Assembly (NCBI GenBank): GCA_900537125.1
Contig: UNRJ01000001.1
Span: forward strand, 727,570-791,569
DNA: 64,000 bases
Direction: 5' to 3'
Source: Rhodobacteraceae bacterium Alg238-R152
GTDB lineage: Bacteria > Pseudomonadota > Alphaproteobacteria > Rhodobacterales > Rhodobacteraceae
The notes under the pieces were generated by a model. It ran no database searches and was not told where the DNA came from. It worked only from the letters and a program-made list of their open reading frames with translations. Shown one piece after another: positions 1 to 64,000 of the stretch. How positions within the stretch are numbered: the first letter of the stretch is position 1; each line of letters begins with the position of its first letter. Both the position numbers and the translations under genes were made by a program.

Positions 1-763
1 TGCGGTTCTTCAGAGTTTGATGCCAGCGCTCGATCTTGCCCTGGGTTTGCGGATGATACGGCGCGCCACGAGAGTGTTTCATGCCTTTGTCCTGCAACCA
101 TTCTGCCAGATCCCCCGAGACGTAGCTGGATCCGTTGTCACTGAGGAGGCGCGGTTTATGAACAACGTGGACCTGATCACATCCCGACGCCTCAAGCGCC
201 AGATCCAGCGTGTCAGTCACGTCTTCAGCCCTCATGTTTGTGCAGAGTTTCCACGAGATGATGTAGCGGCTGTAATCGTCGAGGATGGTGCTGAGATAGA
301 ACCAACCCCAGCCCAAAACCTTGAGATACGTGAAGTCGGTTTGCCAGAGTTGGTTGATGGCCGTAGTTTTGTCTTTGAACTCATTTGCCGCCTTGATGAC
401 GATGAAGGCGGGGCTGGTGATCAGGTCATGGGCTTTCAGTATCCGGAATGTTGAAGCCTCTGATACAAAATAGCTTTCTTGATCCGTGAATGTGACTGCC
501 AACTCCCGTGGTGATAGTTCTGTTTCCTTCAGAGCTAATTTGACGACCTTGCGCCGCACCTCATCAGGGATACGGTTCCAGACGTGTTTGGGCTTGGGAG
601 ATTGGTACTGCAAACCAGCCTCGCCACGCTGATGGTATCGGTCGTACCAGCGATAGAATGTCGTGCGAGGGATGCCCAGTTTGGCCTGTGTTTGGCGGGC
701 TGACAGGTGCGATCCCTCGACCAGTCTGATGATCTCCAACTTCTCAGATGCAGCGTATCTCAT
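1..763 (-). CDS. IS3-family transposase OrfB (DDE integrase domain), partial
   Basis: This is the catalytic subunit of the IS3 transposase, which cuts and joins the element ends. The frame is open for 254 codons from ATG at 763 to the window edge and continues beyond it. An N-terminal helix-turn-helix (about residues 1-40, GIPRTTFYRWYDRY) is followed by the rve integrase core. All three catalytic acidic residues are visible: Asp in QTDFTYLK, Asp in LLSDNGSSY and Glu in KIERWHQ. The start overlaps the orfA stop as ATGA, so translational coupling or frameshifting with orfA is expected. As far as visible the gene is intact, so the element could be active. Confidence 0.9.
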   Translation of the reverse strand, partial: MRYAASEKLEIIRLVEGSHLSARQTQAKLGIPRTTFYRWYDRYHQRGEAGLQYQSPKPKHVWNRIPDEVRRKVVKLALKETELSPRELAVTFTDQESYFVSEASTFRILKAHDLITSPAFIVIKAANEFKDKTTAINQLWQTDFTYLKVLGWGWFYLSTILDDYSRYIISWKLCTNMRAEDVTDTLDLALEASGCDQVHVVHKPRLLSDNGSSYVSGDLAEWLQDKGMKHSRGAPYHPQTQGKIERWHQTLKNR

Positions 764-1125
764 TCTTGGTCGCCCCCATCGTCGATCATGCTTTTTTTGA
801 GAAGGCGCAACTCCAGCGTTTGCTCTGCCACGACCTCCTTCAGGTCACGGGCTTCGCGGCGTAGGTCTTTGACTTCGTCGGTCGTGGCCGCGCGAGCGGT
901 GTCCCCCGCCAGCCGCTTCTTTCCGGCTTCCATGAAGTCCTTTGACCATTTGTAGTAAACGCCCTGGGAAATCCCCTCACGGCGGCACAATTCAGCAATG
1001 CTGTCTTCGCCCCGCAAGCCATCCAGAACAATCCGGATCTTCTCTTCGGCTGAATACTGCTTGCGCGTGGCCCGCTTTATATCTTTGACGATCTTCTCGC
1101 CAGGGCTCTTGGTTGTCTTTCTCAT
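760..1125 (-). CDS. IS3-family transposase OrfA (helix-turn-helix)
   Basis: This is the DNA-binding OrfA subunit, 121 residues. The middle carries a transposase_8-type helix-turn-helix (SAEEKIRIVLDGLRGEDSIA then ELCRREGISQGVYYKWSKDF), followed by a coiled-coil-like C-terminus (ELRLLKKSM) that in this family mediates oligomerisation. I prefer the ATG at 1125 over the upstream ATG at 1173 because a GAGGAG ribosome-binding site sits just ahead of it and the family normally starts with this MRKT-like sequence. Its stop overlaps the orfB start by four bases. Confidence 0.9.
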   Translation of the reverse strand: MRKTTKSPGEKIVKDIKRATRKQYSAEEKIRIVLDGLRGEDSIAELCRREGISQGVYYKWSKDFMEAGKKRLAGDTARAATTDEVKDLRREARDLKEVVAEQTLELRLLKKSMIDDGGDQE

Positions 1126-1211
1126 CGTCCACTCCTCGGTGGTCACGATGAGCCAGAAACACTCTCTTATCAAATCGTCCTATTTGGACCCATAAGCGCT
1201 GACGTCAGACA

Positions 1212-1238
1212 GATTTGATTTGATTTGATTTGATTTGA
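1212..1238. repeat. GATTT pentanucleotide tandem repeat
   Basis: Five perfect head-to-tail copies of GATTT plus a partial copy directly abut the inferred end of the IS3 element. The stretch 1212-1391 between the element and the next gene shows nothing else recognisable apart from a weak GC-rich inverted repeat near 1237-1270. Confidence 0.8.
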
Positions 1239-1391
1239 GCGAGGGGAATAAAGAGCTTGCGCTCCCCAAGTTTACGGACTCGGGGAGTAGGCGCAGTACC
1301 TCAAAGCCAATTGGATGTAAGTCACTGCCTTATGGGTTCCCGGCAAACATCACTTGGCATTTTCTGGCACGTTTATTCAGGTTTCACGACC

Positions 1392-2246
1392 TTAGAACCC
1401 GTAAAGCCGCGTAGGGGTATCCACAAAGATCTGCTGAAGGGTCTCGGTTGACTCAGCCCAGTTCATTGCCAAATCCAGCAAATGTACGTCGTCAGGATAG
1501 GTTTCCGCGTTGGTGGCCATGTTGTGGGGCCAGTTGCTGCCCCAGATGATGCGATCAGGGGCGTGTTGAATGAGCGCTTTGGATAGCGCAGCCACGTCGG
1601 TGTAGTCGGGAGAACCGCTGCGTGAGGTTTCATAGCAGGCAGCTATCTTTACGAAGCAGTTGCCGCGATCAATCAGGCGCAGCAAGGCCTGGAACTCGGC
1701 GCTCTCGACGCTAGGCGGGGTTAGGAACTTGCCTGCGTGGTCAATCACATAGGGGCCTTTGATGCGCGTGAGAAGATCGTAGTGCTGGAGTATCTCGCAG
1801 CCATCAAATTGCACAATCAGAGACCAGCCAAAAGGCGCCACCCGCGCGTTTACCTCGAGCAATGCCTCCAAGCCAACGGCGCCTTGCAGGATGTCCATGA
1901 TCCGGGCCCCGCGCACGCCGCGCGCGGTCATGGTTTCGAGGTCTTGATCCGTCACATTGGGTTTGACAGCGGCGATACCCCTTGCGGTTTCGCCAAAATG
2001 GTCCAGCCCCTCCAGAAGGCAGCGGTTATCTGTTTGATAAGCATTGCCTTGCACCAGCACCACACGCTCTAGGTCAAGCCAGCGTTGCACGCTTTCATAG
2101 TGCGAAATCAGCGCGTCGGCCGGGGCCGGCGGCCCGCCGGGCTGGCGATTGTATTTGGCGCTGTCAAACAGATGAATGTGGCAATCGGTGGCAAGTGGCG
2201 GCAACGGACGCTTTGGCGGCGGGCCGGTTAGGGTGCGAAAGGTCAT
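1392..2246 (-). CDS. gli: Amidohydrolase-family D-galactarolactone isomerase-like protein
   Basis: A 284-residue member of the metal-dependent hydrolase family (amidohydrolase 2, COG3618) with the N-terminal HxH motif (DCHIHLF), a central IDHAGKF and a C-terminal WGSNWPH. Adjacent genes encode a cycloisomerase, KdgD and uronate dehydrogenase, an order known from the Agrobacterium galacturonate locus, where this member interconverts D-galactaro-1,5- and 1,4-lactones. On that basis I call it the lactone isomerase; a lactonase role is the alternative. The C-terminal motif has Asn where hydrolytic relatives have Asp: the lactonase at 55402-56232 has GSDWP. It starts 3 bp after the cycloisomerase stop, so it is the last gene of a three-gene minus-strand operon. 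Confidence 0.75.
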   Translation of the reverse strand: MTFRTLTGPPPKRPLPPLATDCHIHLFDSAKYNRQPGGPPAPADALISHYESVQRWLDLERVVLVQGNAYQTDNRCLLEGLDHFGETARGIAAVKPNVTDQDLETMTARGVRGARIMDILQGAVGLEALLEVNARVAPFGWSLIVQFDGCEILQHYDLLTRIKGPYVIDHAGKFLTPPSVESAEFQALLRLIDRGNCFVKIAACYETSRSGSPDYTDVAALSKALIQHAPDRIIWGSNWPHNMATNAETYPDDVHLLDLAMNWAESTETLQQIFVDTPTRLYGF

Positions 2247-2249
2247 GCT

Positions 2250-4345
<2,096 letters not shown>

Positions 4346-4366
4346 CTAACGCAAGGGTGGGGCCTG

Positions 4367-4394
4367 TTGTCAATATTTGTTTGGAAAATTGACA
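4367..4394. promoter_or_regulatory. Divergent kdgD/udh control region: inverted repeat and 15-bp operator-like site
   Basis: TGTCAAT at 4368-4374 and ATTGACA at 4388-4394 form a perfect 7-bp inverted repeat, and each arm contains an outward-facing TTGACA-like -35. The stretch TTGTCAATATTTGTT (4367-4381) matches 12 of 15 bases of the site repeated at 5503 and 10071. Its position between kdgD and udh suggests the binding site of the cluster's own GntR regulator. The -10 elements are not obvious. Confidence 0.55.
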
Positions 4395-4446
4395 TAAGTT
4401 GTTTTGCCGTGCGAAGTGCACGAAAGATCAATTAGGGGGGAATGGG

Positions 4447-5241
4447 ATGGCACGTGTTTTATTGACCGGAGCAGGGGGGACTTTGGGCAGGGTGCTGCGG
4501 CAGTCTTTGGCAGGGAGCTACGATTTGTTGCGCTTGTCAGACGTGTCCGACATGGACCCGGCGGGGCCGGGTGAGGCGGTTGTGCGCTGTGATCTGGCGG
4601 ATGCCGAGGCGGTTCAGGCTGCAGTAGATGGCTGTGACACCATCCTGCATTTGGGCGGAATGTCGGTGGAAAGTACGTTTGAGATTATACTCAACTCTAA
4701 CATTCGCGGCACGTACAACATCTATGAAGCGGCCCGTAAAACCGGGGCGCGGCGGGTGCTGTTCGCCAGCTCCAACCACGCCATTGGTTTTCACGCGCGG
4801 GAGACGCGGCTGGACGCCTCGGCGGAGTTGCGTCCCGACAGCATGTATGGGGTGTCCAAGGGTTTCGGAGAAATTCTGGCGCGGTATTACTTTGACAAAT
4901 TTGGCATCGAGACGGTCTGTGTGCGGATTGGGTCCTGCCTTGAAAACCCAAAGAATCGCAGGATGATGTCCACGTGGTTGAGTTTTCGCGATTTCACCAA
5001 TCTGGTGAAAGCCGTGGTCGCGGCGGACAGGGTTGGGTTTGCCGTGGTTTACGGCGCGTCGGACAATGATCCTCAGTGGTGGGATAACCGACAAACCTCC
5101 TTCCTCGGCTGGCGGCCGCTGGATAGCTCGGCAGCTTTTGCCCACGAGCCGCATATTGTGAATGAGACCACAGATCCCAACGATCCGGCGATCAAGTTCC
5201 AGGGCGGTGGCTTTGCTGCGGCAGGGCATTTCGAGGATTAG
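4447..5241 (+). CDS. udh: Uronate dehydrogenase
   Basis: A 264-residue extended short-chain dehydrogenase/NAD-dependent epimerase-fold protein. It oxidises D-galacturonate or D-glucuronate with NAD to the aldarolactone, the first step of the oxidative hexuronate pathway. The N-terminal nucleotide-binding motif (LTGAGGTLG) and the catalytic YxxxK (MYGVSKGF) are present, together with SSNHAIGF, typical of uronate dehydrogenases. The ATG at 4447 is preferred over the longer frame from 4399 because a purine-rich AGGGGGGA lies just upstream. The gene faces away from kdgD and shares its regulatory region. Confidence 0.88.
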   Translation: MARVLLTGAGGTLGRVLRQSLAGSYDLLRLSDVSDMDPAGPGEAVVRCDLADAEAVQAAVDGCDTILHLGGMSVESTFEIILNSNIRGTYNIYEAARKTGARRVLFASSNHAIGFHARETRLDASAELRPDSMYGVSKGFGEILARYYFDKFGIETVCVRIGSCLENPKNRRMMSTWLSFRDFTNLVKAVVAADRVGFAVVYGASDNDPQWWDNRQTSFLGWRPLDSSAAFAHEPHIVNETTDPNDPAIKFQGGGFAAAGHFED

Positions 5242-5245
5242 AGCT

Positions 5246-5322
5246 TACCGCCTCAGAGTGCGGTGTGTCGGTTGGGCCGTGAAGCGCGAATCTCGCAGCT
5301 TCACGGACGCGTTGAGGCGGTA
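5246..5322. repeat. Large nested hairpin between udh and the TRAP operon
   Basis: Ten bases at 5246-5255 (TACCGCCTCA) pair perfectly with 5313-5322. Inside, CCGTGAAGC (5277-5285) pairs perfectly with 5298-5306 and its loop can fold further (GCG/CGC). No T-run follows on either strand, so it is not a textbook terminator. It may still insulate udh from the next operon, or be a mobile palindromic unit. The rest of 5242-5564 holds the operator-like site described separately and no gene. Confidence 0.6.
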
Positions 5323-5502
5323 GGTTTAGGGTCGCCCGTCGCGGTTTTGCCAAATTGGTTTGGTTGATTTGACAAGTTTTTGAGCGTGTTTGGTTGGTGA
5401 TTATCGATCAGGCAGATAGAAAATTTTCTCCAAAAATTAGCGCCTTAGGTGTCGAGGTCTCGGAATTTCACTTGTCTTAATTTATATTGTAAAAGAAAAT
5501 AG

Positions 5503-5517
5503 TTGTAAAAATTTGTA
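5503..5517. promoter_or_regulatory. Operator-like site upstream of the hexuronate TRAP operon
   Basis: TTGTAAAAATTTGTA occurs here and is repeated exactly at 10071-10085, with a 12/15 match at 4367-4381. All three lie upstream of transcription units of the same pathway. A perfect palindrome TTGTTCGCAACAA also sits at 5530-5542, just before the ribosome-binding site. Binding by the GntR protein encoded at 9239-9961 is inferred. Confidence 0.55.
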
Positions 5518-5564
5518 ATTGCTGTGAGGTTGTTCGCAACAAATTGTCTAAGGAGGAGATGACA

Positions 5565-6560
5565 ATGACGTTCAGCAACCTTATCGCTCGCGGGGCCTTT
5601 GCCGTTGCCGCAGCGGCGGCCATCACAACCGCGCCAATGCAGGCGTCCGCCAAAGACTGGCGTGGGTGGAACATCCACGTTGAGGACTATCCGGTGTCCC
5701 ACGGCATGGAAGCCTTTATGGCAGAAGTGGAAGAAAAGACCGGTGGTGCGCTTAAAGGTAAAACTTTTCACGCCGGTGTTCTGGGCAACCAGCCTGACGC
5801 CATCGAACAACTGCGCCTCGGCGTGCTGGACTTCGCTGTGTTCAGCCTCGGCCAAATGGGCCGTGCCGTGCCTGAAACCGACGTTGTGTCGCTGCCATTC
5901 ATCTTCAAAGGCGTGCCTGAGATGTATGAACTGATGGATGGTGCCGGTGGCGAGGCTCTGGCCTCCGCACTGGAAGAGAAAGGCATCGTGCCTCTGGGCT
6001 ACTACGACGCCGGCGCCCGCTCTTTCTACAACTCCATTCGTCCTATCAACACACCAGACGACGTGTCCGGTCTGAAAGTGCGTGTGATGAGCAACGACTT
6101 GTTTGTGGGTATGGTGGAAGCCATGGGTGGCAATGCCACGCCAATGGCCTTCTCCGAAGTGTATCAGTCGATCAAGACCGAAGTTGTGGACGGCGCGGAA
6201 AATAACCCACCTTCCTATGAATCCACCAACCACTACGAAGTTGCGAAGTTCTACTCCCTGTCGCAGCACCTGATCATTCCAGAGGTTCTGGCGATCAGCA
6301 AAAAAACTTTTGATGCGCTGACACCAGAGCAGCAAGAGATTGTGCGCGAAGCCGGCCGCAACTCCACCGAGCTGCAGCGTAAACTGTGGAAAGAGCGCGA
6401 AGCTGCCTCCATGGACAAGGTGAAAGCCGGTGGTGTTGAAGTGAACCAGGTGGCTGACAAAGGCGCATTCCAAGCCGCAATGAAGCCGGTTTATGATGAC
6501 TACCTGGCGGCCAATCCACAGATGCAAGAGCTCGTGGATCTGTTCCGTAGCTCCCAATAA
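5565..6560 (+). CDS. TRAP transporter substrate-binding protein (DctP), hexuronate-type
   Basis: A 331-residue periplasmic solute receptor of the DctP family with an Ala-rich N-terminal signal peptide (cleavage likely after MQASA, about residue 29). It presents its ligand to the small and large TRAP membrane subunits encoded just downstream. DctP signatures such as the RVMSN arginine region (GLKVRVMSND) and EVYQSIKTEVVDGAENN are visible. Given the pathway genes around it, the ligand is probably galacturonate and/or glucuronate. The ATG at 5565 is chosen because AGGAGG at 5551-5556 is 8 bp away; the earlier ATG at 5559 and TTG at 5544 are too close to or ahead of that site. Confidence 0.9.
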   Translation: MTFSNLIARGAFAVAAAAAITTAPMQASAKDWRGWNIHVEDYPVSHGMEAFMAEVEEKTGGALKGKTFHAGVLGNQPDAIEQLRLGVLDFAVFSLGQMGRAVPETDVVSLPFIFKGVPEMYELMDGAGGEALASALEEKGIVPLGYYDAGARSFYNSIRPINTPDDVSGLKVRVMSNDLFVGMVEAMGGNATPMAFSEVYQSIKTEVVDGAENNPPSYESTNHYEVAKFYSLSQHLIIPEVLAISKKTFDALTPEQQEIVREAGRNSTELQRKLWKEREAASMDKVKAGGVEVNQVADKGAFQAAMKPVYDDYLAANPQMQELVDLFRSSQ

Positions 6561-6585
6561 TCCAAGGTCATCTTAAACCCTGGCT

Positions 6586-6608
6586 GTGCCCCGCCTTGTG
6601 CGGGGCAC
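6586..6608 (+). terminator. Stem-loop after the TRAP receptor gene
   Basis: GTGCCCCGC and GCGGGGCAC form a perfect 9-bp stem with a 5-base loop, 25 bp after the dctP stop and before dctQ. There is no U-tract. It is most likely an attenuating or mRNA-stabilising hairpin that keeps receptor expression above that of the membrane subunits. Confidence 0.65.
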
Positions 6609-6646
6609 GTCCTTCCTAAAAGAACGAACAATAAAGGAGCGGACGA

Positions 6647-7177
6647 TTGGAACAGCAATCAGGTTCCCTTTCCAAGGTTGAGCGGTTTCTGGACCGTTTA
6701 AGTGGCCTTTGTATCTTTTTCGCGTCCATTGCTCTGGTGGTGTTGATCTCAACGTTTGGCTGGCTCGTGTTTGGGCGATACGTGCTGAACTCGACCCCCA
6801 CATGGGTTGAACAGCTTGCGTTGCTACTGATCTGCTACATTGCATATCTTGGAGCTGCTGCAGGCGTGCACGAGCAGAGCCACTTGGGCGTAACCCTGTT
6901 TCGCGACATGCTGGGTGACACGGTCAGTAATCTGCTGAAACTGCTCAACGATGTCATCCTGGCTGCCTTTGGTCTGGTTATGATGATCGCCTGTATGGAG
7001 CTCTTCAGCTTTGGCTGGGCCACGTTGCTGCCGATGCTCGATATCCCCGAAAGTTTCCGGACATTGTCTGCGCTGCTGTGCGGTGGCCTTGTCTTTGTCT
7101 TCGCCGGTACCCGTGCCGTACTGCGCTTTATCTACTTGCTGAATGGGCAATCCTACAGCGGAAAAGAGGTCTACTAA
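6647..7177 (+). CDS. TRAP transporter small permease (DctQ)
   Basis: The 176-residue small membrane subunit of the TRAP importer, with about four predicted membrane helices (FFASIALVVLISTFGWLVF, LLLICYIAYLGAAAG, AFGLVMMIACMELF and LLCGGLVFVFAGT). It bridges the periplasmic receptor and the large DctM subunit. Translation appears to begin at a TTG codon, supported by GGAG about 8 bp upstream; no better-placed ATG is available. It lies 3 bp from the dctM start, in one operon with dctP and dctM. Confidence 0.88.
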   Translation: MEQQSGSLSKVERFLDRLSGLCIFFASIALVVLISTFGWLVFGRYVLNSTPTWVEQLALLLICYIAYLGAAAGVHEQSHLGVTLFRDMLGDTVSNLLKLLNDVILAAFGLVMMIACMELFSFGWATLLPMLDIPESFRTLSALLCGGLVFVFAGTRAVLRFIYLLNGQSYSGKEVY

Positions 7178-7179
7178 CC

Positions 7180-8463
7180 ATGGGTTTGGCTATTCTATTG
7201 GGTGTCTTTTTTGGCACCGTCATTTTGGGGCTACCAGTGGCCTTTGCCATGGGCATCGCCGCGCTTGTCACCTTTGCCTATGAAGGCTTCCCACTCCTGT
7301 TGACCTTTCAGCGCTCCGTGTCCGGCATCTCTGTGTTCTCGCTGTTGGCAATTCCTTTCTTTGTCTTTGCAGGTGAGTTGATGATGCACGGCGGCATTGC
7401 CAAACGTCTGGTGACCTTTGCCTCGGCATTGGTCGGGCACGTGCGTGGTGGGCTGGCTTCGGTGAACATCTTCTCCAGCATGCTGTTTGGCGGCATTTCC
7501 GGCTCTGCCGTGGCAGACATCTCGGCGCTGGGTTCTATCCTTGTGCCGGTGATGAAAGAACGAGGGTATAAACCTGACTATGCGGTGAACGTGACGGTGA
7601 CGTCCTCCATCGCGGGCATCGTGATCCCCCCAAGCCACAACATGATCATCTTCGCTGTTGCGGCTGGCGGCGGCATCTCCATCTCCAAGCTGTTTTTGGC
7701 AGGTGTGATTCCCGGCATCCTGATGTGTGTTTGTCTGGCGATCGCGGCATATGTCATCGCTATCAAACACAAGTACCCGGCAGAGCCCTTCCCAGGCTGG
7801 CGGGCTGTAGGGGTAGCTGCGCTTGGCGCGCTGCCGGGCCTCGTCACTGCCGTCATCATCGTGGGTGGGGTTCTGTCTGGCGTCTTCACTGTCACGGAAT
7901 CTGGCGCGTTCGGGGCGATTTACGCGCTGTTGCTGACCTTCTTTGTCTATCGGACATTGGATTGGCACGGCTTCAAAACCGCGGTGATCTCTTCGGTGCG
8001 CACCACCTCCATGGTGATGGTTCTGATCGGCTTTGCCAGCTCCTTTGCCTACCTGCTGGCGCTTTATCAGGTGCCCACCAAACTCAGCGAGTTTATGCTG
8101 GGTATCTCGCAGGAGAAGATCTTTGTCCTGCTGATGATCAACGTTATGCTGCTGGTGCTGGGCATGATCATGGACATGGCGGCGCTCATTCTGATCTGTA
8201 CGCCGATTTTCCTGCCAGTGGTGAAAAACCTCGGCATGGACCCCACCCAATTTGGCATCATGCTGCTGGTCAATCTTGGCCTCGGCCTGTGCACCCCGCC
8301 GGTTGGCACCTGCCTCTTCGTTGGCTGTGCGGTGGGCAAGATCAAGATTGAGGAGACGTTGAAGTCGATTTGGCCTTTCTACCTCGCGATTTTGGCGGCC
8401 TTGATCCTGGTCACCTACGTTCCCGCCGTGTCGTTGTATCTGCCATCCTTGTTGATCAAATGA
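7180..8463 (+). CDS. TRAP transporter large permease (DctM)
   Basis: A 427-residue, very hydrophobic protein of the DctM family, the transport-catalysing subunit of the sodium-coupled TRAP importer. It has the many-helix layout, the SGSAVADISALGS and VIPPSHNMI motifs, and the repeated GLCTPPVGTCLF region of the family. The ATG at 7180 is preferred to an upstream frame start at 7078 that would overlap dctQ; it begins with a membrane helix as is usual. With dctPQ it forms the uptake system of the hexuronate cluster. Confidence 0.92.
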   Translation: MGLAILLGVFFGTVILGLPVAFAMGIAALVTFAYEGFPLLLTFQRSVSGISVFSLLAIPFFVFAGELMMHGGIAKRLVTFASALVGHVRGGLASVNIFSSMLFGGISGSAVADISALGSILVPVMKERGYKPDYAVNVTVTSSIAGIVIPPSHNMIIFAVAAGGGISISKLFLAGVIPGILMCVCLAIAAYVIAIKHKYPAEPFPGWRAVGVAALGALPGLVTAVIIVGGVLSGVFTVTESGAFGAIYALLLTFFVYRTLDWHGFKTAVISSVRTTSMVMVLIGFASSFAYLLALYQVPTKLSEFMLGISQEKIFVLLMINVMLLVLGMIMDMAALILICTPIFLPVVKNLGMDPTQFGIMLLVNLGLGLCTPPVGTCLFVGCAVGKIKIEETLKSIWPFYLAILAALILVTYVPAVSLYLPSLLIK

Positions 8464-8546
8464 CCTCAATACGCGCGGCTGGTCTCCGGTCCAGTCGCGA
8501 AATTCACTACCTTCACTCCCCGACCCCAAATCCAAAGGTGTCTCCC

Positions 8547-9263
8547 ATGACCAACTTAAAACAAGAAACTCGGGATATCCTGATGACCGTCAGCACAGCG
8601 ACGCTGACAACTGCTCTGTTCCGCCGTGGATTCCGCAATATTTTTATTCAGGGGCCACACCGCATGAACCCCGGCAAAAATATGGTCGGCCCGGCCTATA
8701 CGTTGCGCTATATTCCCGCGCGAGAGGATCTGGATGGGCTGGACTCGTTTGCGGACCGCGAAAATCCACAGCGCAAAGGCGTTGAGGAATGTCCGGAAGG
8801 GGCAGTTTTTGTGATTGATTCCCGCATGGACGCAACTGCGGCGTCTGCAGGTTGCATATTGGTTACGCGACTGCAGAAGTTGGGTTGTCAGGGAATTGTC
8901 ACCGATGGCGGCTTCCGCGACACGCCGGAAATCTCTGAGTTGGATATGCCCGCCTACCACACCCGCCCCAGTGCACCAACAAACTTGACCAAACACCATG
9001 CGGTTGCGATCAATGATCCGATTGCATGTGGTGGTGTTTCTGTGTTTCCCGGCGATATACTGGTGGGCGACAATGAGGGGGTGGTTTGCATTCCTGAGCA
9101 CCTCGTTGATGAAGTGGCCGCAGAGGCCAAGGATATGACTGTCTTTGAGGACTTCGTTCTGGAGATGGTGCAGCAGGGGGCGTCGACATTTGGCCTTTAC
9201 CCGCCAACGGACCCCGGAACGATGGATGAGTTTGCGCAATGGCGACAGCAAAACAACCGGTAA
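8547..9263 (+). CDS. RraA-family protein (possible retro-aldolase or regulator)
   Basis: A 238-residue protein of the RraA/HMG aldolase fold, formerly annotated as demethylmenaquinone methyltransferase-like. Members are divalent-metal-dependent retro-aldolases or decarboxylases of keto acids, or inhibitors of RNase E. The metal/substrate motif is visible as GIVTDGGFRDTPEI (Arg-Asp). The ATG at 8547 is chosen because the longer frame from 8370 would overlap dctM. It sits between the TRAP genes and the GntR gene but is not needed in the described pathway from hexuronate to 2-oxoglutarate, so its substrate is unknown. A second, only distantly similar family member occurs at 51319-51990 in the fucose-like operon. 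Confidence 0.8.
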   Translation: MTNLKQETRDILMTVSTATLTTALFRRGFRNIFIQGPHRMNPGKNMVGPAYTLRYIPAREDLDGLDSFADRENPQRKGVEECPEGAVFVIDSRMDATAASAGCILVTRLQKLGCQGIVTDGGFRDTPEISELDMPAYHTRPSAPTNLTKHHAVAINDPIACGGVSVFPGDILVGDNEGVVCIPEHLVDEVAAEAKDMTVFEDFVLEMVQQGASTFGLYPPTDPGTMDEFAQWRQQNNR

Positions 9264-9961
9264 AGATCGCAACCAAGTCGGGGCGGGAACGCACCCTGTC
9301 AGACCAGGTCTATGAAAAGATCTTGGCCATGATCTCCAAAGGCGAGACACCGGTGGGCGCGAAACTTCCAACCGAGCACGCTTTGAGTGAGCAGTTGGAG
9401 GTGTCCCGCCCAGTTCTGCGTCAGGCATTGAAGCAGTTGCGTGAGGATGGGGTGATTGTGTCCCGTCAGGGCTCCGGGTCCTTTGTCCAGCGCCGCCCTG
9501 AAGGTGCGGTGCTGGACTTTGCGCCGGTTGGGTCGATTGCTGACATTCAGCGGACGTTTGAATTTCGCGCCGCAATTGAAGGAGAGGCGGCTTATCTGGC
9601 TGCGCAACGACGCACTGATGCGGATCTGACCAAAATGCGTGCGCTTTTGACGGAGTTGGACCGCTGTATCCGGGAAGGGGAGTTGGGGGTCGACACCGAT
9701 GAAGACTTCCACGAAGCGATTTGTGCGGCCTCTGGCAATCAGTATTTCTCTGCCGCGCGGTCGTCGATGAAGAGCAATATTCTTACGGGGTTGAACCTGA
9801 CCCGCAATCTCTCGCTGTCCAAACCGCAGGAGCGGATGGAGATGGTACAGCGTGAGCACTACGAGATCATTGATGCGATTGAGAAACAGGATGCGGATGC
9901 TGCGCGGATCGCCATGCGGGCCCATGTGGAGAATGCGCGTAAGCGGGTTTTCGAGGGTTAA
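9239..9961 (+). CDS. GntR-family (FadR/FCD subgroup) transcriptional regulator
   Basis: A 240-residue regulator with an N-terminal winged helix (about residues 18-80; LPTEHALSEQLEVSRPVLRQ) and a C-terminal all-helical FCD ligand domain. Candidate metal-binding histidines in the FCD domain lie in EDFHEAI, REHYEII and RAHVENA. In this family a sugar-acid metabolite usually releases the repressor from DNA. The gene overlaps the preceding RraA-family gene by 25 bp, so they are co-transcribed. It is the only regulator in the hexuronate region and the likely reader of the repeated TTGTAAAAATTTGTA-like sites at 4367, 5503 and 10071. Confidence 0.88.
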   Translation: MATAKQPVKIATKSGRERTLSDQVYEKILAMISKGETPVGAKLPTEHALSEQLEVSRPVLRQALKQLREDGVIVSRQGSGSFVQRRPEGAVLDFAPVGSIADIQRTFEFRAAIEGEAAYLAAQRRTDADLTKMRALLTELDRCIREGELGVDTDEDFHEAICAASGNQYFSAARSSMKSNILTGLNLTRNLSLSKPQERMEMVQREHYEIIDAIEKQDADAARIAMRAHVENARKRVFEG

Positions 9962-9991
9962 ACCCATTTTTGTTACAATTTGTCTGTGAAG

Positions 9992-10020
9992 GGCGTCCGG
10001 ATAGGGCGCCTTTTGTTTTG
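9992..10020 (+). terminator. Intrinsic terminator after the GntR gene
   Basis: A 7-bp stem (GGCGTCC with GGGCGCC, one G-U pair) around a GGATA loop is followed by TTTTGTTTTG. It ends the TRAP-RraA-GntR transcription unit. Confidence 0.75.
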
Positions 10021-10070
10021 GTTATAGAGATTTTGATAGCATTCTAAGGTGATTTTTTCAATTTGCAAAT

Positions 10071-10085
10071 TTGTAAAAATTTGTA
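10071..10085. promoter_or_regulatory. Operator-like site upstream of the SDR/ALDH pair
   Basis: An exact copy of the 15-bp TTGTAAAAATTTGTA found at 5503-5517, located in the 265-bp gap before the SDR gene. A weaker match (TTGTTACAATTTGTC, 12/15) lies at 9970-9984 just after the regulator stop. It ties the SDR and dehydrogenase genes to the hexuronate regulon; this is inferred from sequence only. Confidence 0.55.
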
Positions 10086-10226
10086 TTGTCGATTTGTTTC
10101 CCGTGCGGTAGGTCTGTGTCCAAACCCGGAGGTGGGCGGATCATTTGTGTTTCGGCTTTTGCGCATGGCTTGGCGGCTGCGCTTGACCGCAAGGCGCGCC
10201 TTTCGTGGACAACTTGCCGCCAATAA

Positions 10227-10988
10227 ATGACGGAGACAAAAATGGACTTGAACGGCAAAACAGCCATTGTGACCGGCGGTGGACGTGACATTGGGCGGGC
10301 CTGTGTCATGGAGCTCGCAGCGCGCGGTGCCAACGTGGCGATCAACTATTTCGCCAGCTCGGAAGGCGCCGACAGCGCGGTGGCCGACATCACCGCAGAC
10401 GGCGGAAATGCCTTTGCCCTGCGGGGCGACCTGACCAAAGAGGCGGACGTCAAAGCGCTCGTGGCCAAAGCCGTTGAAACCTACGGTCAGGTGGACAGCC
10501 TAATCCATGTGTCCGGCGGCATTCTGGCCCGTGTACCGATGGCAGAAATGACACTGGAGCATTGGAATGCGGTGATGGATGTGAACCTCACCTCTTTTGT
10601 GCTCGCCGTGCGCGAGTGCATTCCGCACATGCCAGAGGGCTCCGCCATCGTGGGGCTGGCCTCACAAGCTGGGCGCGACGGCGGCGGCCCCGGTGCCTCA
10701 GCTTACGGCGCCTCCAAAGGCGCGCTAATGACCCTGACCCGTGGCCTTGCCAAAGAGCTTGGTCCCAAAATCCGGGTCAACTCCCTGTGCCCTGGCATGA
10801 TCGATACCGATTTCCACAACATCTTCACCAAGCCAGAGGTGCGCAGCCATGTGGCCAACATTACGCCACTGAAGCGCGAAGGCACCTCGGAAGAAGTGGC
10901 CAAACTGGCGGTGTTCCTTGCTTCTGACGATGCGTCGTTTGTCACCGGCACCAACGTCGATATCAACGGCGGCATGTTGTTCTCCTAA
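10227..10988 (+). CDS. Short-chain dehydrogenase/reductase in the hexuronate cluster
   Basis: A 253-residue classical SDR with the cofactor motif VTGGGRDIGRA and catalytic SAYGASKGA. The C-terminus ends in the usual GTNVDINGG sequence. Relatives oxidise or reduce sugar acids and polyols, but no step of the known udh-gli-gci-kdgD pathway requires it, so its substrate is unassigned. An alternative start at the internal Met at 10242 (MDLNGK) is possible. The gene is followed 66 bp later by 2-oxoglutarate semialdehyde dehydrogenase, and the pair is preceded by the shared 15-bp operator-like site. Confidence 0.85.
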   Translation: MTETKMDLNGKTAIVTGGGRDIGRACVMELAARGANVAINYFASSEGADSAVADITADGGNAFALRGDLTKEADVKALVAKAVETYGQVDSLIHVSGGILARVPMAEMTLEHWNAVMDVNLTSFVLAVRECIPHMPEGSAIVGLASQAGRDGGGPGASAYGASKGALMTLTRGLAKELGPKIRVNSLCPGMIDTDFHNIFTKPEVRSHVANITPLKREGTSEEVAKLAVFLASDDASFVTGTNVDINGGMLFS

Positions 10989-11054
10989 GCACACCACTGC
11001 TGCTGAGGCCATTTGGTCTCGGCGGCATCCCCCAAAAATACAAGAGGGCAGGCC

Positions 11055-12554
11055 ATGGCATTGCACGGCAAACATTTGATCGCGGGCACGTGGCTTGGAG
11101 CAGATGACTCCTTTGTCTCTGATCCAGCATTTGGCGAAAGCCGCACCTTTGCAGCGGGTACCACAGCTCTTGTGGATCAGGCCGCACAAGCCGCTGAAGA
11201 CGCCTTCTGGAGCTACAGCACCACCTCGGTGGAAACGCGCGCGGTATTCCTCAACACCATTGCCGACGAAATTGAGGCCCGTGCAGATCTGGTTACACAG
11301 TTTGGCTGTGAGGAAACCGGCCTTCCGGAAGCACGGCTTCAGGGTGAACGCGGGCGCACCACCGGTCAATTGCACTTGTTTGCCTCCCATATTCTGGACG
11401 GAGCGTACCTGGGCGAGAAGCATGATCCTGCCTTGCCGAACCGTCAGCCGCTGCCGCGCCCCGATCTGCGTTTGACCAAACGCCCGATTGGGCCTGTGGC
11501 CGTGTTTGGCGCATCCAACTTCCCGCTGGCTTTCTCGACAGCAGGTGGGGACACAGCCTCCGCTTTGGCCGCAGGCTGTCCTGTGGTTTTGCGCGGGCAT
11601 TCGGCGCACCCGGCTACCGGCGAAATCATCGCCCAGGCCATTGATGCCGCTATTCAGAAATGCGGCCTGCATCCCGGGGTCTTTTCTTTGATCCAAGGGG
11701 GCGGTTTTGAGGTGGGGCAGGCGCTTGTACAGCATCCGCTGATCTCCGCTGTGGGCTTTACCGGCTCCTTGCGGGGGGGGCGGGCGCTTTATGATCTCTG
11801 CGCCCAACGTCCCGAGCCTATTCCGTTTTTCGGCGAGCTGGGCTCGGTAAACCCAATGTTTTTGATGCCAAAAGCGCTTTCGGCACGCGGCGCAGAGGTT
11901 GGCGCGGGCTGGGCGGCTTCCCTGACCTTGGGGGCGGGGCAGTTCTGCACCAATCCCGGTGTTGTTTTCCTGCTTGAAAGCGATGGCGCAGAAGCCTTCC
12001 TTGCGGCGGTGCAAGAGGCGCTTGTGGGCCAGGCTGCACAAACCATGCTGACGTCTGGCATTGTCGAAGCTTTTGACAAAGGCCGCGATCATATGGGGCA
12101 TTTGGACGGCGTGACTTGTCTTGTGGAGGGCCAAGCTGCGCCAGATCGAGCCGCTACGCCAAGCGTGTTTGTCACCTCGGCGGAAGACTGGTTCCGTAAC
12201 GACGACCTGTCCGAAGAAGTGTTTGGCCCCCTTGGCCTAGTGGTTAAGCTGTCCAGTTTGGAGCAAATGCAAGAGATTGCGAAATCTTTGAAAGGTCAGT
12301 TGACCTGCACGGTGCAGTGCGATCAGGGAGACCAAGACGCGGTCCAAGCTCTGCTGCCCGTTCTGGAGCGAAAAGCGGGGCGCCTGTTGGCCAACGGCTT
12401 CCCAACTGGTGTGGAGGTCTGTGACGCGATGGTGCACGGTGGGCCTTACCCTGCTTCAACCAACTTTGGTGCAACCTCGGTGGGCACGATGGCCATTGAG
12501 CGCTGGCTGCGCTTGGTGTGTTATCAGGACTTTGCGGAGTTTGGAGGGGCTTAA
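11055..12554 (+). CDS. 2,5-dioxovalerate (2-oxoglutarate semialdehyde) dehydrogenase
   Basis: A 499-residue aldehyde dehydrogenase of the NADP-dependent alpha-ketoglutaric semialdehyde dehydrogenase type. The catalytic Cys is in GAGQFCTNPG and the general base Glu in FFGELGSVNP. The N-terminus MALHGKHLIAGTW is typical of this subgroup, so the ATG at 11055 with an upstream GAGG is preferred over 11013. It would oxidise the KdgD product to 2-oxoglutarate and feed the TCA cycle, completing the hexuronate pathway present in this window. Confidence 0.88.
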   Translation: MALHGKHLIAGTWLGADDSFVSDPAFGESRTFAAGTTALVDQAAQAAEDAFWSYSTTSVETRAVFLNTIADEIEARADLVTQFGCEETGLPEARLQGERGRTTGQLHLFASHILDGAYLGEKHDPALPNRQPLPRPDLRLTKRPIGPVAVFGASNFPLAFSTAGGDTASALAAGCPVVLRGHSAHPATGEIIAQAIDAAIQKCGLHPGVFSLIQGGGFEVGQALVQHPLISAVGFTGSLRGGRALYDLCAQRPEPIPFFGELGSVNPMFLMPKALSARGAEVGAGWAASLTLGAGQFCTNPGVVFLLESDGAEAFLAAVQEALVGQAAQTMLTSGIVEAFDKGRDHMGHLDGVTCLVEGQAAPDRAATPSVFVTSAEDWFRNDDLSEEVFGPLGLVVKLSSLEQMQEIAKSLKGQLTCTVQCDQGDQDAVQALLPVLERKAGRLLANGFPTGVEVCDAMVHGGPYPASTNFGATSVGTMAIERWLRLVCYQDFAEFGGA

Positions 12555-12902
12555 AGCTTCGACAAATTAAAAGGGCTGTCGTGCGCCGGTAACCGTGCTG
12601 CTGAATCGCACTCAGATGATGCGTCTCTTTTTGCGAATGCTCTTATGTTGTTGGACGGTGGCTAGACGTTTTTGGGACCGCGCAGGTTCCGCTTTGAGTC
12701 AGTGACAGAGTTTTGTGCTGCGCAGCCTTTGCGGACATTTGATCGGGGGAGCAGCGGAAACCTCACAATGTCCGCCTTGGTGCTGTGACACGGACTTTGT
12801 TAGGCTTCGCAGCTACTCAATTTGGTTTTGATGGTTCTGTGAAACCTGATCCCTGATTAGAAGAAGGCAGTGTAGTTAAGCCAATTTTTGTTTTGTCGAA
12901 GT
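12555..12902. other. Non-coding gap with a 9-bp inverted repeat
   Basis: There is no convincing gene in these 348 bases between two convergent transcription units. The one visible structure is a perfect 9-bp inverted repeat, GCGGACATT at 12731-12739 with its complement at 12767-12775, separated by 27 bp. There is no T-run, so a terminator role is uncertain. Confidence 0.5.
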
Positions 12903-13838
12903 TCAAAAATTGACTTTGTCGCCCCCCTTTAGATCCAGAATGTCCCGCGCCTCATCGGGTGTGGCGACCTCGCAGCCGAGGTCTTCGACAATGCGGCGGA
13001 TTTTGGCAACCTGCTGTGCGTTGCTCTCCGCCAACTTGCCGCGCGAGATAAACAGGCTGTCTTCCAATCCAACGCGCACGTTACCGCCCATTTGGCTGGC
13101 GGTGGTGCCAAGGGTCATCTGGGAGCCGCCTGCACCGAGTACAGACCAGCGGTAGTCGTCGCCAAAGAGGCGGTCGGCGGTGCGTTTCATAAACACGAGG
13201 TTGTCCACTTCCGGGCCAATGCCGCCGAGGATGCCGAAGATAAACTGAATGAAGATCGGCGCTTTGAACAGACCGATATCCATGCAGAATTTCAAGTTGT
13301 AGAGGTGGCCCACGTCATAACATTCGTGCTCGAACTTGATGTCGTGCGGGGCCAATGTGTCCGCGGCTTCTTTGATGTCACGGAAGGTGTTGCGGAAGAT
13401 GTTTTGATCGGAATTGGCGACGTAGTCTTTTTCCCAGTCAAATTTCCAATCGTCGTCCTTGTACCGATTTGCAAGCGGATGAAAGGAGAAATTCATTGAG
13501 CCCATGTTCATGGAGCACATCTCGGGAGAGAAGGTTTTCGCGGGGTTGATGCGATCTTGAATGGACAGTGTTAGAGAGCCGCCAGTCGAGATGTTCACCA
13601 CTGCATCTGTCGCCTGTTTGATGCGCGGCAAGAATGGCGCAAAGTCGGCCGGGTTCACGGAGGGCGCGCCGGTTTCGTTATTGCGTGCGTGCAGGTGCAG
13701 GATTGATGCGCCTGCCTCGGCAGCATCCATCGCCTGTTGCGCAATGTCATCGTAGGTGTAAGGCAGCGCGTCCGACATGGTCGGCGTGTGGATGGCGCCG
13801 GTGATGGCACAGGTGATGATGGTTTTTTGCTTGGCCAT
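12903..13838 (-). CDS. BKACE-family (DUF849) beta-keto acid cleavage enzyme
   Basis: A 311-residue TIM-barrel enzyme of the beta-keto acid cleavage family (first described as 3-keto-5-aminohexanoate cleavage enzyme). Members are zinc enzymes that react a beta-keto acid with acetyl-CoA to give acetoacetate and a new CoA ester. Likely metal ligands are the two histidines of ILHLHARN and the Glu of VGLEDSLF. It is the last gene of the ten-gene operon and follows livM by 20 bp. The operon also encodes a 3-hydroxyacyl-CoA-dehydrogenase-like enzyme that could make the beta-keto acid. The substrate is unknown; a carnitine-like compound is one possibility, but nothing here proves it. Confidence 0.85.
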   Translation of the reverse strand: MAKQKTIITCAITGAIHTPTMSDALPYTYDDIAQQAMDAAEAGASILHLHARNNETGAPSVNPADFAPFLPRIKQATDAVVNISTGGSLTLSIQDRINPAKTFSPEMCSMNMGSMNFSFHPLANRYKDDDWKFDWEKDYVANSDQNIFRNTFRDIKEAADTLAPHDIKFEHECYDVGHLYNLKFCMDIGLFKAPIFIQFIFGILGGIGPEVDNLVFMKRTADRLFGDDYRWSVLGAGGSQMTLGTTASQMGGNVRVGLEDSLFISRGKLAESNAQQVAKIRRIVEDLGCEVATPDEARDILDLKGGDKVNF

Positions 13839-13858
13839 TTGCGTGGCTCCTTGAGGTG

Positions 13859-14872
13859 TCAGTCGCGTTTGGTGATGCGATAGCCGAGGGGGAAGATTTG
13901 GATGTCGAACCTGCTGCGGATCAGGCCCCAGAGGCCCTTGGGCGCTTTGAGCATGACCACGATGGCAACGATGCCGAGCACGATCAGATACGTGGTGCCG
14001 AGGTCGGCCAGCGTTTCGCGTAGAAGGAAGAATACCAGCGTGCCAATAATCGGGCCTTCGATGGTGCCGATGCCGCCGATCACCACGATGAAGATCACAA
14101 AGGCAGTCCAGTCGTTTACAGAGAACGCGGCGTCAGGAGAGATGCGCAGTTTTTGCAGGAAGATCAGCGCGCCGATCATGGCGGTGAAGGCTGAGGTCAC
14201 CACATAGACAATGAACTTGGTGCGCCAGATGTCGATGCCGAGGCTGCTGGCCGCGGTTTCGTTGTCGCGGATTGCCGTCAGGGCGAGCCCCTTGCGCGAG
14301 CGCAGGAACAGGTAGACTGCGGTTACAACCAGCACGGCCGCGCCCAAGGCTAGCCAGTAAGACAGGCTTTCCCGCATGGCACGTTTGCTGGCCAGCGACT
14401 TGACGATGGCGACAGGCAGGGATGAGCCCGAACCACCGCCAAGGGCGGATACTTGTGCAAAACCGAGGCGAAACACTTCAGCGATCACCCATGTGCCGAT
14501 GGCAAAGTAGGCGCCGCGCAGGCGGAAGATCAGCACAGCGACAGGAATGGAAATCAGCGCGCCCAAAATCCCCGAGAGTGCGATGGCGGCAAGCGGGTGC
14601 AATCCGCCAAACATGGTCAGCGCAAAGAGCATGTAGCCGCCAAATCCGACGTAGGCTTGCTGACCGACTGAGACCAGTCCGGCGTAGCCGGCCATGAGGT
14701 TCCAGAGCGTGGCCAGCGACAGATAGAGGAAAAGTTCCCCCATCAAGCGCATGTCGGCGCGGCCCGCCCACCAAGGGGCAGCGATCAGGGCGATCAGAAC
14801 AAGAGCGCCAAGGATGGCAGCCACGCGGGCGGCCTGAGAGGAACGGGTGACAGAATAAGTCGTGGTGGTCAT
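13859..14872 (-). CDS. livM: Branched-chain amino acid-type ABC permease LivM
   Basis: A 337-residue inner-membrane permease of the LivM family with about nine to ten predicted helices. The characteristic GYAGLVSVGQQAYVGFGGYM region is near the N-terminus and the GGIGTIEGPIIG motif near the C-terminus. It pairs with LivH to form the channel. The start overlaps the livH stop by four bases. In this operon the importer probably carries the substrate of the enzymes encoded around it rather than branched-chain amino acids. Confidence 0.92.
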   Translation of the reverse strand: MTTTTYSVTRSSQAARVAAILGALVLIALIAAPWWAGRADMRLMGELFLYLSLATLWNLMAGYAGLVSVGQQAYVGFGGYMLFALTMFGGLHPLAAIALSGILGALISIPVAVLIFRLRGAYFAIGTWVIAEVFRLGFAQVSALGGGSGSSLPVAIVKSLASKRAMRESLSYWLALGAAVLVVTAVYLFLRSRKGLALTAIRDNETAASSLGIDIWRTKFIVYVVTSAFTAMIGALIFLQKLRISPDAAFSVNDWTAFVIFIVVIGGIGTIEGPIIGTLVFFLLRETLADLGTTYLIVLGIVAIVVMLKAPKGLWGLIRSRFDIQIFPLGYRITKRD

Positions 14873-15732
14873 GCCGAAATCCTCGGGAAGAGGCCGTTGG
14901 GGCGCACGGCGAGAATGATCAGGAAGGCGATGTGGCCTGCGAGGATTTGCCAGCCGGGATCGATCTGGGCACCGATGGTCTGTGCCACGCCCAGGATGAC
15001 GCCGCCAATGAGCGTGCCCCAGAGGTTGCCCAGCCCGCCGATGATTACAGCTTCAAAGCCAAAGATCAGGCGGCCACCGCCGATGGAGGGATCGAAGCTG
15101 GTGCGTATACCGAGCAAAATGCCTGCGACAGCTGTCACAGCGAGGGCCAGCGCCATGGCGAGGCCAAAGATGTGGCGACGGTTCAGGCCCATCAACTGTG
15201 CGATGTCCTGATTGTCGGACACAGCACGGAAGGCTCGGCCCAGAGCTGTTTGGTAAAAGGTCCATTGCAGGCCCCAGATCACCGCGATGGCGATGGCAAA
15301 GGTCAGCACCGGCAGAACGCCGAGGGTCAGCCCGCCGAGTGCAAAGCTAGCGGTTTCCAACCCTCCGGCGGAGAGTTTCTGCGGATCGGCGGTGTAGCCT
15401 TCCAAAAGCGCGTTCTGGATAATTACGCTGAGGCCGAAAGTGACCAAAAGAGGCGGCAGAAGGTCGTCACCCAAAGTTTGGTTGAGAAGGCTACGTTGCA
15501 GCACATAACCGATAGCAGCCATGACTGGCACCACGATCGCGAGCGCCAAGAGCGGATGAATGCCGGTGGCGGTGGTCACTGTGAGGCCAAGGTAGGCAGC
15601 GAGTACGATCAGATCACCATGGGCGATGTTCACCAGTCGCATTACGCCAAAGATCAGCGAGAGACCTGCGGCGAAGAGGGCGTAGAGACCGCCAAGCAGG
15701 GTGCCCTGCACAATTGCGTTCAGCCAATCCAT
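14869..15732 (-). CDS. livH: Branched-chain amino acid-type ABC permease LivH
   Basis: A 287-residue permease of the LivH family with multiple membrane helices. It carries the conserved GLSLIFGVMRLVNIAHGD segment at the N-terminus and GGLGNLWGTLIGG near the C-terminus. The C-terminal AVRPNGLFPR is typical of LivH. It starts 1 bp from the livF stop and overlaps livM. The neighbouring enzymes suggest an organic acid or amide as cargo. Confidence 0.92.
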   Translation of the reverse strand: MDWLNAIVQGTLLGGLYALFAAGLSLIFGVMRLVNIAHGDLIVLAAYLGLTVTTATGIHPLLALAIVVPVMAAIGYVLQRSLLNQTLGDDLLPPLLVTFGLSVIIQNALLEGYTADPQKLSAGGLETASFALGGLTLGVLPVLTFAIAIAVIWGLQWTFYQTALGRAFRAVSDNQDIAQLMGLNRRHIFGLAMALALAVTAVAGILLGIRTSFDPSIGGGRLIFGFEAVIIGGLGNLWGTLIGGVILGVAQTIGAQIDPGWQILAGHIAFLIILAVRPNGLFPRISA

Positions 15733-15733
15733 A

Positions 15734-16441
15734 TTATTCGATCCCGAAATAGGCGCGGGAAATCTCCTCGCGCGAGATTTGGTCTGAGCCGCCTTCGAGT
15801 GAGACGCGGCCCTCTTGCAGGCAGTAGACGCGGGAGGACACAGACAAAGCCTTGGTGATGTCCTGCTCGACGATGATGGCGCTCATGCCTTCGCCAATGA
15901 TGCCGGGTAGGGCGCGGTAGATGTCCTTGATGATCACCGGCGCGAGACCGAGGCTGATCTCGTCAAACAGGATCAGGTCCGGGTTGGACATGAGCGCGCG
16001 GCCAATGGCGACCATCTGTTGCTGACCACCGGATAGCGAGGTGGATTGCTGATCTTTGCGCTCGTCCAGAATGGGGAAGAGTTTGTAGACGGCGTCTAAG
16101 TCCCACGGCCCTTTGCGACCCACCTGCGCCCCGATCATCAGGTTCTCTTTGACGGAGAGCGAGGGGAACAGCTGGCGGCCTTCGGGTACCATGGCGATGC
16201 CGCGCAGGGCGATTTCATCTGCACGCAGCCCGCCGATATCAGCGCCGTCGTGGGAGATCTGTCCGGGGCCATTTTTTAGAAGGCCGGTAATGGAGCGCAT
16301 GAGCGTGGTTTTTCCCGCGCCGTTGGCGCCAATGATGGCAAGCACTTCGCCCGCGTCCACATGCATGTCGACACCGTAGAGCGCTTGAAAATCACCGTAA
16401 TGGGCATCGAGACCGGTCATGGAAAGGATGGCATCAGGCAT
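15734..16441 (-). CDS. livF: Branched-chain amino acid-type ABC ATPase LivF
   Basis: A 235-residue ABC ATPase. Walker A is GANGAGKTT, the signature is LSGGQQQMVAIGRA and Walker B is LILFDEISLGL. The start at 16441 (MPDAILSMTG) is chosen because longer frames run deep into livG; as called it overlaps the livG stop by 8 bp, the usual arrangement. It couples ATP hydrolysis to import through LivH and LivM. Confidence 0.92.
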   Translation of the reverse strand: MPDAILSMTGLDAHYGDFQALYGVDMHVDAGEVLAIIGANGAGKTTLMRSITGLLKNGPGQISHDGADIGGLRADEIALRGIAMVPEGRQLFPSLSVKENLMIGAQVGRKGPWDLDAVYKLFPILDERKDQQSTSLSGGQQQMVAIGRALMSNPDLILFDEISLGLAPVIIKDIYRALPGIIGEGMSAIIVEQDITKALSVSSRVYCLQEGRVSLEGGSDQISREEISRAYFGIE

Positions 16442-17177
16442 CAGCTTCAATCCCAAGATAGATTTCTTTGACCTGCGGGCTGTCCATGATGGTCTTGGGG
16501 TCGCCATCAGCAATCAGCTTGCCAAAGTCGACAACGATCAGGCGGTCGACCACCGACAGCAGCGCGTGCACGACGTGTTCGATCCAGATGATGGTCGTGC
16601 CCCCCGCATGAATGTCTTTGATGGTTTTGATGAGTGAATGGCATTCCGCCTCTGTGAGCCCGCCCGCGATTTCATCGAGCAGCAGAAGCTCCGGCTGTGT
16701 GCAGAGCGCGCGGGTCAGCTCCAGCCGTTTGCGTTCCAGCAAGGTCAGGCTGCCGGCAAGCACGTTGGCTTTGCCCATCAGCTCGGTCTGTTCGAGCACA
16801 TCGATGCAGAGTTTTTCCGCGGCGTGCCCATGCAGCCCAGCAGATTGGGTGGCCGCGATCATCGCGTTTTCAAACACAGTCATGGCGGAAAACGGTTGCG
16901 GCACCTGAAAACTGCGCGCGATGCCTGCGTGGCTGCGCCGTGCAGCACTCCAGCCAGTGATGTCGCGGCCTGCGAACTCAATGCGTCCTGCGTTTGGTTT
17001 CAGCGTACCGGTGATCAGGTTGAACATCGAGGTTTTGCCCGCGCCGTTGGGGCCGAGAACCCCAAGCGCCTCGCCGCGCTGCACCTCATAGCTTTGGTTG
17101 TCAGCCACTGTGACGGCACCAAAGGCCTTGTTGAGGTTTTGCAATTTCAGGATCGTTGTCATCCGGTCCTCTTTCAT
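16434..17177 (-). CDS. livG: Branched-chain amino acid-type ABC ATPase LivG
   Basis: A 247-residue ABC ATPase of the LivG type. Walker A is GPNGAGKTS and Walker B is LLLLDEIAGGL. The signature loop region reads GSLTLLERKRLELTRAL, the degenerate form typical of LivG, and the C-terminus ends EIYLGIEA. It is the first ATPase gene after the binding-protein gene and forms the heterodimer with LivF. Confidence 0.92.
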   Translation of the reverse strand: MKEDRMTTILKLQNLNKAFGAVTVADNQSYEVQRGEALGVLGPNGAGKTSMFNLITGTLKPNAGRIEFAGRDITGWSAARRSHAGIARSFQVPQPFSAMTVFENAMIAATQSAGLHGHAAEKLCIDVLEQTELMGKANVLAGSLTLLERKRLELTRALCTQPELLLLDEIAGGLTEAECHSLIKTIKDIHAGGTTIIWIEHVVHALLSVVDRLIVVDFGKLIADGDPKTIMDSPQVKEIYLGIEADA

Positions 17178-17222
17178 TTTGGGGGGAGCGCGGCGCCGGA
17201 AGAAGTGGCGTCGCGCAGGAGG

Positions 17223-18503
17223 TTAGCTGAGCAGTTTCAGGTCGGACGTGAGCGCGATTTCCGGCGCTGCGGCATTGGCCACAACTTGCAGTTCAAAGCT
17301 GTCGCCGGATTTCTGCCATTGGCCTGCGACCAGCGGTGTTTTGGTGACGTTGTTGATCGGGCCTTTGGACCAATCAACCGGACCCACAATTGTGTTCAGG
17401 CTTGTGCCTGCAATGGCTGCGGTGATGGCCTCTGGATCTTCCAGATCCTCAGCGCGTTTCACCACATCTGCGACCACCTCAAACAAAGCGTGTTTGAAGC
17501 CGATCGGCTGTGTCCACGCGCGTCCGCTGTCGGCAGTATAGCCAGTCGCCAGATCTTTGGCTGAGGCACCGGTCAAGGACGAGGCAAACGGGTGGTTTGG
17601 CGACCACCAGACTTCGGAGCTCAGACCGTCGCCGCGATCACCAAGGCTTTCAATGACGGATGGGAACAACAGCGCCTTGCCGATGGTAACAATCTTCGGA
17701 TTGAAACCTTGCTGCGCAGCCTGCGACCAGAAGGTTGCAAAGTCAGGTGCGATCATATTGCCCGTGACAATCTCACAACCGGCTTCCTTGAAAGCGGCGA
17801 TGTAATTGGAGAAATCATCCGACAAAGGCTGAAACCGGCCTGGATCAATCAGGTCATAACCTGCAGCGGCCAGCGGTGTCGGCAGGCCAAGTTCCGGATG
17901 GCCCCATGCATTGCCGTCCGCGTCGTTTGGAAACAGGCCACCGACTTTTTTGGCGACGCCAGACTGTCCCCACATGTCAAGGAATGCGCCAATCACATCC
18001 TCTAGGCCCCAGAAGAAGTGATAGGTACTGGCGAAACCTTCCCCCGGCACGCCGTTGCGGCCAAAGAAGTACGGCTGCCAAGGGCAGTCGGTGGTGATGC
18101 ACGGCACCTCGTTGATCTCGGCCTGATCGGCAACCGGATTCACGGTGTCTGGCGTGGAGGCGGCGACAATAATGTCGACCTCATCGCGCAGGATCAGGTC
18201 GGCTGCGACTTCGGCGGCGCGGTTTGGGTTAGATTGGCTGTCTTTAGAGATGATCTCCACGTTCCAGCTCTTGCCGTTGTTCTCAATGCCAGAAGACAGC
18301 GCGGCCTCGATGCCCCTCAGCACAAAGTCATCCGCTTCGGCAAACCCTGCCAAGGGGCCGGTGCGCGGGCTGACGTGGCCGACTTTGAGTGTCGGTGTGG
18401 CCGCATAAGCACGTGACGATTTCAGGATCGCAGGCGTGGCGAGAGCCGCCGTGGCTCCTGCCAGAAACGCGCGTCGCGTTGGTGTTTTGAATGTCTTGGT
18501 CAT
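17223..18503 (-). CDS. ABC transporter substrate-binding protein, LivK-like, Tat-exported
   Basis: A 426-residue periplasmic ligand-binding protein of the Leu/Ile/Val family. It begins with a twin-arginine signal (TRRAFLAGATAALATPAIL), so it is probably exported folded by the Tat system. The first strand of the binding fold follows (LKVGHVSPRTGPLAG). The ATG at 18503 is preferred over 18566 because GGAGG lies 5 to 9 bases upstream. It sits between the HAD-family gene and livG and should define the specificity of the operon's importer. The many aromatic residues fit an aromatic or small organic ligand, but this is not diagnostic. Confidence 0.88.
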   Translation of the reverse strand: MTKTFKTPTRRAFLAGATAALATPAILKSSRAYAATPTLKVGHVSPRTGPLAGFAEADDFVLRGIEAALSSGIENNGKSWNVEIISKDSQSNPNRAAEVAADLILRDEVDIIVAASTPDTVNPVADQAEINEVPCITTDCPWQPYFFGRNGVPGEGFASTYHFFWGLEDVIGAFLDMWGQSGVAKKVGGLFPNDADGNAWGHPELGLPTPLAAAGYDLIDPGRFQPLSDDFSNYIAAFKEAGCEIVTGNMIAPDFATFWSQAAQQGFNPKIVTIGKALLFPSVIESLGDRGDGLSSEVWWSPNHPFASSLTGASAKDLATGYTADSGRAWTQPIGFKHALFEVVADVVKRAEDLEDPEAITAAIAGTSLNTIVGPVDWSKGPINNVTKTPLVAGQWQKSGDSFELQVVANAAAPEIALTSDLKLLS

Positions 18504-18543
18504 GTAGTCCTCCCTTGTCCCGGCCTCCCCGCCAGGGTTCTGA

Positions 18544-19470
18544 TTAAGTCTCCAGAATGGTCTCAAGTTTATTCAGGTGGATGGCGACCCGTGCGCGCAC
18601 GGCGTCGGCCTCTGCCTCGGTCCACTTGCGAAACCCTTGGCCGGACTTCATGCCGAGCTTGCCTTGCTCAACCAATCCTTGCAAATACGGCGATGGGCCT
18701 TGGCGGCTTTCGATGTCAAACAGCACGTTTTCGTGGATATCCAAAGTCAGGTCCGTGCCGACCAGATCCGCGTTTTCCAAAGGCCCGAGCACCGCCAGCC
18801 TCCGGCCAAAACTGGATTTGATCACCGTGTCGACGGCTTCGGCGTCACAGATACCGTTTTCCACGAGGCTCACAGCCTCGCGCCATAAAGCATGTTGCAG
18901 GCGATTGCCGATAAAGCCCGGCACGTCTTTTTCCACCATCACCGGGGTTTTCCCGGCATGCGCCAACAGTTCGACCATGATCAGTGCCACGTCGGGGTCA
19001 GTCCATTCGGTTTTAATCACCTCCACAAGTGGGATCATGTGGGGTGGGTTCCACCAGTGGGTTCCTATGGCGCGATCTTTGAGACGAAGCTCCGACATGA
19101 TCTGTGTGATCGGCATCACGGAGGTGTTGGACGCCAGAATGCAATGGTCAGGCGCGTGTTTTTCTACATCGGCAAAGATCGCCTGCTTGAGCTGCATTTT
19201 CTCCGGTACAGCCTCAAAAACCACGTCGGCCGCTTTAACCGCTCCAGCGTTGCAGCCAAACACTTCGATGCGTTTCAGCGACTGGCAGATGTCTTTGTCG
19301 GAAACGCCCATGGGCTGCATGCTGTGCGCGATGCGTTTGCGCACGGATTGGCGGGCGTCCTCGATGGGATCGGTGATCGCAACGGTGTGACCTGCGCGTG
19401 CCATGGTTAGTGCGATGCCATGGCCCATCAAACCAGCCCCGATAACCGCGATATGTTTTTGATCTGACAT
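18544..19470 (-). CDS. 3-hydroxyacyl-CoA dehydrogenase-family NAD-dependent dehydrogenase
   Basis: A 308-residue beta-hydroxyacid dehydrogenase of the 3-HAD fold. The N-terminal NAD motif is VIGAGLMGHGIA, the conserved ASNTSVMPIT is present, and the catalytic His and Glu are in GTHWWNPPHMIPLVE. A C-terminal helical dimerisation domain follows. Relatives include 3-hydroxybutyryl-CoA, L-gulonate and L-carnitine dehydrogenases; the length fits the single-domain forms. Together with the BKACE-family enzyme at the end of the operon it could oxidise a beta-hydroxy acid to the beta-keto acid that BKACE cleaves. It lies 3 bp downstream of the SDR gene. Confidence 0.85.
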   Translation of the reverse strand: MSDQKHIAVIGAGLMGHGIALTMARAGHTVAITDPIEDARQSVRKRIAHSMQPMGVSDKDICQSLKRIEVFGCNAGAVKAADVVFEAVPEKMQLKQAIFADVEKHAPDHCILASNTSVMPITQIMSELRLKDRAIGTHWWNPPHMIPLVEVIKTEWTDPDVALIMVELLAHAGKTPVMVEKDVPGFIGNRLQHALWREAVSLVENGICDAEAVDTVIKSSFGRRLAVLGPLENADLVGTDLTLDIHENVLFDIESRQGPSPYLQGLVEQGKLGMKSGQGFRKWTEAEADAVRARVAIHLNKLETILET

Positions 19471-19473
19471 CGC

Positions 19474-20271
19474 TTAACCCGCCGTGTACCCACCGTCGGC
19501 ATAAAGAATATGCCCGGTGTAGAAGTTGGAAGCTTTGGACGCCAGGAACAGCAGGGGGCCTGCAAGGTCTTCGGGTTCGCCCAAGCGGCCTTTGGGCACG
19601 CGGGTCAAAAAACCGTTGCGCACATTGGTGGCTTCTTCTGTGTCCTCAAACATCCACGCGGTCAGCGGAGAGCGAAAAACAGTTGGCGCAATCGCGTTTA
19701 CTGTGATGCCGGTGGGGCCAAGTTCGCAGCCCAGCGATTTGGTAATGCCATCCACCGCCGCCTTTGACGCGCAATAAGCGGTGTAGCCAGCGGGGTGACC
19801 AAGCAGACCGCGGGCGGACGACACCAGTACAATCTTGCCACCTTTGCCCTGAGTCTTCATCTGACCTGCTGCCGCGCGGGCCAAAAGCCAGCTTTGCGTG
19901 ACATTGGCGTCCATCACGTTGGTGAAGGTCTCAGGCGCCATATCATTGATCAAGGCGACCTTGTTCATGCCGGAGGCCACGACCAGAATGTCGAGTTGGC
20001 CAAAACCCGCAACGGCCTCTTGGATCAACGCCGCACAGGTGTCCTCATCACTGGGGCGGGTGTTCACAGAAACCACCGCGGCGCCCATGTCCCGGCATTC
20101 TTTAGCAATGTCATCCAAGGCGGATTGGTTGCCTGCGGCGAGCACAAGATTGCAGCCAGCTCCGGCCAAAATGCGAGCGGCGACCATGCCAAAAGCGCCA
20201 GAAGCGCCGGTGATCAAGGCGACCTGACCGGCGACCTCAAACATCGAAAGGGGATTGCTCATCGCGGTCAT
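19474..20271 (-). CDS. Short-chain dehydrogenase/reductase
   Basis: A 265-residue classical SDR with cofactor motif ITGASGAFGMV, catalytic YTAYCASKAA and the family C-terminal GHILYADGGYTAG. The upstream cupin gene ends in TAATG, so the two genes overlap; the GGAGG site before it supports the ATG at 20271. It probably oxidises or reduces a hydroxyl/keto group of the unknown operon substrate. The precise reaction cannot be read from the sequence. Confidence 0.88.
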   Translation of the reverse strand: MTAMSNPLSMFEVAGQVALITGASGAFGMVAARILAGAGCNLVLAAGNQSALDDIAKECRDMGAAVVSVNTRPSDEDTCAALIQEAVAGFGQLDILVVASGMNKVALINDMAPETFTNVMDANVTQSWLLARAAAGQMKTQGKGGKIVLVSSARGLLGHPAGYTAYCASKAAVDGITKSLGCELGPTGITVNAIAPTVFRSPLTAWMFEDTEEATNVRNGFLTRVPKGRLGEPEDLAGPLLFLASKASNFYTGHILYADGGYTAG

Positions 20272-20630
20272 TAGTTTGCCTCCGACTTTGCTGCGGGCGG
20301 GTAGGGGATCACCACAAGCATCTTGCAGACGTCATTGCGGCGGTTCTCGATGGTGCGCACCTCATTTGGCGCAATGGTGCAGCTGTCGTATTGGCCCAGA
20401 ACGGTTTCTTGGCCGTCCACGATCACTGTCATCTCGCCTTCGAGCACCACATAGATTTTCTCAAACGGTGTGCTGTCCGGACCGGCGCCACCGCCGGGAA
20501 GGAACTGGCTAAAGCCAATCCATTGATTTTCGGGGCCACCTTCTTCGAAGCCCTGCAGGCGCAGGCCGTGACAGCCGTAGTGGTTTGGCGCCTCATAGGG
20601 CTGCGCGTTCTGAAAGCGTTTGAGATGCAT
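20271..20630 (-). CDS. Small cupin-domain protein
   Basis: A 119-residue single cupin barrel. The second half shows the pattern YVVLEGEMTVIVDGQETVLG followed by DSCTIAPNEVRTIEN. The first cupin motif lacks a clear HxH triad, so metal binding is doubtful. It could be an isomerase, a small dioxygenase-like enzyme or a binding protein. It lies between the cyclase-family gene and the SDR gene in the same operon, implying a role in the same pathway. Confidence 0.75.
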   Translation of the reverse strand: MHLKRFQNAQPYEAPNHYGCHGLRLQGFEEGGPENQWIGFSQFLPGGGAGPDSTPFEKIYVVLEGEMTVIVDGQETVLGQYDSCTIAPNEVRTIENRRNDVCKMLVVIPYPPAAKSEAN

Positions 20631-20653
20631 TGGGTTACTCCGTTGCGAAAAGA

Positions 20654-20675
20654 GGCCGCCGCCGCGGCGGCGGCC
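20654..20675 (-). terminator. Perfect 22-bp GC palindrome between cyclase and cupin genes
   Basis: All 22 bases from 20654 to 20675 form a perfect self-complementary sequence of GCC/GGC units. On the minus strand it is followed by TCTTTTCG. It resembles an internal terminator or attenuator and could reduce expression of the genes downstream of the cyclase. Confidence 0.6.
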
Positions 20676-20692
20676 AGTTTGCTTGGGAAGAA

Positions 20693-21529
20693 TTAGAAGT
20701 CTTCGCCGGGCTCAATGCGGTAGCTTTGGCCTTTGTCGATCATCGCCACGAGGCGGATGATACAACCGTCACCACGGTCCCAGTTCCAGGGGAAGAAGGC
20801 GAAGGTGCAGCGCTTACCGGTCACCGCATCCAGATCGCCGCCGACGTTTTCAATGCCGAGAATGCCTTTGGAAAAGAGCGCCTGGTGGACAGGTTCCCAC
20901 TCTGGGAAATCGTCTTTCCAATCACGGCCACCAGACCATTCTTTGTACTCTTCCTCGAGATGCGGCAGGATCGGACCATTGCGCTGCGGACCGATGGCAG
21001 TAGCCAGGGGATGGTCGTTGGCCTGTGTGTCGTGGCCGACAACCTTCACGCCTTTCTCGATCATCCATTCGGCGGCAGAGGGCACAAGGCCGGGGCAATA
21101 GGCAAAGTAATCGCCGTCTTCATACTGTTTGTGCCAGCCAGTATTGATGATCAGCACATCGCCTTTGCGGATCGCATGGCCGCAGGCCTTCTCCAGATCG
21201 TCACCGGTGATTGGCTCCCATTTCTTTTTCGGGATCGACACCACGAGACCGGAACCAAAGAAGTGCGGCAGTGGAACTTCGTCAATGAAGGGTGTGCCCT
21301 GCACCACATGCGCTGGCGCGTCGATGTGGGTGGTAACGTGCATGGTTGTGGTGATTGTCTGGCTCAGCACACCGGACTTGGCCATGTAGTGCTTCCGGTC
21401 GATCTGAACGTCTTTGAAATAGGGCCAGTTTGGGCACTGGAACCCGTAGCGGTGGCTGAGGTTGTAGAACTCCAACCCCATGTCGTTCTCTGTGTTTGCC
21501 TGAAACTCAATGCCGCGAATTTCTACCAT
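20693..21529 (-). CDS. Cyclase-family (kynurenine formamidase-like) metal hydrolase
   Basis: A 278-residue member of the cyclase family (PF04199), metal-dependent hydrolases of amides or lactones that include bacterial kynurenine formamidase. The metal-binding signature is visible as TTMHVTTHIDAPAH, and a further conserved HDTQANDHP follows. The ATG at 21529 is preferred because GGAGG lies 8 bp upstream. It is the first gene of the ten-gene operon, starts just below the IclR-type operator region, and is probably the entry enzyme acting on the imported compound. It is longer than classical KynB (about 210 residues), so a kynurenine substrate is not implied. Confidence 0.83.
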   Translation of the reverse strand: MVEIRGIEFQANTENDMGLEFYNLSHRYGFQCPNWPYFKDVQIDRKHYMAKSGVLSQTITTTMHVTTHIDAPAHVVQGTPFIDEVPLPHFFGSGLVVSIPKKKWEPITGDDLEKACGHAIRKGDVLIINTGWHKQYEDGDYFAYCPGLVPSAAEWMIEKGVKVVGHDTQANDHPLATAIGPQRNGPILPHLEEEYKEWSGGRDWKDDFPEWEPVHQALFSKGILGIENVGGDLDAVTGKRCTFAFFPWNWDRGDGCIIRLVAMIDKGQSYRIEPGEDF

Positions 21530-21615
21530 TGGGCACACCTCCTCTGTTCGCCGGACTCGGCGTTTTTGCTGTCCAAAATGTCCGGGTGGCTCCTCCCACC
21601 TGTCTCGCATAGTGA

Positions 21616-21681
21616 TGCATATGCACCGCAATGCGGTCAATAAGAAAAATCACAATGCGGTTGACATGGCCCGCATAGCGG
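21616..21681. promoter_or_regulatory. IclR operator region between cyclase operon and iclR-type gene
   Basis: TGCATATGCA (21616-21625) and ACCGCAATGCGGT (21625-21637) are perfect palindromes. A further AATGCGGT half-site is at 21654-21661, and CCGCATAGCGG (21671-21681) is palindromic. A perfect -35 hexamer TTGACA at 21661-21666 points toward the regulator gene, so the sites overlap its promoter. Such repeated palindromes between divergent genes are typical IclR targets. Confidence 0.65.
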
Positions 21682-21745
21682 TACAGTAATGAGCGAGAGA
21701 TCGCCGAAGGCGCGACGGATGAATTTGGCACTGAGGGGATTTTAA

Positions 21746-22501
21746 GTGACTGAAGTTGAAGATAAAAATTCGAGATCCGGCATTCAGGTCATTGCTCGCG
21801 CGGCGGCCATTTTGCGCGTTCTGAAAAAAATACAAACCGGATTGAGCCTTGGCCAGATCGCAGAGCAAGTGGGTTTGCCCCGCTCTACGGTACAGAGAAT
21901 CACAAGCGCGCTGGTGGAAGAAAACCTCTTGATCAGCGCGCCGCAGGGGCGCGGGCTTATTCTGGGGCCGGAGTTTTCTTCGATTGCCAGCAGCGCACAG
22001 TATAACATTGTAGAGCACTGCCGCCTTTTATTGACGGAACTGACGCAAAAGACCGGTGAAACCACGGATCTTGCGGTGATGCGTGGGATTGGCATGGTTT
22101 TTCTGGATCAGGTTCCTGGGACCCATCGATTGACAACTGTATCGCAAGTGGGGGAGGTCTTCCCACTGACGACAACGGCAAATGGAAAAGCGTGTTTGGC
22201 AGGCTTGCCAAATGATGAAGCTTTGAAGCTGGCTCAGAATGAATGGGACCGAAATGGTGTGACCGTGGAGGTCTCACGTTTCTTGTCAGAGTTGGACGGC
22301 GTGCGTGAAACCGGATTGGCTTACGACTTGGATGAGCATTCTGGAGGGGTGTCCGCGATAGGCTTTGCGTTTCGGGATTGGGTCGGAGATTTGCACGCTA
22401 TTTCTGTGCCGGTGCCGTCTTCCAGATTTGAGGCACAAAAGGATCTTATTGAGCGTGCGCTGCGAGAGACGGCTGACCATATTCAGGCAACATTTGAATA
22501 G
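21746..22501 (+). CDS. IclR-family transcriptional regulator
   Basis: A 251-residue regulator with an N-terminal winged helix (GLSLGQIAEQVGLPRSTVQRIT, about residues 34-55) and a C-terminal IclR effector domain (GMVFLDQVPGTHRL, TTTANGKACLAGL). Translation starts at GTG (21746), supported by GAGGGG about 8 bp upstream. It diverges from the ten-gene operon and is its likely local regulator; an aromatic or short-chain acid effector is usual in this family. Whether it activates or represses cannot be told. Confidence 0.9.
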   Translation: MTEVEDKNSRSGIQVIARAAAILRVLKKIQTGLSLGQIAEQVGLPRSTVQRITSALVEENLLISAPQGRGLILGPEFSSIASSAQYNIVEHCRLLLTELTQKTGETTDLAVMRGIGMVFLDQVPGTHRLTTVSQVGEVFPLTTTANGKACLAGLPNDEALKLAQNEWDRNGVTVEVSRFLSELDGVRETGLAYDLDEHSGGVSAIGFAFRDWVGDLHAISVPVPSSRFEAQKDLIERALRETADHIQATFE

Positions 22502-22545
22502 CTGGACGGCTTGCCGCTGCGCGCCGCCCACTCATGGTACGCCGG

Positions 22546-24048
22546 CTAAGTTGTAAATCGGTCGCGTAGCAGGTTCTTTTGCACTTTGCCCATGGTGTTG
22601 CGGGGCAGTTCAGAAAGCAGTTCATAGCGCCGCGGGTGTTTGAAACGTGCCAGCTTTTCTGCGACGGCTTGGACAAAAACACTCTCGGGAACCTCAGCGC
22701 CACTTTCCAAAACGACTGCGGCCACAACCGACTCTCCAAAGTCAGCGTGGGGCACGCCAAATGCAGCGGTTTCCTCAACGCCTTCTATGTCGTTGAGAAC
22801 CGTTTCGATTTCTTTGGGGTAGATGTTGTAGCCGCCAGAGATGATCAGATCTTTCTGACGACCGACGATATGCACGTAGCCGTCCGCATCGACCATGCCC
22901 AAATCACCGGTGATGAAGAACCCGTCTTCGCGCAGCTCTTCGGCGGTTTTGTTTGGCATATTCCAGTAGCCGGCAAAGACATTGGGACCGCGAACTTCGA
23001 TCATGCCCACTTCGCCGTCTGGCAATGTTTCCAAGCTGTTCGGCGCGGTAATGCGGACCTCAGTGCCTGGCAAGGGGAAGCCAACGGTGCCGGCGCGGCG
23101 TTCACCACTATAAGAGTTAGACGTGTTCATATTGGTTTCTGTCATGCCGTAGCGCTCCAGAATGCGATGGCCAGTGCGCTGTTCAAACTCAATGTGTGTT
23201 TCAGCAAGCAGGGGGGCAGAGCCGGACGTGAATAGGCGCATGTTGGCGCAGGCCTGCTTGATGAACCGCGGGTCAGACAGCAGGCGGGTATAGAAGGTGG
23301 GCACCCCCATCATCAAGGTGGCTTCTGGCAGGTTTGAAAGGACGGTGTCCACGTCGAATTTTTGTATCAGCCGCACCTGAGCGCCCGCGATCATCGCCGT
23401 ATTCATCGCCACAAAGAGGCCGTGGGTGTGGAAGATTGGCAAGGCGTGGATCAGGCGATCTTGATTGGTGATCTGCCAAAGGTCGGTCAATACCTCTGCA
23501 TTGGACAAGATGTTGCGATGAGTGAGCTTGGCGCCTTTGCTGCGCCCTGTTGTGCCTGAGGTGTAGAGCAGGGCCGCCAAGTCTTCCGGCCCGCGCGGCA
23601 CGGTTTGGAAGGTGTCAGACGCGTTGGCAACTTGTTCTGTCAGGCTGCCCCGGCCATCAGCGTCCAGGGTCAAGATGCGCGCGCCGCAGGTTTCGGCCAC
23701 TGGCGAGAGCGCGTCCACAGATGCGGTTTCGCAAACGATCACAGATGGGGTGGCGTCGCCAATGAAATACTGCATCTCATCTGCGGTGTAGGCGGTGTTG
23801 AGGGGAAGGTAGACGCCGCCCGCCTGAAGGGTCGCGCCATAAAGTGCCAGAGTTTGCGCAAGTTTGGGCGCTTGAACCACAACCCGATCCCCCGGCTTCA
23901 AACCCGCAGCAACTAGAGCGTTTGCTGTTTTGGCCACCAGCGTCACAAATTCAGCGTAGGTGAGTATTGCCCCGTCGTCGGTTTCCAGGAAAGGCGCGGG
24001 GTTGGCAGAGTGTGCTCCCAGCAGAGCGTCAAAAAGGAAGTTGGTCAT
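22546..24048 (-). CDS. matB: Malonyl-CoA synthetase
   Basis: A 500-residue acyl-adenylate-forming enzyme of the MatB type, which makes malonyl-CoA from malonate, CoA and ATP. The P-loop motif LLYTSGTTGRSKGAKLTH, the ERYGMTETNMNTSNSYSGERRAGTVG-type region, and the C-terminal lysine region (GKVQKN) are clear. The motif after the TE(T)NMNTSN segment is characteristic of malonyl-CoA ligases rather than fatty-acyl ones. It overlaps the upstream malonyl-CoA decarboxylase gene by four bases, and the two together convert malonate to acetyl-CoA. Confidence 0.9.
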   Translation of the reverse strand: MTNFLFDALLGAHSANPAPFLETDDGAILTYAEFVTLVAKTANALVAAGLKPGDRVVVQAPKLAQTLALYGATLQAGGVYLPLNTAYTADEMQYFIGDATPSVIVCETASVDALSPVAETCGARILTLDADGRGSLTEQVANASDTFQTVPRGPEDLAALLYTSGTTGRSKGAKLTHRNILSNAEVLTDLWQITNQDRLIHALPIFHTHGLFVAMNTAMIAGAQVRLIQKFDVDTVLSNLPEATLMMGVPTFYTRLLSDPRFIKQACANMRLFTSGSAPLLAETHIEFEQRTGHRILERYGMTETNMNTSNSYSGERRAGTVGFPLPGTEVRITAPNSLETLPDGEVGMIEVRGPNVFAGYWNMPNKTAEELREDGFFITGDLGMVDADGYVHIVGRQKDLIISGGYNIYPKEIETVLNDIEGVEETAAFGVPHADFGESVVAAVVLESGAEVPESVFVQAVAEKLARFKHPRRYELLSELPRNTMGKVQKNLLRDRFTT

Positions 24049-25304
24049 TTCGAAGTCTCGGTTTTCTGAGTGTTCAGGCGTTGCGCCATGCTGCGGGCTT
24101 TTTGTTGCAAGGTGCGCGATGCGGCGATGGTGTGATTGAGGGCGAAGCTCTCGTGGTTTCGCTCTGTTTGGCTGAGGTCATAGAGGTAGTTCACCATGAC
24201 CCCGCCGGATAGCGCTTTGCCTTTGTCGGTGATGTCAGCTTCCTCGTGTACCGCGTGGATCAACGCACCATTGCCAAGGTGAAAGCGGGCGACGGGATCA
24301 TAGGGGAAGCCGTCCTTGCGTTTAGCGTTGAGCAGATAGTGGGCTGCCAAGTCAGCGTCGACTGGCAGTGTCTCCAGCGATTGCTGAGCTTGCCATTTGC
24401 GCAGCAGGGGGATTGGAGACAGGGTCACAAAGGTTGTGAGGTGGGGGAGCTGTGTGCTGAGTTCCGAGGCCACCTGTTTGATCAGAAGATTGCCAAAACT
24501 GATGCCCGCAAGCCCCTGTTGGCAATTGGAAATGGAGTAGAAAACAGCGGTCCGCGCGGTGTCGATGTCTAGTGTCTCACGGTCCTCCGCCAACACGTCC
24601 TGGATCGAGCCGGGAATGTCCTTGGTTAGCGCGACTTCGACAAAAATCAGGGGGTCCTCCGGCATGGCAGGGTGAAAAAAAGCGAAGCAGCGCCGGTCCT
24701 CCGGATGTAGACGGCGGCGTAAATCTTCCCAATCCATGATTTCATGCACGGCCTCATAGGCCACAATTTTCTCTAGGATGTTGGCAGGCGTGGACCAAGT
24801 GATTTGTCGCAAAACCAGAAAGCCTCGGTTGAACCAGCTGGTTAGCAAGTGCACCAGGTCCAGGTCTGTGCGTTTCAGGTTCGGGTCGTCTTTTACATAG
24901 TCCAGTAAGTCGACGCGCATTTGAACCAATGCGGCGGTCGCGCCTTCGGCCTGATTGAGGCGGCGGAACAGTTCTTGGCGGCGTGGCTCCGCGGCTTTCA
25001 CCAAGGCGGCGAAGTTTTCCGGAGTGGGGTCCTCATCATACCGCGCGGCGAGTTCTTTGATTTGCGCCGGGTTCACATCCCAAACGTCATTCAGGTGGGT
25101 GAAGAAGGCGTGTTTCCCAGCCTTGTCCATGGATTGATATCGCGCCAGTAGGGCCGCTGCGATACGGCGGCCAGAGACCTGTCCCTCAGTGGACAGCAAA
25201 GCTTCGCAGAGTTCCGCAATTGAGCGGTCGTCCAGATCGTCGCTGCTTTTGCGCAGATCGAGCAGCCCGGTGAGAAAGTCCGAAACGCTTGTTGGTTTGG
25301 CCAC
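24045..25304 (-). CDS. matA: Malonyl-CoA decarboxylase
   Basis: A 419-residue malonyl-CoA decarboxylase, which releases CO2 from malonyl-CoA to give acetyl-CoA. It has the helical N-terminal domain and the GNAT-like catalytic domain with the conserved FYSISNCQQGLAGISFGNLL segment and LSPIPLLRKW. The C-terminal YDLSQTERNHESFA is also typical. The length is as expected for bacterial MCDs. It lies between a small YciI-like gene and matB in a three-gene operon. Confidence 0.92.
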   Translation of the reverse strand: MAKPTSVSDFLTGLLDLRKSSDDLDDRSIAELCEALLSTEGQVSGRRIAAALLARYQSMDKAGKHAFFTHLNDVWDVNPAQIKELAARYDEDPTPENFAALVKAAEPRRQELFRRLNQAEGATAALVQMRVDLLDYVKDDPNLKRTDLDLVHLLTSWFNRGFLVLRQITWSTPANILEKIVAYEAVHEIMDWEDLRRRLHPEDRRCFAFFHPAMPEDPLIFVEVALTKDIPGSIQDVLAEDRETLDIDTARTAVFYSISNCQQGLAGISFGNLLIKQVASELSTQLPHLTTFVTLSPIPLLRKWQAQQSLETLPVDADLAAHYLLNAKRKDGFPYDPVARFHLGNGALIHAVHEEADITDKGKALSGGVMVNYLYDLSQTERNHESFALNHTIAASRTLQQKARSMAQRLNTQKTETSK

Positions 25305-25308
25305 GGGG

Positions 25309-25695
25309 CTACCTCAGTGTCACAGACTTTGTGGACAGTCCAACGGACAGCGACAGACTGCCTTCGTTGATGAGCCAGCGCCGGATGGTGTAGGTGCGTG
25401 CGCCGGTTTTGTGCATGGGGTCGCCATTCGCCAGAGCACGCGCTTCATTGAGCGACTCAGCGCGATAAACGAGCATGCCTGTGCCTTCCATGAGGTCTCC
25501 GCTGAGATCGGAAAGAGGGCCCGCAAAGGCCAGATTGCCCGCGATTTCCATGTCCCGTTGATAGGCCAGATGATCAGGTAAAACGTCTGGAACTGGTGGA
25601 CCCTCGGCGGAAGGGGTTGATTCAACGACAAATAATTCCAGCGCGAGTGCCCCTCTCTCGCGGGCGTGTGCTTTGTACTCTTCCCATTTTGGCAT
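25309..25695 (-). CDS. YciI-like (YCII domain) small protein
   Basis: A 128-residue protein that fits the YCII/dimeric alpha-beta-barrel family (VLPDHLAYQRDM ... LAFAGPLSD ... GTGMLVYRAESLNEARALANGDP). Relatives include small dehydrochlorinase-like or lactone-converting enzymes such as muconolactone isomerase-fold proteins, but most have no known reaction. The start at 25695 is chosen because the longer frame from 25755 would run through the palindromic operator. It is the first gene of the operon that continues with malonyl-CoA decarboxylase and synthetase, so it probably acts on the same substrate path. Confidence 0.72.
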   Translation of the reverse strand: MPKWEEYKAHARERGALALELFVVESTPSAEGPPVPDVLPDHLAYQRDMEIAGNLAFAGPLSDLSGDLMEGTGMLVYRAESLNEARALANGDPMHKTGARTYTIRRWLINEGSLSLSVGLSTKSVTLR

Positions 25696-25714
25696 GTTTT
25701 GCCCCTTTTGACAA

Positions 25715-25728
25715 AAATATCGATATTT
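25715..25728. promoter_or_regulatory. Palindromic operator between malonate genes and FAH operon
   Basis: AAATATCGATATTT is a perfect 14-bp palindrome 19 bp upstream of the YciI-like gene start and 53 bp upstream of the FAH gene start. A near copy (AAATATCGAAATT core) occurs at 32380-32393, just before the GntR gene. The repeat at both ends of the cluster makes it the likely GntR-binding site. TTGACA at 25730-25735 is a possible -35 for the FAH operon. Confidence 0.65.
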
Positions 25729-25781
25729 ATTGACACTAACACAAATAATCGGCAATGGTGGGAAAAATCTAGGGGAAAACG

Positions 25782-26642
25782 ATGAGATTCATTGTTGGGA
25801 AAACGGCCGACGCGGCTGGCGTATTTGCGGTGCAAGGCGACGCAGCCAAAAAGCTACCGGGCGCGGATAGCGACCTGCTGCAGCTGATTGAAGATGGAGG
25901 CACAGTGCCAGCCTTTGACACAATCGATGCGGCGCCGGTATCGGTGGGCGCGATTGAGCCGGCGCTGCCCATCGCCAAGCCCGGCAAGATCATCTGCCTT
26001 GGGCTCAACTATGTCGATCATATCAAAGAAGGCGGGTACGACGTGCCTGAGTATCCGGCGCTGTTCATGCGTGGCCGCAATTCCATCATGCCAGCTGGGG
26101 CACCGATGGTGCGCCCGTCCTGTTCCGAAAAGCTCGATTATGAGGTGGAACTGATGCTGATTGTTGGCAAAGGCGGTCGGCATATTCGTGAAGAAGACGC
26201 GCTAGACCATGTGTTTGGCTACACATTGTTTAATGATGGGTCTGTGCGGGACTATCAGCGCAAGACCCATCAGTGGACGCCCGGCAAAAACTTTGATGAC
26301 ACAGGTGCGATTGGGCCGGTGGTTGTGACACCAGATGAGTTGCCAGAAGGCGCGACGGGTCTGAAGATCGAGAGCCGCGTCGGTGATGAGATTCTTCAGA
26401 GCGCGACCACTTCTGACATGATGTGGTCCGTGGCGCGTACTATTGCGACCATTTCTGAATACACCACGTTGGAGTCAGGTGATTACATCGCCATGGGCAC
26501 ACCGCCAGGTGTTGGACATGCCAAGACGCCGCCACGCTGGTTGCGGCCGGGGGAAACCGTAGAGGTTGAAATTGAAGGTATTGGTATTTGCGCAAATCCG
26601 ATTGTGGATGAAGCTGACGTGGTGGCGAGGACCGTTCAATGA
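25782..26642 (+). CDS. Fumarylacetoacetate hydrolase-family protein
   Basis: A 286-residue FAH-fold enzyme. The N-terminal extension is followed by the catalytic domain with GLNYVDHIKE, metal ligands in YEVELMLIVG and NDGSVRDYQRK, and the C-terminal GTPPGVGHAKTPPRWL. Members hydrolyse or decarboxylate acylpyruvates and related diketo acids from aromatic or sugar catabolism. Its divergence from malonyl-CoA genes and co-transcription with an intradiol dioxygenase suggest a ring-cleavage product as substrate, possibly releasing malonate or a C3 acid. That is inference. It overlaps the next gene as ATGA. Confidence 0.88.
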   Translation: MRFIVGKTADAAGVFAVQGDAAKKLPGADSDLLQLIEDGGTVPAFDTIDAAPVSVGAIEPALPIAKPGKIICLGLNYVDHIKEGGYDVPEYPALFMRGRNSIMPAGAPMVRPSCSEKLDYEVELMLIVGKGGRHIREEDALDHVFGYTLFNDGSVRDYQRKTHQWTPGKNFDDTGAIGPVVVTPDELPEGATGLKIESRVGDEILQSATTSDMMWSVARTIATISEYTTLESGDYIAMGTPPGVGHAKTPPRWLRPGETVEVEIEGIGICANPIVDEADVVARTVQ

Positions 26643-27304
26643 CCGCTCTGGTTGGGGATGAACTGAAGCGCGCGCGGGCGGAGGCCCAGGCCTCCGTCCG
26701 CGCGCTTCGGGGGCGCAAATCGGAGCTCGATAGTGACAGTATAGATGTTATCCTGGCCGATGCCCGATCCCATTATGCCTGGCAAAACAAGCCGGTGTCA
26801 GACGCGCTTTTGCTCCGCCTTTATGAGATCACGTCAGCTGGCCCAACCAGTATGAACACTTGTCCAGCGCGCTTTGTCTTTGTGAAAAGCCAAGAGGGCA
26901 AAGAGCGGCTTGCCAAGTCGTTGAAGGACAAAAACATCGACAAGATGATGGCTGCGCCGGTGACAGCGATCATTGCGCATGATCTGGAATTTTGGCGCTA
27001 CCTGCCGTTCCTGTTTCCACACGAAGATCGTCGGCCACATTTTGAAGGCAAACCCGAGCACAGTGAAACCACAGCGTTTCGCAATGGCACGTTGCAGGGG
27101 GCGTACTTCATGATCGCAGCACGGGCGCTTGGGCTGGACGTTGGCGCCATGAGCGGATTCTCAAATGCAGTTGTGGATGAAGAGTTTTTTGCCGGAACCA
27201 CACTGCGGTCAAATTTTCTGTGTAACCTTGGCTATGCGGACGAAGCCGCGCTGTTCCAGAAACTGCCGCGGTTTCCTTTTGAACAAGCCTGCAACTACGC
27301 GTGA
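26639..27304 (+). CDS. Nitroreductase-family protein, RutE/malonic semialdehyde reductase-like
   Basis: A 221-residue flavoprotein of the nitroreductase superfamily. The SAGPTSMNTCPARFVFV segment near residue 62 closely resembles RutE/HadB-type malonic semialdehyde reductases, which use NAD(P)H to make 3-hydroxypropionate. A C-terminal FLCNLGYADE segment supports the FMN-binding fold. Its start overlaps the FAH gene stop. In a cluster with malonyl-CoA enzymes, a malonic semialdehyde-like intermediate is plausible, but the subgroup also contains uncharacterised reductases. Confidence 0.78.
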   Translation: MTALVGDELKRARAEAQASVRALRGRKSELDSDSIDVILADARSHYAWQNKPVSDALLLRLYEITSAGPTSMNTCPARFVFVKSQEGKERLAKSLKDKNIDKMMAAPVTAIIAHDLEFWRYLPFLFPHEDRRPHFEGKPEHSETTAFRNGTLQGAYFMIAARALGLDVGAMSGFSNAVVDEEFFAGTTLRSNFLCNLGYADEAALFQKLPRFPFEQACNYA

Positions 27305-27316
27305 GGATCAAGCACT

Positions 27317-27772
27317 ATGGCCATTCGTCAAAAGACCGTTGTGACGATCAAGATGTCTGGTTTTGCCAGCAGTCATAGCCATTGCGTAGTGCATACGCGC
27401 GACCTGTCGCTGACCATTGACGAGCCGGTGGAACGGGGCGGGACCAATCTTGGGTTTTCGCCAACCGAAACGGCCTATGCCGCCTTAGTCGGGTGCACCA
27501 ACACCATCGGCCACAAGTGCGCGGCCAAATTGGAGGTGGATATTGGGCACCTCGAGTTCGAGATGGAAATCGATTTCGACCGGCGTGGCGTGCTGTTGCA
27601 GGAAGAAATCGAGGTTCCGTTCAAAGCCATTCGTCTGGACGTGACGTCGGACGGCGCCGCCAACGCGGAGGAGTTGGCGCGGGTGGCGGCGGAAACCGAG
27701 AAATACTGTGCCGTTTCAAAGATGTACAAAAATGCAGGCACAGAGGTGGAGGTCAGCTGGACCAAGAAATGA
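27317..27772 (+). CDS. OsmC-family protein
   Basis: A 151-residue OsmC/Ohr-type protein. The two conserved redox cysteines are visible in ALVGCTNTIG and KYCAVSKM, and the GGTNLGFSPTE motif precedes them. OsmC proteins reduce organic hydroperoxides; some OsmC-domain proteins are attached to catabolic pathways with unknown roles. It sits 12 bp after the nitroreductase gene and 33 bp before the TRAP receptor, within the same operon, so a protective or hydrolytic role in this pathway is likely. Confidence 0.85.
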   Translation: MAIRQKTVVTIKMSGFASSHSHCVVHTRDLSLTIDEPVERGGTNLGFSPTETAYAALVGCTNTIGHKCAAKLEVDIGHLEFEMEIDFDRRGVLLQEEIEVPFKAIRLDVTSDGAANAEELARVAAETEKYCAVSKMYKNAGTEVEVSWTKK

Positions 27773-27805
27773 CCTCGTAAATTTGAACCATCCAGGGAGG
27801 AGACG

Positions 27806-28876
27806 ATGGGAATGATGAATAAAGGATTGGCGCTGGGCGCTTTGATGGCCGGATTGGCTGCGGCCCCGGCATTTGCACAGGAAACCATCAAAGCGGTTGT
27901 GATCGACGGGTATCCGGCGCGCGCGCTATGGGTCAAGGAATTCACCAATTTTTTCATTCCGGAGGTCGACAAAAAGTTGGCCAAAACCGGCAACTACCAA
28001 ATGGATTGGCAGGAGAGCTATGGCGGCTCGATTGTGAAGCCCAAAGGTGTGTTGGAGGGGGTCAAGCTTGGCCTTGGTGACATTGGTATCGTGACCACCA
28101 TCTTCCACAGCTCGAAACTGCCCTCTCAGGCGATTTCTGCGGTGACACCTTTTGTGGCAGCGGATGCGCGTGCGGTAGCTAAGGCGGTGGACGAGATCGC
28201 CAAAGAATACCCGACCATGCAGAATGAGTTTGACAAGCAAAACCAAGTCTATCTGGCGACCGGTGTTGTGCTGGACACCTATCAGGTGTTCTCCAAAGAG
28301 CCGGTGAATTCGGTGAGTGACATCGAAGGCGCCAAGGTGGCCGGTGCGGGTATGAACTTGCGCTATTTGGAGGGTATCGAAGGGGCTGCCGGTGTGCGCG
28401 GTGGTTTGACCGACTTCTACAACATGCTGGACACTGGTTTGGTGGACAAAGCCATGCTGTGGCCGGAAGCAGCCAAGACCTTCAAGATTGCCGAAGTGGC
28501 GCCATACATGCTGCGGGCCGACCTGGGCGCAGTGAACTCCAAAACCATTACAGTGAACAAGGACTACTGGGAAGGTCTGCCGGATGAGGTAAAAACAGCC
28601 CTAGAAGAGGTCGCGGTGATGTATCGGGATCATGTGGCGGGCATTGCCATGGATCGTGCGGCAGAAAGCCGGGACGCTTACGCGGCGGCAGGCGGGACCA
28701 TTGTTGACGTGACCACCGAAGACCGCGCCAAATGGGCGGCAGCGATGCCAAACATTGCGGCGGAGTGGGCCAAGACGTTGGACAAAAGGGGGGAGCCAGG
28801 CAGCGAGATGCTCAGCGCTTATCTCGGGAAGCTCGAAGCCGCTGGCTACACCGGCGTGCGCAACTGGGCCGAGTGA
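27806..28876 (+). CDS. TRAP transporter substrate-binding protein (DctP)
   Basis: A 356-residue periplasmic receptor of the DctP family with a signal peptide (MNKGLALGALMAGLAAAPAFA). It differs clearly from the hexuronate DctP at 5565. GGGAGG ends 5 bp before the ATG at 27806. Downstream are the dctQ and dctM genes of the same importer. The cargo is not evident; malonate or the aromatic or diketo acid precursor of this pathway are the leading candidates because the flanking genes act on these. Confidence 0.88.
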   Translation: MGMMNKGLALGALMAGLAAAPAFAQETIKAVVIDGYPARALWVKEFTNFFIPEVDKKLAKTGNYQMDWQESYGGSIVKPKGVLEGVKLGLGDIGIVTTIFHSSKLPSQAISAVTPFVAADARAVAKAVDEIAKEYPTMQNEFDKQNQVYLATGVVLDTYQVFSKEPVNSVSDIEGAKVAGAGMNLRYLEGIEGAAGVRGGLTDFYNMLDTGLVDKAMLWPEAAKTFKIAEVAPYMLRADLGAVNSKTITVNKDYWEGLPDEVKTALEEVAVMYRDHVAGIAMDRAAESRDAYAAAGGTIVDVTTEDRAKWAAAMPNIAAEWAKTLDKRGEPGSEMLSAYLGKLEAAGYTGVRNWAE

Positions 28877-28909
28877 TCGGCTGATCCAAAAGACTGAAAG
28901 GGCCTGACT

Positions 28910-29470
28910 GTGACGACCTCTGTTTTTGGCAAGACACTCCGGGCCCTTTCCGGAATTGCCAGCACCACCGCAATTGGCGCCAACGCTATTGGCACACTGG
29001 TGGTGCTGGGCCTTGTCTTGATTGTGAACTTTGATGTGGTGGCGCGTGGCGTGTTTAACGCACCGTTTCGTGGGGCTTATGAAGTAGTCCAATTTGCCAT
29101 GGTGCTGATTGTGTTTCTTCAGCTGCCGGATGTGGTGCGGGTGAGCCGATTGACGCGATCCGACGGCTTTTTGGTGGTGATTGGCCACGGGTTTCCACGC
29201 TTCGCCAATGCGTTGCGTCACGTCATCGATACGATCAGCGCGATCTTCATGATGCTGGTGGCGATTACCATTTGGCCGGAGTTCTTAGATATGCTGGACA
29301 CGCGTGACTATTTTGGCGTTCCGGGCATTTTCACCGCGCCGTGGTGGCCGATCAAGCTTACCATTTTTGCTAGCGCGACTCTTTGTGCGGTGCTCTTTGC
29401 CTTCAAAGTTCTTTCCCCTGCTGAAAAATCAGAGCTGATCCGGGCTCCCGAACATGAGGAAAAAGAATGA
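28910..29470 (+). CDS. TRAP transporter small permease (DctQ)
   Basis: A 186-residue small membrane subunit with about four helices (TLVVLGLVLIVNFDVVARG, FAMVLIVFLQLPDV, AIFMMLVAITIW and LTIFASATLCAVLFAF). The GTG at 28910 is the apparent start. It overlaps the dctM start by four bases and connects receptor and large subunit. Confidence 0.87.
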   Translation: MTTSVFGKTLRALSGIASTTAIGANAIGTLVVLGLVLIVNFDVVARGVFNAPFRGAYEVVQFAMVLIVFLQLPDVVRVSRLTRSDGFLVVIGHGFPRFANALRHVIDTISAIFMMLVAITIWPEFLDMLDTRDYFGVPGIFTAPWWPIKLTIFASATLCAVLFAFKVLSPAEKSELIRAPEHEEKE

Positions 29471-30774
29471 GTCCGCTTGAAATTGGCATGGCTTCTGTTG
29501 TTGCCATTGTCGTCCTGATCTACCTTGGGGTGTATATCCCGATTGCACTGGGCGTGGTGTCCTTTGTCTCCATCTGGCTGATGCGAGACAACTTCGATTT
29601 GGCCATGAACCTTTTGAAGATCGCCGTTGGTGACAGCGTGATGGAATACACCTTTGCCACAGTGCCGCTGTTTACCTTTATGGGGCTTGTGGTGTCCAAG
29701 GCTGGATTGGGTGCAGATGTGTATGAGGTCATGAGCACTGGATTCCGGCGCGTTAAGGGTGGTATTGGCATGGCCACAGTTGGGGCAAACGCCGTGTTTG
29801 CCGCCGTGACTGGCAGCTCCATCGCTTCGGCTTCTGTGTTCTCCAAAGTATCTGTTCCGCAGATGCTCAAGTACGACTACAATCCGCGCTTTGCTGTTGG
29901 GGTGGTCGCGGGGTCCTCTGTGCTTGGCATGATCATTCCGCCGTCAGCCATGCTGATCATCTACTCCTTTGTGGCTGAGCAATCTGTGGGAGAGATGTTC
30001 CTAGCTGGTGTCGTGCCTGGCCTCATGTTGGCGGTGGCCTATGTGGGTGCGATTTTCTTCATGGGGCGGTTCTTTCCGAATTTTGTGGGCGGACGTCCGG
30101 CGGAAGACTTTAAGGCCATGCCCTGGGGCGAGATTGCTTCCAAGACACTGCCGACAGTAGGGCTGATCTTTGTTGTGCTGGGCGGGATTTACACCGGTTG
30201 GCTTACGCCCGTGGAGGCCGGAGCAACCGGAGCGCTTGTGGCGCTGCTGATTGCGGTTGTGCGTCGCCGTATGACCGCCAAAGGTTTCTGGGAGGCGCTG
30301 CTGGAGACCGGACACATCACCGCTTCGATCCTCTTCCTGATCACAGCCGCGTCGATCTATAGCCGTATGCTTGGTCTAGCGGGATTGCCAAACGAGTTGG
30401 GTGATATGCTTGCCAACAGTCAGGCCAGTTTCTTCACCGTCATGCTGTTGTACGTCCTTTTGATGCTGTTCCTTGGTACGCTTCTGGACACGGCCTCGAT
30501 CATTTTGATTGTCGTGCCTCTGTTCCTGCCTTTGGTCGAGCCAATGGGCCTTAGCCTTGTGTGGTTTGGCATCATCACCGTTGTGGGGGCGGAGATAGGC
30601 CTGCTGACACCACCGCTTGGTATCTCCTGCTTTGTGATCAAAGCCACGCTGAACGACGACCGCATCTCACTCAAAGACGTCTTCCTTGGCGCGCTGCCTT
30701 TTGCCGGCGTCATGCTGATCGTTCTTATCCTGCTGATCCGCTATCCGGCGCTCAGCCTCGCCATTCTGAACTAG
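29467..30774 (+). CDS. TRAP transporter large permease (DctM)
   Basis: A 435-residue DctM-family protein with the multi-helix layout and family motifs GSSIASASVFSKVSVPQM and GMIIPPSAMLIIYSFVAEQS. The repeated motif near the C-terminus is EIGLLTPPLGISCFV. It is the ion-coupled transport subunit of the second TRAP importer and is followed 9 bp later by the dioxygenase gene, indicating one operon from FAH to the dioxygenase. Confidence 0.92.
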   Translation: MSPLEIGMASVVAIVVLIYLGVYIPIALGVVSFVSIWLMRDNFDLAMNLLKIAVGDSVMEYTFATVPLFTFMGLVVSKAGLGADVYEVMSTGFRRVKGGIGMATVGANAVFAAVTGSSIASASVFSKVSVPQMLKYDYNPRFAVGVVAGSSVLGMIIPPSAMLIIYSFVAEQSVGEMFLAGVVPGLMLAVAYVGAIFFMGRFFPNFVGGRPAEDFKAMPWGEIASKTLPTVGLIFVVLGGIYTGWLTPVEAGATGALVALLIAVVRRRMTAKGFWEALLETGHITASILFLITAASIYSRMLGLAGLPNELGDMLANSQASFFTVMLLYVLLMLFLGTLLDTASIILIVVPLFLPLVEPMGLSLVWFGIITVVGAEIGLLTPPLGISCFVIKATLNDDRISLKDVFLGALPFAGVMLIVLILLIRYPALSLAILN

Positions 30775-30783
30775 GAGGCGCCC

Positions 30784-31650
30784 ATGCGCTCTGTCACCAA
30801 AGACAATATCACCGATGTTTTCACGTCCTATTTTGGCGACGACACAGACCCGCGCGTCAAAGAAGTGCTTTCGGCCTTGGCGCGTCACATCCATGACTTT
30901 GCCCGCGAGGTGAATTTAACCCATAACGAATGGCGGGTCGGGATCGACTTTCTGACGCGGGCCGGGGAGATCACCAGCCCTGAGCGTCAGGAGTTTGTGT
31001 TGTTGTCCGATGTCATGGGGTTGTCCTCGCTGGTGGATATGTTGCACTCGACCCCAGAGGCCACCAGTTCATCCGTGCTTGGCCCGTTCCATGTGTCCAA
31101 TCCGCCGCCGCTTGCGGTTGGGGGGGACTTGAAGCGGGACTATGAAGGCGAGACCGTGCTTGTTGAGGGAACCGTGCGTGACGCAGAGGGCAATGCGATC
31201 CCGGGCGCCCAGATTGACATCTGGCAGACCGCACCCAACGGGATGTATTCCAGTCAGGACCCGGAACAGGACATCCATTCGTTCCATGGGTTGATGACCG
31301 CGGATGAAAACGGACGCTACGCTTTCACCACCGTGCGACCTGTCGAATACACCGTACCCTCAGATGGGCCGGTTGGTGACATTCTCAATGCGGCCGGGCG
31401 GCATCCTTGGCGCCCGTCGCACTTGCATTACATCGTGACCGCCGAAGGGTTCCGCTCGCTGGTGACGGAAGTGTTCCCAGACGATGATCCTTATCTGGAT
31501 CAGGATACGGTGTTTGGTGTGCGCGAGGATTTGGTCATGACCTATGTCCCGCAGCCTGCCGGCAGCTTCCCAGATGGGTTTGAGCTGTCCGGTAAGGTCG
31601 AAGGGCCCTACGCGCGGGTCCACTTTGATCTGGTGTTGGCGAAAGCTTGA
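30784..31650 (+). CDS. Intradiol ring-cleavage dioxygenase (hydroxyquinol/catechol 1,2-type)
   Basis: A 288-residue intradiol dioxygenase. The helical N-terminal dimerisation domain (about residues 1-90) and the catalytic beta-barrel are both present. Non-haem iron ligands are apparent: Tyr in NGMYSSQD, Tyr in VEYTVPSDG and the histidines of RPSHLHYIV. The length and N-terminal domain fit hydroxyquinol or catechol 1,2-dioxygenases, which open ortho-diphenols to muconate or maleylacetate. No maleylacetate reductase or muconate cycloisomerase accompanies it here; instead FAH, nitroreductase and malonate enzymes do. A different aromatic substrate or an unusual lower pathway is therefore possible. 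It is the last gene of its operon. Confidence 0.88.
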   Translation: MRSVTKDNITDVFTSYFGDDTDPRVKEVLSALARHIHDFAREVNLTHNEWRVGIDFLTRAGEITSPERQEFVLLSDVMGLSSLVDMLHSTPEATSSSVLGPFHVSNPPPLAVGGDLKRDYEGETVLVEGTVRDAEGNAIPGAQIDIWQTAPNGMYSSQDPEQDIHSFHGLMTADENGRYAFTTVRPVEYTVPSDGPVGDILNAAGRHPWRPSHLHYIVTAEGFRSLVTEVFPDDDPYLDQDTVFGVREDLVMTYVPQPAGSFPDGFELSGKVEGPYARVHFDLVLAKA

Positions 31651-31658
31651 GAGGTGTT

Positions 31659-31680
31659 GGCCTGTCTTATTGGGCAGGCC
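31659..31680. terminator. Stem-loop between convergent dioxygenase and GntR genes
   Basis: GGCCTG (31659-31664) pairs with CAGGCC (31675-31680) across a 10-base loop, in a 36-bp gap between convergent genes. There is no long T-run on either side, so its strength as a terminator is uncertain. Confidence 0.55.
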
Positions 31681-31686
31681 GGTTGC

Positions 31687-32373
31687 CTACTCTGGGGTGT
31701 CAAACTGCGCGGTCAGGAAGTCGCCGGTCTGCCGATAGTGTGAAATCAAGCGTTCCACCGCCAGATCGGCGTTGCGTTCGACGGTTGCTGCCAAAATGTC
31801 CGCGTGTTCGTTGCTGACGTCCCGCTTTTGATAGCCTGAGGCGCGGCCTGCTAGATAGCGGTAGCGCACATTGAGATCATACAGTTGATTGCAAAACTTG
31901 AGCAAAATTGGGGAGTCACAGGCGGAAAGCAGTGCCATGTGGAAGGCTTTGTGGCGCTCCTCAAAGGCCTCCACGTCCTCTCGGTCCTGCCGCACCATTC
32001 GGTGATGGGCGAGGACAAGGCTTTCCTCCCAGGTTTGATTGCCGGATGTGATGCTGCGCCGCAGGGCCATCTCTTCGAGGTGGCAGCGCAACATCAGGAT
32101 CTCTTCGAAGTTTTCGCGGCTCGCTGAGGCGGTCCTGAACCCGCGCTGGTCCAGTCGTTCAACCAGTTGATCACTGACCAAAAGGCTCAGTGCTTCGCGG
32201 ACGGGAGAGGCTCCGGTGTCTAGCGTCTTTCGCAGCGTGTCGATTTTAAGTTTTTCACCGGGCGCCAGTTCCCCGACAACGATCATTCGACGCAATGCGG
32301 CATAAGCTTGCTGCGTGGCGGACCCGGTTTCGCCGGTCGGCTTGGCAGGCGGTGTTTCGACTGGATTGAACAT
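31687..32373 (-). CDS. GntR-family (FCD subgroup) transcriptional regulator
   Basis: A 228-residue regulator with a winged helix at about residues 18-80 (LKIDTLRKTLDTGASPVREALSLL) followed by an FCD domain containing ERHKAFHMALLSACDSP and the terminal HADILAATVERNADLAVERLISHY. The ATG at 32373 is preferred over 32481 because the family motif starts right after it. An operator-like sequence lies immediately upstream at 32380-32393 and again at 25715-25728, so autoregulation and control of the malonate/FAH/dioxygenase genes are likely. Confidence 0.88.
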   Translation of the reverse strand: MFNPVETPPAKPTGETGSATQQAYAALRRMIVVGELAPGEKLKIDTLRKTLDTGASPVREALSLLVSDQLVERLDQRGFRTASASRENFEEILMLRCHLEEMALRRSITSGNQTWEESLVLAHHRMVRQDREDVEAFEERHKAFHMALLSACDSPILLKFCNQLYDLNVRYRYLAGRASGYQKRDVSNEHADILAATVERNADLAVERLISHYRQTGDFLTAQFDTPE

Positions 32374-32379
32374 GTGATG

Positions 32380-32393
32380 AAAATATCGAAATT
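32380..32393. promoter_or_regulatory. Second copy of the AAATATCGATATTT-like operator
   Basis: AAAATATCGAAATT lies just 7 bp upstream of the GntR start and matches the palindrome at 25715-25728 over most of its length. The position suggests autorepression. The remaining bases up to 32654 show no gene. Confidence 0.5.
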
Positions 32394-32654
32394 GTGGGGT
32401 TTCGCAATGAAAAATCGCAAATTTTGGGTGCTGACCTTGCCGCGAGAGCGGAGATAAATGCAAAGGCGGGCTTCCGAACAATCAATGCTGTCTAGACCAA
32501 TTTCTGCCTTAAGGGAATGGTGCCCGGAATGCGTGCGTCAAAGGCCGTCTGAGGAGTGTGTTAACTTTCCGGGCGTCAAGTTTCGGATGTCTTTGGCTGG
32601 CGTTTTGCATTAGCTTTGGAAGCGAACGTGCAATTGGCGCCAGAAGGACAGGCA

Positions 32655-33686
32655 ATGAGCGAGCCCCAAATCAAAAACATGGAAGACTTCGCGGCGATCA
32701 GCGGGATTTCCCGTCCAACGATCTCGAAGTACTTCAACGATCCGGCGAGCGTGCGGAAAACCACGCGTGCGCGCATCGAAGCGGCATTGGAGCAATATAG
32801 TTATCGACCCAACATTTACGCGATCAATCAGAACCGGCGGCAAACCAAAAACATCGGATTGGTGGTACCTAATCTAACTGACCCGTTTTTTGCCGGTATT
32901 GCTCGGACAATAGAAGGGATGATTCTAAAGGCGGGGTTTAATCCGCTGTTGCTGAGCTCCCATGCTGGGCCCGAGCAGGAAATTGCCAACCTGGACAGCT
33001 TGCGCGCGATCAAGCCTGCAGGGGTGCTTTTGGCGCCATTGGGACGCGCGTCTGATGTTGCACGGGTGGCTGAGTTCGCTGACGAAGTTCCCACGGTACT
33101 TTTTGATGCCAACCTGGAAGGGGTCGGAGAGGCCTTCTTTGGCTCTGACAATGACCAAAGTATTGAGTTGATTGTCGAATACCTGTGTCGAACAGGGGAG
33201 CCGCCGGTGTTTTTTGAAATGAAGACCCCCATCAACCCAAACGCTTACAAACGGCGAACAGCCTATATCGCAACAATGGAGCGTTTGGATCAGGAACCAC
33301 ATTTGATCCAGGCAGATGGCGAGGGCTGGGACTTTGAAGAGATTGGATTTCGTGAAGGCACACGGTTGATTGCTAATCGTCTTCTACCAACAAATACGGT
33401 GTTGTGTTCCAACGACCGATTGGCGATCGGCTTTCTATCTACCGCCTATGAAAGCGGACTGCGCGTTGGGTTAGGCGCAGGCAGTGCCTTGCGCGTGGCA
33501 GGTCACGACAACCATCCCTTCTCGCAATACACCTGTCCGTCTTTGACCACGGTTTCTCAGGATTACGATTCCATTGGGGCACGGAGTGTGGAGACGCTTC
33601 TGGGGCTCATTGAGTCGGGGCGGCGAGCAAAATCGCGGGACGTTACGTTGTTTGAGGGACGGTTGATAATGCGCGGGTCTGCGTAA
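32655..33686 (+). CDS. LacI-family transcriptional regulator of the polyol locus
   Basis: A 343-residue LacI-type protein with an N-terminal helix-turn-helix and hinge (MEDFAAISGISRPTISKYFNDP, about residues 9-30) and a periplasmic-binding-protein-like sensor domain (KNIGLVVPNLTDPFFAGIARTIE). The ATG at 32655, close to an AAGGACAGG sequence, is preferred over 32616 because LacI proteins start near the HTH. It lies immediately upstream of the sugar-alcohol importer, and a perfect CG-centred palindrome follows its stop. The effector is probably a polyol. Confidence 0.9.
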   Translation: MSEPQIKNMEDFAAISGISRPTISKYFNDPASVRKTTRARIEAALEQYSYRPNIYAINQNRRQTKNIGLVVPNLTDPFFAGIARTIEGMILKAGFNPLLLSSHAGPEQEIANLDSLRAIKPAGVLLAPLGRASDVARVAEFADEVPTVLFDANLEGVGEAFFGSDNDQSIELIVEYLCRTGEPPVFFEMKTPINPNAYKRRTAYIATMERLDQEPHLIQADGEGWDFEEIGFREGTRLIANRLLPTNTVLCSNDRLAIGFLSTAYESGLRVGLGAGSALRVAGHDNHPFSQYTCPSLTTVSQDYDSIGARSVETLLGLIESGRRAKSRDVTLFEGRLIMRGSA

Positions 33687-33717
33687 GGCTTTGATTTTCC
33701 TTCCTCTGAGTCAAAAT

Positions 33718-33731
33718 TTTACGCGCGTAAA
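33718..33731. promoter_or_regulatory. LacI-type operator upstream of smoE
   Basis: TTTACGCGCGTAAA is a perfect 14-bp palindrome with a central CG, the classic LacI-family operator form. It lies between the LacI gene and smoE and just upstream of a TTGACG (-35-like) at 33740-33745. Confidence 0.7.
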
Positions 33732-33802
33732 GAAATAATTTGACGCGGTGCGCCCTTTGTGGCTACGCTGTGAATGCAACATCCAGAGACAGGGAGGATC
33801 GG

Positions 33803-35086
33803 ATGTCCTATAGAAGCGTGCTTGGTGCGGTGAGCGCCATGACCTTGATGGCCGGTGCAGCTGCTGCCGACACCAGCCTGACAATTGCGATCGTGAACAA
33901 CGGTCATATGATCAACATGCAAAAGGTTGCTGAAGCTTACACAGCAGAAACCGGTGTGGAACTGAATTGGGTTTCGCTGGAGGAAGGTGTTCTGCGGGAG
34001 CAGGTGACCTCTGACACGGCCACCGGTGGCGGCCAGTATGACATCATCAACATTGGTATGCAGGAAGCACCTATCTGGGGTGCGGCAGGCTGGATTGAGC
34101 CGCTCAAGTTCGGCGCCACCTATGATGAAGGGGACATTCTGCCTGCGATCCGTGCAGGTCTGAGCCACGAGGGCCAGATGTATGCGGCGCCGTTCTATGG
34201 CGAGAGCTCCATGGTGATGTATCGCAAAGACCTCACAGACGCTGCCGGCGTGAACATTGCCGACAACGACAGCTGGGATAATGTGAAAGCTGCAGCCGCC
34301 GCGATCCACAACCCAGATGATGGTGTCTACGGTGCCTGCTTGCGCGGCAAGCCTGGCTGGGGCGACAACATGGCCTTTATCACAACGGTGGTGAATTCCT
34401 TTGGCGGCGCTTGGTTTGACAAAGACTACCGCCCAACCATCGACAGCGACGAGTGGCGCGCTGCAATCAACTTCTATGTGGATCTGCTTGGCAACTACGG
34501 CCCTCCGGGCTCCGAAGGCAACTCGTTCAATGAAATTCTCGCCCTTTACAACGAAGGCAAATGCGGGATGTGGATTGACGCCACCATTGCTGCGTCCTTC
34601 TTGGAAGTGGAAGGCGTTGCCTACGCGCAGTCTCCAAATGCGGGCAACCCGGTCGGTGCCAACTGGCTCTGGGCTTGGGCCATGGCCATTCCGGCAGGCT
34701 CTCCAAATGCTGAAGCTGCCGGCGATTTCATCGAGTGGGCGACCTCCAAAGAGTATGTGCAAGCTGTTGGCAACCACCCGGAATTCGGCTGGGGTTCAGT
34801 TCCGACAGGACAGCGGGCTTCCACCTATGCTTTGCCTGAGTTCCAGAAGGCTGCGGGTTTCGCCAAAGCGGAAATGATGGCGATTGAAAGCGCCGCGCCT
34901 CAGGCGACGGATCTGAAGCCATACGTAGGTGTGCAGTTTGCTGCCATCCCAGAGTTCCCGGAAGTGGGCTCCGCCGTGGCACAAGAGATGGCTGCCGCAT
35001 TGTCTGGTGCCAAGTCAGTGGATGAAGCACTGGCAGCATCTCAGGCAGCGGCCGATGCGATCATGAAAGAGGCCGGCTACTACTAA
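33803..35086 (+). CDS. smoE: Polyol ABC transporter substrate-binding protein
   Basis: A 427-residue family 1 extracellular solute-binding protein with signal peptide MSYRSVLGAVSAMTLMAGAA. Order and neighbours match the sorbitol/mannitol transporter smoEFGK of Rhodobacter-type bacteria. The ATG at 33803 has AGGGAGG a few bases upstream, which rules out the longer frame from 33740. It delivers mannitol, sorbitol or arabitol to the SmoF/SmoG permease. A stem-loop follows the gene. Confidence 0.85.
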   Translation: MSYRSVLGAVSAMTLMAGAAAADTSLTIAIVNNGHMINMQKVAEAYTAETGVELNWVSLEEGVLREQVTSDTATGGGQYDIINIGMQEAPIWGAAGWIEPLKFGATYDEGDILPAIRAGLSHEGQMYAAPFYGESSMVMYRKDLTDAAGVNIADNDSWDNVKAAAAAIHNPDDGVYGACLRGKPGWGDNMAFITTVVNSFGGAWFDKDYRPTIDSDEWRAAINFYVDLLGNYGPPGSEGNSFNEILALYNEGKCGMWIDATIAASFLEVEGVAYAQSPNAGNPVGANWLWAWAMAIPAGSPNAEAAGDFIEWATSKEYVQAVGNHPEFGWGSVPTGQRASTYALPEFQKAAGFAKAEMMAIESAAPQATDLKPYVGVQFAAIPEFPEVGSAVAQEMAAALSGAKSVDEALAASQAAADAIMKEAGYY

Positions 35087-35101
35087 GCCTCTTCTCCCCG
35101 G

Positions 35102-35129
35102 GAGGGCCATGTTGCCAAACTTGGCCCTC
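35102..35129 (+). terminator. Stem-loop between smoE and smoF
   Basis: GAGGGCCA (35102-35109) pairs perfectly with TGGCCCTC (35122-35129), 16 bp after the smoE stop. No strong U-tract follows. It is probably an attenuator or stabiliser giving more binding protein than permease. Confidence 0.65.
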
Positions 35130-35244
35130 TTCGTGCTCCGGTCGACGGCTTGCTTAAACAAACTGACGACCCGTACCCTCCAAACCATCGCAACTTACAA
35201 TATCACGCTTAACGACACGATCGTTTTGCGAGGAGGAAAGCCTC

Positions 35245-36183
35245 ATGTCTAAGAGAACGCTTCCAAGGCTCCTGCAAACACCAGCGGTCTTCTTGCTTTT
35301 GGTTTGGATGCTGGTTCCCCTTGGGATGACTTTGTATTTCTCGTTCATTCGCTATGTGCTTAACAGCCTGCGGCGGCCTGAATGGACCAGTCCCAGTTTG
35401 AGCAACTGGCGAGGTTTCGGAAACTATGAGTTTGTCCTTAAGTCCAAAGACTTCCTGCTCGCGATCCAAAACAGCCTCGTCATTGTTTGCAGTATTCTGT
35501 TCTTGACGGTGATCCTCGGTGTGCTGATTGCCGTGTTGATCAACCGTGCTTTTCCGGGGCGTGGGATCGTGCGTGTGTTGCTGATCTCGCCTTTCTTTGT
35601 CATGCCAGCCGTAAATGCCGTGCTGTGGATCAATATGATCCTGGACCCAGTGCTTGGCCTGCAAGGTATCGCGGTGGGCAGCATCAACGACATGGTCGAG
35701 GGACTGCGCAATGCGCCGCTTGTGGGCTGGTTCTTTTCACTTTGGCCGGAACTCACGCCGATTTCTTTCCGTGCCACACAGACCTCCGCCCTTGCAGTCA
35801 TCATTATGGTGACATGGCAGTGGACGCCTTTTGCGGTGCTGATATTCATGACGTCACTGCAATCTGAGGACCAGCAACAGAAAGAGGCGGCGGTTTTGGA
35901 CGGCGCTGGACCGTGGTCACAATTTCGCTTTCTCACCTTGCCGCACTTGGGCCGACCAATTGCCATCGTGGTGATGATCCAGGCGATCTTCCATCTGTCG
36001 CTTTATGCGGAGATCGAAATCGTCAGCCGCGGGAATGGCAACAAGAACCTACCATATCTGATCGGTGAGTTCGCCAACAACAACATTGGGGCTGCCAGCG
36101 CAACCGGCATCTTCGCAGTCATCCTTGCCAACATCGTCGCAATCTTCCTGCTGCGCATGATTGGCAAGACCTTGATGGAGTAA
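35245..36183 (+). CDS. smoF: Polyol ABC transporter permease SmoF
   Basis: A 312-residue binding-protein-dependent permease with six predicted helices. The conserved cytoplasmic EAA loop appears as KEAAVLDGAGPWSQFRFLTLPHL. A GAGG site precedes the ATG at 35245. It forms the membrane channel with SmoG. Confidence 0.88.
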   Translation: MSKRTLPRLLQTPAVFLLLVWMLVPLGMTLYFSFIRYVLNSLRRPEWTSPSLSNWRGFGNYEFVLKSKDFLLAIQNSLVIVCSILFLTVILGVLIAVLINRAFPGRGIVRVLLISPFFVMPAVNAVLWINMILDPVLGLQGIAVGSINDMVEGLRNAPLVGWFFSLWPELTPISFRATQTSALAVIIMVTWQWTPFAVLIFMTSLQSEDQQQKEAAVLDGAGPWSQFRFLTLPHLGRPIAIVVMIQAIFHLSLYAEIEIVSRGNGNKNLPYLIGEFANNNIGAASATGIFAVILANIVAIFLLRMIGKTLME

Positions 36184-36189
36184 CCGACC

Positions 36190-37023
36190 ATGGCCATCGT
36201 TGCACAATCTTCAAAACTTTCGAATGTCCTCTGGCCAGTGCTGGCCTGGATCGTGGGCTTACTGTTCTTCTTTCCAATCTTCTGGATGGTGTTGACCAGT
36301 TTCAAAACTGACGCTGATGCGGTGAAGCCTGAGTACCTGCTCTGGTTCACGCCGACGTTGGACAACTACCTGAACATGACGGAGAACTACGACTACTGGC
36401 GCTTCGCGCGCAACTCGGTCATCACCTCTGTGTTTGCCACTATCTTCACGCTTGTAGTGGGTATTCCGGCGGCCTACGCCATGGCGTTCAACCCCACCAA
36501 ACGCACCAAAGATGTGCTGATGTGGATGTTGTCGACCAAGATGCTGCCCGCTGCTGCAGTGCTGTACCCGATGACCTTCCTAACCAAGAGTCTGGGGCTG
36601 TTTGATACCCACTTTATGATCATTCTGGTGCTCAGCCTGATTAACCTTCCGATCGTGATCTGGATGCTCTTTACCTACTTCAAGGAGATCCCCAAGGACA
36701 TCATCGAGGCTGGCAAAATGGATGGCGTCGACACGCTAGGGGAGATCAAGGAAATCCTGATCCCGCTGGCATGGGGGGGCATCGCATCGACCGCTCTGCT
36801 GTGCTTCATCTTCTGCTGGAACGAGGCTTATTGGACGGTGCGCCTCACCACCACAGACGCCGCCACGCTCTCCAAACTTATCGAAGGCAACCGCGCGCCG
36901 GAAGGTCTGTTCTTCGGACGTCTTTCCGCGGTCTCGACTGCCGCCGTTGGCCCCATCGTGGTGCTTGGTTGGTTCTGTCAAAAACAATTGGTCCAAGGCC
37001 TCACCTTTGGCGCAGTGAAATAA
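36190..37023 (+). CDS. smoG: Polyol ABC transporter permease SmoG
   Basis: A 277-residue permease of the MalG-like type with six helices and the EAA loop (IIEAGKMDGVDTLGEIKEILIPL). It lies 6 bp after smoF and 9 bp before smoK in one operon. Partner of SmoF. Confidence 0.88.
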   Translation: MAIVAQSSKLSNVLWPVLAWIVGLLFFFPIFWMVLTSFKTDADAVKPEYLLWFTPTLDNYLNMTENYDYWRFARNSVITSVFATIFTLVVGIPAAYAMAFNPTKRTKDVLMWMLSTKMLPAAAVLYPMTFLTKSLGLFDTHFMIILVLSLINLPIVIWMLFTYFKEIPKDIIEAGKMDGVDTLGEIKEILIPLAWGGIASTALLCFIFCWNEAYWTVRLTTTDAATLSKLIEGNRAPEGLFFGRLSAVSTAAVGPIVVLGWFCQKQLVQGLTFGAVK

Positions 37024-37032
37024 GGGAACATC

Positions 37033-38037
37033 ATGGGACGCATTCAACTTGAAAACGTGACCAAGTCTTTCGGCGACGTGGAGGTTATCCCACCACTGAA
37101 CCTGACCATTGAAGACGGTGAGTTCGCGGTGTTCGTTGGCCCGTCTGGCTGCGGCAAATCCACCTTGCTCCGGCTGATTGCCGGGCTTGAGGAAACATCT
37201 TCCGGCAACGTCATCATTGACGATGAAGACATGACAGAGGTGCCGCCCTCCAAACGCGGATTAGCGATGGTGTTCCAGTCTTACGCACTTTACCCGCACA
37301 TGACGGTACGCAAGAACATTGCCTTTCCGATGCGCATGGCCGGCCTTGATGAGGACGAGCAGGAAAAGCGCATAACGGCGGCGGCCAAGGCGTTGAACCT
37401 CACGGATTATCTTGACCGCAAGCCAGGGCAGCTCTCCGGAGGTCAGCGCCAGAGGGTTGCGATTGGCCGTGCCATTGTGCGCGATCCCTCGGCCTTCCTT
37501 TTTGACGAGCCCTTGTCCAACCTGGATGCTGCCTTGCGCGTGGGGATGCGCCTTGAGATCAGCGAGATGCATAATCGGATGCAAACCACGATGATCTATG
37601 TGACTCACGATCAGGTTGAAGCCATGACCATGGCTGACAGGATTGTGGTGCTGCAGGCCGGTGTCATCGAACAAGTTGGCTCGCCGCTGGAGCTTTATCA
37701 CGAACCGAGAAACAAGTTTGTGGCCGGCTTTATTGGGTCCCCAAAGATGAACTTCATCTCGGGAGACGAAGCGGCCAAACATGGCGCTCATACCATTGGC
37801 ATCCGCCCTGAACACACCGAGGTCAGTACGACCGAAGGTCTGTGGAAAGGGGTGGTTGGCGTAGCGGAACATCTTGGATCCGACACTTTTATCCACGTGC
37901 ATGACACGGGGCTTGCAGGGACGTTCACTGTACGCATCACCGGCGACATCGCGGTGCGCCACGGCGACACGGTTTATCTGACGCCGCAGGCCGATCAGAT
38001 CCACAAGTTCGACACCGAGGGGCTGCGCGTCGCGTGA
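37033..38037 (+). CDS. smoK: Polyol ABC transporter ATPase SmoK
   Basis: A 334-residue MalK-type ATPase: Walker [10 protein letters not shown], signature [14 protein letters not shown], Walker [15 protein letters not shown]-terminal TOBE-like regulatory domain ([11 protein letters not shown]) completes it. It drives uptake through SmoF and SmoG and starts with a conventional ATG after GGGAACATC. Confidence 0.92.
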
Positions 38038-38112
38038 TGCCACCTTTTGCCCGCTAACCCAGCCGCAAAGAAAGAAGAGCTGATGGGATATCCCGTGAGG
38101 AGATCGGAAACG

Positions 38113-39579
38113 ATGAAACTCAGCAACGCGACACTTCAGGACATGTCGGAAGGTGTTCTTGTACCAACTTACGATCGCGCGGCGCTCGCCCCGGGGATCG
38201 TGCATATTGGCGTCGGGAATTTCCACCGCGCGCATCAGGCGTGGTATTTGCACCGCCTTATGCAGCTGGGCAAAGCGCTGGATTGGGCCATCATCGGCGC
38301 AGGGGTGCGCGGCTACGACAGTGCGCAACGCGATAAGCTGGCGGCTCAGGACTTTCTCACAACCCTGATCGAACTGGACCCTTCCGGCACCTCTGCAGAG
38401 GTGGTTGGGGCAATGGTGGATTATGTGCCAATCGAGGAGGGCAATCGGGCCTTGATCCGCCAACTTTCGGACCCGCGAATCCGGATTGTATCGCTGACCG
38501 TGACTGAAGGGGGCTATTTCCTCGACCCAGCCGACAAACGGTTTTCGCCCACGCATCCCGATATTCAGCATGACGCGGTCAACCGTGACACCCCTCGCAC
38601 CGCCTTTGGCGCGATCGTTGCAGCCTTAAAAACGCGGCGGAACGCGGGCATCGGTCCATTCACTTGCATGAGCTGTGACAACCTGCCGGGCAATGGGCGC
38701 ATTCTCAAAGAGGTTGTGATCGGCCTGGCGACGCTTAGCGACCCCGACCTGGCGCAATGGATAGGCGAAAATGTAAGTTTTCCGAATTCCATGGTGGATT
38801 GTATCGTGCCCGCCACCGGACCAGGAGAGGTGGCGTTGGCGCAAAGCATTGGCATTGAAGACGCAGCGCCGGTGACACATGAGAACTTTCGGCAATGGGT
38901 GATCGAAGATGACTTTTGCGCGGGTCGTCCTCCGCTGGAGGAGGTCGGCGTAACGGTTTCAGATCGCGTGCATGATTATGAGGCGATGAAACTGCAGTTA
39001 CTTAACGGCGGTCATCAGGTGATCGCCGCGCCAGCCGAAGTGCTCGGGCTGCACACAATCGCAGACGCAATGCGCGCGCCAATGGTCAATGCGCTGTTTC
39101 GAAAAGTGGCGCTTGAGGAAATTCTGCCCCACATCACCCCCGTGCCAGAGACCACGCCAGAAGCCTATGTGGACCTTATCGACGCGCGCTTCTCCAACCC
39201 CGCGATGGTCGACACCGTCAGACGGGTGGCGTTTGATGGATCAAGCCGCCACTCAGGGGCCGTTCTACCGATTATTCGAACTGCGCTGGCCGCTGGGGCG
39301 CCGACCGATGGCTTGGCCTTGTCTCAGGCGTTGTGGGCGCGCATGTGTTTGGGCGAGCGGGAAGATGGCAGTATAATCGAGGCCAATGACCCGGATTGGG
39401 CGCGCCTCTCGAAAGCTGCCATTGCCGCCAGGCAGATGCCACAAGCGTGGTTGGAGCAACGGCACATTTACGGCGACATTGCCGACCACGCCGGGTTCTC
39501 AGAGGCATTCTCGCGGTTTCTTACGCAGCTTTACTCTGAAGGGGTCGAAGCCACCGTTACAGGTTACGTTGATGGGTGA
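38113..39579 (+). CDS. mtlK: Mannitol 2-dehydrogenase (polyol dehydrogenase family)
   Basis: A 488-residue NAD-dependent long-chain polyol dehydrogenase that oxidises D-mannitol to D-fructose, or D-arabitol to D-xylulose. The N-terminal IVHIGVGNFHRAHQ and the catalytic Lys-Asn-His cluster (MKLQLLNGGHQ) are visible. The ATG at 38113 is chosen over 38047 because AGGAGATCGG lies just upstream. It is the last intact gene of the smo operon. The SDR sorbitol dehydrogenase and the sugar kinases that often accompany this locus are not found next to it; IS debris follows. Confidence 0.9.
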   Translation: MKLSNATLQDMSEGVLVPTYDRAALAPGIVHIGVGNFHRAHQAWYLHRLMQLGKALDWAIIGAGVRGYDSAQRDKLAAQDFLTTLIELDPSGTSAEVVGAMVDYVPIEEGNRALIRQLSDPRIRIVSLTVTEGGYFLDPADKRFSPTHPDIQHDAVNRDTPRTAFGAIVAALKTRRNAGIGPFTCMSCDNLPGNGRILKEVVIGLATLSDPDLAQWIGENVSFPNSMVDCIVPATGPGEVALAQSIGIEDAAPVTHENFRQWVIEDDFCAGRPPLEEVGVTVSDRVHDYEAMKLQLLNGGHQVIAAPAEVLGLHTIADAMRAPMVNALFRKVALEEILPHITPVPETTPEAYVDLIDARFSNPAMVDTVRRVAFDGSSRHSGAVLPIIRTALAAGAPTDGLALSQALWARMCLGEREDGSIIEANDPDWARLSKAAIAARQMPQAWLEQRHIYGDIADHAGFSEAFSRFLTQLYSEGVEATVTGYVDG

Positions 39580-39949
39580 CATTTCTGGGTCGCATTCCTC
39601 CAGGCAGGAGTTGAACAAACGTCGTTGCTCATGGGGCGGCTGAGGAAGGATCTTCCATGAATTGGTGCCGCGGCAAAGCACTGATTGATACACCCTCTGC
39701 TCATCGTTGAATGAGGTGACGGTTACGCGCGGTTCCATTGTGGAGCTGTGCCCAAAGCTACCGCCGCATTTGGGGGGTTGGAAGCGCTAGGGGGGGGGCA
39801 CGGCACAGAGTCGACCGAGCTGTTTGGTCCGTAGTTTCGAGGTGAGTTGCGAAAGCGCCAAGTTGACAGGCCATAATTGGTAGAGAGTGAGTGCCTAACC
39901 AGTTTGGCACTTGTAGCGTTGCCGAAACTCCAAGTTGTCCACATGGTTC
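39580..39949. other. Degenerate intergenic DNA between mtlK and IS5 fragment
   Basis: No gene could be supported in these 370 bases. They contain a run of nine G (39790-39798) and short repeated words (CCAAGTTG occurs twice). The base composition and lack of codon structure suggest decayed DNA rather than a regulatory region. Confidence 0.5.
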
Positions 39950-40275
39950 GGCTTTGTTGCACCAATGGTGTGAGGGATTCACTGTTTGAATCCAGTTGGG
40001 TAGCAACGGTGCATGAGCAGTTGGTCCCCTACGAAGTACAAGACCAGGAACTGGCCTTCTTGCAACATGGCGCTGAAGCAGCGCGGTTCGCTATCAATCT
40101 GGTTTGATCCCGAGATGTCGTGGCATGGGCCGCTGACTGGCAAACGGGGGCGTCAGCCCAAGTTCAGCGACGCGGCGATCCAGTTTTGTCTGACGATGAA
40201 GGTACTGTTCGGAATGCCGCTTCGGCAGACGACCGGGTTCGTTGAAAGCCTCCTGCGCTTGGCAGGGGCCGCGTA
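39950..40275 (+). mobile_element. 5' fragment of an IS5-like insertion sequence
   Basis: The fragment starts with GGCTTTGTTGC (39950), a terminus familiar from IS5/IS903-like elements. It contains the N-terminal part of an IS5-type transposase in the frame from about 40013 (YKTRNWPS, WFDPEMSWHGPLTGKRGRQPKFSDAAI, TMKVLFGMPLRQTTGF). The sequence then breaks off into an unrelated TonB-receptor fragment near 40275. A second fragment of the same type is at about 46370-46530 in the same orientation. The end points are approximate. Confidence 0.75.
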
Positions 40276-40444
40276 TGTGCCACCGTCGATGGAAAATCTG
40301 CAATTGCGCCTCGACCTGCGCAACTTGTTTGATGAAACTTACGTCGCACGTGCCAACGATTCAGCCGGTGACACAAGCGGTCGTCCCATTCCAATGAATG
40401 AGGCGGGACGCACCATTGCGCTGACCGCGACGTTAAAATTCTAA
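40276..40444 (+). pseudogene. C-terminal fragment of a TonB-dependent receptor, fused to IS5 transposase
   Basis: The reading frame of the truncated transposase continues without a stop into SMENLQLRLDLRNLFDETYVARAND ... NEAGRTIALTATLKF. This is the typical last strand pair of an outer-membrane TonB-dependent receptor, ending in phenylalanine. Only about 50 codons remain, with no plug or barrel. It points to a deletion between an insertion element and a receptor gene. A stem-loop terminator follows the stop. The exact junction is approximate. Confidence 0.7.
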
Positions 40445-40450
40445 ACTGCT

Positions 40451-40487
40451 CTGGCGCTCTTTTCTACAAAGGGCGCCAGTCATTTTC
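40451..40487 (+). terminator. Intrinsic terminator after the receptor fragment
   Basis: CTGGCGC (40451-40457) pairs with GCGCCAG (40473-40479), followed by a T-rich TCATTTTC. It is likely the original terminator of the deleted receptor gene. Confidence 0.65.
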
Positions 40488-40549
40488 TAGCGCTTGATTA
40501 AACCTGATTGTTTTTGTATGAAATCAACATTGCAACTTTGAGGCTAGTT

Positions 40550-40705
40550 ATGCGCAGCGTTAAAAACGTCTCTAGAGACAGAGAAGACCGCGACCGGATG
40601 AGCTTGGCTGATCTGGTGGGGGAGATCCCTTGGCCGGACACCTGGTGCTCTGAAGGCATTATTGATCGAATTGCTCAGATCCAAAACCCACAGCGACGCA
40701 GCTAA
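40550..40705 (+). CDS. Small hypothetical protein upstream of hemP
   Basis: A 51-codon frame from ATG 40550 (MRSVKNVSRDRED ...) ending just before hemP. It is rich in charged residues at the N-terminus and contains PWPDTWCSEG. I recognise no family. It could be a real small protein encoded with HemP in the haem locus, or a chance frame in a short intergenic region. Confidence 0.3.
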   Translation: MRSVKNVSRDREDRDRMSLADLVGEIPWPDTWCSEGIIDRIAQIQNPQRRS

Positions 40706-40724
40706 GGCGCACTGGAAGAAAATA

Positions 40725-40904
40725 ATGACAACCAAAGTTGAAATGGGGCGCTCTGCGGCCTTGAGTGAAGGCGTGGAAAGCGGCACACCGGTTTACAGTG
40801 CCAAAGACCTGACAGCGGGCGGTAACCTGGCTCAGATACGTCTCTCCGAAGCTGTCTATACCCTGCGGATTACCCGCCAAGGCAAACTCATTTTGACCAA
40901 GTAG
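40725..40904 (+). CDS. hemP: Hemin uptake protein HemP
   Basis: A 59-residue protein matching the small HemP family, whose conserved core is visible as PVYSAKDLTAGG ... VYTLRITRQGKLILTK. HemP accompanies haem receptors and is iron-regulated in many proteobacteria; its molecular role is not well defined. The ATG at 40725 has GGAAGA upstream. It is one of only two intact genes in the haem locus and is followed by a strong terminator. Confidence 0.85.
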   Translation: MTTKVEMGRSAALSEGVESGTPVYSAKDLTAGGNLAQIRLSEAVYTLRITRQGKLILTK

Positions 40905-40932
40905 TACTCACCTATCGATATCAAATTTTTTA

Positions 40933-42774
40933 TCACCAATGAAACGGCCCCGTTTTGGGGCCTTTTTTTTGTCGTAGAAAGTTGGTCAAAAACGTCGCCG
41001 TGACGAAGACTCTGTTATTGCGGCCAGAACCTGGAACTTGGTCATCGGCCTGATAAGACCGGTCCAGGATGCGGCCCAGCTCAACGCTCATGCTTACTCT
41101 GTCCGTCAAATCCACAGTCCGTCGCAGGTTTAGGGTGTCGAAACCGCCATAGCGCGTGCCATCTGTATCGGTGTTGCCGCTTTCACCGCGGACAAACATG
41201 TCCCAAATGCCAGACGTGGATTTGAGATCCCAATCGCCGCGCACACCGACGTCTCCAGACCAAGTTGGCGAACCTGTGTTCTTGGTGGAGGTGCCATCCG
41301 CGTAGTCATATGTGCGATTCACGTTTGAGACGTTGATGTACGGCTGTGCCCCGCCCAGTCAACCTGGGTCGAACTCCGCGGCAACTTCACCCCCCAAGTT
41401 TGCGCTGCGTCGACATTTTCATAGCGCCATTGCCGTGGAATGCCCGTTGCCAGCGATGCAATGTAATCTTCGGAATTCGTGTAGAACAACACCGTGTCCA
41501 GCACGAGATTGCCAATCACTGTGCCACCAGCGCCAACTGACGTCAGGAATATCTGGCTCAGGGACGGGTAGTTGTAGCCTTGCGAAACATTGGCCCGCAG
41601 AGCGGGGGTGTCGTTTAACTGATGAACCAGATCAAGTGATCCGAGGAAACGGCTGTCAGAGTTGGTTTGGGTCGGCTGAGTAACACCGTTCACCCTGTAT
41701 TGGTTCGATGTGCTGTCCACGTTGTAGTAGCGCACACCAAAGGTTGCAGCTGTGGCTGCGCCTCATGCTGGGCAAAAACGGAGGCCGTTTTGATCGTGGC
41801 GTCGGAATAGCGGGTTGTCACAGAGGGAGTCCCGCCAAAACTTCTGGTGGATACCTTGTCAGAAATCAGGTTGTCGTCTTCATACTCAAAACCAATCACC
41901 GTGCGGTGGCCGGGGGTAAGTTCGAGGGTGGCGGTCGCCTTGAAACCTGAGGTTTTTTGATCGTCATCAGAGGTTGAGTTGCTGAACATACCAGGCCCAA
42001 ACACCCCGTTGCTCTCGAAAGCACGGTCAACAGACTGGGTGTAGGCGTCAATCTTGAGAAGCGACATCCAAGGTGTCAGGTCTTCACCTTCGTAGAATGC
42101 ACCATATTTGTGCAGATCCCGCTTTAGCAGATCAATGGTGAATGTCGGTGAACCAGTATAAACATCTGCGGACAGATCATAATCCTGTGCCCGTACCCCA
42201 AAATAGTGATTTCCAGAGCGGTAACCGGCAAAGGCATGAATGTCTCGATCTTCACTTCCTGAGGGAACAACTTCGCCATCGGCGGATTGACGGTTGTCTA
42301 GATCCGACTTGGAGTACGACAGGCGATAGTCAAAATTGCCCACGGTGCCCGCGAGGCAGGTGTTTGCACGGTAGCCTTCATTGGCGCCCAAATACCTAGC
42401 AGAGACAGTTGCTTCAATTGGCTTGTCCGCGCCGCGCTTTGTGATGATGTTTACAACACCCCCGATGGCCGCGTTGCCGGACGTCACAGAGGCCGGGCCA
42501 AGCACCACTTCAATGCGTTCAATTTCGGTGGGCGCAATCAAAATGGGCGTACCATAATTAGTGTGGTCAGTGATCTTTTGACCATCAATCATGATTGCCA
42601 CGCGCTGTGCGCTTTCCCCGCGTATTTTGATGCGTTCGATGCCGGATTCGGTGACGCGCACCTCCGGAACACCTTTCAGCAGGTTGGCCACAGAGCTTGG
42701 TGGGATGCTCTTTATGTCGTCTTCATCCACCACGGTCACAGCCACTGCTTCTTCCAGACCTTTCGGAGGATGCA
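40933..42774 (-). pseudogene. hmuR: TonB-dependent haem receptor (hmuR-like), broken
   Basis: Three successive minus-strand frames together encode an outer-membrane TonB-dependent receptor. The plug is in the first (VDEDDIKSIPPSSVANLLKG, GNAAIGGVVNIITKRG). The barrel continues after a frame change near 41740 (NVDSTSNQYRVNGV, SQGYNYPSLSQIF) and again after a second near 41350 (DGTSTKNTGS, FVTATFLTNF). The signal peptide and TonB box are missing because the gene runs directly into the opposite-strand hmuS start at 42775. With two frameshifts and a lost 5' end it cannot be functional. Confidence 0.85.
40946..40970 (+). terminator. Strong intrinsic terminator after hemP
   Basis: GGCCCC (40946-40951) pairs with GGGGCC (40957-40962) around a 5-base loop and is followed by eight T. 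It terminates hemP transcription and overlaps the extreme 3' end of the broken hmuR. Confidence 0.9.
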
Positions 42775-43830
42775 ATGGCACCACACACAACACTCACTGA
42801 CGCGGACATTCGCCAGGCTCGCTTGGACAATCCCAAGACGCGAGAGCGCGATCTGGCCGATAAGCTTGGTATTACAGAAGCGCAGTTGCTGGCGCCGCAT
42901 TTGGGGAAAGGCGTCACCCCCCTATCTCCGGACCTGGATATAGTGATCCCTGCAGTGACGGGCCTTGGCGAGGTTATGGCGCTGACCCGAAACGACAGCT
43001 GCGTGATCGAAATGACCGCCGTGAACGAAGATTACCGCGGTGGTCCACACGCGGCCTTGGTGGTCAACGAAGACATTGACCTGCGCATGTTCCCGCGGCA
43101 TTGGCAGTTAGCCTCTGCCGTTGAAAAGCACCTCCCTGATGGCGACTTGCGTCGATCTATTCAGGTGTTTGATGCCGCTGTGGACGTTGTTCACAAGGTG
43201 TTTTTGACAGAAGCTTCTGTGGCCGAAAACTGGCCCAGTTTGGTTCAAGACCTGCGGCTTGAGCCGCAACAGGCCCCGCTTGCCTCGAGTGCAAGGGAGT
43301 CACCAGAAGCGGCCAAAGGCGACGCCGAAAAAGCGGATCATTTACGTGCGGAATGGGGCAAGATCACGGACACACATCAGTTTTTGCAAATGGTGCGCAA
43401 GCTGAAGATGAACCGCCTTGGTGCGTATCGGATCGCCGGAGCGCCCTATACACGCCAGTTGCAAACAAAAGCGGTTCAAGAGTTTCTGGAAACCGCACGA
43501 GAAGGTGGTTTTCCGATCATGCTGTTTGTCGGCAACCGTGGCTGTATTGAAATCCATACGGGGCCTTTTGAAGCCCTGAAACCAATGGGACCCTGGCTAA
43601 ATGTGCAGGATGCGCACTTCAATTTGCATTTACGAAACGACCACCTCGCAGAGGTTTGGCAAGCGACCAAATCCACGCGCCGTGGTGATGCGATTTCCGT
43701 TGAAGCAATTGATGCGGACGGAGGCCTGATCCTGCAGATGTTTGGCGTGTTGGAGCAGCCCGAGGCTGCCGCAAAGTGGAACGCACTTGTTGACGCAGTT
43801 CCGGCGCGCAAAGAGGAGGCCTTGGTATGA
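42775..43830 (+). CDS. hmuS: Haem utilisation/degradation protein HmuS
   Basis: A 351-residue cytoplasmic haem-handling protein of the HemS/HmuS family, made of two HemS-type domains (about residues 1-180 and 200-350; ADKLGITEAQLLAPHLG, PIMLFVGNRGCIEIHTGPF and NVQDAHFNLHLR). It is predicted to bind haem delivered by the HmuTUV transporter and help release iron. The ATG at 42775 has GGAGG upstream. The frame is intact and the length normal, although hmuR, hmuT, hmuU and hmuV around it are all damaged. Its upstream region is the truncated antisense 5' end of hmuR, so a promoter may be missing. Confidence 0.88.
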   Translation: MAPHTTLTDADIRQARLDNPKTRERDLADKLGITEAQLLAPHLGKGVTPLSPDLDIVIPAVTGLGEVMALTRNDSCVIEMTAVNEDYRGGPHAALVVNEDIDLRMFPRHWQLASAVEKHLPDGDLRRSIQVFDAAVDVVHKVFLTEASVAENWPSLVQDLRLEPQQAPLASSARESPEAAKGDAEKADHLRAEWGKITDTHQFLQMVRKLKMNRLGAYRIAGAPYTRQLQTKAVQEFLETAREGGFPIMLFVGNRGCIEIHTGPFEALKPMGPWLNVQDAHFNLHLRNDHLAEVWQATKSTRRGDAISVEAIDADGGLILQMFGVLEQPEAAAKWNALVDAVPARKEEALV

Positions 43831-44432
43831 CACGCCTGTCTCCTTTGAGCCTGCTGCAAGTTGTCATGATCGGGGTTCTCGCTGCGTTCTTTACTGTGGC
43901 GTTGAAGCAACCAGCGGCCTTAGATTCACCGGCGCAAGCCGGATTGTTTCTGTTGGCGGATTGGTCACGGAAATTGTCTATGCTCTGGGGCAGGAACATC
44001 GCTTGGTGGCCCGTGATACAGCGTCCAACCACCCGGTCGCCGCCCAATCTTTGCCAGATGTGGGCTATGTGCGCCGCCTGTCTGCCGAAGGCCTCTTGTC
44101 CGTTTCTCCGGATCTAATCCGCGCTGAAGAGGGGGCGGGTCCGCCGGAGACTTTTGAGGTGCTGGAAGGCAGTGGTTTGCCTGTTGTGAGTATTCCGATG
44201 GGGTATGATTTGCCCGCAGTGCAGGCCAAAATTCGCGCTGTGGCAGAAGCCTTGGACGTCGCACAGGACGGCGAGTACTTGGCATCGCAAGTGGGTGATG
44301 ATGTGTCTGAGGCACGCCAACTTGCGGGTGTGAAAGATCAGAAAGTTTTGTTTGTTTTGTCGGTGCAAGGGGGGGATTATGGCGGCAGGTGACAATACTG
44401 CTGCGGCTGGCCTGTCAGCAGCAGGCAGCTGA
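43827..44432 (+). pseudogene. hmuT: Haem ABC transporter binding protein HmuT, broken
   Basis: The ATG overlaps the hmuS stop as ATGA and begins a signal-peptide-like sequence (VVMIGVLAAFFTVAL). The frame changes at about 43915-43935 into the mature binding-protein sequence (RIVSVGGLVTEIVYALG, DVGYVRRLSAEGLLSVSPDLI). It changes again in the G-rich tract near 44365-44375 and then ends early (GDNTAAAGLSAAGS). About the last third of the usual protein is missing, indicating an internal deletion. Confidence 0.85.
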
Positions 44433-44435
44433 CGC

Positions 44436-45503
44436 ATGACAGCTTTGGCCACAAACGTCATGACTGACCGGCCAGGGGATCGTCGCTTTGTCGCAAGGCG
44501 GATCACGTTTGGTTTGATTGCCTTGCTTGGTGCCGCATCAGTTTGGGGATTGGCGGTGGGCACCTCTGATACATCCCTTTGGGGGGCATTTGGCGATTTG
44601 GCTCTTGGGAAAGACATTTCCCTGCGCGACCAAATTGTTTTGCCCCACATCCGATTGCTGCGCCTTTTGATGGGCCTGCTGGTTGGCGCGGCGCTGGCGG
44701 TGTCCGGCGACTTGCTTCAAGGACAGTTTCGCAACCCATTGGCCGATCCAGGTATCATCGGTGTCAGCGCGGGGGGCAGTTTTGGTGCCGTGTTGGCCAT
44801 TGTTTTGGGAGCGGTTTTGCCCTTTGCGTCGGCGCTGGGCGCTTGGATGATGCCGATATTTGCGTTTGTTGGCGCGTGGAGTGCAACATTGCTGCATTAT
44901 GCGATTGCCACCCGACAGGGGCGTACTTCTGTGGCCACCATGTTGTTGGCGGGCATCGCCCTATCCGCCTTGACCATGGCGATGACCGGCGTGCTGATTT
45001 ATTTGGTAGATGACGCACAAATGCGCGATTTCACGTTTTGGAATATGGGATCGTTGTCTGGCTCCAATTGGGTCAAGTTGACTGTGGCAGCCCCTTTGAT
45101 TTTGCTGCCCCTATGTGTGACGCCGTTGCTCGCCCCCGGGTTAAATGGACTGGCGCTTGGCGAAGCGGCGGCGCGGCACATGGGCATTTCGGTACAGACA
45201 GTGTAGCGCGCCACAATTCTCTGTGTGGCCGCGGCCACAGGGGCTGCTGTGGCGGTTAGCAGTGGGATTGGATTTGATGGCATTGTGGTGTCGCATGTTC
45301 TGCGTCTTTTGGCGGGGCCGGATCATCGGCATCTGCTGGTGAATTCGGCACTTTTGGGGGGTGTTGTCTTGGTACTTTCAGATGTTCTCGCGCGGGTCAT
45401 TATTGCGCCAGCTGAACTCCCAATTGGGATCCTGACCGCCATTCTTGGTGGTCCGTTCTTTCTTTGGATATTGCTGCGTCAACGCAGCATCCTTGACCTC
45501 TAG
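44436..45503 (+). pseudogene. hmuU: Haem ABC transporter permease HmuU, interrupted by an in-frame TAG
   Basis: A FecCD/BtuC-type permease (SGDLLQGQFRNPLADPGIIG, GVSAGGSFG, LLAGIALSALTMA). It runs in one frame from 44436 to 45503 except for a single TAG at 45204-45206. The sequence after it (CVAAATGAAVAVSSGIGFDG, PAELPIGILTAILGGPFFLWILL) is the expected C-terminal third. No frameshift is seen. A functional permease would require readthrough, which is not expected, so I call it a pseudogene. Confidence 0.85.
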
Positions 45504-45512
45504 ATACTTATC

Positions 45513-46295
45513 ATGTGGCTGAATGCAAAACGAATTTCTGTTGAGGTTGCGGGTAAGCTGCTTCTGGAAGACGTGACGATCTCCGCCAAAGCCGGGGCGG
45601 TCACCGCAATCGTTGGTCCATCTGGAGCTGGAAAATCTACTTTGATGTCGGTGCTGTCTGGGGACATCCAATATAGTGGTCAGGTTGAGCTCAATAATCT
45701 AGATATTCAGGAAACTTCTGCCAGTGAGCTGTCACAACATCGAGCGGTTTTGGCGCAGTCCGCACCATTGGCATTTCCGTTTACGGTCTGGGAAATTGTG
45801 CGACTTGGGATTGCCCCCAATGAGCCCGCAGAAATTGCGTCTCAAGCGTTGAGTCAGGTTGGCATGTCTGGGTTTGAACGTTCAGATTTTCAATCTCTTT
45901 CAGGAGGAGAGCAGCAGCGTGTGCAATTGGCACGTGTGCTCTGCCAGGTTTGGCAGCCAGTTGAGAATGATGTACCTCGCTGGCTCTTTTGGATGAACCG
46001 GTGTCGAGCCTCGATACCGGGCAACAGCTTCGCGTTTTGCATCTTGCCAGACGCTTTGCGGATCAAGGAGGAGGCGTTGTTGTGATCCTGCATGATTTGA
46101 ACCTAACGGCTATGTTTGCCGATGAAGTCGCATTGATCTGCGGTGGAAAGCTTGTAACGCAGGTCCCTCCGAAAAGGCGCTTACCACCGAACGCTTGAGC
46201 GCGGCGTATGGGTGCGACCTGCGCGTAAATACAACGCCAGCGACCGACTTTTTGTATTACCTCAGGCGGCCAGATTGCGTTCGGCATTGGCTTAG
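45513..46295 (+). pseudogene. hmuV: Haem ABC transporter ATPase HmuV, frameshifted
   Basis: The N-terminal half is an intact ABC ATPase (Walker A GPSGAGKST, signature SLSGGEQQRVQLARVL). The frame then slips at the T-run near 45980, just before the Walker B DEPVSSLD, again near 46160, and a third time at the T-run near 46245. Reading across all three gives a normal 260-residue protein ending LPQAARLRSALA at a stop at 46293-46295. At least two of the slips are in homopolymers, so sequencing error should be considered, but the neighbouring genes show independent lesions. Confidence 0.82.
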
Positions 46296-46369
46296 TCCGG
46301 ATTGGAACTGCGGGCCTAGAGGCGCCAAGCCACAACAAAAAGCTAGAGGTCCAGAGCAGAGACGCAAGG

Positions 46370-46530
46370 CCATGAGGCGTTCACTGGTTGTAACCGGAGG
46401 GGTAGAAAGCGTGGATGAGCAGATGGTCTCCTACGACGTACAAGACCATGGACCGGCGCGGGTACAACGGGACGCTTGTGCAGCGCGTTTCACTATCGAT
46501 TTGGTTTGATGTCGAAAGGGGATGGCATTT
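46370..46530 (+). mobile_element. Second IS5-like insertion sequence fragment
   Basis: About 150 bp closely resemble the corresponding part of the fragment at 39950-40275 (GATGAGCAG..GTC.CCTACGA.GTACAAGACCA). It lies in the same orientation and stops where the transposase would continue after the WFD codons. Together the two fragments flank the haem locus. The boundaries are approximate. Confidence 0.65.
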
Positions 46531-46564
46531 TGAGCAAGAATTGTACTTTATATAAAAAAAACAT

Positions 46565-46593
46565 TTGACCGCATCGCGATATGTTTTTAATAG
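46565..46593 (+). promoter_or_regulatory. Candidate sigma-70 promoter of the sugar ABC operon
   Basis: TTGACC (46565-46570) is separated by 17 bp from TAATAG (46588-46593), 50 bp upstream of the first ABC gene. The -35 is good and the -10 weak. It lies at the edge of the IS5 fragment, so the element may contribute to the promoter. Confidence 0.4.
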
Positions 46594-46642
46594 ATAGAAG
46601 AACAAAGCATTCAAGGAAGTGCTTTGCAGGGAGGACTAATAG

Positions 46643-47422
46643 ATGGCCAGCCAGATCGGCGAAAAGACCATTCTGCGCGCCCGCGGCGTGAGCAAACACT
46701 ATGGTGGAGTCGTTGCACTCGAAGCCGTGGATCTTGACCTGCGCGAGGGGGAGGTACTGGCGGTCGTCGGAGACAACGGCGCGGGGAAATCAACGCTGAT
46801 CAAGGCTCTAACCGGCGCGATTCCCAAGACCTCTGGGACCATAGAAATGGATGGTCAGGAGGTGCAGATCAACTCGCCAACTGATGCCAAAGCCGCAGGC
46901 ATTGAAACGGTTTATCAGGACTTGGCGCTGGTCAACGAATTGTCCATTTCTAAGAATATGTTTCTTGGGCGTGAAATTGTCAGAGATGATATTTTGGGGC
47001 GCCTTTTTGGCACCCTCGATTTCGGCCAAATGGATTCCGAAATCCGCGCGCTGTTTCAAAAACTCGATATTCGCATCGCTGACATCTATCGCGAGGCTGA
47101 AGCCTTCTCAGGGGGTCAGCGGCAGGCTGTGGCCTTGGCCAAAACCGTGATGTTTGGCAAGCGAATTGCCATTCTGGACGAGCCGACCGCTGCGCTCGGC
47201 GTGCGCGAGAGTAAAATGGCGATGGATTTGGTGCGCTCCCTGAAGGACCACGGCCTGTCCGTCATTATGATCACCCACAACATGCAGCATGTCATGAACT
47301 ATTGCGATCGTGTCATGGTTTTGCGCCTCGGCCGTCTGGCGGCTGTACGCGACGTGAAAGATGTGGATGGCGACACGCTTGTCGGCTTGATCACCGGCGC
47401 CACCGAAGACAAGGCCGCTTGA
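46643..47422 (+). CDS. Sugar ABC transporter ATPase (single-domain, FrcA-like)
   Basis: A 259-residue ABC ATPase of the ribose/fructose importer class. Walker A is GDNGAGKST, the signature FSGGQRQAVALAKT and Walker B IAILDEPTAALG. It has one ATPase domain rather than the two fused domains of RbsA, as in FrcA. An AGGGAGGA site precedes the ATG. It begins the operon and pairs with the permease and binding protein that follow; the enzymes downstream suggest L-fucose or a similar sugar. Confidence 0.9.
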   Translation: MASQIGEKTILRARGVSKHYGGVVALEAVDLDLREGEVLAVVGDNGAGKSTLIKALTGAIPKTSGTIEMDGQEVQINSPTDAKAAGIETVYQDLALVNELSISKNMFLGREIVRDDILGRLFGTLDFGQMDSEIRALFQKLDIRIADIYREAEAFSGGQRQAVALAKTVMFGKRIAILDEPTAALGVRESKMAMDLVRSLKDHGLSVIMITHNMQHVMNYCDRVMVLRLGRLAAVRDVKDVDGDTLVGLITGATEDKAA

Positions 47423-47423
47423 G

Positions 47424-48416
47424 ATGACCGATATGACCCAAAACTCTTCGACCCAGATTTCCACACCCTCCGCCGAGGGCTCCAGCTTTGCAGCTCTGAA
47501 GCATCAGTTCCTGCAGATTTGGCAGGTGTTGGCAGCGCTTGTTTTGATTTACTTGGTGTTCTTCGTCCTGTCTGAGCCTTTCAGAAGCCTGGACACGTTG
47601 TTGTCGATTTTTGGCCAGGCCTCTATTCTTGCCATCCTCGCCTGCGGCACCACGGTTGTCCTGATATCTGGCGGGCTGGATCTTTCAGTGGGTTCAATCT
47701 TTGCCGTTGTTGGCGTCATCGTGGGCATTGCATTGGCTGAATATCAGCTACCGGTGCTGGTTGCGGTCCTCATTGGGCTGCTGGCTGGCGCCGCAATGGG
47801 GGCACTCAACGGCACCATTCAGGTGTTCACCAAAGTGCCGGCCTTCATCGTCACGCTGGGCGGACTTACAGCCTATAAGGGGATCGCCGAAATCCTTGCA
47901 AGCGGGCGAGACCTGTCGCGTTTTCCCGAGAGTTTTCAGATGTTGGGTTCGGGTTACCTGGTGCCCATGCTCATCATGTTTGGCGTGGCGCTTCTGACCG
48001 GGCTGTTCCTTACAAAGACACGCTTGGGCAACCATGCTTTTGCCATCGGAGGCAACGAAGAAGTGGCCCGCCTGTCAGGTGTCAACGTGCGTAAGAGCCG
48101 GATCTACTACTACATGTTGGGCGGCGTTCTCGCGGCGACAGCAGCCATTCTCGAGGTCTCCAAATTGAACTTCGCAATGCCGGCGCGCGGCCAGAGCTAT
48201 GAGCTGTTTGCAATCGCCGCTGTGGTGATTGGTGGCACAAGCCTGTTTGGTGGCCGCGGCGGGGTTGGAAAAACTCTGATTGGTATGTTGATCATGCAGA
48301 CCATCATCGTGGGGCTGTCCTATCTCGGCGTCGGAACCTCGGTTCAGCGTATCGCCATCGGCATCATCATCATTGTCGCCGTCTACTGGGACGTTTGGCG
48401 CCGACCAAGCCGCTAG
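47424..48416 (+). CDS. Sugar ABC transporter permease (RbsC-like)
   Basis: A 330-residue permease of the ribose/xylose class with about ten helices. It has the signature ISGGLDLSVGSIFAVVGVI and the conserved GGNEEVARLSGVNV. It starts immediately after the ATPase gene. It forms the membrane channel of the importer encoded by the first three genes of the operon. Confidence 0.9.
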   Translation: MTDMTQNSSTQISTPSAEGSSFAALKHQFLQIWQVLAALVLIYLVFFVLSEPFRSLDTLLSIFGQASILAILACGTTVVLISGGLDLSVGSIFAVVGVIVGIALAEYQLPVLVAVLIGLLAGAAMGALNGTIQVFTKVPAFIVTLGGLTAYKGIAEILASGRDLSRFPESFQMLGSGYLVPMLIMFGVALLTGLFLTKTRLGNHAFAIGGNEEVARLSGVNVRKSRIYYYMLGGVLAATAAILEVSKLNFAMPARGQSYELFAIAAVVIGGTSLFGGRGGVGKTLIGMLIMQTIIVGLSYLGVGTSVQRIAIGIIIIVAVYWDVWRRPSR

Positions 48417-48517
48417 TGCACATCAAATCTGAAAATTCTGACGGGCGTGGAGGAGCGCCCGCGGGAAAAGACCGCCCGAGCCTCGGGCACTCAAAGAAGC
48501 CAAAGGGAGGAAGACCA

Positions 48518-49429
48518 ATGAAAATCAAAGCACTCAAGGGGATGGTGGCATCTGTCGCGGTATCCGCATTGACCGCAGGAGCCGCATTCGCAGACGATCT
48601 GCGCATCGCCTACACCGGCTATTCGACCGACAACACATTCTGGATTGGCGTGGCCAAATCAGCGGCAGCTCAGGCGGAAGAAATGGGCGTTGAACTCATT
48701 GATCTGACCGCTTCTTCTGCGGACGCTGCGGCGCAAAAAGATGCTGTTGATCGCGCAATTAACATGGGCGTGGATGGCATCATTATTGGGTCTGTGGACA
48801 ACCGCGCCTTTGATGCGTCGCTGGACAACGCTAAGCGTAAAGGCATTCCGGTTGTTGCCGTGGACACTGGCATCGAACATGAGCATGTGGCCAGCCTGGT
48901 TCAAACCGACAACCTCGCGGCGGCCTCGATTGCTGGCAGCTATATCGTCGACAAACTGGACAGCGGTTCGGTCCTCATTCTTGGCGGATCTGCTGGTCAC
49001 CAGACCGGCAATGCGCGTCGTGACGGTGTGAAAAACGCAGCAGAAGCTGCCGGCCACGAAGTGATTTTCCAGATCTGTGACTGGCAAGACGCCTGCGCCT
49101 ATGAAACCACCGTTAACTTCTTGCAGTCCAATCCGGATATCAAAGCCATCTTCTCGGCTTGGGATCCAGGCGCTCTTGCGGCTGTTTCCGCAGCCACTGA
49201 GCTTGGCAAAATTGATGACCTGGTCATCGTGGGCTTTGACGGCAACCCCGCCAATCTTGTCTCCATCGAAGCGGGCGAGCAAGCTGCTACGATCAAGCAG
49301 GACAACGCGCGTATGGGTGCCGAAGCGGTGTCAAACCTCATAGGTCTGATCAAAGGCGAAGAGGTCCCGAGCTTCACACCTATTGATGGCATTTTGATCA
49401 CGTCCGACAACGTCGGTGAGTTCAAGTAA
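48518..49429 (+). CDS. Sugar ABC transporter substrate-binding protein (ribose-type)
   Basis: A 303-residue periplasmic binding protein of the ribose-binding fold with a signal peptide (MKIKALKGMVASVAVSALTAGAAFA). The ATG at 48518, preceded by GGGAGG, is preferred over the frame from 48395 that overlaps the permease gene. Sugar-binding residues typical of the family are in the GYSTDNTFWIGV and GGSAGHQTGNARRDG regions. The neighbouring catabolic genes suggest a 6-deoxy- or aldohexose. Confidence 0.9.
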   Translation: MKIKALKGMVASVAVSALTAGAAFADDLRIAYTGYSTDNTFWIGVAKSAAAQAEEMGVELIDLTASSADAAAQKDAVDRAINMGVDGIIIGSVDNRAFDASLDNAKRKGIPVVAVDTGIEHEHVASLVQTDNLAAASIAGSYIVDKLDSGSVLILGGSAGHQTGNARRDGVKNAAEAAGHEVIFQICDWQDACAYETTVNFLQSNPDIKAIFSAWDPGALAAVSAATELGKIDDLVIVGFDGNPANLVSIEAGEQAATIKQDNARMGAEAVSNLIGLIKGEEVPSFTPIDGILITSDNVGEFK

Positions 49430-49443
49430 GCCCTGTCACTCTG

Positions 49444-49467
49444 GCCGCCTGCCCTTGGGCAGGCGGC
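49444..49467 (+). terminator. Stem-loop after the sugar-binding protein gene
   Basis: GCCGCCTGCCC (49444-49454) and its complement (49457-49467) form a perfect 11-bp stem with only two bases between the arms, 15 bp after the stop. No U-tract is seen. The same layout occurs after the dctP gene at 6586 and smoE at 35102. Confidence 0.7.
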
Positions 49468-49501
49468 TGTTCCCAATCCAATTCGAAAGACGCAAAAACC
49501 C

Positions 49502-50536
49502 ATGCAAGCTATGGCCATCACCTCTATTGGCGAAACTGCCTTCACCACGGTGGAAACGCCAAATCTGGGCCCGCAAGACGTCCTCTTGGAGGTTGGGTGT
49601 GTTGGTCTGTGTGGCAGCGATCTAAATACCTTTCGCGGCTTGAACCCGCTGGCGACACTGCCCCGTATTCCTGGCCATGAAATTGGTGGAACCATTGTGC
49701 AATGCGGCCAGGATGTACCCGTCGAATACGCTTCTGGCGCCAAGGCCATTGTGATCCCTTATACCGCTTGCAAACAATGCTCAGCTTGCCGTGCAGGACG
49801 CCCAAACGCTTGTAAATTCAACGAAACACTTGGCGTGCAACGCGACGGTGGCATGGCGTCCCAGTTGGTTGTGCCTTTTGATCGCTTGATCCTGAACGAC
49901 CAACTTTCCCTGCATGAGCAAGCCTTGGTGGAGCCTTTGTCAGTCGGGTTTCACGCGGTGCAACGCGGCACGGTCACCCAAAACGACACCGTGGTTGTCC
50001 TCGGCGCAGGTATGATCGGCATCGGAGCCGTTGTTGGCGCCCTAGCGCGCGGCGCACGTGTGATTGTCGTTGAAATCAGTGACGCTAAACAAGCAACGCT
50101 GCGCAGTCTCGGCGTGCAAGACGTCATCAACCCGCTCACGGACTCATTGTCAGATCGCGTGGCCGCGCTCACTGACGGGCACGGCGCAGATGTTGTCATC
50201 GAAGCTGTTGGCTTGCCCGAAACCTTTCGCAGCGCCGTGGATTTGGCCTGCTTTGGAGGGCGCGTGGTTTATGTCGGCTACGCAAAATCCGAAGTGAGCT
50301 ACAACACGTCGTTGTTCAATCTCAAAGAGCTCGACATCATGGGCTCGAGAAATGCGACACGCACCGATTTTGAGGCGGTTATTGACCATCTCCAAACGAC
50401 GTCCGGATTGGCTCAAAAAATCATTTCGCGCGTCTTCTCTTGGGATGACGCCGCGCAGGCCTTCCCGTTCTGGGAAGCCAACCGCCAAGACATCTTCAAG
50501 GTAATGATCGACATGCAAGGCAACGGCCATGACTGA
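49502..50536 (+). CDS. Zinc-dependent alcohol dehydrogenase (MDR family)
   Basis: A 344-residue medium-chain dehydrogenase. Catalytic zinc ligands appear in GLCGSDLN and GHEIGG, the structural zinc in CKQCSACRAGRPNAC, and the NAD motif in VVLGAGMIG. Relatives act on sugar acids and polyols such as L-galactonate. It is the first enzyme gene after the importer, and its stop overlaps the SDR start by 8 bp. In a fucose-like pathway it might reduce lactaldehyde or oxidise a sugar acid; the step is unassigned. Confidence 0.85.
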   Translation: MQAMAITSIGETAFTTVETPNLGPQDVLLEVGCVGLCGSDLNTFRGLNPLATLPRIPGHEIGGTIVQCGQDVPVEYASGAKAIVIPYTACKQCSACRAGRPNACKFNETLGVQRDGGMASQLVVPFDRLILNDQLSLHEQALVEPLSVGFHAVQRGTVTQNDTVVVLGAGMIGIGAVVGALARGARVIVVEISDAKQATLRSLGVQDVINPLTDSLSDRVAALTDGHGADVVIEAVGLPETFRSAVDLACFGGRVVYVGYAKSEVSYNTSLFNLKELDIMGSRNATRTDFEAVIDHLQTTSGLAQKIISRVFSWDDAAQAFPFWEANRQDIFKVMIDMQGNGHD

Positions 50537-51308
50537 TGCAACTCGTCTCACAGAACAATACGGCCTAAGCGGGCAAACCGCGCTGGTGACCGGTGGCGGC
50601 ACTGGCTTGGGCAAAGCCATTGCCACAAGCCTTGCGCAAAGTGGTGCCAAGGTGGTGATTGCCGGTCGGCGCGAGGATGTACTGCAAGGCGCTTGTGCTG
50701 GGATTGGCATGGGCACGCGGTATCAGGTGCTGGATTTGACGGATATTGCGGCCATTCCCGCCGCTGCAGCGCAATTGCACGCTGATCACGGGCCTTTTGA
50801 TATTTTGGTGAATAATGCGGGCAACACCGTCAAAAAGCCGTTCATCGAGTCTGATCTCGGCGACTTTGACAGCGTGTTTGATGTGCATGTGCGCGGTGCC
50901 TTGGAATTGAGCCGTGCCGTCATGGACAGCATGTTGAAAGCGGGAACCAAAGGGTCTGTTCTCTTCATTTCCTCGATGACAGCCTACATTGGACAGCCCA
51001 ATGTGTCCGGCTACACAATCTCCAAAACGGCAATCAACGGCGTGATCCGCGCTCTGTCCGCAGAATTTGCCCAAAGCGGTATTCGTGTGAACGGAGTTGC
51101 GCCAGGTTGGATCGACACCGACGTTTTCCGCACCGCCACCAAAGGCGACCCAGAGCGCAAGGCAAAGATCATGGGGCGCATTCCTATGGGCACATTGGGC
51201 GATCCGGAAGATATCGGATGGGCCTGTGCCTTTCTCTGCGCGCCTGCCGCAAAGTATGTGACCGGGCAGGTGCTGCTTGTGGACGGCGGCGGAGCAACAG
51301 GTTTTTGA
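50529..51308 (+). CDS. Short-chain dehydrogenase, 2-keto-3-deoxy sugar acid dehydrogenase-like
   Basis: A 259-residue SDR with cofactor motif VTGGGTGLGKA, the NNAG motif and catalytic SGYTISKTAI. SDRs of this kind act as 2-keto-3-deoxy-L-fuconate 4-dehydrogenases or gluconate 5-dehydrogenases in oxidative sugar pathways. Its overlap with the alcohol dehydrogenase gene and close linkage to the RraA-family gene fit a role late in the same route. The exact oxidation is inferred. Confidence 0.85.
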   Translation: MTDATRLTEQYGLSGQTALVTGGGTGLGKAIATSLAQSGAKVVIAGRREDVLQGACAGIGMGTRYQVLDLTDIAAIPAAAAQLHADHGPFDILVNNAGNTVKKPFIESDLGDFDSVFDVHVRGALELSRAVMDSMLKAGTKGSVLFISSMTAYIGQPNVSGYTISKTAINGVIRALSAEFAQSGIRVNGVAPGWIDTDVFRTATKGDPERKAKIMGRIPMGTLGDPEDIGWACAFLCAPAAKYVTGQVLLVDGGGATGF

Positions 51309-51318
51309 GGAGCGAAAA

Positions 51319-51990
51319 ATGACCGATAAAGAGCTGTTTTTTATAATGAAAGAAAAGCTGTTCACTGCGGTGATTGGCGACGTTTTGGACGTGTTGGGGT
51401 ATCGTAGGCAGTTTCTGCCGCAACCCATCAAACCGCTGGTCAGTGGCACCAAACTCGCCGGACGCGCCATGACGGTCTTGGAGGCGGATTACCTCGATGG
51501 CCACGGTCATGGGCCGCTGACGGCAAAACCTTTTGGTCTTATGTTCGAAGCCTTGGATGACCTTAAAGAAGATGAGATCTACATCGCTTCTGGTGCTTCT
51601 TTTGAATACGCGCTTTGGGGAGGGTTGATGTCCACTCGTGCTCTGCAGTTGAAAGCAGCCGGCGCAATACTGGACGGGTTTATCCGCGATACCGATGAAA
51701 TAAAACGCCTCGGGTTCCCGACATTCTCACGCGGCGCTTATGCGCAGGATCAAGGGGTACGCGGAAAGGTTCTGGACTATCGAGTGCCGATTTCCGTTGA
51801 GGGCGTCGATGTCCAACCCGGTGATCTGATCTTTGCGGATGACGAGGGGGTTCTTATCATCCCGCAAGAGGCTGAAAGCCAAGCCATCGAGGATGCGTTG
51901 ATTAAAGTCGCCACCGAGAACGACGTCTCCAAAGCGATAAAGAACGGCATGTCGACACAAGACGCCTTTGCAACCTTCGGCGTGATGTAA
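51319..51990 (+). CDS. RraA-family protein (candidate keto-acid aldolase)
   Basis: A 223-residue RraA/HMG aldolase-fold protein. The substrate/metal region is visible as ASFEYALWGGLMSTRALQL followed by GAILDGFIRDTDEI, giving the Gly-rich loop and Arg-Asp pair used in class II retro-aldolases of this fold. The ATG at 51319, with GAGGAG upstream, is preferred over 51277. In Campylobacter jejuni a DapA-type aldolase occupies the equivalent place in the fucose locus. Here no DapA or FAH hydrolase is present, so this protein could do the pyruvate-releasing cleavage. That is a hypothesis. Confidence 0.8.
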   Translation: MTDKELFFIMKEKLFTAVIGDVLDVLGYRRQFLPQPIKPLVSGTKLAGRAMTVLEADYLDGHGHGPLTAKPFGLMFEALDDLKEDEIYIASGASFEYALWGGLMSTRALQLKAAGAILDGFIRDTDEIKRLGFPTFSRGAYAQDQGVRGKVLDYRVPISVEGVDVQPGDLIFADDEGVLIIPQEAESQAIEDALIKVATENDVSKAIKNGMSTQDAFATFGVM

Positions 51991-52030
51991 GACAGTTACT
52001 TAATCTTTTAAAAACAAACAGAGCCATTTC

Positions 52031-52933
52031 ATGTCACGTGACAATTCAACTTACAAAGACAGCCTCAACCGCAGCTTGGATTTTGTGGCGGCCTTGCCGA
52101 TTGAGGATACATTGCCGTCCGAAGTTGAATTGACTCAGCGCCTCGGCATAAGCCGCACCACGGTCCGTGCTGTGCTGACGCAATTGAATGAAAGCGGCAT
52201 CATTCAATGGTCCGGGCGCACCAAAACCGTTCTGCGAAAACCGGTTGCGGCGGATTATTTTGCGAAGGAAGAGACGCTCTCGACCAGCGAGCGTGTCGAA
52301 ACTCAATTCATGGAATACATCCTTGGAGGGGATCTTAAGCCGGGAACAATTTTGCATGAGAGCGAGATGGTGCGGGAATTTGGCGCCAGTGCGTCGGTGC
52401 TCCGGGAGTGCCTGATTAAGTTTTCCCGTTTTGGCTTGATAGAGAAGGAACCCAACCGGCATTGGGTGCTGCGTGGCTTTACACAGGATTTTGCCATCGA
52501 GCTGTTCGATGTGCGTGAGATGTTTGAGCTGCGCGCCTTTCAGGCCCTGATTGATGCTGGACCAAACTCAACCAGGTTCTCGCAGCTGGTTGCGCTCGAT
52601 AAAGCTCACGAGAGTATCATTCGCAATATCGACGTCGAATTTTTGAATTTTCCGCGTCTGGATGAACAGTTTCACAGGATTCTGCTCGACGGTCTTGGCA
52701 ACAGGTTTATCGACGATTTCTTTGAACTGGTTTCCGTAATTTTCCACTACCACTACCGGTGGAACAAACAGGATGAACACGAGCGCAACCTTGTTGCCGC
52801 TCAGCAGCACCTTGCGGTGATACGTGCGTTGGAGGCTGGCGACAAGCAAAGTGCCTTGGATCTCTTTCAGACGCACTTGAATTCCGCACGGACAACACTT
52901 CTGCGCAGTGTGACATGGGAAAATGAAACATGA
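52031..52933 (+). CDS. GntR/FCD regulator with two tandem winged-helix domains
   Basis: A 300-residue regulator that is longer than a normal FCD protein (about 230-240). Two GntR-type winged helices are visible in tandem: LPSEVELTQRLGISRTTVRA (residues about 27-46) and KPGTILHESEMVREFGASAS (about 107-126). An FCD domain (FHRILLDGLGN, AALEAGDKQSALDLFQTHL-like) follows. It sits inside the operon between the RraA-family gene and the dehydratase subunits, overlapping the latter as ATGA, so it is co-expressed with the pathway it likely controls. Confidence 0.85.
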   Translation: MSRDNSTYKDSLNRSLDFVAALPIEDTLPSEVELTQRLGISRTTVRAVLTQLNESGIIQWSGRTKTVLRKPVAADYFAKEETLSTSERVETQFMEYILGGDLKPGTILHESEMVREFGASASVLRECLIKFSRFGLIEKEPNRHWVLRGFTQDFAIELFDVREMFELRAFQALIDAGPNSTRFSQLVALDKAHESIIRNIDVEFLNFPRLDEQFHRILLDGLGNRFIDDFFELVSVIFHYHYRWNKQDEHERNLVAAQQHLAVIRALEAGDKQSALDLFQTHLNSARTTLLRSVTWENET

Positions 52934-53229
52934 CTGGACAGCCAACCAACGATCCCCGCGTTTTGACGCTTGCCGAAGGTGACAACATCGTCGTGCTAAA
53001 ATCGACCATTGAGGCTGGCGAGCACATTCGTCTGTGCGGGCAGGAGGTCTTTGTACCACAAACCCTGGGTCTTGGTCACAAGCTGGCCGCAGAGAACATC
53101 CCCGCAGGGCGAGATATCGTGAAGTACGGCTTTCCCATTGGTTTTGCGGCAGCGGACATCCCGCTCGGCGCACATGTGCATGTTCACAACCTGACCAGCC
53201 GATACACCCAAGTTGAGGTGATGGAGTAA
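52930..53229 (+). CDS. UxaA-type dehydratase small subunit (SAF domain)
   Basis: A 99-residue SAF-domain protein equivalent to the N-terminal part of altronate dehydratase UxaA. Conserved features include a GHKLAAENIPAG segment and a terminal histidine-rich GAHVHVHN. With the next gene it forms a split sugar-acid dehydratase. In the known C. jejuni fucose locus the dehydratase is likewise split in two, which supports L-fuconate or a similar aldonate as substrate. Its start overlaps the regulator gene by four bases. Confidence 0.85.
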   Translation: MTGQPTNDPRVLTLAEGDNIVVLKSTIEAGEHIRLCGQEVFVPQTLGLGHKLAAENIPAGRDIVKYGFPIGFAAADIPLGAHVHVHNLTSRYTQVEVME

Positions 53230-53232
53230 CCG

Positions 53233-54429
53233 ATGACCGCTATGATGGCTTGGCCGCGCAAAGACGGCAGGAAGGGAATTCGCAATGTTGTGTTGGTCGC
53301 GTATCTGGTGGAATGCGCGCACCATGTTTGCAAGCAAATAGCCCGGCCTTTTCCGGATGGGGACGTGCAGGTTGTGGGCTTTTCCGGCTGCTTTCCGTCT
53401 GAGTATGGCCAGGATATGATGGCCGCCCTGTGTACGCACCCAAATGTTGGTGCTGTTCAGCTTGTGTCGCTTGGCTGTGAAAACTTCAAAAAGACCCAAT
53501 TGGCAAAGGTCATCCGTGCCTCAGGTCGCCCGGTGGATATCATCACCATTCAAGACGTGGGGGGGACAGGCCCTGCAGTTAAGGCTGGACGGGACTGGAT
53601 CAAACAGACCCATGCTCACATCATGGCTCAACCAAAGGTCGAGATGGCGGTGTCTGAACTGGTGATTGGCACCATTTGTGGGGGCTCAGACGCAACATCC
53701 GGCATCACCGGAAACCCGGCCGCTGGCGTGGCTTTTGATATGTTGGTCCAAGAGGGCGCAACCTGCATTTTCGAAGAGACCGGTGAGCTGATCGGCTGTG
53801 AACATGTCATGGCGGATCGGGTTGCCGACGAGGCGCTGCGCCCCGCGATCATCGCATCGGTGGACAAAGCGGCCAAGTATTACGACGCAATGGGCTATGG
53901 GTCGTTTTCCAACGGCAATGCGACGGGCGGATTGTCGACCATCGAGGAGAAATCACTGGGCGCCTATGCCAAGTCGGGTCAAAGCAAAATTGCCGGTATC
54001 CTCCGCCCCGCTCAAACCGCCCCCGCGGGCGGGCTGTACCTGTTGGACGTCGTGCCGGACGGACCACCGAAGTACGGCTATCCCAACATCAATGACAACG
54101 CCGAAATCATTGAATTGATTTCTTGCGGCGCACACGCTGTGATCTTTGTCACCGGGCGGGGATCGGTGGTCGGGTCGGCCATTTCACCGGTCCTCAAGGT
54201 TTGCGCCAACCCCGAAACCTATGACCGTATGTCCGGCGATATGGACGTAAATGCGGGTCGGATATTGGATGGCGGAACGACGTTACAGGATGTCGGTGCG
54301 GAGATTGTCGAAAAGCTGGTGGCGCTTGGCCAGGGCCAAACCACCGCATCCGAAGACCTAGGCCATGTTGAATTCGTCCTGACCTATAAAACCGCGGCTC
54401 CGGCGGAGCCCGGATGTCATCCCAACTAA
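53233..54429 (+). CDS. UxaA-type dehydratase large subunit
   Basis: A 398-residue protein of the altronate/galactarate dehydratase C-terminal family. Conserved motifs are visible: SLGCENFKK, TICGGSDATSGITGNPA and CGAHAVIFVTGRGS. These are iron-dependent enzymes that dehydrate aldonates to 2-keto-3-deoxy acids. It starts 3 bp after the SAF subunit gene, and together they replace the single UxaA chain. In this operon the substrate is probably L-fuconate or a stereochemically similar acid. Confidence 0.88.
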   Translation: MTAMMAWPRKDGRKGIRNVVLVAYLVECAHHVCKQIARPFPDGDVQVVGFSGCFPSEYGQDMMAALCTHPNVGAVQLVSLGCENFKKTQLAKVIRASGRPVDIITIQDVGGTGPAVKAGRDWIKQTHAHIMAQPKVEMAVSELVIGTICGGSDATSGITGNPAAGVAFDMLVQEGATCIFEETGELIGCEHVMADRVADEALRPAIIASVDKAAKYYDAMGYGSFSNGNATGGLSTIEEKSLGAYAKSGQSKIAGILRPAQTAPAGGLYLLDVVPDGPPKYGYPNINDNAEIIELISCGAHAVIFVTGRGSVVGSAISPVLKVCANPETYDRMSGDMDVNAGRILDGGTTLQDVGAEIVEKLVALGQGQTTASEDLGHVEFVLTYKTAAPAEPGCHPN

Positions 54430-54439
54430 GGCCATCTCA

Positions 54440-55405
54440 ATGCTCAATGACACTCATCGCCTGGCTCTTGGTACGGCCGCCCTTGCAGGCCTCTACCGCC
54501 CCGTCAGCCATTCCGCTGTGCAAGATGTTCTCACTTGCGCGTGGGACAACGGCATTCGCTACTATGACACCGCGCCCCACTATGGAAATGGCGCGTCTGA
54601 AGGTCTGCTTGGGGATTTTTTGCGCGATCGAGACGGTTGGGTGCTTTCCACCAAAGTTGGGCGTGTTCTGACACCCGACAACCAACCGCCAGAGGTCATC
54701 AATGGCTTTCACAACGCCTGGCCGCTCAAGCAACATTTCGATTTCACCTATGACGGCATTATGCGGTCGGTCGAGGACAGTTTTCAGCGGCTTGGGTTGA
54801 ACCGCATCGATATCCTGTTTGTGCATGACATTGGAGATCCCGACGCGGGCACAGACACCAAACATCACCGTGCTCAATTGCTTGGCTCCGGTGTAAAGGC
54901 GCTGGAAGAGCTCAAATCTGATGGCACCGTGAAGGCCGTTGGTCTGGGCGTCAATACGGTGGAAATCTGCGAGGAGTTGCTGGGGCGGTTTGAGATGGAT
55001 CTGATCTTGTTGGCCGGACGTTACACCTTGTTGGACCAGTCGGCACGTGTTCGGCTCTTCCCATTACTGCGCCAACACAACGTGCGGCTGGTGATTGGTG
55101 GGGTCTTTAACTCTGGAATTTTGGCCACAGGCCCCCGTCCTGGAGCGCATTACAACTATGCGCCTGCGTCCCCTGAAATCTTGGAAAAAGTCGCCAACAT
55201 TGAAGCCGTTTGTGCGCAGCATGACACCGCGTTGCCCGCCGCGGCTCTTCAATATCCGGATCAGCATCCGCTTGTGGCGTCCACATTGATCGGAACAACC
55301 AAAGCGACCTCGCTGAAGCGCAACATTGCCCAGTTCAATGCGCCTGTGCCGGCCGCTTTGTGGGACGACCTCATCACCCATGGCATGATTGCAGCTGACC
55401 AATGA
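54440..55405 (+). CDS. Aldo/keto reductase, L-fucose (aldose 1-) dehydrogenase-like
   Basis: A 321-residue aldo/keto reductase. The catalytic Asp-Tyr-Lys-His set is seen in YYDTAPHYGNG, STKVGR and FVHDIG. It resembles D-threo-aldose/L-fucose 1-dehydrogenases, which oxidise the pyranose to the 1,5-lactone with NAD(P). Its stop overlaps the lactonase start by four bases, and the lactonase would open that lactone. L-fucose, L-galactose or D-arabinose are the plausible substrates, because this enzyme class accepts all three. Confidence 0.85.
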   Translation: MLNDTHRLALGTAALAGLYRPVSHSAVQDVLTCAWDNGIRYYDTAPHYGNGASEGLLGDFLRDRDGWVLSTKVGRVLTPDNQPPEVINGFHNAWPLKQHFDFTYDGIMRSVEDSFQRLGLNRIDILFVHDIGDPDAGTDTKHHRAQLLGSGVKALEELKSDGTVKAVGLGVNTVEICEELLGRFEMDLILLAGRYTLLDQSARVRLFPLLRQHNVRLVIGGVFNSGILATGPRPGAHYNYAPASPEILEKVANIEAVCAQHDTALPAAALQYPDQHPLVASTLIGTTKATSLKRNIAQFNAPVPAALWDDLITHGMIAADQ

Positions 55406-56232
55406 TCATTGACGCCCATCAGCATTTTTGGAAACTCAGACGGGGTGACTACCCGTGGCCAAATGAAACCGTCGTAGACATTTTCCGCGATTTTGAGCCA
55501 GCCGATTTGGCGCCGCTTCTTGCGGCAGCTGGGGTTGATCGCACGGTGCTTGTGCAAGCCACTGACACAGTTGCTGAGACGGAGTTTCTTTTGCAAATCG
55601 CCAACGACGTGGCTTGGGTGGCTGGCGTGGTCGGGTGGGTCGATCTCGGAGCGCCAGATGCAATACAAGTGATTGACAGGCTCCACCAGCAGCCGGCTCT
55701 CAAGGGCCTCCGCCCGATGCTGCAAAACATCGAAGACACCGATTGGGTTTTGCGGGACACGGTTGCTCCAGCCTTGTCTCACATGGCTGATCTGGGTCTG
55801 TGTTTTGACGCCCTGATCCAACCACGTCATCTTAAAGCCATCGAACAAGTTGCAAGTCTGCATCCAACGTTGCCAATTGTGATAGATCACATTGCCAAAC
55901 CAAAGATGGGTGGGGCGCAGACACCGGGTGCAGAATGGCTGCAAGGCATGCGCCGTCTGGCGGAATTGCCAAATGTGCGTTGCAAACTGTCTGGGCTCAT
56001 CACTGAAATTGGGCCAACTTGGGCAATGACAGACCTAGCACCATTTGCGGCACATGTGCTGAATGGGTTTGGCCCTGACAAAACTCTTTTTGGAAGCGAT
56101 TGGCCTGTGGTCAACCTTGCCGGCACTTACACTGGCTGGCGTGACACAGTCGACACGCTATTAACCACGTTCTCTTCCACGGATCGCGCCAAGATTATGG
56201 GTGGCAACGCCCAGGCTTTTTACGGCCTCTAA
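55402..56232 (+). CDS. Amidohydrolase-family lactonase (L-fuconolactonase-like)
   Basis: A 276-residue COG3618 amidohydrolase. Metal- and substrate-binding motifs are present: DAHQHFW at the N-terminus, VIDHIAKP centrally and FGSDWPV near the C-terminus, the last with the Asp missing from its paralogue at 1392-2246. In fucose oxidation this family hydrolyses L-fucono-lactone to L-fuconate. It is translationally coupled to the aldose dehydrogenase gene. Confidence 0.87.
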   Translation: MIIDAHQHFWKLRRGDYPWPNETVVDIFRDFEPADLAPLLAAAGVDRTVLVQATDTVAETEFLLQIANDVAWVAGVVGWVDLGAPDAIQVIDRLHQQPALKGLRPMLQNIEDTDWVLRDTVAPALSHMADLGLCFDALIQPRHLKAIEQVASLHPTLPIVIDHIAKPKMGGAQTPGAEWLQGMRRLAELPNVRCKLSGLITEIGPTWAMTDLAPFAAHVLNGFGPDKTLFGSDWPVVNLAGTYTGWRDTVDTLLTTFSSTDRAKIMGGNAQAFYGL

Positions 56233-56256
56233 GGCCTCCATAAAAGAGGAACAACA

Positions 56257-56589
56257 ATGGTACAACGCATGGGCACGGTGATTGGGATCGCACCGGAAAA
56301 CATCGCAGAATACAAACAGCTTCATGCGGACGTTTGGCCGGATGTTTTGGCTCGGCTAAAGCAGTCCAACATCTCCAATTATTCAATTTTCCTGCGCGAA
56401 CCTGAGAACCTGATGTTCAGCTACTGGGAATACACCGGCTCTGATTTTGAAGCGGATATGGCGGCCATTTCGGAGCATGAGGTCACTCAAAAGTGGTGGC
56501 AGGTTTGCGGCCCTATGCAGCGTCCGCTGGATACACGCAAAGACGAAGAGTGGTGGGCCGGAATGGAACAGGTTTTCTTCTTAGTCTAA
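56257..56589 (+). CDS. L-rhamnose/L-fucose-type mutarotase (RhaM family)
   Basis: A 110-residue member of the RhaM family (DUF718), which interconverts alpha and beta anomers of L-rhamnose or other deoxysugars. The characteristic YKQLHADVWPDV with the catalytic His, and the C-terminal DEEWWAGMEQVFFLV, are clear. It ends the operon and would supply the anomer used by the aldose dehydrogenase. A related mutarotase gene is also found in the C. jejuni fucose locus. Confidence 0.9.
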   Translation: MVQRMGTVIGIAPENIAEYKQLHADVWPDVLARLKQSNISNYSIFLREPENLMFSYWEYTGSDFEADMAAISEHEVTQKWWQVCGPMQRPLDTRKDEEWWAGMEQVFFLV

Positions 56590-56968
56590 GCGAGACCAAG
56601 TGGTCTTCTGCAGACAATAAATTGCAATCAATATCAGGGCTTAAGTTTGCATTTGGGGTGGTCAGTAGGGCCGCACGCGTCTCCGGGAAACAAAACGTTC
56701 GCAGAAGCGCGCAGGATGCTTGAGCAATTTGAGGGCTTCGCGCCCTGCGCGCTTGCCCAATACAAAACAAAGAACATGGAAACCTGACCCGCAGACTCTT
56801 GTTATGAATGAAAGAGATTTAGGGGGAAGGTCAAATATCAGGGGATTGCTCATAGCGACTGGTGCAAGGACAGTGTAGAACGTCATTTGCGAGAATTGCT
56901 GAAACATTTTGAATGGTGCTTCATATTGGATGGAGGCACGCAGAATAAATTTGTATTGGGAGCGAGTT
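56590..56968. other. Intergenic region with an 11-bp inverted repeat
   Basis: No gene is supported here. AAGCGCGCAGG (56705-56715) and its exact complement (56744-56754) could form a strong hairpin with a 28-base loop, probably ending transcription of the sugar operon although no T-run follows. The antisense frames across this stretch look like chance. Confidence 0.5.
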
Positions 56969-57238
56969 ATGAGAAAAAAAGTTTGGGGCGCGGCCTGGAT
57001 GGCCACATTGCTTGCGGGCTGTACAGGTTTGGGCGGCGGTACAAACTCGGAGGGCCATCTTACAAATCTCTCCGATAATCTGGTTGCGCTGGCAGCGCCA
57101 AATCAAGACCTCAGCACGATCCGGATTAACCCTGACGACGGATGTTATGAATATCGCCACGTGGGGCCAGTGGAGACAACCTACCTGCCTTTGCGGGCAC
57201 ATGCGGGGAATCCGCTATGCTCTCGGGCTCCGGAATAA
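56969..57238 (+). CDS. Small putative lipoprotein
   Basis: An 89-residue protein with a lipoprotein signal peptide (MRKKVWGAAWMATLLAGCTG) whose lipobox LAGC would place a lipidated Cys at about residue 18. The mature part has two further cysteines (DDGCYEY and GNPLCSR) that could form a disulfide. I do not recognise a family. The ATG at 56969 is preferred because a GGGAGCGAG site lies upstream and the signal peptide starts there. It is convergent with the L,D-transpeptidase gene. Confidence 0.7.
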   Translation: MRKKVWGAAWMATLLAGCTGLGGGTNSEGHLTNLSDNLVALAAPNQDLSTIRINPDDGCYEYRHVGPVETTYLPLRAHAGNPLCSRAPE

Positions 57239-57257
57239 GCGTTTAAGCCATTTGCTT

Positions 57258-57923
57258 CTACGCGCTTGATGTGATCGCGTCTTCAGGGGGATGCAGAAAC
57301 GCCGTCGATCCGGTCACAACATGCTCGTACAGATCGTTGATATGGGGCATGACCATCCGAACACATCCCGAACTTGCTCGCCCACCAATGGACTTTGGCG
57401 ACGGCGAGCCGTGAATTCTTAGATATGTGTCGCGATTTCCGACATACAGATAGAATGCCCGAGACCCCAATGGGTTCGTTGGCCCGCCATTCATCCCGTT
57501 TTCGTGTTGTTTATAAACGCTGGGCTCCCGCTTGATCATTTGCGCTGTGGGCGTCCAGGTTGGCCACTTGGTTTTGCGGCGGATTGTATAGCTGCCAGGT
57601 TCATATAGATTGCCTTTGGCAATAGCGACGCCGTACCGCATGGCCGTTCCGTCGTTTTGGATGTGATATAGATAGCGGGCTACGGCGTCGACGTGGATGT
57701 CGCCGGGCGTTAGACCATCGTTGGCATTCACTTTTTGTGGAAGAAGCCTGGCATGTAGGCCCCAAGGGTTGGACGTTGCCGGGGCATAGTTGGCTGGGGT
57801 TACTTGTCGATCCCAACTGTTCCATTTCGACCGATCAGAAACAGGCGCGGCGCTGGCAGGCGCAGCAAGAGGTGCCGAGAACAAAGCGGCTGATGTGATC
57901 AGGAAATGTCGGCGGGTTAACAT
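57258..57923 (-). CDS. L,D-transpeptidase (YkuD domain)
   Basis: A 221-residue secreted enzyme. A twin-arginine-like signal (MLTRRHFLITSAALFSAPLAAPASA) is followed by the YkuD catalytic domain, with the active-site motif running from HGSPSPKSIGG to SSGCVRM (catalytic His and Cys). Such enzymes make 3-3 peptidoglycan cross-links or attach proteins to peptidoglycan. The ATG at 57923 is preferred over 58010 because the signal peptide begins there. Confidence 0.88.
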   Translation of the reverse strand: MLTRRHFLITSAALFSAPLAAPASAAPVSDRSKWNSWDRQVTPANYAPATSNPWGLHARLLPQKVNANDGLTPGDIHVDAVARYLYHIQNDGTAMRYGVAIAKGNLYEPGSYTIRRKTKWPTWTPTAQMIKREPSVYKQHENGMNGGPTNPLGSRAFYLYVGNRDTYLRIHGSPSPKSIGGRASSGCVRMVMPHINDLYEHVVTGSTAFLHPPEDAITSSA

Positions 57924-58183
57924 ATCAAACGTCCTTCGAAAGAGCTTACTTGAGCCAAAACTTAGTGGGTATTTTGTCGGCTCAGAAGTCACATTGTTGT
58001 GTGGGAACATGGTGCGGTGGTTTTGCAGGAGGCGTCACAAGCTAAGTTCGTCCCGGTGATCAGCAGCACCTGTGTGGCCCGTTTTGATCGGGGGGGTATC
58101 TGTGTTAACCATTAAGGAACTTTTGATTTATGTGAATATTTTGGAAATTCTGAAGTGAAGCGTAACAGTCTTGAGGATGATCA

Positions 58184-60510
58184 TTGGGAAGTATTGGTAA
58201 AGTAATTGTGCCTTTTCGATCGTCTATTGGTCTGATGGTGTTGGCCTGCTTTCTGGTTCTTGTTGCTGCATTTGGTTTCGTTTTTATGCGTCTTTGGGAT
58301 GCTGAGATCAACGCATTAGAGCGTGAAGCCCTCACGGTTAGGAATATCTTTAAAGCTCACAAGGCTCAGCGGCTTTCTGAAATTGAGCGCTACGCAACTT
58401 CCAATACGGCGTATCGGAATGTTGACCTGTCCTTTTCAAAAGCATGGGTCGAGACCCGTTTTGGCGAGGAACTCGCTAGGGATTCCAACTTCAACGGCAT
58501 TTTTTGGTGGCTCCTAGCGGCGATGTCGTTTTCAAGAGCTTCCGGGAAGGCGAGACTTGGGCCGTTGCGGACATAGAAAACCTGATGGTCCAAAAACGGT
58601 CTTCCGCTGAATTCCGGGAGAACTATTTTGCCGCCGTCAGGAGCTTGTCTGAAACCGGAAGTTTTTCAGGGTACTTCCCACAGCTCTCTAATATCCAACT
58701 TGTTGAACTTGGTGAGGACGTTGCGCTGGCAGCTTCTTTTGCGATTGTACCAGATCCAGGAGGGATCCAACTGATAGGGCAGGCGCCCTACATTCTCGTC
58801 GCAGTTTACAGCATTGATGCCGATTACTTGACCGATGTTTTAAAAGACCTGCCAGTTTCTGATTTGGATTTCATCCGCACCGTACCAACCGATCAGAACA
58901 GCGTTCCTTTGTACAGTGATGAGGATACCGTTGTCGGCTATCTCGTTTGGCAACCAATGAGCCGGTCAATGGAAATTTTAGTGTCATCCACACCATTTTT
59001 GATCGGTTGTTTAGGGGTGATTTTCGCCATTGCGATTTTTCAACTCACCATAATGGACGCAGTCGGCTGGCACTTAAGAAGCGGGAGCGACTTCTGGAAG
59101 ACCGGAATCGAGAGCTGCGAGGCGAAAAACTTGCGTTGGAGCAGGCACATGAGGATCTCAAAACCAACCAATCGGAACTTCACCGGCTATCGCTTGTTGC
59201 GAAACATGCCTCTGACAGCATTATCCTAAGCAACGCAGAGAGCCAGATTATTTGGGTGAACGATGCCTTTTCAAAGCTGACAGGTTTCAGTTTTAAAGAA
59301 GCTGTTGGTGCGACAGCTGGAGATATTTTTAATGGCCCTGAGACAAACTTTGGAGTTGTCGAGAGCATCAACGAACATATTCAGCGTGGCGAGGAGTATT
59401 ACACAGAAATTCTAAATTACACCAAGTCTGGAGAAAAGATTTGGGTTGAAGTCAACGTTGTTCCGATCCTGAACGACAATGGTTCCCTTGATTTGATTGT
59501 TGGATCGAGCGAGACATTACACATGTCAAGGCTCGTGAACACGAGCTTGCTGAAGCGAAGTTAGCGGCTGAAAAAGCGGATCGCGCCAAAACGGATTTCC
59601 TTGCAAACATGAGCCACGAAATTCGTACTCCGATGAATGGGATCATTGGAATGGCCAATTTACTAGCTGAATCGGAGTTGAATGAAGAAGAACGGAATTA
59701 TGCGGATACCATTCGAACTTCTTCCTTGGCTCTGTTGAAAATCATAAATGACATACTGGACTTTTCGCGACTAGAGGCAGGCGGCGTAGAGATCGCAGCA
59801 GCAGATTTTGACCTGCGCAGATGCGTTGAGAGCTCATTAGATTTGTTGCGCCCTAAGGCAACGGAAAAAGGAATCTCGCTGGTTGTGAACTATGCCAAGG
59901 GCTTAGAAAATTGGGTGCATGGTGATGACGGGCGGCTACGACACGTGCGTTCGGTGGGACTGGACTGGGGCTGACCATCTCACGGGTACTGGCCGAGCGC
60001 ATGGGCGGCGATATTACACAACGCTCTGAAGTGGGCACAGGGTGTTGTTTTACCCTGCGTTTACAGTTGACCGCAGCTCAAGAGAAGCACGCGATTAAGT
60101 CGGTGGCGGAGAATACCAATTCCACCACGCGTCTGTCTCCCGGTTTGGTATTGTTGGCCGAAGACAATCGGGTGAACCGCCTCCTGATTGGCAAATACTT
60201 AAGCCATCAGCCTGTGGAACTGGTTGAAGCGGGTGACGGTCGCCAGGCCGTTAATCTGTGTCGAGAACTGCTGCCAGACATCGTGTTGATGGATATGTCC
60301 ATGCCCGAACTGGACGGGCTTTCTGCGACACGTGAGATCCGATCTCTGGGCATCAAACAACCAACTATTGTGGCATTGACGGCCAATGCTTTCGAAAGCG
60401 ACCGTTAGGCGTGCTTGTCTGCAGGAATGGACTATTTTCTTTCAAAGCCAATTGATAAGAAGATGTTGCTTCAGGCGTTGGCAGGACTTCAGGGCTCAAA
60501 AAACGGCTAG
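58184..60510 (+). pseudogene. Hybrid sensor histidine kinase (CHASE4-PAS-HisKA-HATPase-REC), multiply broken
   Basis: A membrane sensor kinase spread over several frames. The order is a membrane helix and CHASE4-like extracytoplasmic domain (first frame to about 58505, then second frame), a second helix (STPFLIGCLGVIFAIAIF), a coiled coil and PAS domain (third frame), HisKA with [10 protein letters not shown] (fourth frame), and remnants of the ATPase ([12 protein letters not shown]). The receiver domain follows ([22 protein letters not shown]). Lesions are frame changes near 58500 (T-run), 59070 and 59510, a deletion near 59945 removing the ATP-binding N and G1 boxes, and a TAG at 60406-60408 near the end. 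It starts with TTG at 58184. It is inactive. Confidence 0.85.
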
Positions 60511-60626
60511 CGTCAGGGTAAGGCTCCAAAAACCGCTTTGCTTGCCCCATATGATTGATTTTTTGTGCCGTTTCTTTGGAAAAAAACCCGCTGCACCATT
60601 TGTTTTTGAGCCAAGATCATCCCGTC

Positions 60627-60655
60627 AAAAAAACCCCCACCATTTCTGGTGAGGG
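60627..60655 (-). terminator. Intrinsic terminator of the symporter gene
   Basis: On the minus strand a 9-bp stem (one G-U pair) with a 4-base loop is followed by seven T, 25 bp after the symporter stop. It is a textbook Rho-independent terminator. Confidence 0.9.
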
Positions 60656-60679
60656 CCTGCACACTCAGTTGGCGATTGG

Positions 60680-62182
60680 TCAGTGTTTAAACTTCTTGAT
60701 CTCGCCGCTTTCAAGCTTGGCCACGTAAGCCTGCATCTCGCGTTTCACCACGGGGGCCAGGAAGTAGAGGCCCAGAATGTTCGGCACACAGATCAGGAAG
60801 ACCAGCGCATCCGAAATATCCAGGATTGGACCAAGTTGCACGACGCAGCCTAGAGCCACAAACGCGCAGAAGATCAGCTTGTAAACCGTTTGCAGGGTCT
60901 GATCTTCGCCAAACAGATAGGTCCATCCTTTCAGGCCATAGTAAGACCAGGAGATCATGGTTGAGAAGGCAAAGAGAAGCGCGCCAAAGGCCAGCGGTAC
61001 CGGGAACCAGCTGATCTGACGTTCAAACGCCGCTGAGGTCATCGCCACACCCGTCGCGTCACCCGCAAAGTTGGGATCGGCCACTTGGCTTGTGCCAATG
61101 ACAAGCGCGGTGATGGTACAGATGACAATTGTGTCGATGAACGGCTCCAACAACGACACATAGCCTTCGGTCACCGGCTCATCGGTGCGCACAGCTGCGT
61201 GTGCAATCGATGCGGACCCAATGCCTGCTTCGTTTGAGAAGACCGCCCGCTGGAAACCAATGATCAACGCGCCCAAGGCACCGCCGGTCACACCCTCGCC
61301 TGTGAAGGCACCTGAGAAGATGTTGCCAATGGCCGCCGGAATTGAGGCGAAATTCATCAGGATCACGATGATGGCAAACACGCAGTAAAACACGGCCATA
61401 AATGGCACGACTTTTTCGGTTACCCGTGCGATGGATTTGATGCCGCCAATGATGACCGCAAAAACCACCCCTGCAAGGATCAGGCCGACGAGCCAACCGT
61501 AGCCGTCCAGGGCGCCGCCTGCGACTGTGTTCAACTGAACGTAAGCTTGGTTTGACTGGAACATGTTGCCGATGCCCAGAGCGCCGATGAAGATACCAAT
61601 GGCATAGAACGTGCCCATGAATTTGCCAAAGCCCACCATGCCGCGTTCTTCAAAACCCTTGGTCAGGTAGTACATCGGACCACCAGACACAGAGCCGTCT
61701 GGGTTCTCGTTCCGGTATTTTACGCCAAGTGTACATTCGACAAACTTGGTGGACATGCCCAGAAAACCCGCGACAATCAGCCAGAAGGTGGCGCCAGCGC
61801 CGCCGACGGTCACCGCAACCGCGACCCCGCCGATGTTACCGATGCCAACGGTGCCGGACACAGCCGTGGCCAGCGCCTGGAAGTGGGAAACTTCGCCAGC
61901 ACTGTTCGGGTCTGCATAATCCCCGCGCACAAGCGCGATGGCGTGTTTGAAGCCACGTAAGTTGATGAAACCCATGTAAAAGGTGAAAAACACCGCCCCA
62001 ATGACCAGCCAAAGCACGACTAGGGGAAGATTTGCTCCGGCGATCGGAACTTTGAAGAACACGACAGTGCCAATAAAGGATGCAATTGGCGCCGTGATGT
62101 TGTTGATGGTTTCGTCAATTCCAGCGTGAGCTGGTCCGGCAATCGTCAATGCCGTAAACAGAAAAAACAGGATGCGTTTCAT
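60680..62182 (-). CDS. Alanine/glycine:cation symporter (AGCS family)
   Basis: A 500-residue membrane transporter with 10-11 predicted helices and an N-terminal signal-like helix. Family signatures include GTVGIGNIGGVAVAVTVGG, FVECTLGVKYR and NEAGIGSASIAHAAVRTDEPVTEG. It imports alanine, glycine or a related small amino acid with sodium or protons. Its start lies 32 bp downstream of the uspA-type gene in the same direction. Confidence 0.92.
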   Translation of the reverse strand: MKRILFFLFTALTIAGPAHAGIDETINNITAPIASFIGTVVFFKVPIAGANLPLVVLWLVIGAVFFTFYMGFINLRGFKHAIALVRGDYADPNSAGEVSHFQALATAVSGTVGIGNIGGVAVAVTVGGAGATFWLIVAGFLGMSTKFVECTLGVKYRNENPDGSVSGGPMYYLTKGFEERGMVGFGKFMGTFYAIGIFIGALGIGNMFQSNQAYVQLNTVAGGALDGYGWLVGLILAGVVFAVIIGGIKSIARVTEKVVPFMAVFYCVFAIIVILMNFASIPAAIGNIFSGAFTGEGVTGGALGALIIGFQRAVFSNEAGIGSASIAHAAVRTDEPVTEGYVSLLEPFIDTIVICTITALVIGTSQVADPNFAGDATGVAMTSAAFERQISWFPVPLAFGALLFAFSTMISWSYYGLKGWTYLFGEDQTLQTVYKLIFCAFVALGCVVQLGPILDISDALVFLICVPNILGLYFLAPVVKREMQAYVAKLESGEIKKFKH

Positions 62183-62214
62183 AGTGCACCTCCGGAAACT
62201 AAAGTTTCTAAAAA

Positions 62215-62649
62215 TCAGGGAACGACAACGACCGGCACAGGTGCGGTCTGGATCAGGTTTCCTGCAACGCTTCCGAACAGAAGTGACTTCAATCCGCTAT
62301 GCCCACGCCGGCCGATCAAAATCTGCGCAGCGCCGCATTCTTTTGCGATCTCTATCAACGTTTCCGCAGGATGACCGTGGCGCACGACGCCGTCGCACTC
62401 CAGTCCCTGGCCTTGCAGTTTGGCAAGTGCTGGAGCGACAATTTCGGTATTGGCGCGTTCAATTTCGGTTTCCCGGCGTTTGTGGCGCGTCGCATTTTCT
62501 TCTGGCGTGTTAAAGGAGTAGGGCGACCATTCGATCACATAGGCAACGATCACTTTTGCCCCACCTTGTTTTGCTCTGGCGATTGCATGGTCCAGTGCTC
62601 GGTCAGAACCGTCACTGCCATCCACCGCCAAAAGTACAACATTTTCCAT
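62215..62649 (-). CDS. Universal stress protein (UspA family)
   Basis: A 144-residue single Usp domain. It starts MENVVLLAVDGSDGS and ends in the ATP-binding glycine motif (LIGRRGHSGLKSLLFGSVAGN) typical of ATP-binding Usp proteins. Function in the cell is generally stress survival. It is immediately upstream of the symporter gene and probably co-transcribed with it. Confidence 0.9.
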   Translation of the reverse strand: MENVVLLAVDGSDGSDRALDHAIARAKQGGAKVIVAYVIEWSPYSFNTPEENATRHKRRETEIERANTEIVAPALAKLQGQGLECDGVVRHGHPAETLIEIAKECGAAQILIGRRGHSGLKSLLFGSVAGNLIQTAPVPVVVVP

Positions 62650-62809
62650 AATTTAATCCCTATTTGGCTTATCATTTAAGTGTCGCAATCTTACGTTGCT
62701 CTCGCCTAAATTGAGTGACATTAGGTCACCCGCCGCAAGCGCTATAGGTCCAGTTTTCCCTGAAAATGAGTCCTGTTGTCTGGGGCGATCAAAACACACC
62801 CAATTAACA

Positions 62810-63375
62810 GGTCTGACAACGGCATCTGTGGGGCCAAACATCTGTGTTCTGATTAAGTTGTGTTTTGTCTCAATACGGCCACTGTGAAATGGAGAATGAG
62901 GTAGGGCATTGGACCCCGCACCTGAGAAGTTGGAAACCATCAGGCTTGCCGAAAGATTAGATCAATCGGCACGTCTGACGTTGGCTAATCTGAGTATTCC
63001 ACACACCACATTCTGTCGCGCTTCTCGGAAGATTTTCTGAGCAAATCACCTGCCGGTTAGTGGAACGCTGGCCTCCGGCCGTGAAAACTGCATCTTGCAG
63101 GAAAGCTACGTCTTACCGGGTGATCTCGAGATCAGGTCAAAATCTTTGTCGATCCTACAATCACCAGAGATGTCACGAGAAACTGAAGGATAGCACATTG
63201 GCAGACGTTTACTTTGGACGGAAGAAAGACACTCTACAACCGAGAGAGAGGACCAAGCGAGAGACGCTCGAACGCGACGCTTGTATCGCCGGCAACGCCC
63301 CCGCAAATTAAACCAACCAGATGTGCCAAACGCTTTCTATAACCAATTTGGCCCCAATGGCGTTGACGTCAGACA
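62810..63375 (+). mobile_element. Internally deleted IS3-family element related to the left-hand IS
   Basis: The left end (GTCTGACAACGGCATCTGTGG near 62811) and right end (reverse complement TGTCTGACGTCAACGCC at 63375) match the end of the element at 1211. Between them are the remains of the orfA leader, then the N-terminus of OrfB (EKLETIRLAERLDQSARLTL, SIPHTTFCR) at about 62920-63030. A jump leads to the C-terminal part (CILQESYVLPGDLE, then after a frameshift YNHQRCHEKLKDSTLADVYF). Most of the transposase is missing, so the copy cannot move by itself. It is oriented opposite to the left-hand element. The remainder of 62650-62809 shows no gene. Confidence 0.75.
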
Positions 63376-63559
63376 CTCATGGCAGCTTGATCTGCGTTTC
63401 TGGTTCCAGATGTAGATTTAAGTTGGGATGGGGGCTGAAGGATTTGGGTTTTTTTCTTGCCTCCGCCGAAAATTCCCATCAATCGGAGCCCCCTTAACGG
63501 CTTGAAACCCACAAAGAGCGGCCTTGAGGTTGTTGCCGTCGCGGACCTGTTAAACTGCA

Positions 63560-64000
63560 TCAGGCGCCAAGTATACCTGGTAGACGCAGCCCGTGTTCAC
63601 GGGCGCAGTTGATCGCGCTGTCGTAGCCCGCATCTGCGTGACGCCAGACACCCGAGGCTGGATCATTCCACAAGACGCGCTCAAGCCGTTTCGCGGCTTC
63701 CGGTGTGCCGTCCGCACAGATCACCACGCCAGAATGTTGGCTAAAACCCATCCCAACACCGCCACCATGATGCAGGCTCACCCAAGTGGCGCCGGAGGCG
63801 GTGTTGATCAGCGCATTGAGCAACGGCCAGTCTGACACCGCATCGGAACCGTCTTTCATCGCCTCAGTTTCACGGTTGGGGGACGCCACCGATCCGCTGT
63901 CTAAGTGATCTCGACCAATCACGATCGGCGCCTTCAGTTCGCCGGACGCCACCATTTCGTTGAACATCAACCCGGCACGGTGACGATCTCCGAGCCCAAT
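63560..64000 (-). CDS. hutU: Urocanate hydratase, 3' part
   Basis: The C-terminal about 147 residues of urocanate hydratase, which converts urocanate to imidazolonepropionate in histidine degradation. Characteristic segments are [41 protein letters not shown] and [17 protein letters not shown]. The start lies beyond the right edge of the window, so length and the rest of the hut operon are not visible. The stop is 185 bp from the IS3 remnant; the gap 63376-63559 shows no convincing gene. Confidence 0.92.

Follow-up and report, generated by a model that had tools for sequence, protein, structure and literature searches.

Which compound is broken down by an operon that joins a cyclase-family hydrolase, a cupin, an SDR, a 3-HCDH-fold dehydrogenase (HCDH) and a BKACE to a Liv-type ABC importer is the question that this locus raises. 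The initial annotation described ten minus-strand genes with overlaps or short gaps between positions 12903 and 21529, divergent from an IclR regulator and forming one catabolic operon with its importer, and it knew of no described pathway combining such genes and held that the substrate cannot be named from sequence. The layout is confirmed. All ten genes are open in an ORF check of the 64-kb window (the whole stretch of DNA that was analysed), Pfam assigns the families as described (Cyclase PF04199, Cupin_2, SDR, 3HCDH_N/3HCDH, Peripla_BP_6, two ABC_tran, two BPD_transp_2 and BKACE PF05853), and the spacing between genes ranges from short overlaps up to 62 bp when LivF is taken from the Met at 16441. 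The features are shown in Table 1.

Table 1. Genes of the operon and its divergent neighbour, with window coordinates
Feature	Coordinates	Strand	Assignment basis or remark
BKACE, predicted 3,5-dioxohexanoate (triacetate) cleavage enzyme, TAL step	12903..13838	-	NF053538
LivM-type permease	13859..14872	-	BPD_transp_2
LivH-type permease	14869..15732	-	BPD_transp_2
LivF-type ABC ATPase	15734..16441	-	ABC_tran; Met start inside longer mechanical ORF 15734-16513
LivG-type ABC ATPase	16434..17177	-	ABC_tran and BCA_ABC_TP_C
Periplasmic substrate-binding protein of Liv-type importer	17223..18503	-	Peripla_BP_6, 133.2 bits; position conserved
3-HCDH-fold dehydrogenase, predicted (S)-3-hydroxy-5-oxohexanoate dehydrogenase (TfD)	18544..19470	-	3HCDH_N/3HCDH
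SDR, predicted phloroglucinol reductase (PGR)	19474..20271	-	5g4k match, shared motifs, clade
Small cupin without histidine metal ligands, SDR partner gene	20271..20630	-	Cupin_2, 43.2 bits
Cyclase-family hydrolase, predicted dihydrophloroglucinol cyclohydrolase (DPGC)	20693..21529	-	PF04199, 116.5 bits
Divergent IclR-family regulator	21746..22501	+	Directly upstream, divergent in 66/68 related loci

A relative of the cyclase is encoded in 417 candidates, from which 80 loci were kept; 12 of these were excluded because under 9 kb of sequence follows the cyclase, so that the synteny counts rest on 68. All ten genes occur on one strand and in identical order in 60 of the 68, and the IclR gene keeps its place in nearly all (Table 1). 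With a minimum identity of 45% and any position within the locus allowed, HCDH was found in 67, BKACE and cupin in 66 each, SDR in 65, the Liv genes in 65–66 and IclR in 67. The arrangement is not a chance one, because gene order is kept across related loci; the cyclase, dehydrogenase and BKACE genes stay together, which supports the view of a single catabolic operon with an importer. Counting against the function proposed below, one locus (L069) has the cyclase and cupin but no other operon enzyme or importer gene within 9 kb.

We propose that phloroglucinol, or a simple derivative yielding it, is very probably the compound that the operon takes up and breaks down, by a reductive route that needs no O2. 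Phloroglucinol would be taken up by the Liv-type importer, its keto tautomer would be reduced to dihydrophloroglucinol by the SDR, and the metal-dependent cyclase-family enzyme would hydrolyse a C-C bond of the ring, giving (S)-3-hydroxy-5-oxohexanoate as the opened product. The 3-HCDH-fold enzyme would oxidise this to 3,5-dioxohexanoate (triacetate), which BKACE would convert with acetyl-CoA to acetoacetate and acetoacetyl-CoA; a 3-oxoacid CoA-transferase encoded elsewhere and a thiolase would then give acetyl-CoA, net three per ring. A CoA-transferase A/B pair is encoded in the genome, and searching the genome with the model for acetoacetyl-CoA synthetase yielded nothing above its cut-off. 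The four steps from reduction to cleavage have been demonstrated biochemically with enzymes of Clostridium scatologenes, reconstituted in 2023, whose cluster is described as encoding PGR (an SDR), DPGC (cyclase family), TfD (3-hydroxyacyl-CoA dehydrogenase family) and TAL (BKACE family) (PMC10470551). A described pathway thus has the combination. Members of all four families lie together in the operon, and for this organism we infer the same steps from family, clade, motifs and synteny.

The reductive step is indicated by the SDR, whose best PDB match is 5g4k (180.6 bits; the next other protein scores 140.2, 40 bits lower), which we take to be the PGR of Clostridium sp. ATCC BAA-442. The two share a PTVFRSxLTxWM loop and a GxN motif, and PTVFRS is present in all 94 distinct SDR rows covering that stretch. 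In a tree, 5g4k and 17 SDRs of these and paralogous clusters form one clade with support 99/96; eight other rows fall outside it, and the program flagged long branches. A PGR structure from the Clostridium strain exists, and PGRs are reported to conserve a TR(S/N) motif that binds the 2'-phosphate of NADPH (PMC10470551). At the Arg position of this motif all 96 distinct SDR rows have Gly47, and the SDR is therefore not filed as an NADPH-type reductase. The missing Arg counts against the phloroglucinol reading, and so does the SDR beside the G928 cluster (L137): at 41% identity it has no PTVFRS loop and is among the rows outside the PGR clade. The SDR had been expected to oxidise toward a beta-keto acid; its grouping with an aromatic-ring reductase does not support this, and it probably works reductively, dearomatising phloroglucinol.

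The cyclase has the metal motif H64/H68/D70/H74 and W35-P36-Y37 in all 103 distinct rows. The WPY motif is retained in Novosphingobium, Mycobacterium and G928 clusters, and is absent from six tandem-cyclase paralogues. In DPGC the pair Trp20/Tyr22 takes the positions of Ile32 and Leu34 of isatin hydrolase (PMC10470551); we equate W35/Y37 with this pair from the motif rather than from an alignment with CsDPGC, and on that footing the protein carries both the metal motif and the Trp-x-Tyr of DPGC. The initial annotation had the cyclase open an amide or lactone whose product the SDR and HCDH oxidise before BKACE cleaves it. Isatin hydrolase and kynurenine formamidase, which share the fold family and the metal motif, are indeed amidases, and a Liv importer would suit an amide. 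Similarity to these enzymes is however very distant (the profile match to isatin hydrolase B has an E of 0.007; arylformamidase 46 bits against a cut-off of 223) and the isatin hydrolase pocket differs as above; with an SDR that groups with a ring reductase and a known pathway accounting for all four enzymes, amide or lactone opening is very improbable. The best reading of the cyclase is that of a predicted retro-Claisen C-C hydrolase of dihydrophloroglucinol.

In HCDH, residues were mapped by eye via what we take to be the residue numbers of human HAD: S117, H138 and N189 are conserved, a gap replaces the segment around the CoA-contact Lys, and the region of the second Asn differs. TfD is described as keeping the catalytic His, Ser and Asn without the CoA-contact Lys and Asn (PMC10470551). 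HCDH has this free-acid dehydrogenase pattern and is placed with TfD. The earlier suggestion that a 3-HAD-type enzyme creates the beta-keto acid most likely holds.

A variant of carnitine or vitamin B6 degradation might be read from the same protein. Its best NCBIfam match is FHMPC dehydrogenase, which presumably belongs to the vitamin B6 route, carnitine 3-dehydrogenase matches too, and BKACE acts in carnitine degradation. All matches are however far under their cut-offs (FHMPC dehydrogenase 236 against 500; carnitine 3-dehydrogenase 150.8 against 592; L-carnitine dehydrogenase 125.3 against 414), by which both pathways were rejected. No other recognisable gene of either pathway is present in the operon, and such a variant is almost certainly not what the operon encodes.

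The operon BKACE scores 536.1 bits against NF053538 (3,5-dioxohexanoate cleavage; cut-off 430) and is the sole passer among the five BKACEs of the genome, the other four scoring 205.6, 148.7, 136.7 and 68.7. Cleavage of a beta-keto acid with acetyl-CoA, as first suggested, is most likely. BKACEs of close operons are 61–96% identical to it. In a Mycobacterium cluster that also has SDR, cyclase and cupin, BKACE is 29% identical and scores 181.1 against the cut-off of 430, so BKACEs of such clusters can escape NF053538. The Clostridium TAL is likened to the 3-keto-5-aminohexanoate enzyme (PMC10470551); the operon BKACE may belong to a different subgroup, which counts against the phloroglucinol reading.

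Another meta-polyphenol or cyclic 1,3-diketone, such as an alkylated, acylated or carboxylated phloroglucinol, could undergo the same chemistry and provide BKACE with a substituted 3,5-dioxoacid. The closest solved relative of the operon BKACE, BKACE15 of Paracoccus denitrificans (8rio/8rip/9hnf; 379 bits, ~56% identity), shares its TGAIHTP start and takes several beta-keto acids; 3,5-dioxohexanoate is among its confirmed substrates and its role is given as unknown (PMC11961710). Genes of PF18089, the DAPG/phloretin hydrolase family, lie inside four related operons (L102, with two copies, L107, L088 and L138), which points to phloroglucinol and could suggest acyl-phloroglucinols upstream; among the 80 genome-contig loci, though, they occur only in L088, L102 and L107. 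The BKACE equivalog covers unsubstituted 3,5-dioxohexanoate, and in SDR and cyclase alike the pocket motifs agree with the ones published for phloroglucinol enzymes. A different substrate of this kind is thus unlikely. In a sample of 295 Rhodobacteraceae genomes PF18089 is found in four and the cyclase in 33, and the rarity of PF18089 counts against phloroglucinol; enrichment across these genomes was not useful, as only two have both: G000, where the match spans part of the profile at 27.5 bits, and G243, where PF18089 lies far from the cyclase. With clade, motifs, NF053538 and synteny taken together, the substrate can be named with good confidence as phloroglucinol, contrary to what was first held.

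Compared with the C. scatologenes cluster as described, the operon agrees in its four enzyme families, three of which also match in their diagnostic residues, and in having a regulator and a transporter. It differs in its added cupin, in lacking thiolase and CoA-transferase, in the SDR without the NADPH-motif Arg, possibly in BKACE subgroup, and in having a Liv-type ABC importer where that cluster has a 'major family transporter' (PMC10470551). The deoxyribonate pathway of Pseudomonas simiae likewise has SDR and BKACE together and releases acetoacetate, but direct oxidation of a beta-hydroxy acid is the role proposed for its SDR, and the account includes a lactonase while naming neither a cyclase nor a cupin nor a 3-HCDH (PMC6365646).

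These genes are publicly annotated as 'cyclase', 'cupin', 'SDR', '3-hydroxyacyl-CoA dehydrogenase', 'branched-chain amino acid transporter' and '3-keto-5-aminohexanoate cleavage protein', and the proposal gives the operon an exact, testable function. Phloroglucinol is the building block of brown-algal phlorotannins (tannins), and the operon therefore predicts which roseobacters and relatives are able to use that carbon, by a route independent of O2. Among the matches listed (best 20 of 453; best 25 of 373), no paper reports phloroglucinol use by named Rhodobacterales. Two other papers among them reportedly concern phloroglucinol in the rumen (PMC5633678) and polyphenols in wetland soil (PMC8084988). 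The only abstract naming these enzymes, among the matches listed, is that of PMC10470551, where a phloroglucinol cluster is reported in marine alphaproteobacteria. The pathway type is thus already published; the main text of that paper does not mention the cupin (by word search) or a Liv importer.

Position is what points to phloroglucinol as the cargo of the Liv-type proteins, which makes them a candidate phloroglucinol importer, and likewise to IclR as the probable local regulator. The best NCBIfam match of the IclR protein is BhcR, at 95.5 bits far under the cut-off of 350.

The cupin adjoins the reductase: in 105 of 108 distinct places its gene and that of the SDR are no more than 700 bp apart, and it would serve the reductase step. 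The His ligands of the two cupin motifs are absent; the window protein has His only at 2, 17 and 21, of which H17 is the only invariant one (27 rows). With the metal-binding His missing, a metal-dependent cupin enzyme was rejected. Its AF2 model has a pLDDT of 85.2, with TM1459 the nearest solved fold and the RemF polyketide cyclase lower (rank 31); sequence and fold searches gave no function (NF050094, 100.9 against a cut-off of 175). A tentative explanation, which we hold to be possible rather than probable, is a two-protein reductase in which an NADH-using PGR without the NADPH-phosphate Arg has a metal-free cupin as its obligate partner; the cupin would present phloroglucinol, tautomerise it or handle dihydrophloroglucinol. 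Together with the dehydrogenase that forms triacetate, the reductase would then close an NADH/NAD+ loop, and this proteobacterial version would, if true, convert the ring to acetyl-CoA without an oxygenase and in redox balance.

All ten genes that the initial annotation had placed in one minus-strand operon were found there. They encode a cyclase-family hydrolase, a small cupin, an SDR, a 3-HCDH-fold dehydrogenase (HCDH), a Liv-type importer (binding protein, two ATPases and two permeases) and, as the last gene, a BKACE. An IclR gene is divergent from the operon, with its start 216 bp off, and the LivF Met lies at 16441, the mechanical ORF being longer than the gene. Judging from the observed gene content, clade, motifs and synteny, the operon very probably specifies reductive degradation of phloroglucinol together with its import; the operon is a real finding, and this is likely the answer to its function.

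The initial annotation knew of no described pathway with this combination, but one is in print (PMC10470551). In that paper, the phloroglucinol cluster of Clostridium scatologenes contains a phloroglucinol reductase (PGR; SDR), a dihydrophloroglucinol cyclohydrolase (DPGC; 'cyclase' family), an (S)-3-hydroxy-5-oxohexanoate dehydrogenase (TfD; 3-hydroxyacyl-CoA dehydrogenase family) and a triacetate-cleaving enzyme (TAL; BKACE family); the pathway was reconstituted in vitro and is induced in cells, and the text includes marine alphaproteobacteria among carriers. All four enzyme families are common to that cluster and the operon. The transporters differ, being Liv-type here and a 'major family transporter' in the Clostridium pathway; among related clusters, one from Novosphingobium carries an MFS gene and one from Mycobacterium a permease. 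Neither 'cupin' nor 'ABC transporter' occurs in the paper's main text.

The operon BKACE scores 536.1 bits (cut-off 430) on NCBIfam model NF053538, named '3,5-dioxohexanoate:acetyl-CoA acetone transferase'. The other four of the five BKACEs in this genome score 205.6, 148.7, 136.7 and 68.7 bits, and one of them clears the 3-oxoadipate model (463.6 vs 350). The Mycobacterium cluster BKACE is 29% identical to that of the operon and below the NF053538 cut-off (181 vs 430), so clusters of this kind employ more than one BKACE subgroup, and the operon BKACE may be of another subgroup than the Clostridium TAL; confidence in the phloroglucinol reading was set slightly lower on this account.

The top PDB match of the SDR is 5g4k (180.6 bits; next other protein 3r1i, 140.2), which we take to be the PGR of Clostridium sp. 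ATCC BAA-442. The two share GxNK and PTVFRSxLTxWMF, both absent from the next two chains; the operons give 96 distinct SDR rows, of which 94 cover PTVFRS, all without change, and 87 keep the GxNK Lys. In a 26-row tree, for which the program warned of long branches, 5g4k groups with 17 SDRs of these and paralogous clusters (support 99/96), leaving outside two further PDB SDRs, another five SDRs and the SDR adjoining the cluster of genome G928. Where the PGR TR(S/N) motif has Arg, all 96 rows have Gly, which suggests NADH as cofactor, or NADPH bound in some other way.

Cyclase residues H64, H68, D70, H74 and W35-P36-Y37 are identical in 103/103 distinct rows. Trp20 and Tyr22 of DPGC stand where isatin hydrolase has Ile32 and Leu34 (PMC10470551). 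The clusters of Novosphingobium, Mycobacterium and G928 retain WPY, which six tandem-cyclase paralogues do not. Mapped through human HAD, Ser117, His138 and Asn189 of HCDH, all conserved, are counterparts of catalytic and stereo-determining residues, and the stretch with the CoA-contact Lys is absent; this is the pattern given for TfD in PMC10470551.

Of 295 genomes in the family, 33 encode the cyclase, G027 only as tandem paralogues; in samples of 385 genomes from the class and 398 from the phylum the numbers are 4 and 7. Each figure includes the genome studied here. The pathway is therefore accessory and patchily distributed. Named genomes gave 417 stretches coding for a cyclase relative; 80 loci were retained, and 68 counted after excluding 12 with <9 kb downstream. 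The co-occurrence that the initial annotation had proposed to check is conserved: all ten genes lie on one strand in the same order at 60 of the 68, and a divergent IclR gene is directly upstream at 66. L038 lacks the IclR gene, and L047, cut on its upstream side, has an IclR match beyond BKACE. L053 lacks BKACE, and L055 has every enzyme and no Liv genes. L069 (Maliponia aquimaris) has only IclR, cyclase and cupin, the other operon genes being absent over 9 kb, and resembles an operon remnant or a split operon. At L056 and L070 the SDR and cupin lie across the IclR gene, on its other side (LivH/M of L070 were not found and probably fall outside the locus). In L076, L078 and L110 no cupin-SDR pair follows the cyclase; their genomes pair the two elsewhere with an IclR of their own, so the linkage survives rearrangement. 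By most genes, the closest operon among named loci is that of Shimia sp. Alg240-R146 (BKACE 96%, LivM 96%).

At 105 of 108 distinct sites, no more than 700 bp separate cupin and SDR; at L116 and L119 a cupin is more distant in the same cluster, and at L141 the 14 kb covered showed none. With His only at positions 2, 17 and 21, the cupin is unlikely to bind metal like usual cupins. Its AF2 model (pLDDT 85.2, pTM 0.77) has TM1459 as nearest fold and also matches the RemF polyketide cyclase (TM 0.78). With the pathway itself already published, the cupin, the importer and the apparent cofactor change are the parts worth experiment.

An independent pointer to the substrate is the DAPG/phloretin hydrolase family PF18089, with genes within the related operons L102 (two copies) and L107 (Pfam 146–154 bits, cut-off 22.7) and, by similarity, L088 (62% identity) and L138 (59%); phloretin hydrolase is mentioned for Mycobacterium clusters in PMC10470551. 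However, PF18089 occurs in just 3/80 named loci and 4/295 family genomes, including our own, whose only match is partial (27.5 bits) and outside the operon. That match is one of two adjacent ORFs, PhlG-like by eye, adjoining an ORF named by eye as a MeaB/ArgK-like GTPase. In some relatives an alpha/beta-hydrolase (COesterase/BD-FAE-like) or MBL-fold hydrolase lies between cyclase and cupin and might cleave ester or ether bonds of phloroglucinol derivatives ahead of the pathway.

On the enzyme activities predicted for this organism, and with presumed roles for importer, regulator and cupin, phloroglucinol would be imported, reduced with NAD(P)H, opened by C-C hydrolysis to 3-hydroxy-5-oxohexanoate and oxidized with NAD+ to triacetate, which BKACE and acetyl-CoA would cleave to acetoacetate and acetoacetyl-CoA. 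Another part of the genome encodes a 3-oxoacid CoA-transferase pair (216.2 vs 128.5 and 325.7 vs 243.55 bits). Given a thiolase as well, the net yield would be three acetyl-CoA per ring, redox-neutral and O2-free.

Coordinates of the operon and of neighbouring or related features
Feature	Location	Coordinates	Strand
Ten-gene operon	window	21529 down to 12903	minus
Malonyl-CoA synthase and decarboxylase	window	22546-25304	
Probable second catabolic cluster	window	25782-31650	
Tandem-cyclase cluster	L119	8171-12850	
Tandem-cyclase cluster	L140	6669-10363	
Tandem-cyclase cluster	L141	2125-4960	
PhlG-like ORF pair	L121 (own genome, C5)	241-1836	
Cyclase-cupin insert	L107	10913-11866	
Cyclase-cupin insert	L061	10901-11821	
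Cyclase-cupin insert	L042	10910-11872	
Cyclase-cupin insert	L120	10912-11895	

Three paralogous clusters (L119, L140, L141) combine two tandem cyclases, ∼40–51% identical to the operon cyclase and altered in the pocket WPY, with a PGR-clade SDR and HCDH. BKACE had no match in any of the three loci, and an annotated fumarylacetoacetase adjoins the cluster in L119; the clusters may encode a sister pathway acting on a different polyphenol.

Just past the IclR gene, a malonyl-CoA synthase (NCBIfam 775 vs 558) adjoins a malonyl-CoA decarboxylase. Among the 80 named loci only L062 and L115 have a synthase match of >60% identity, so this malonate-use pair is probably outside the operon. Beyond it lie genes for an FAA hydrolase, a nitroreductase-family protein, a TRAP transporter and an intradiol catechol-type dioxygenase that falls under the listed equivalog cut-offs, probably a second, separate catabolic cluster.
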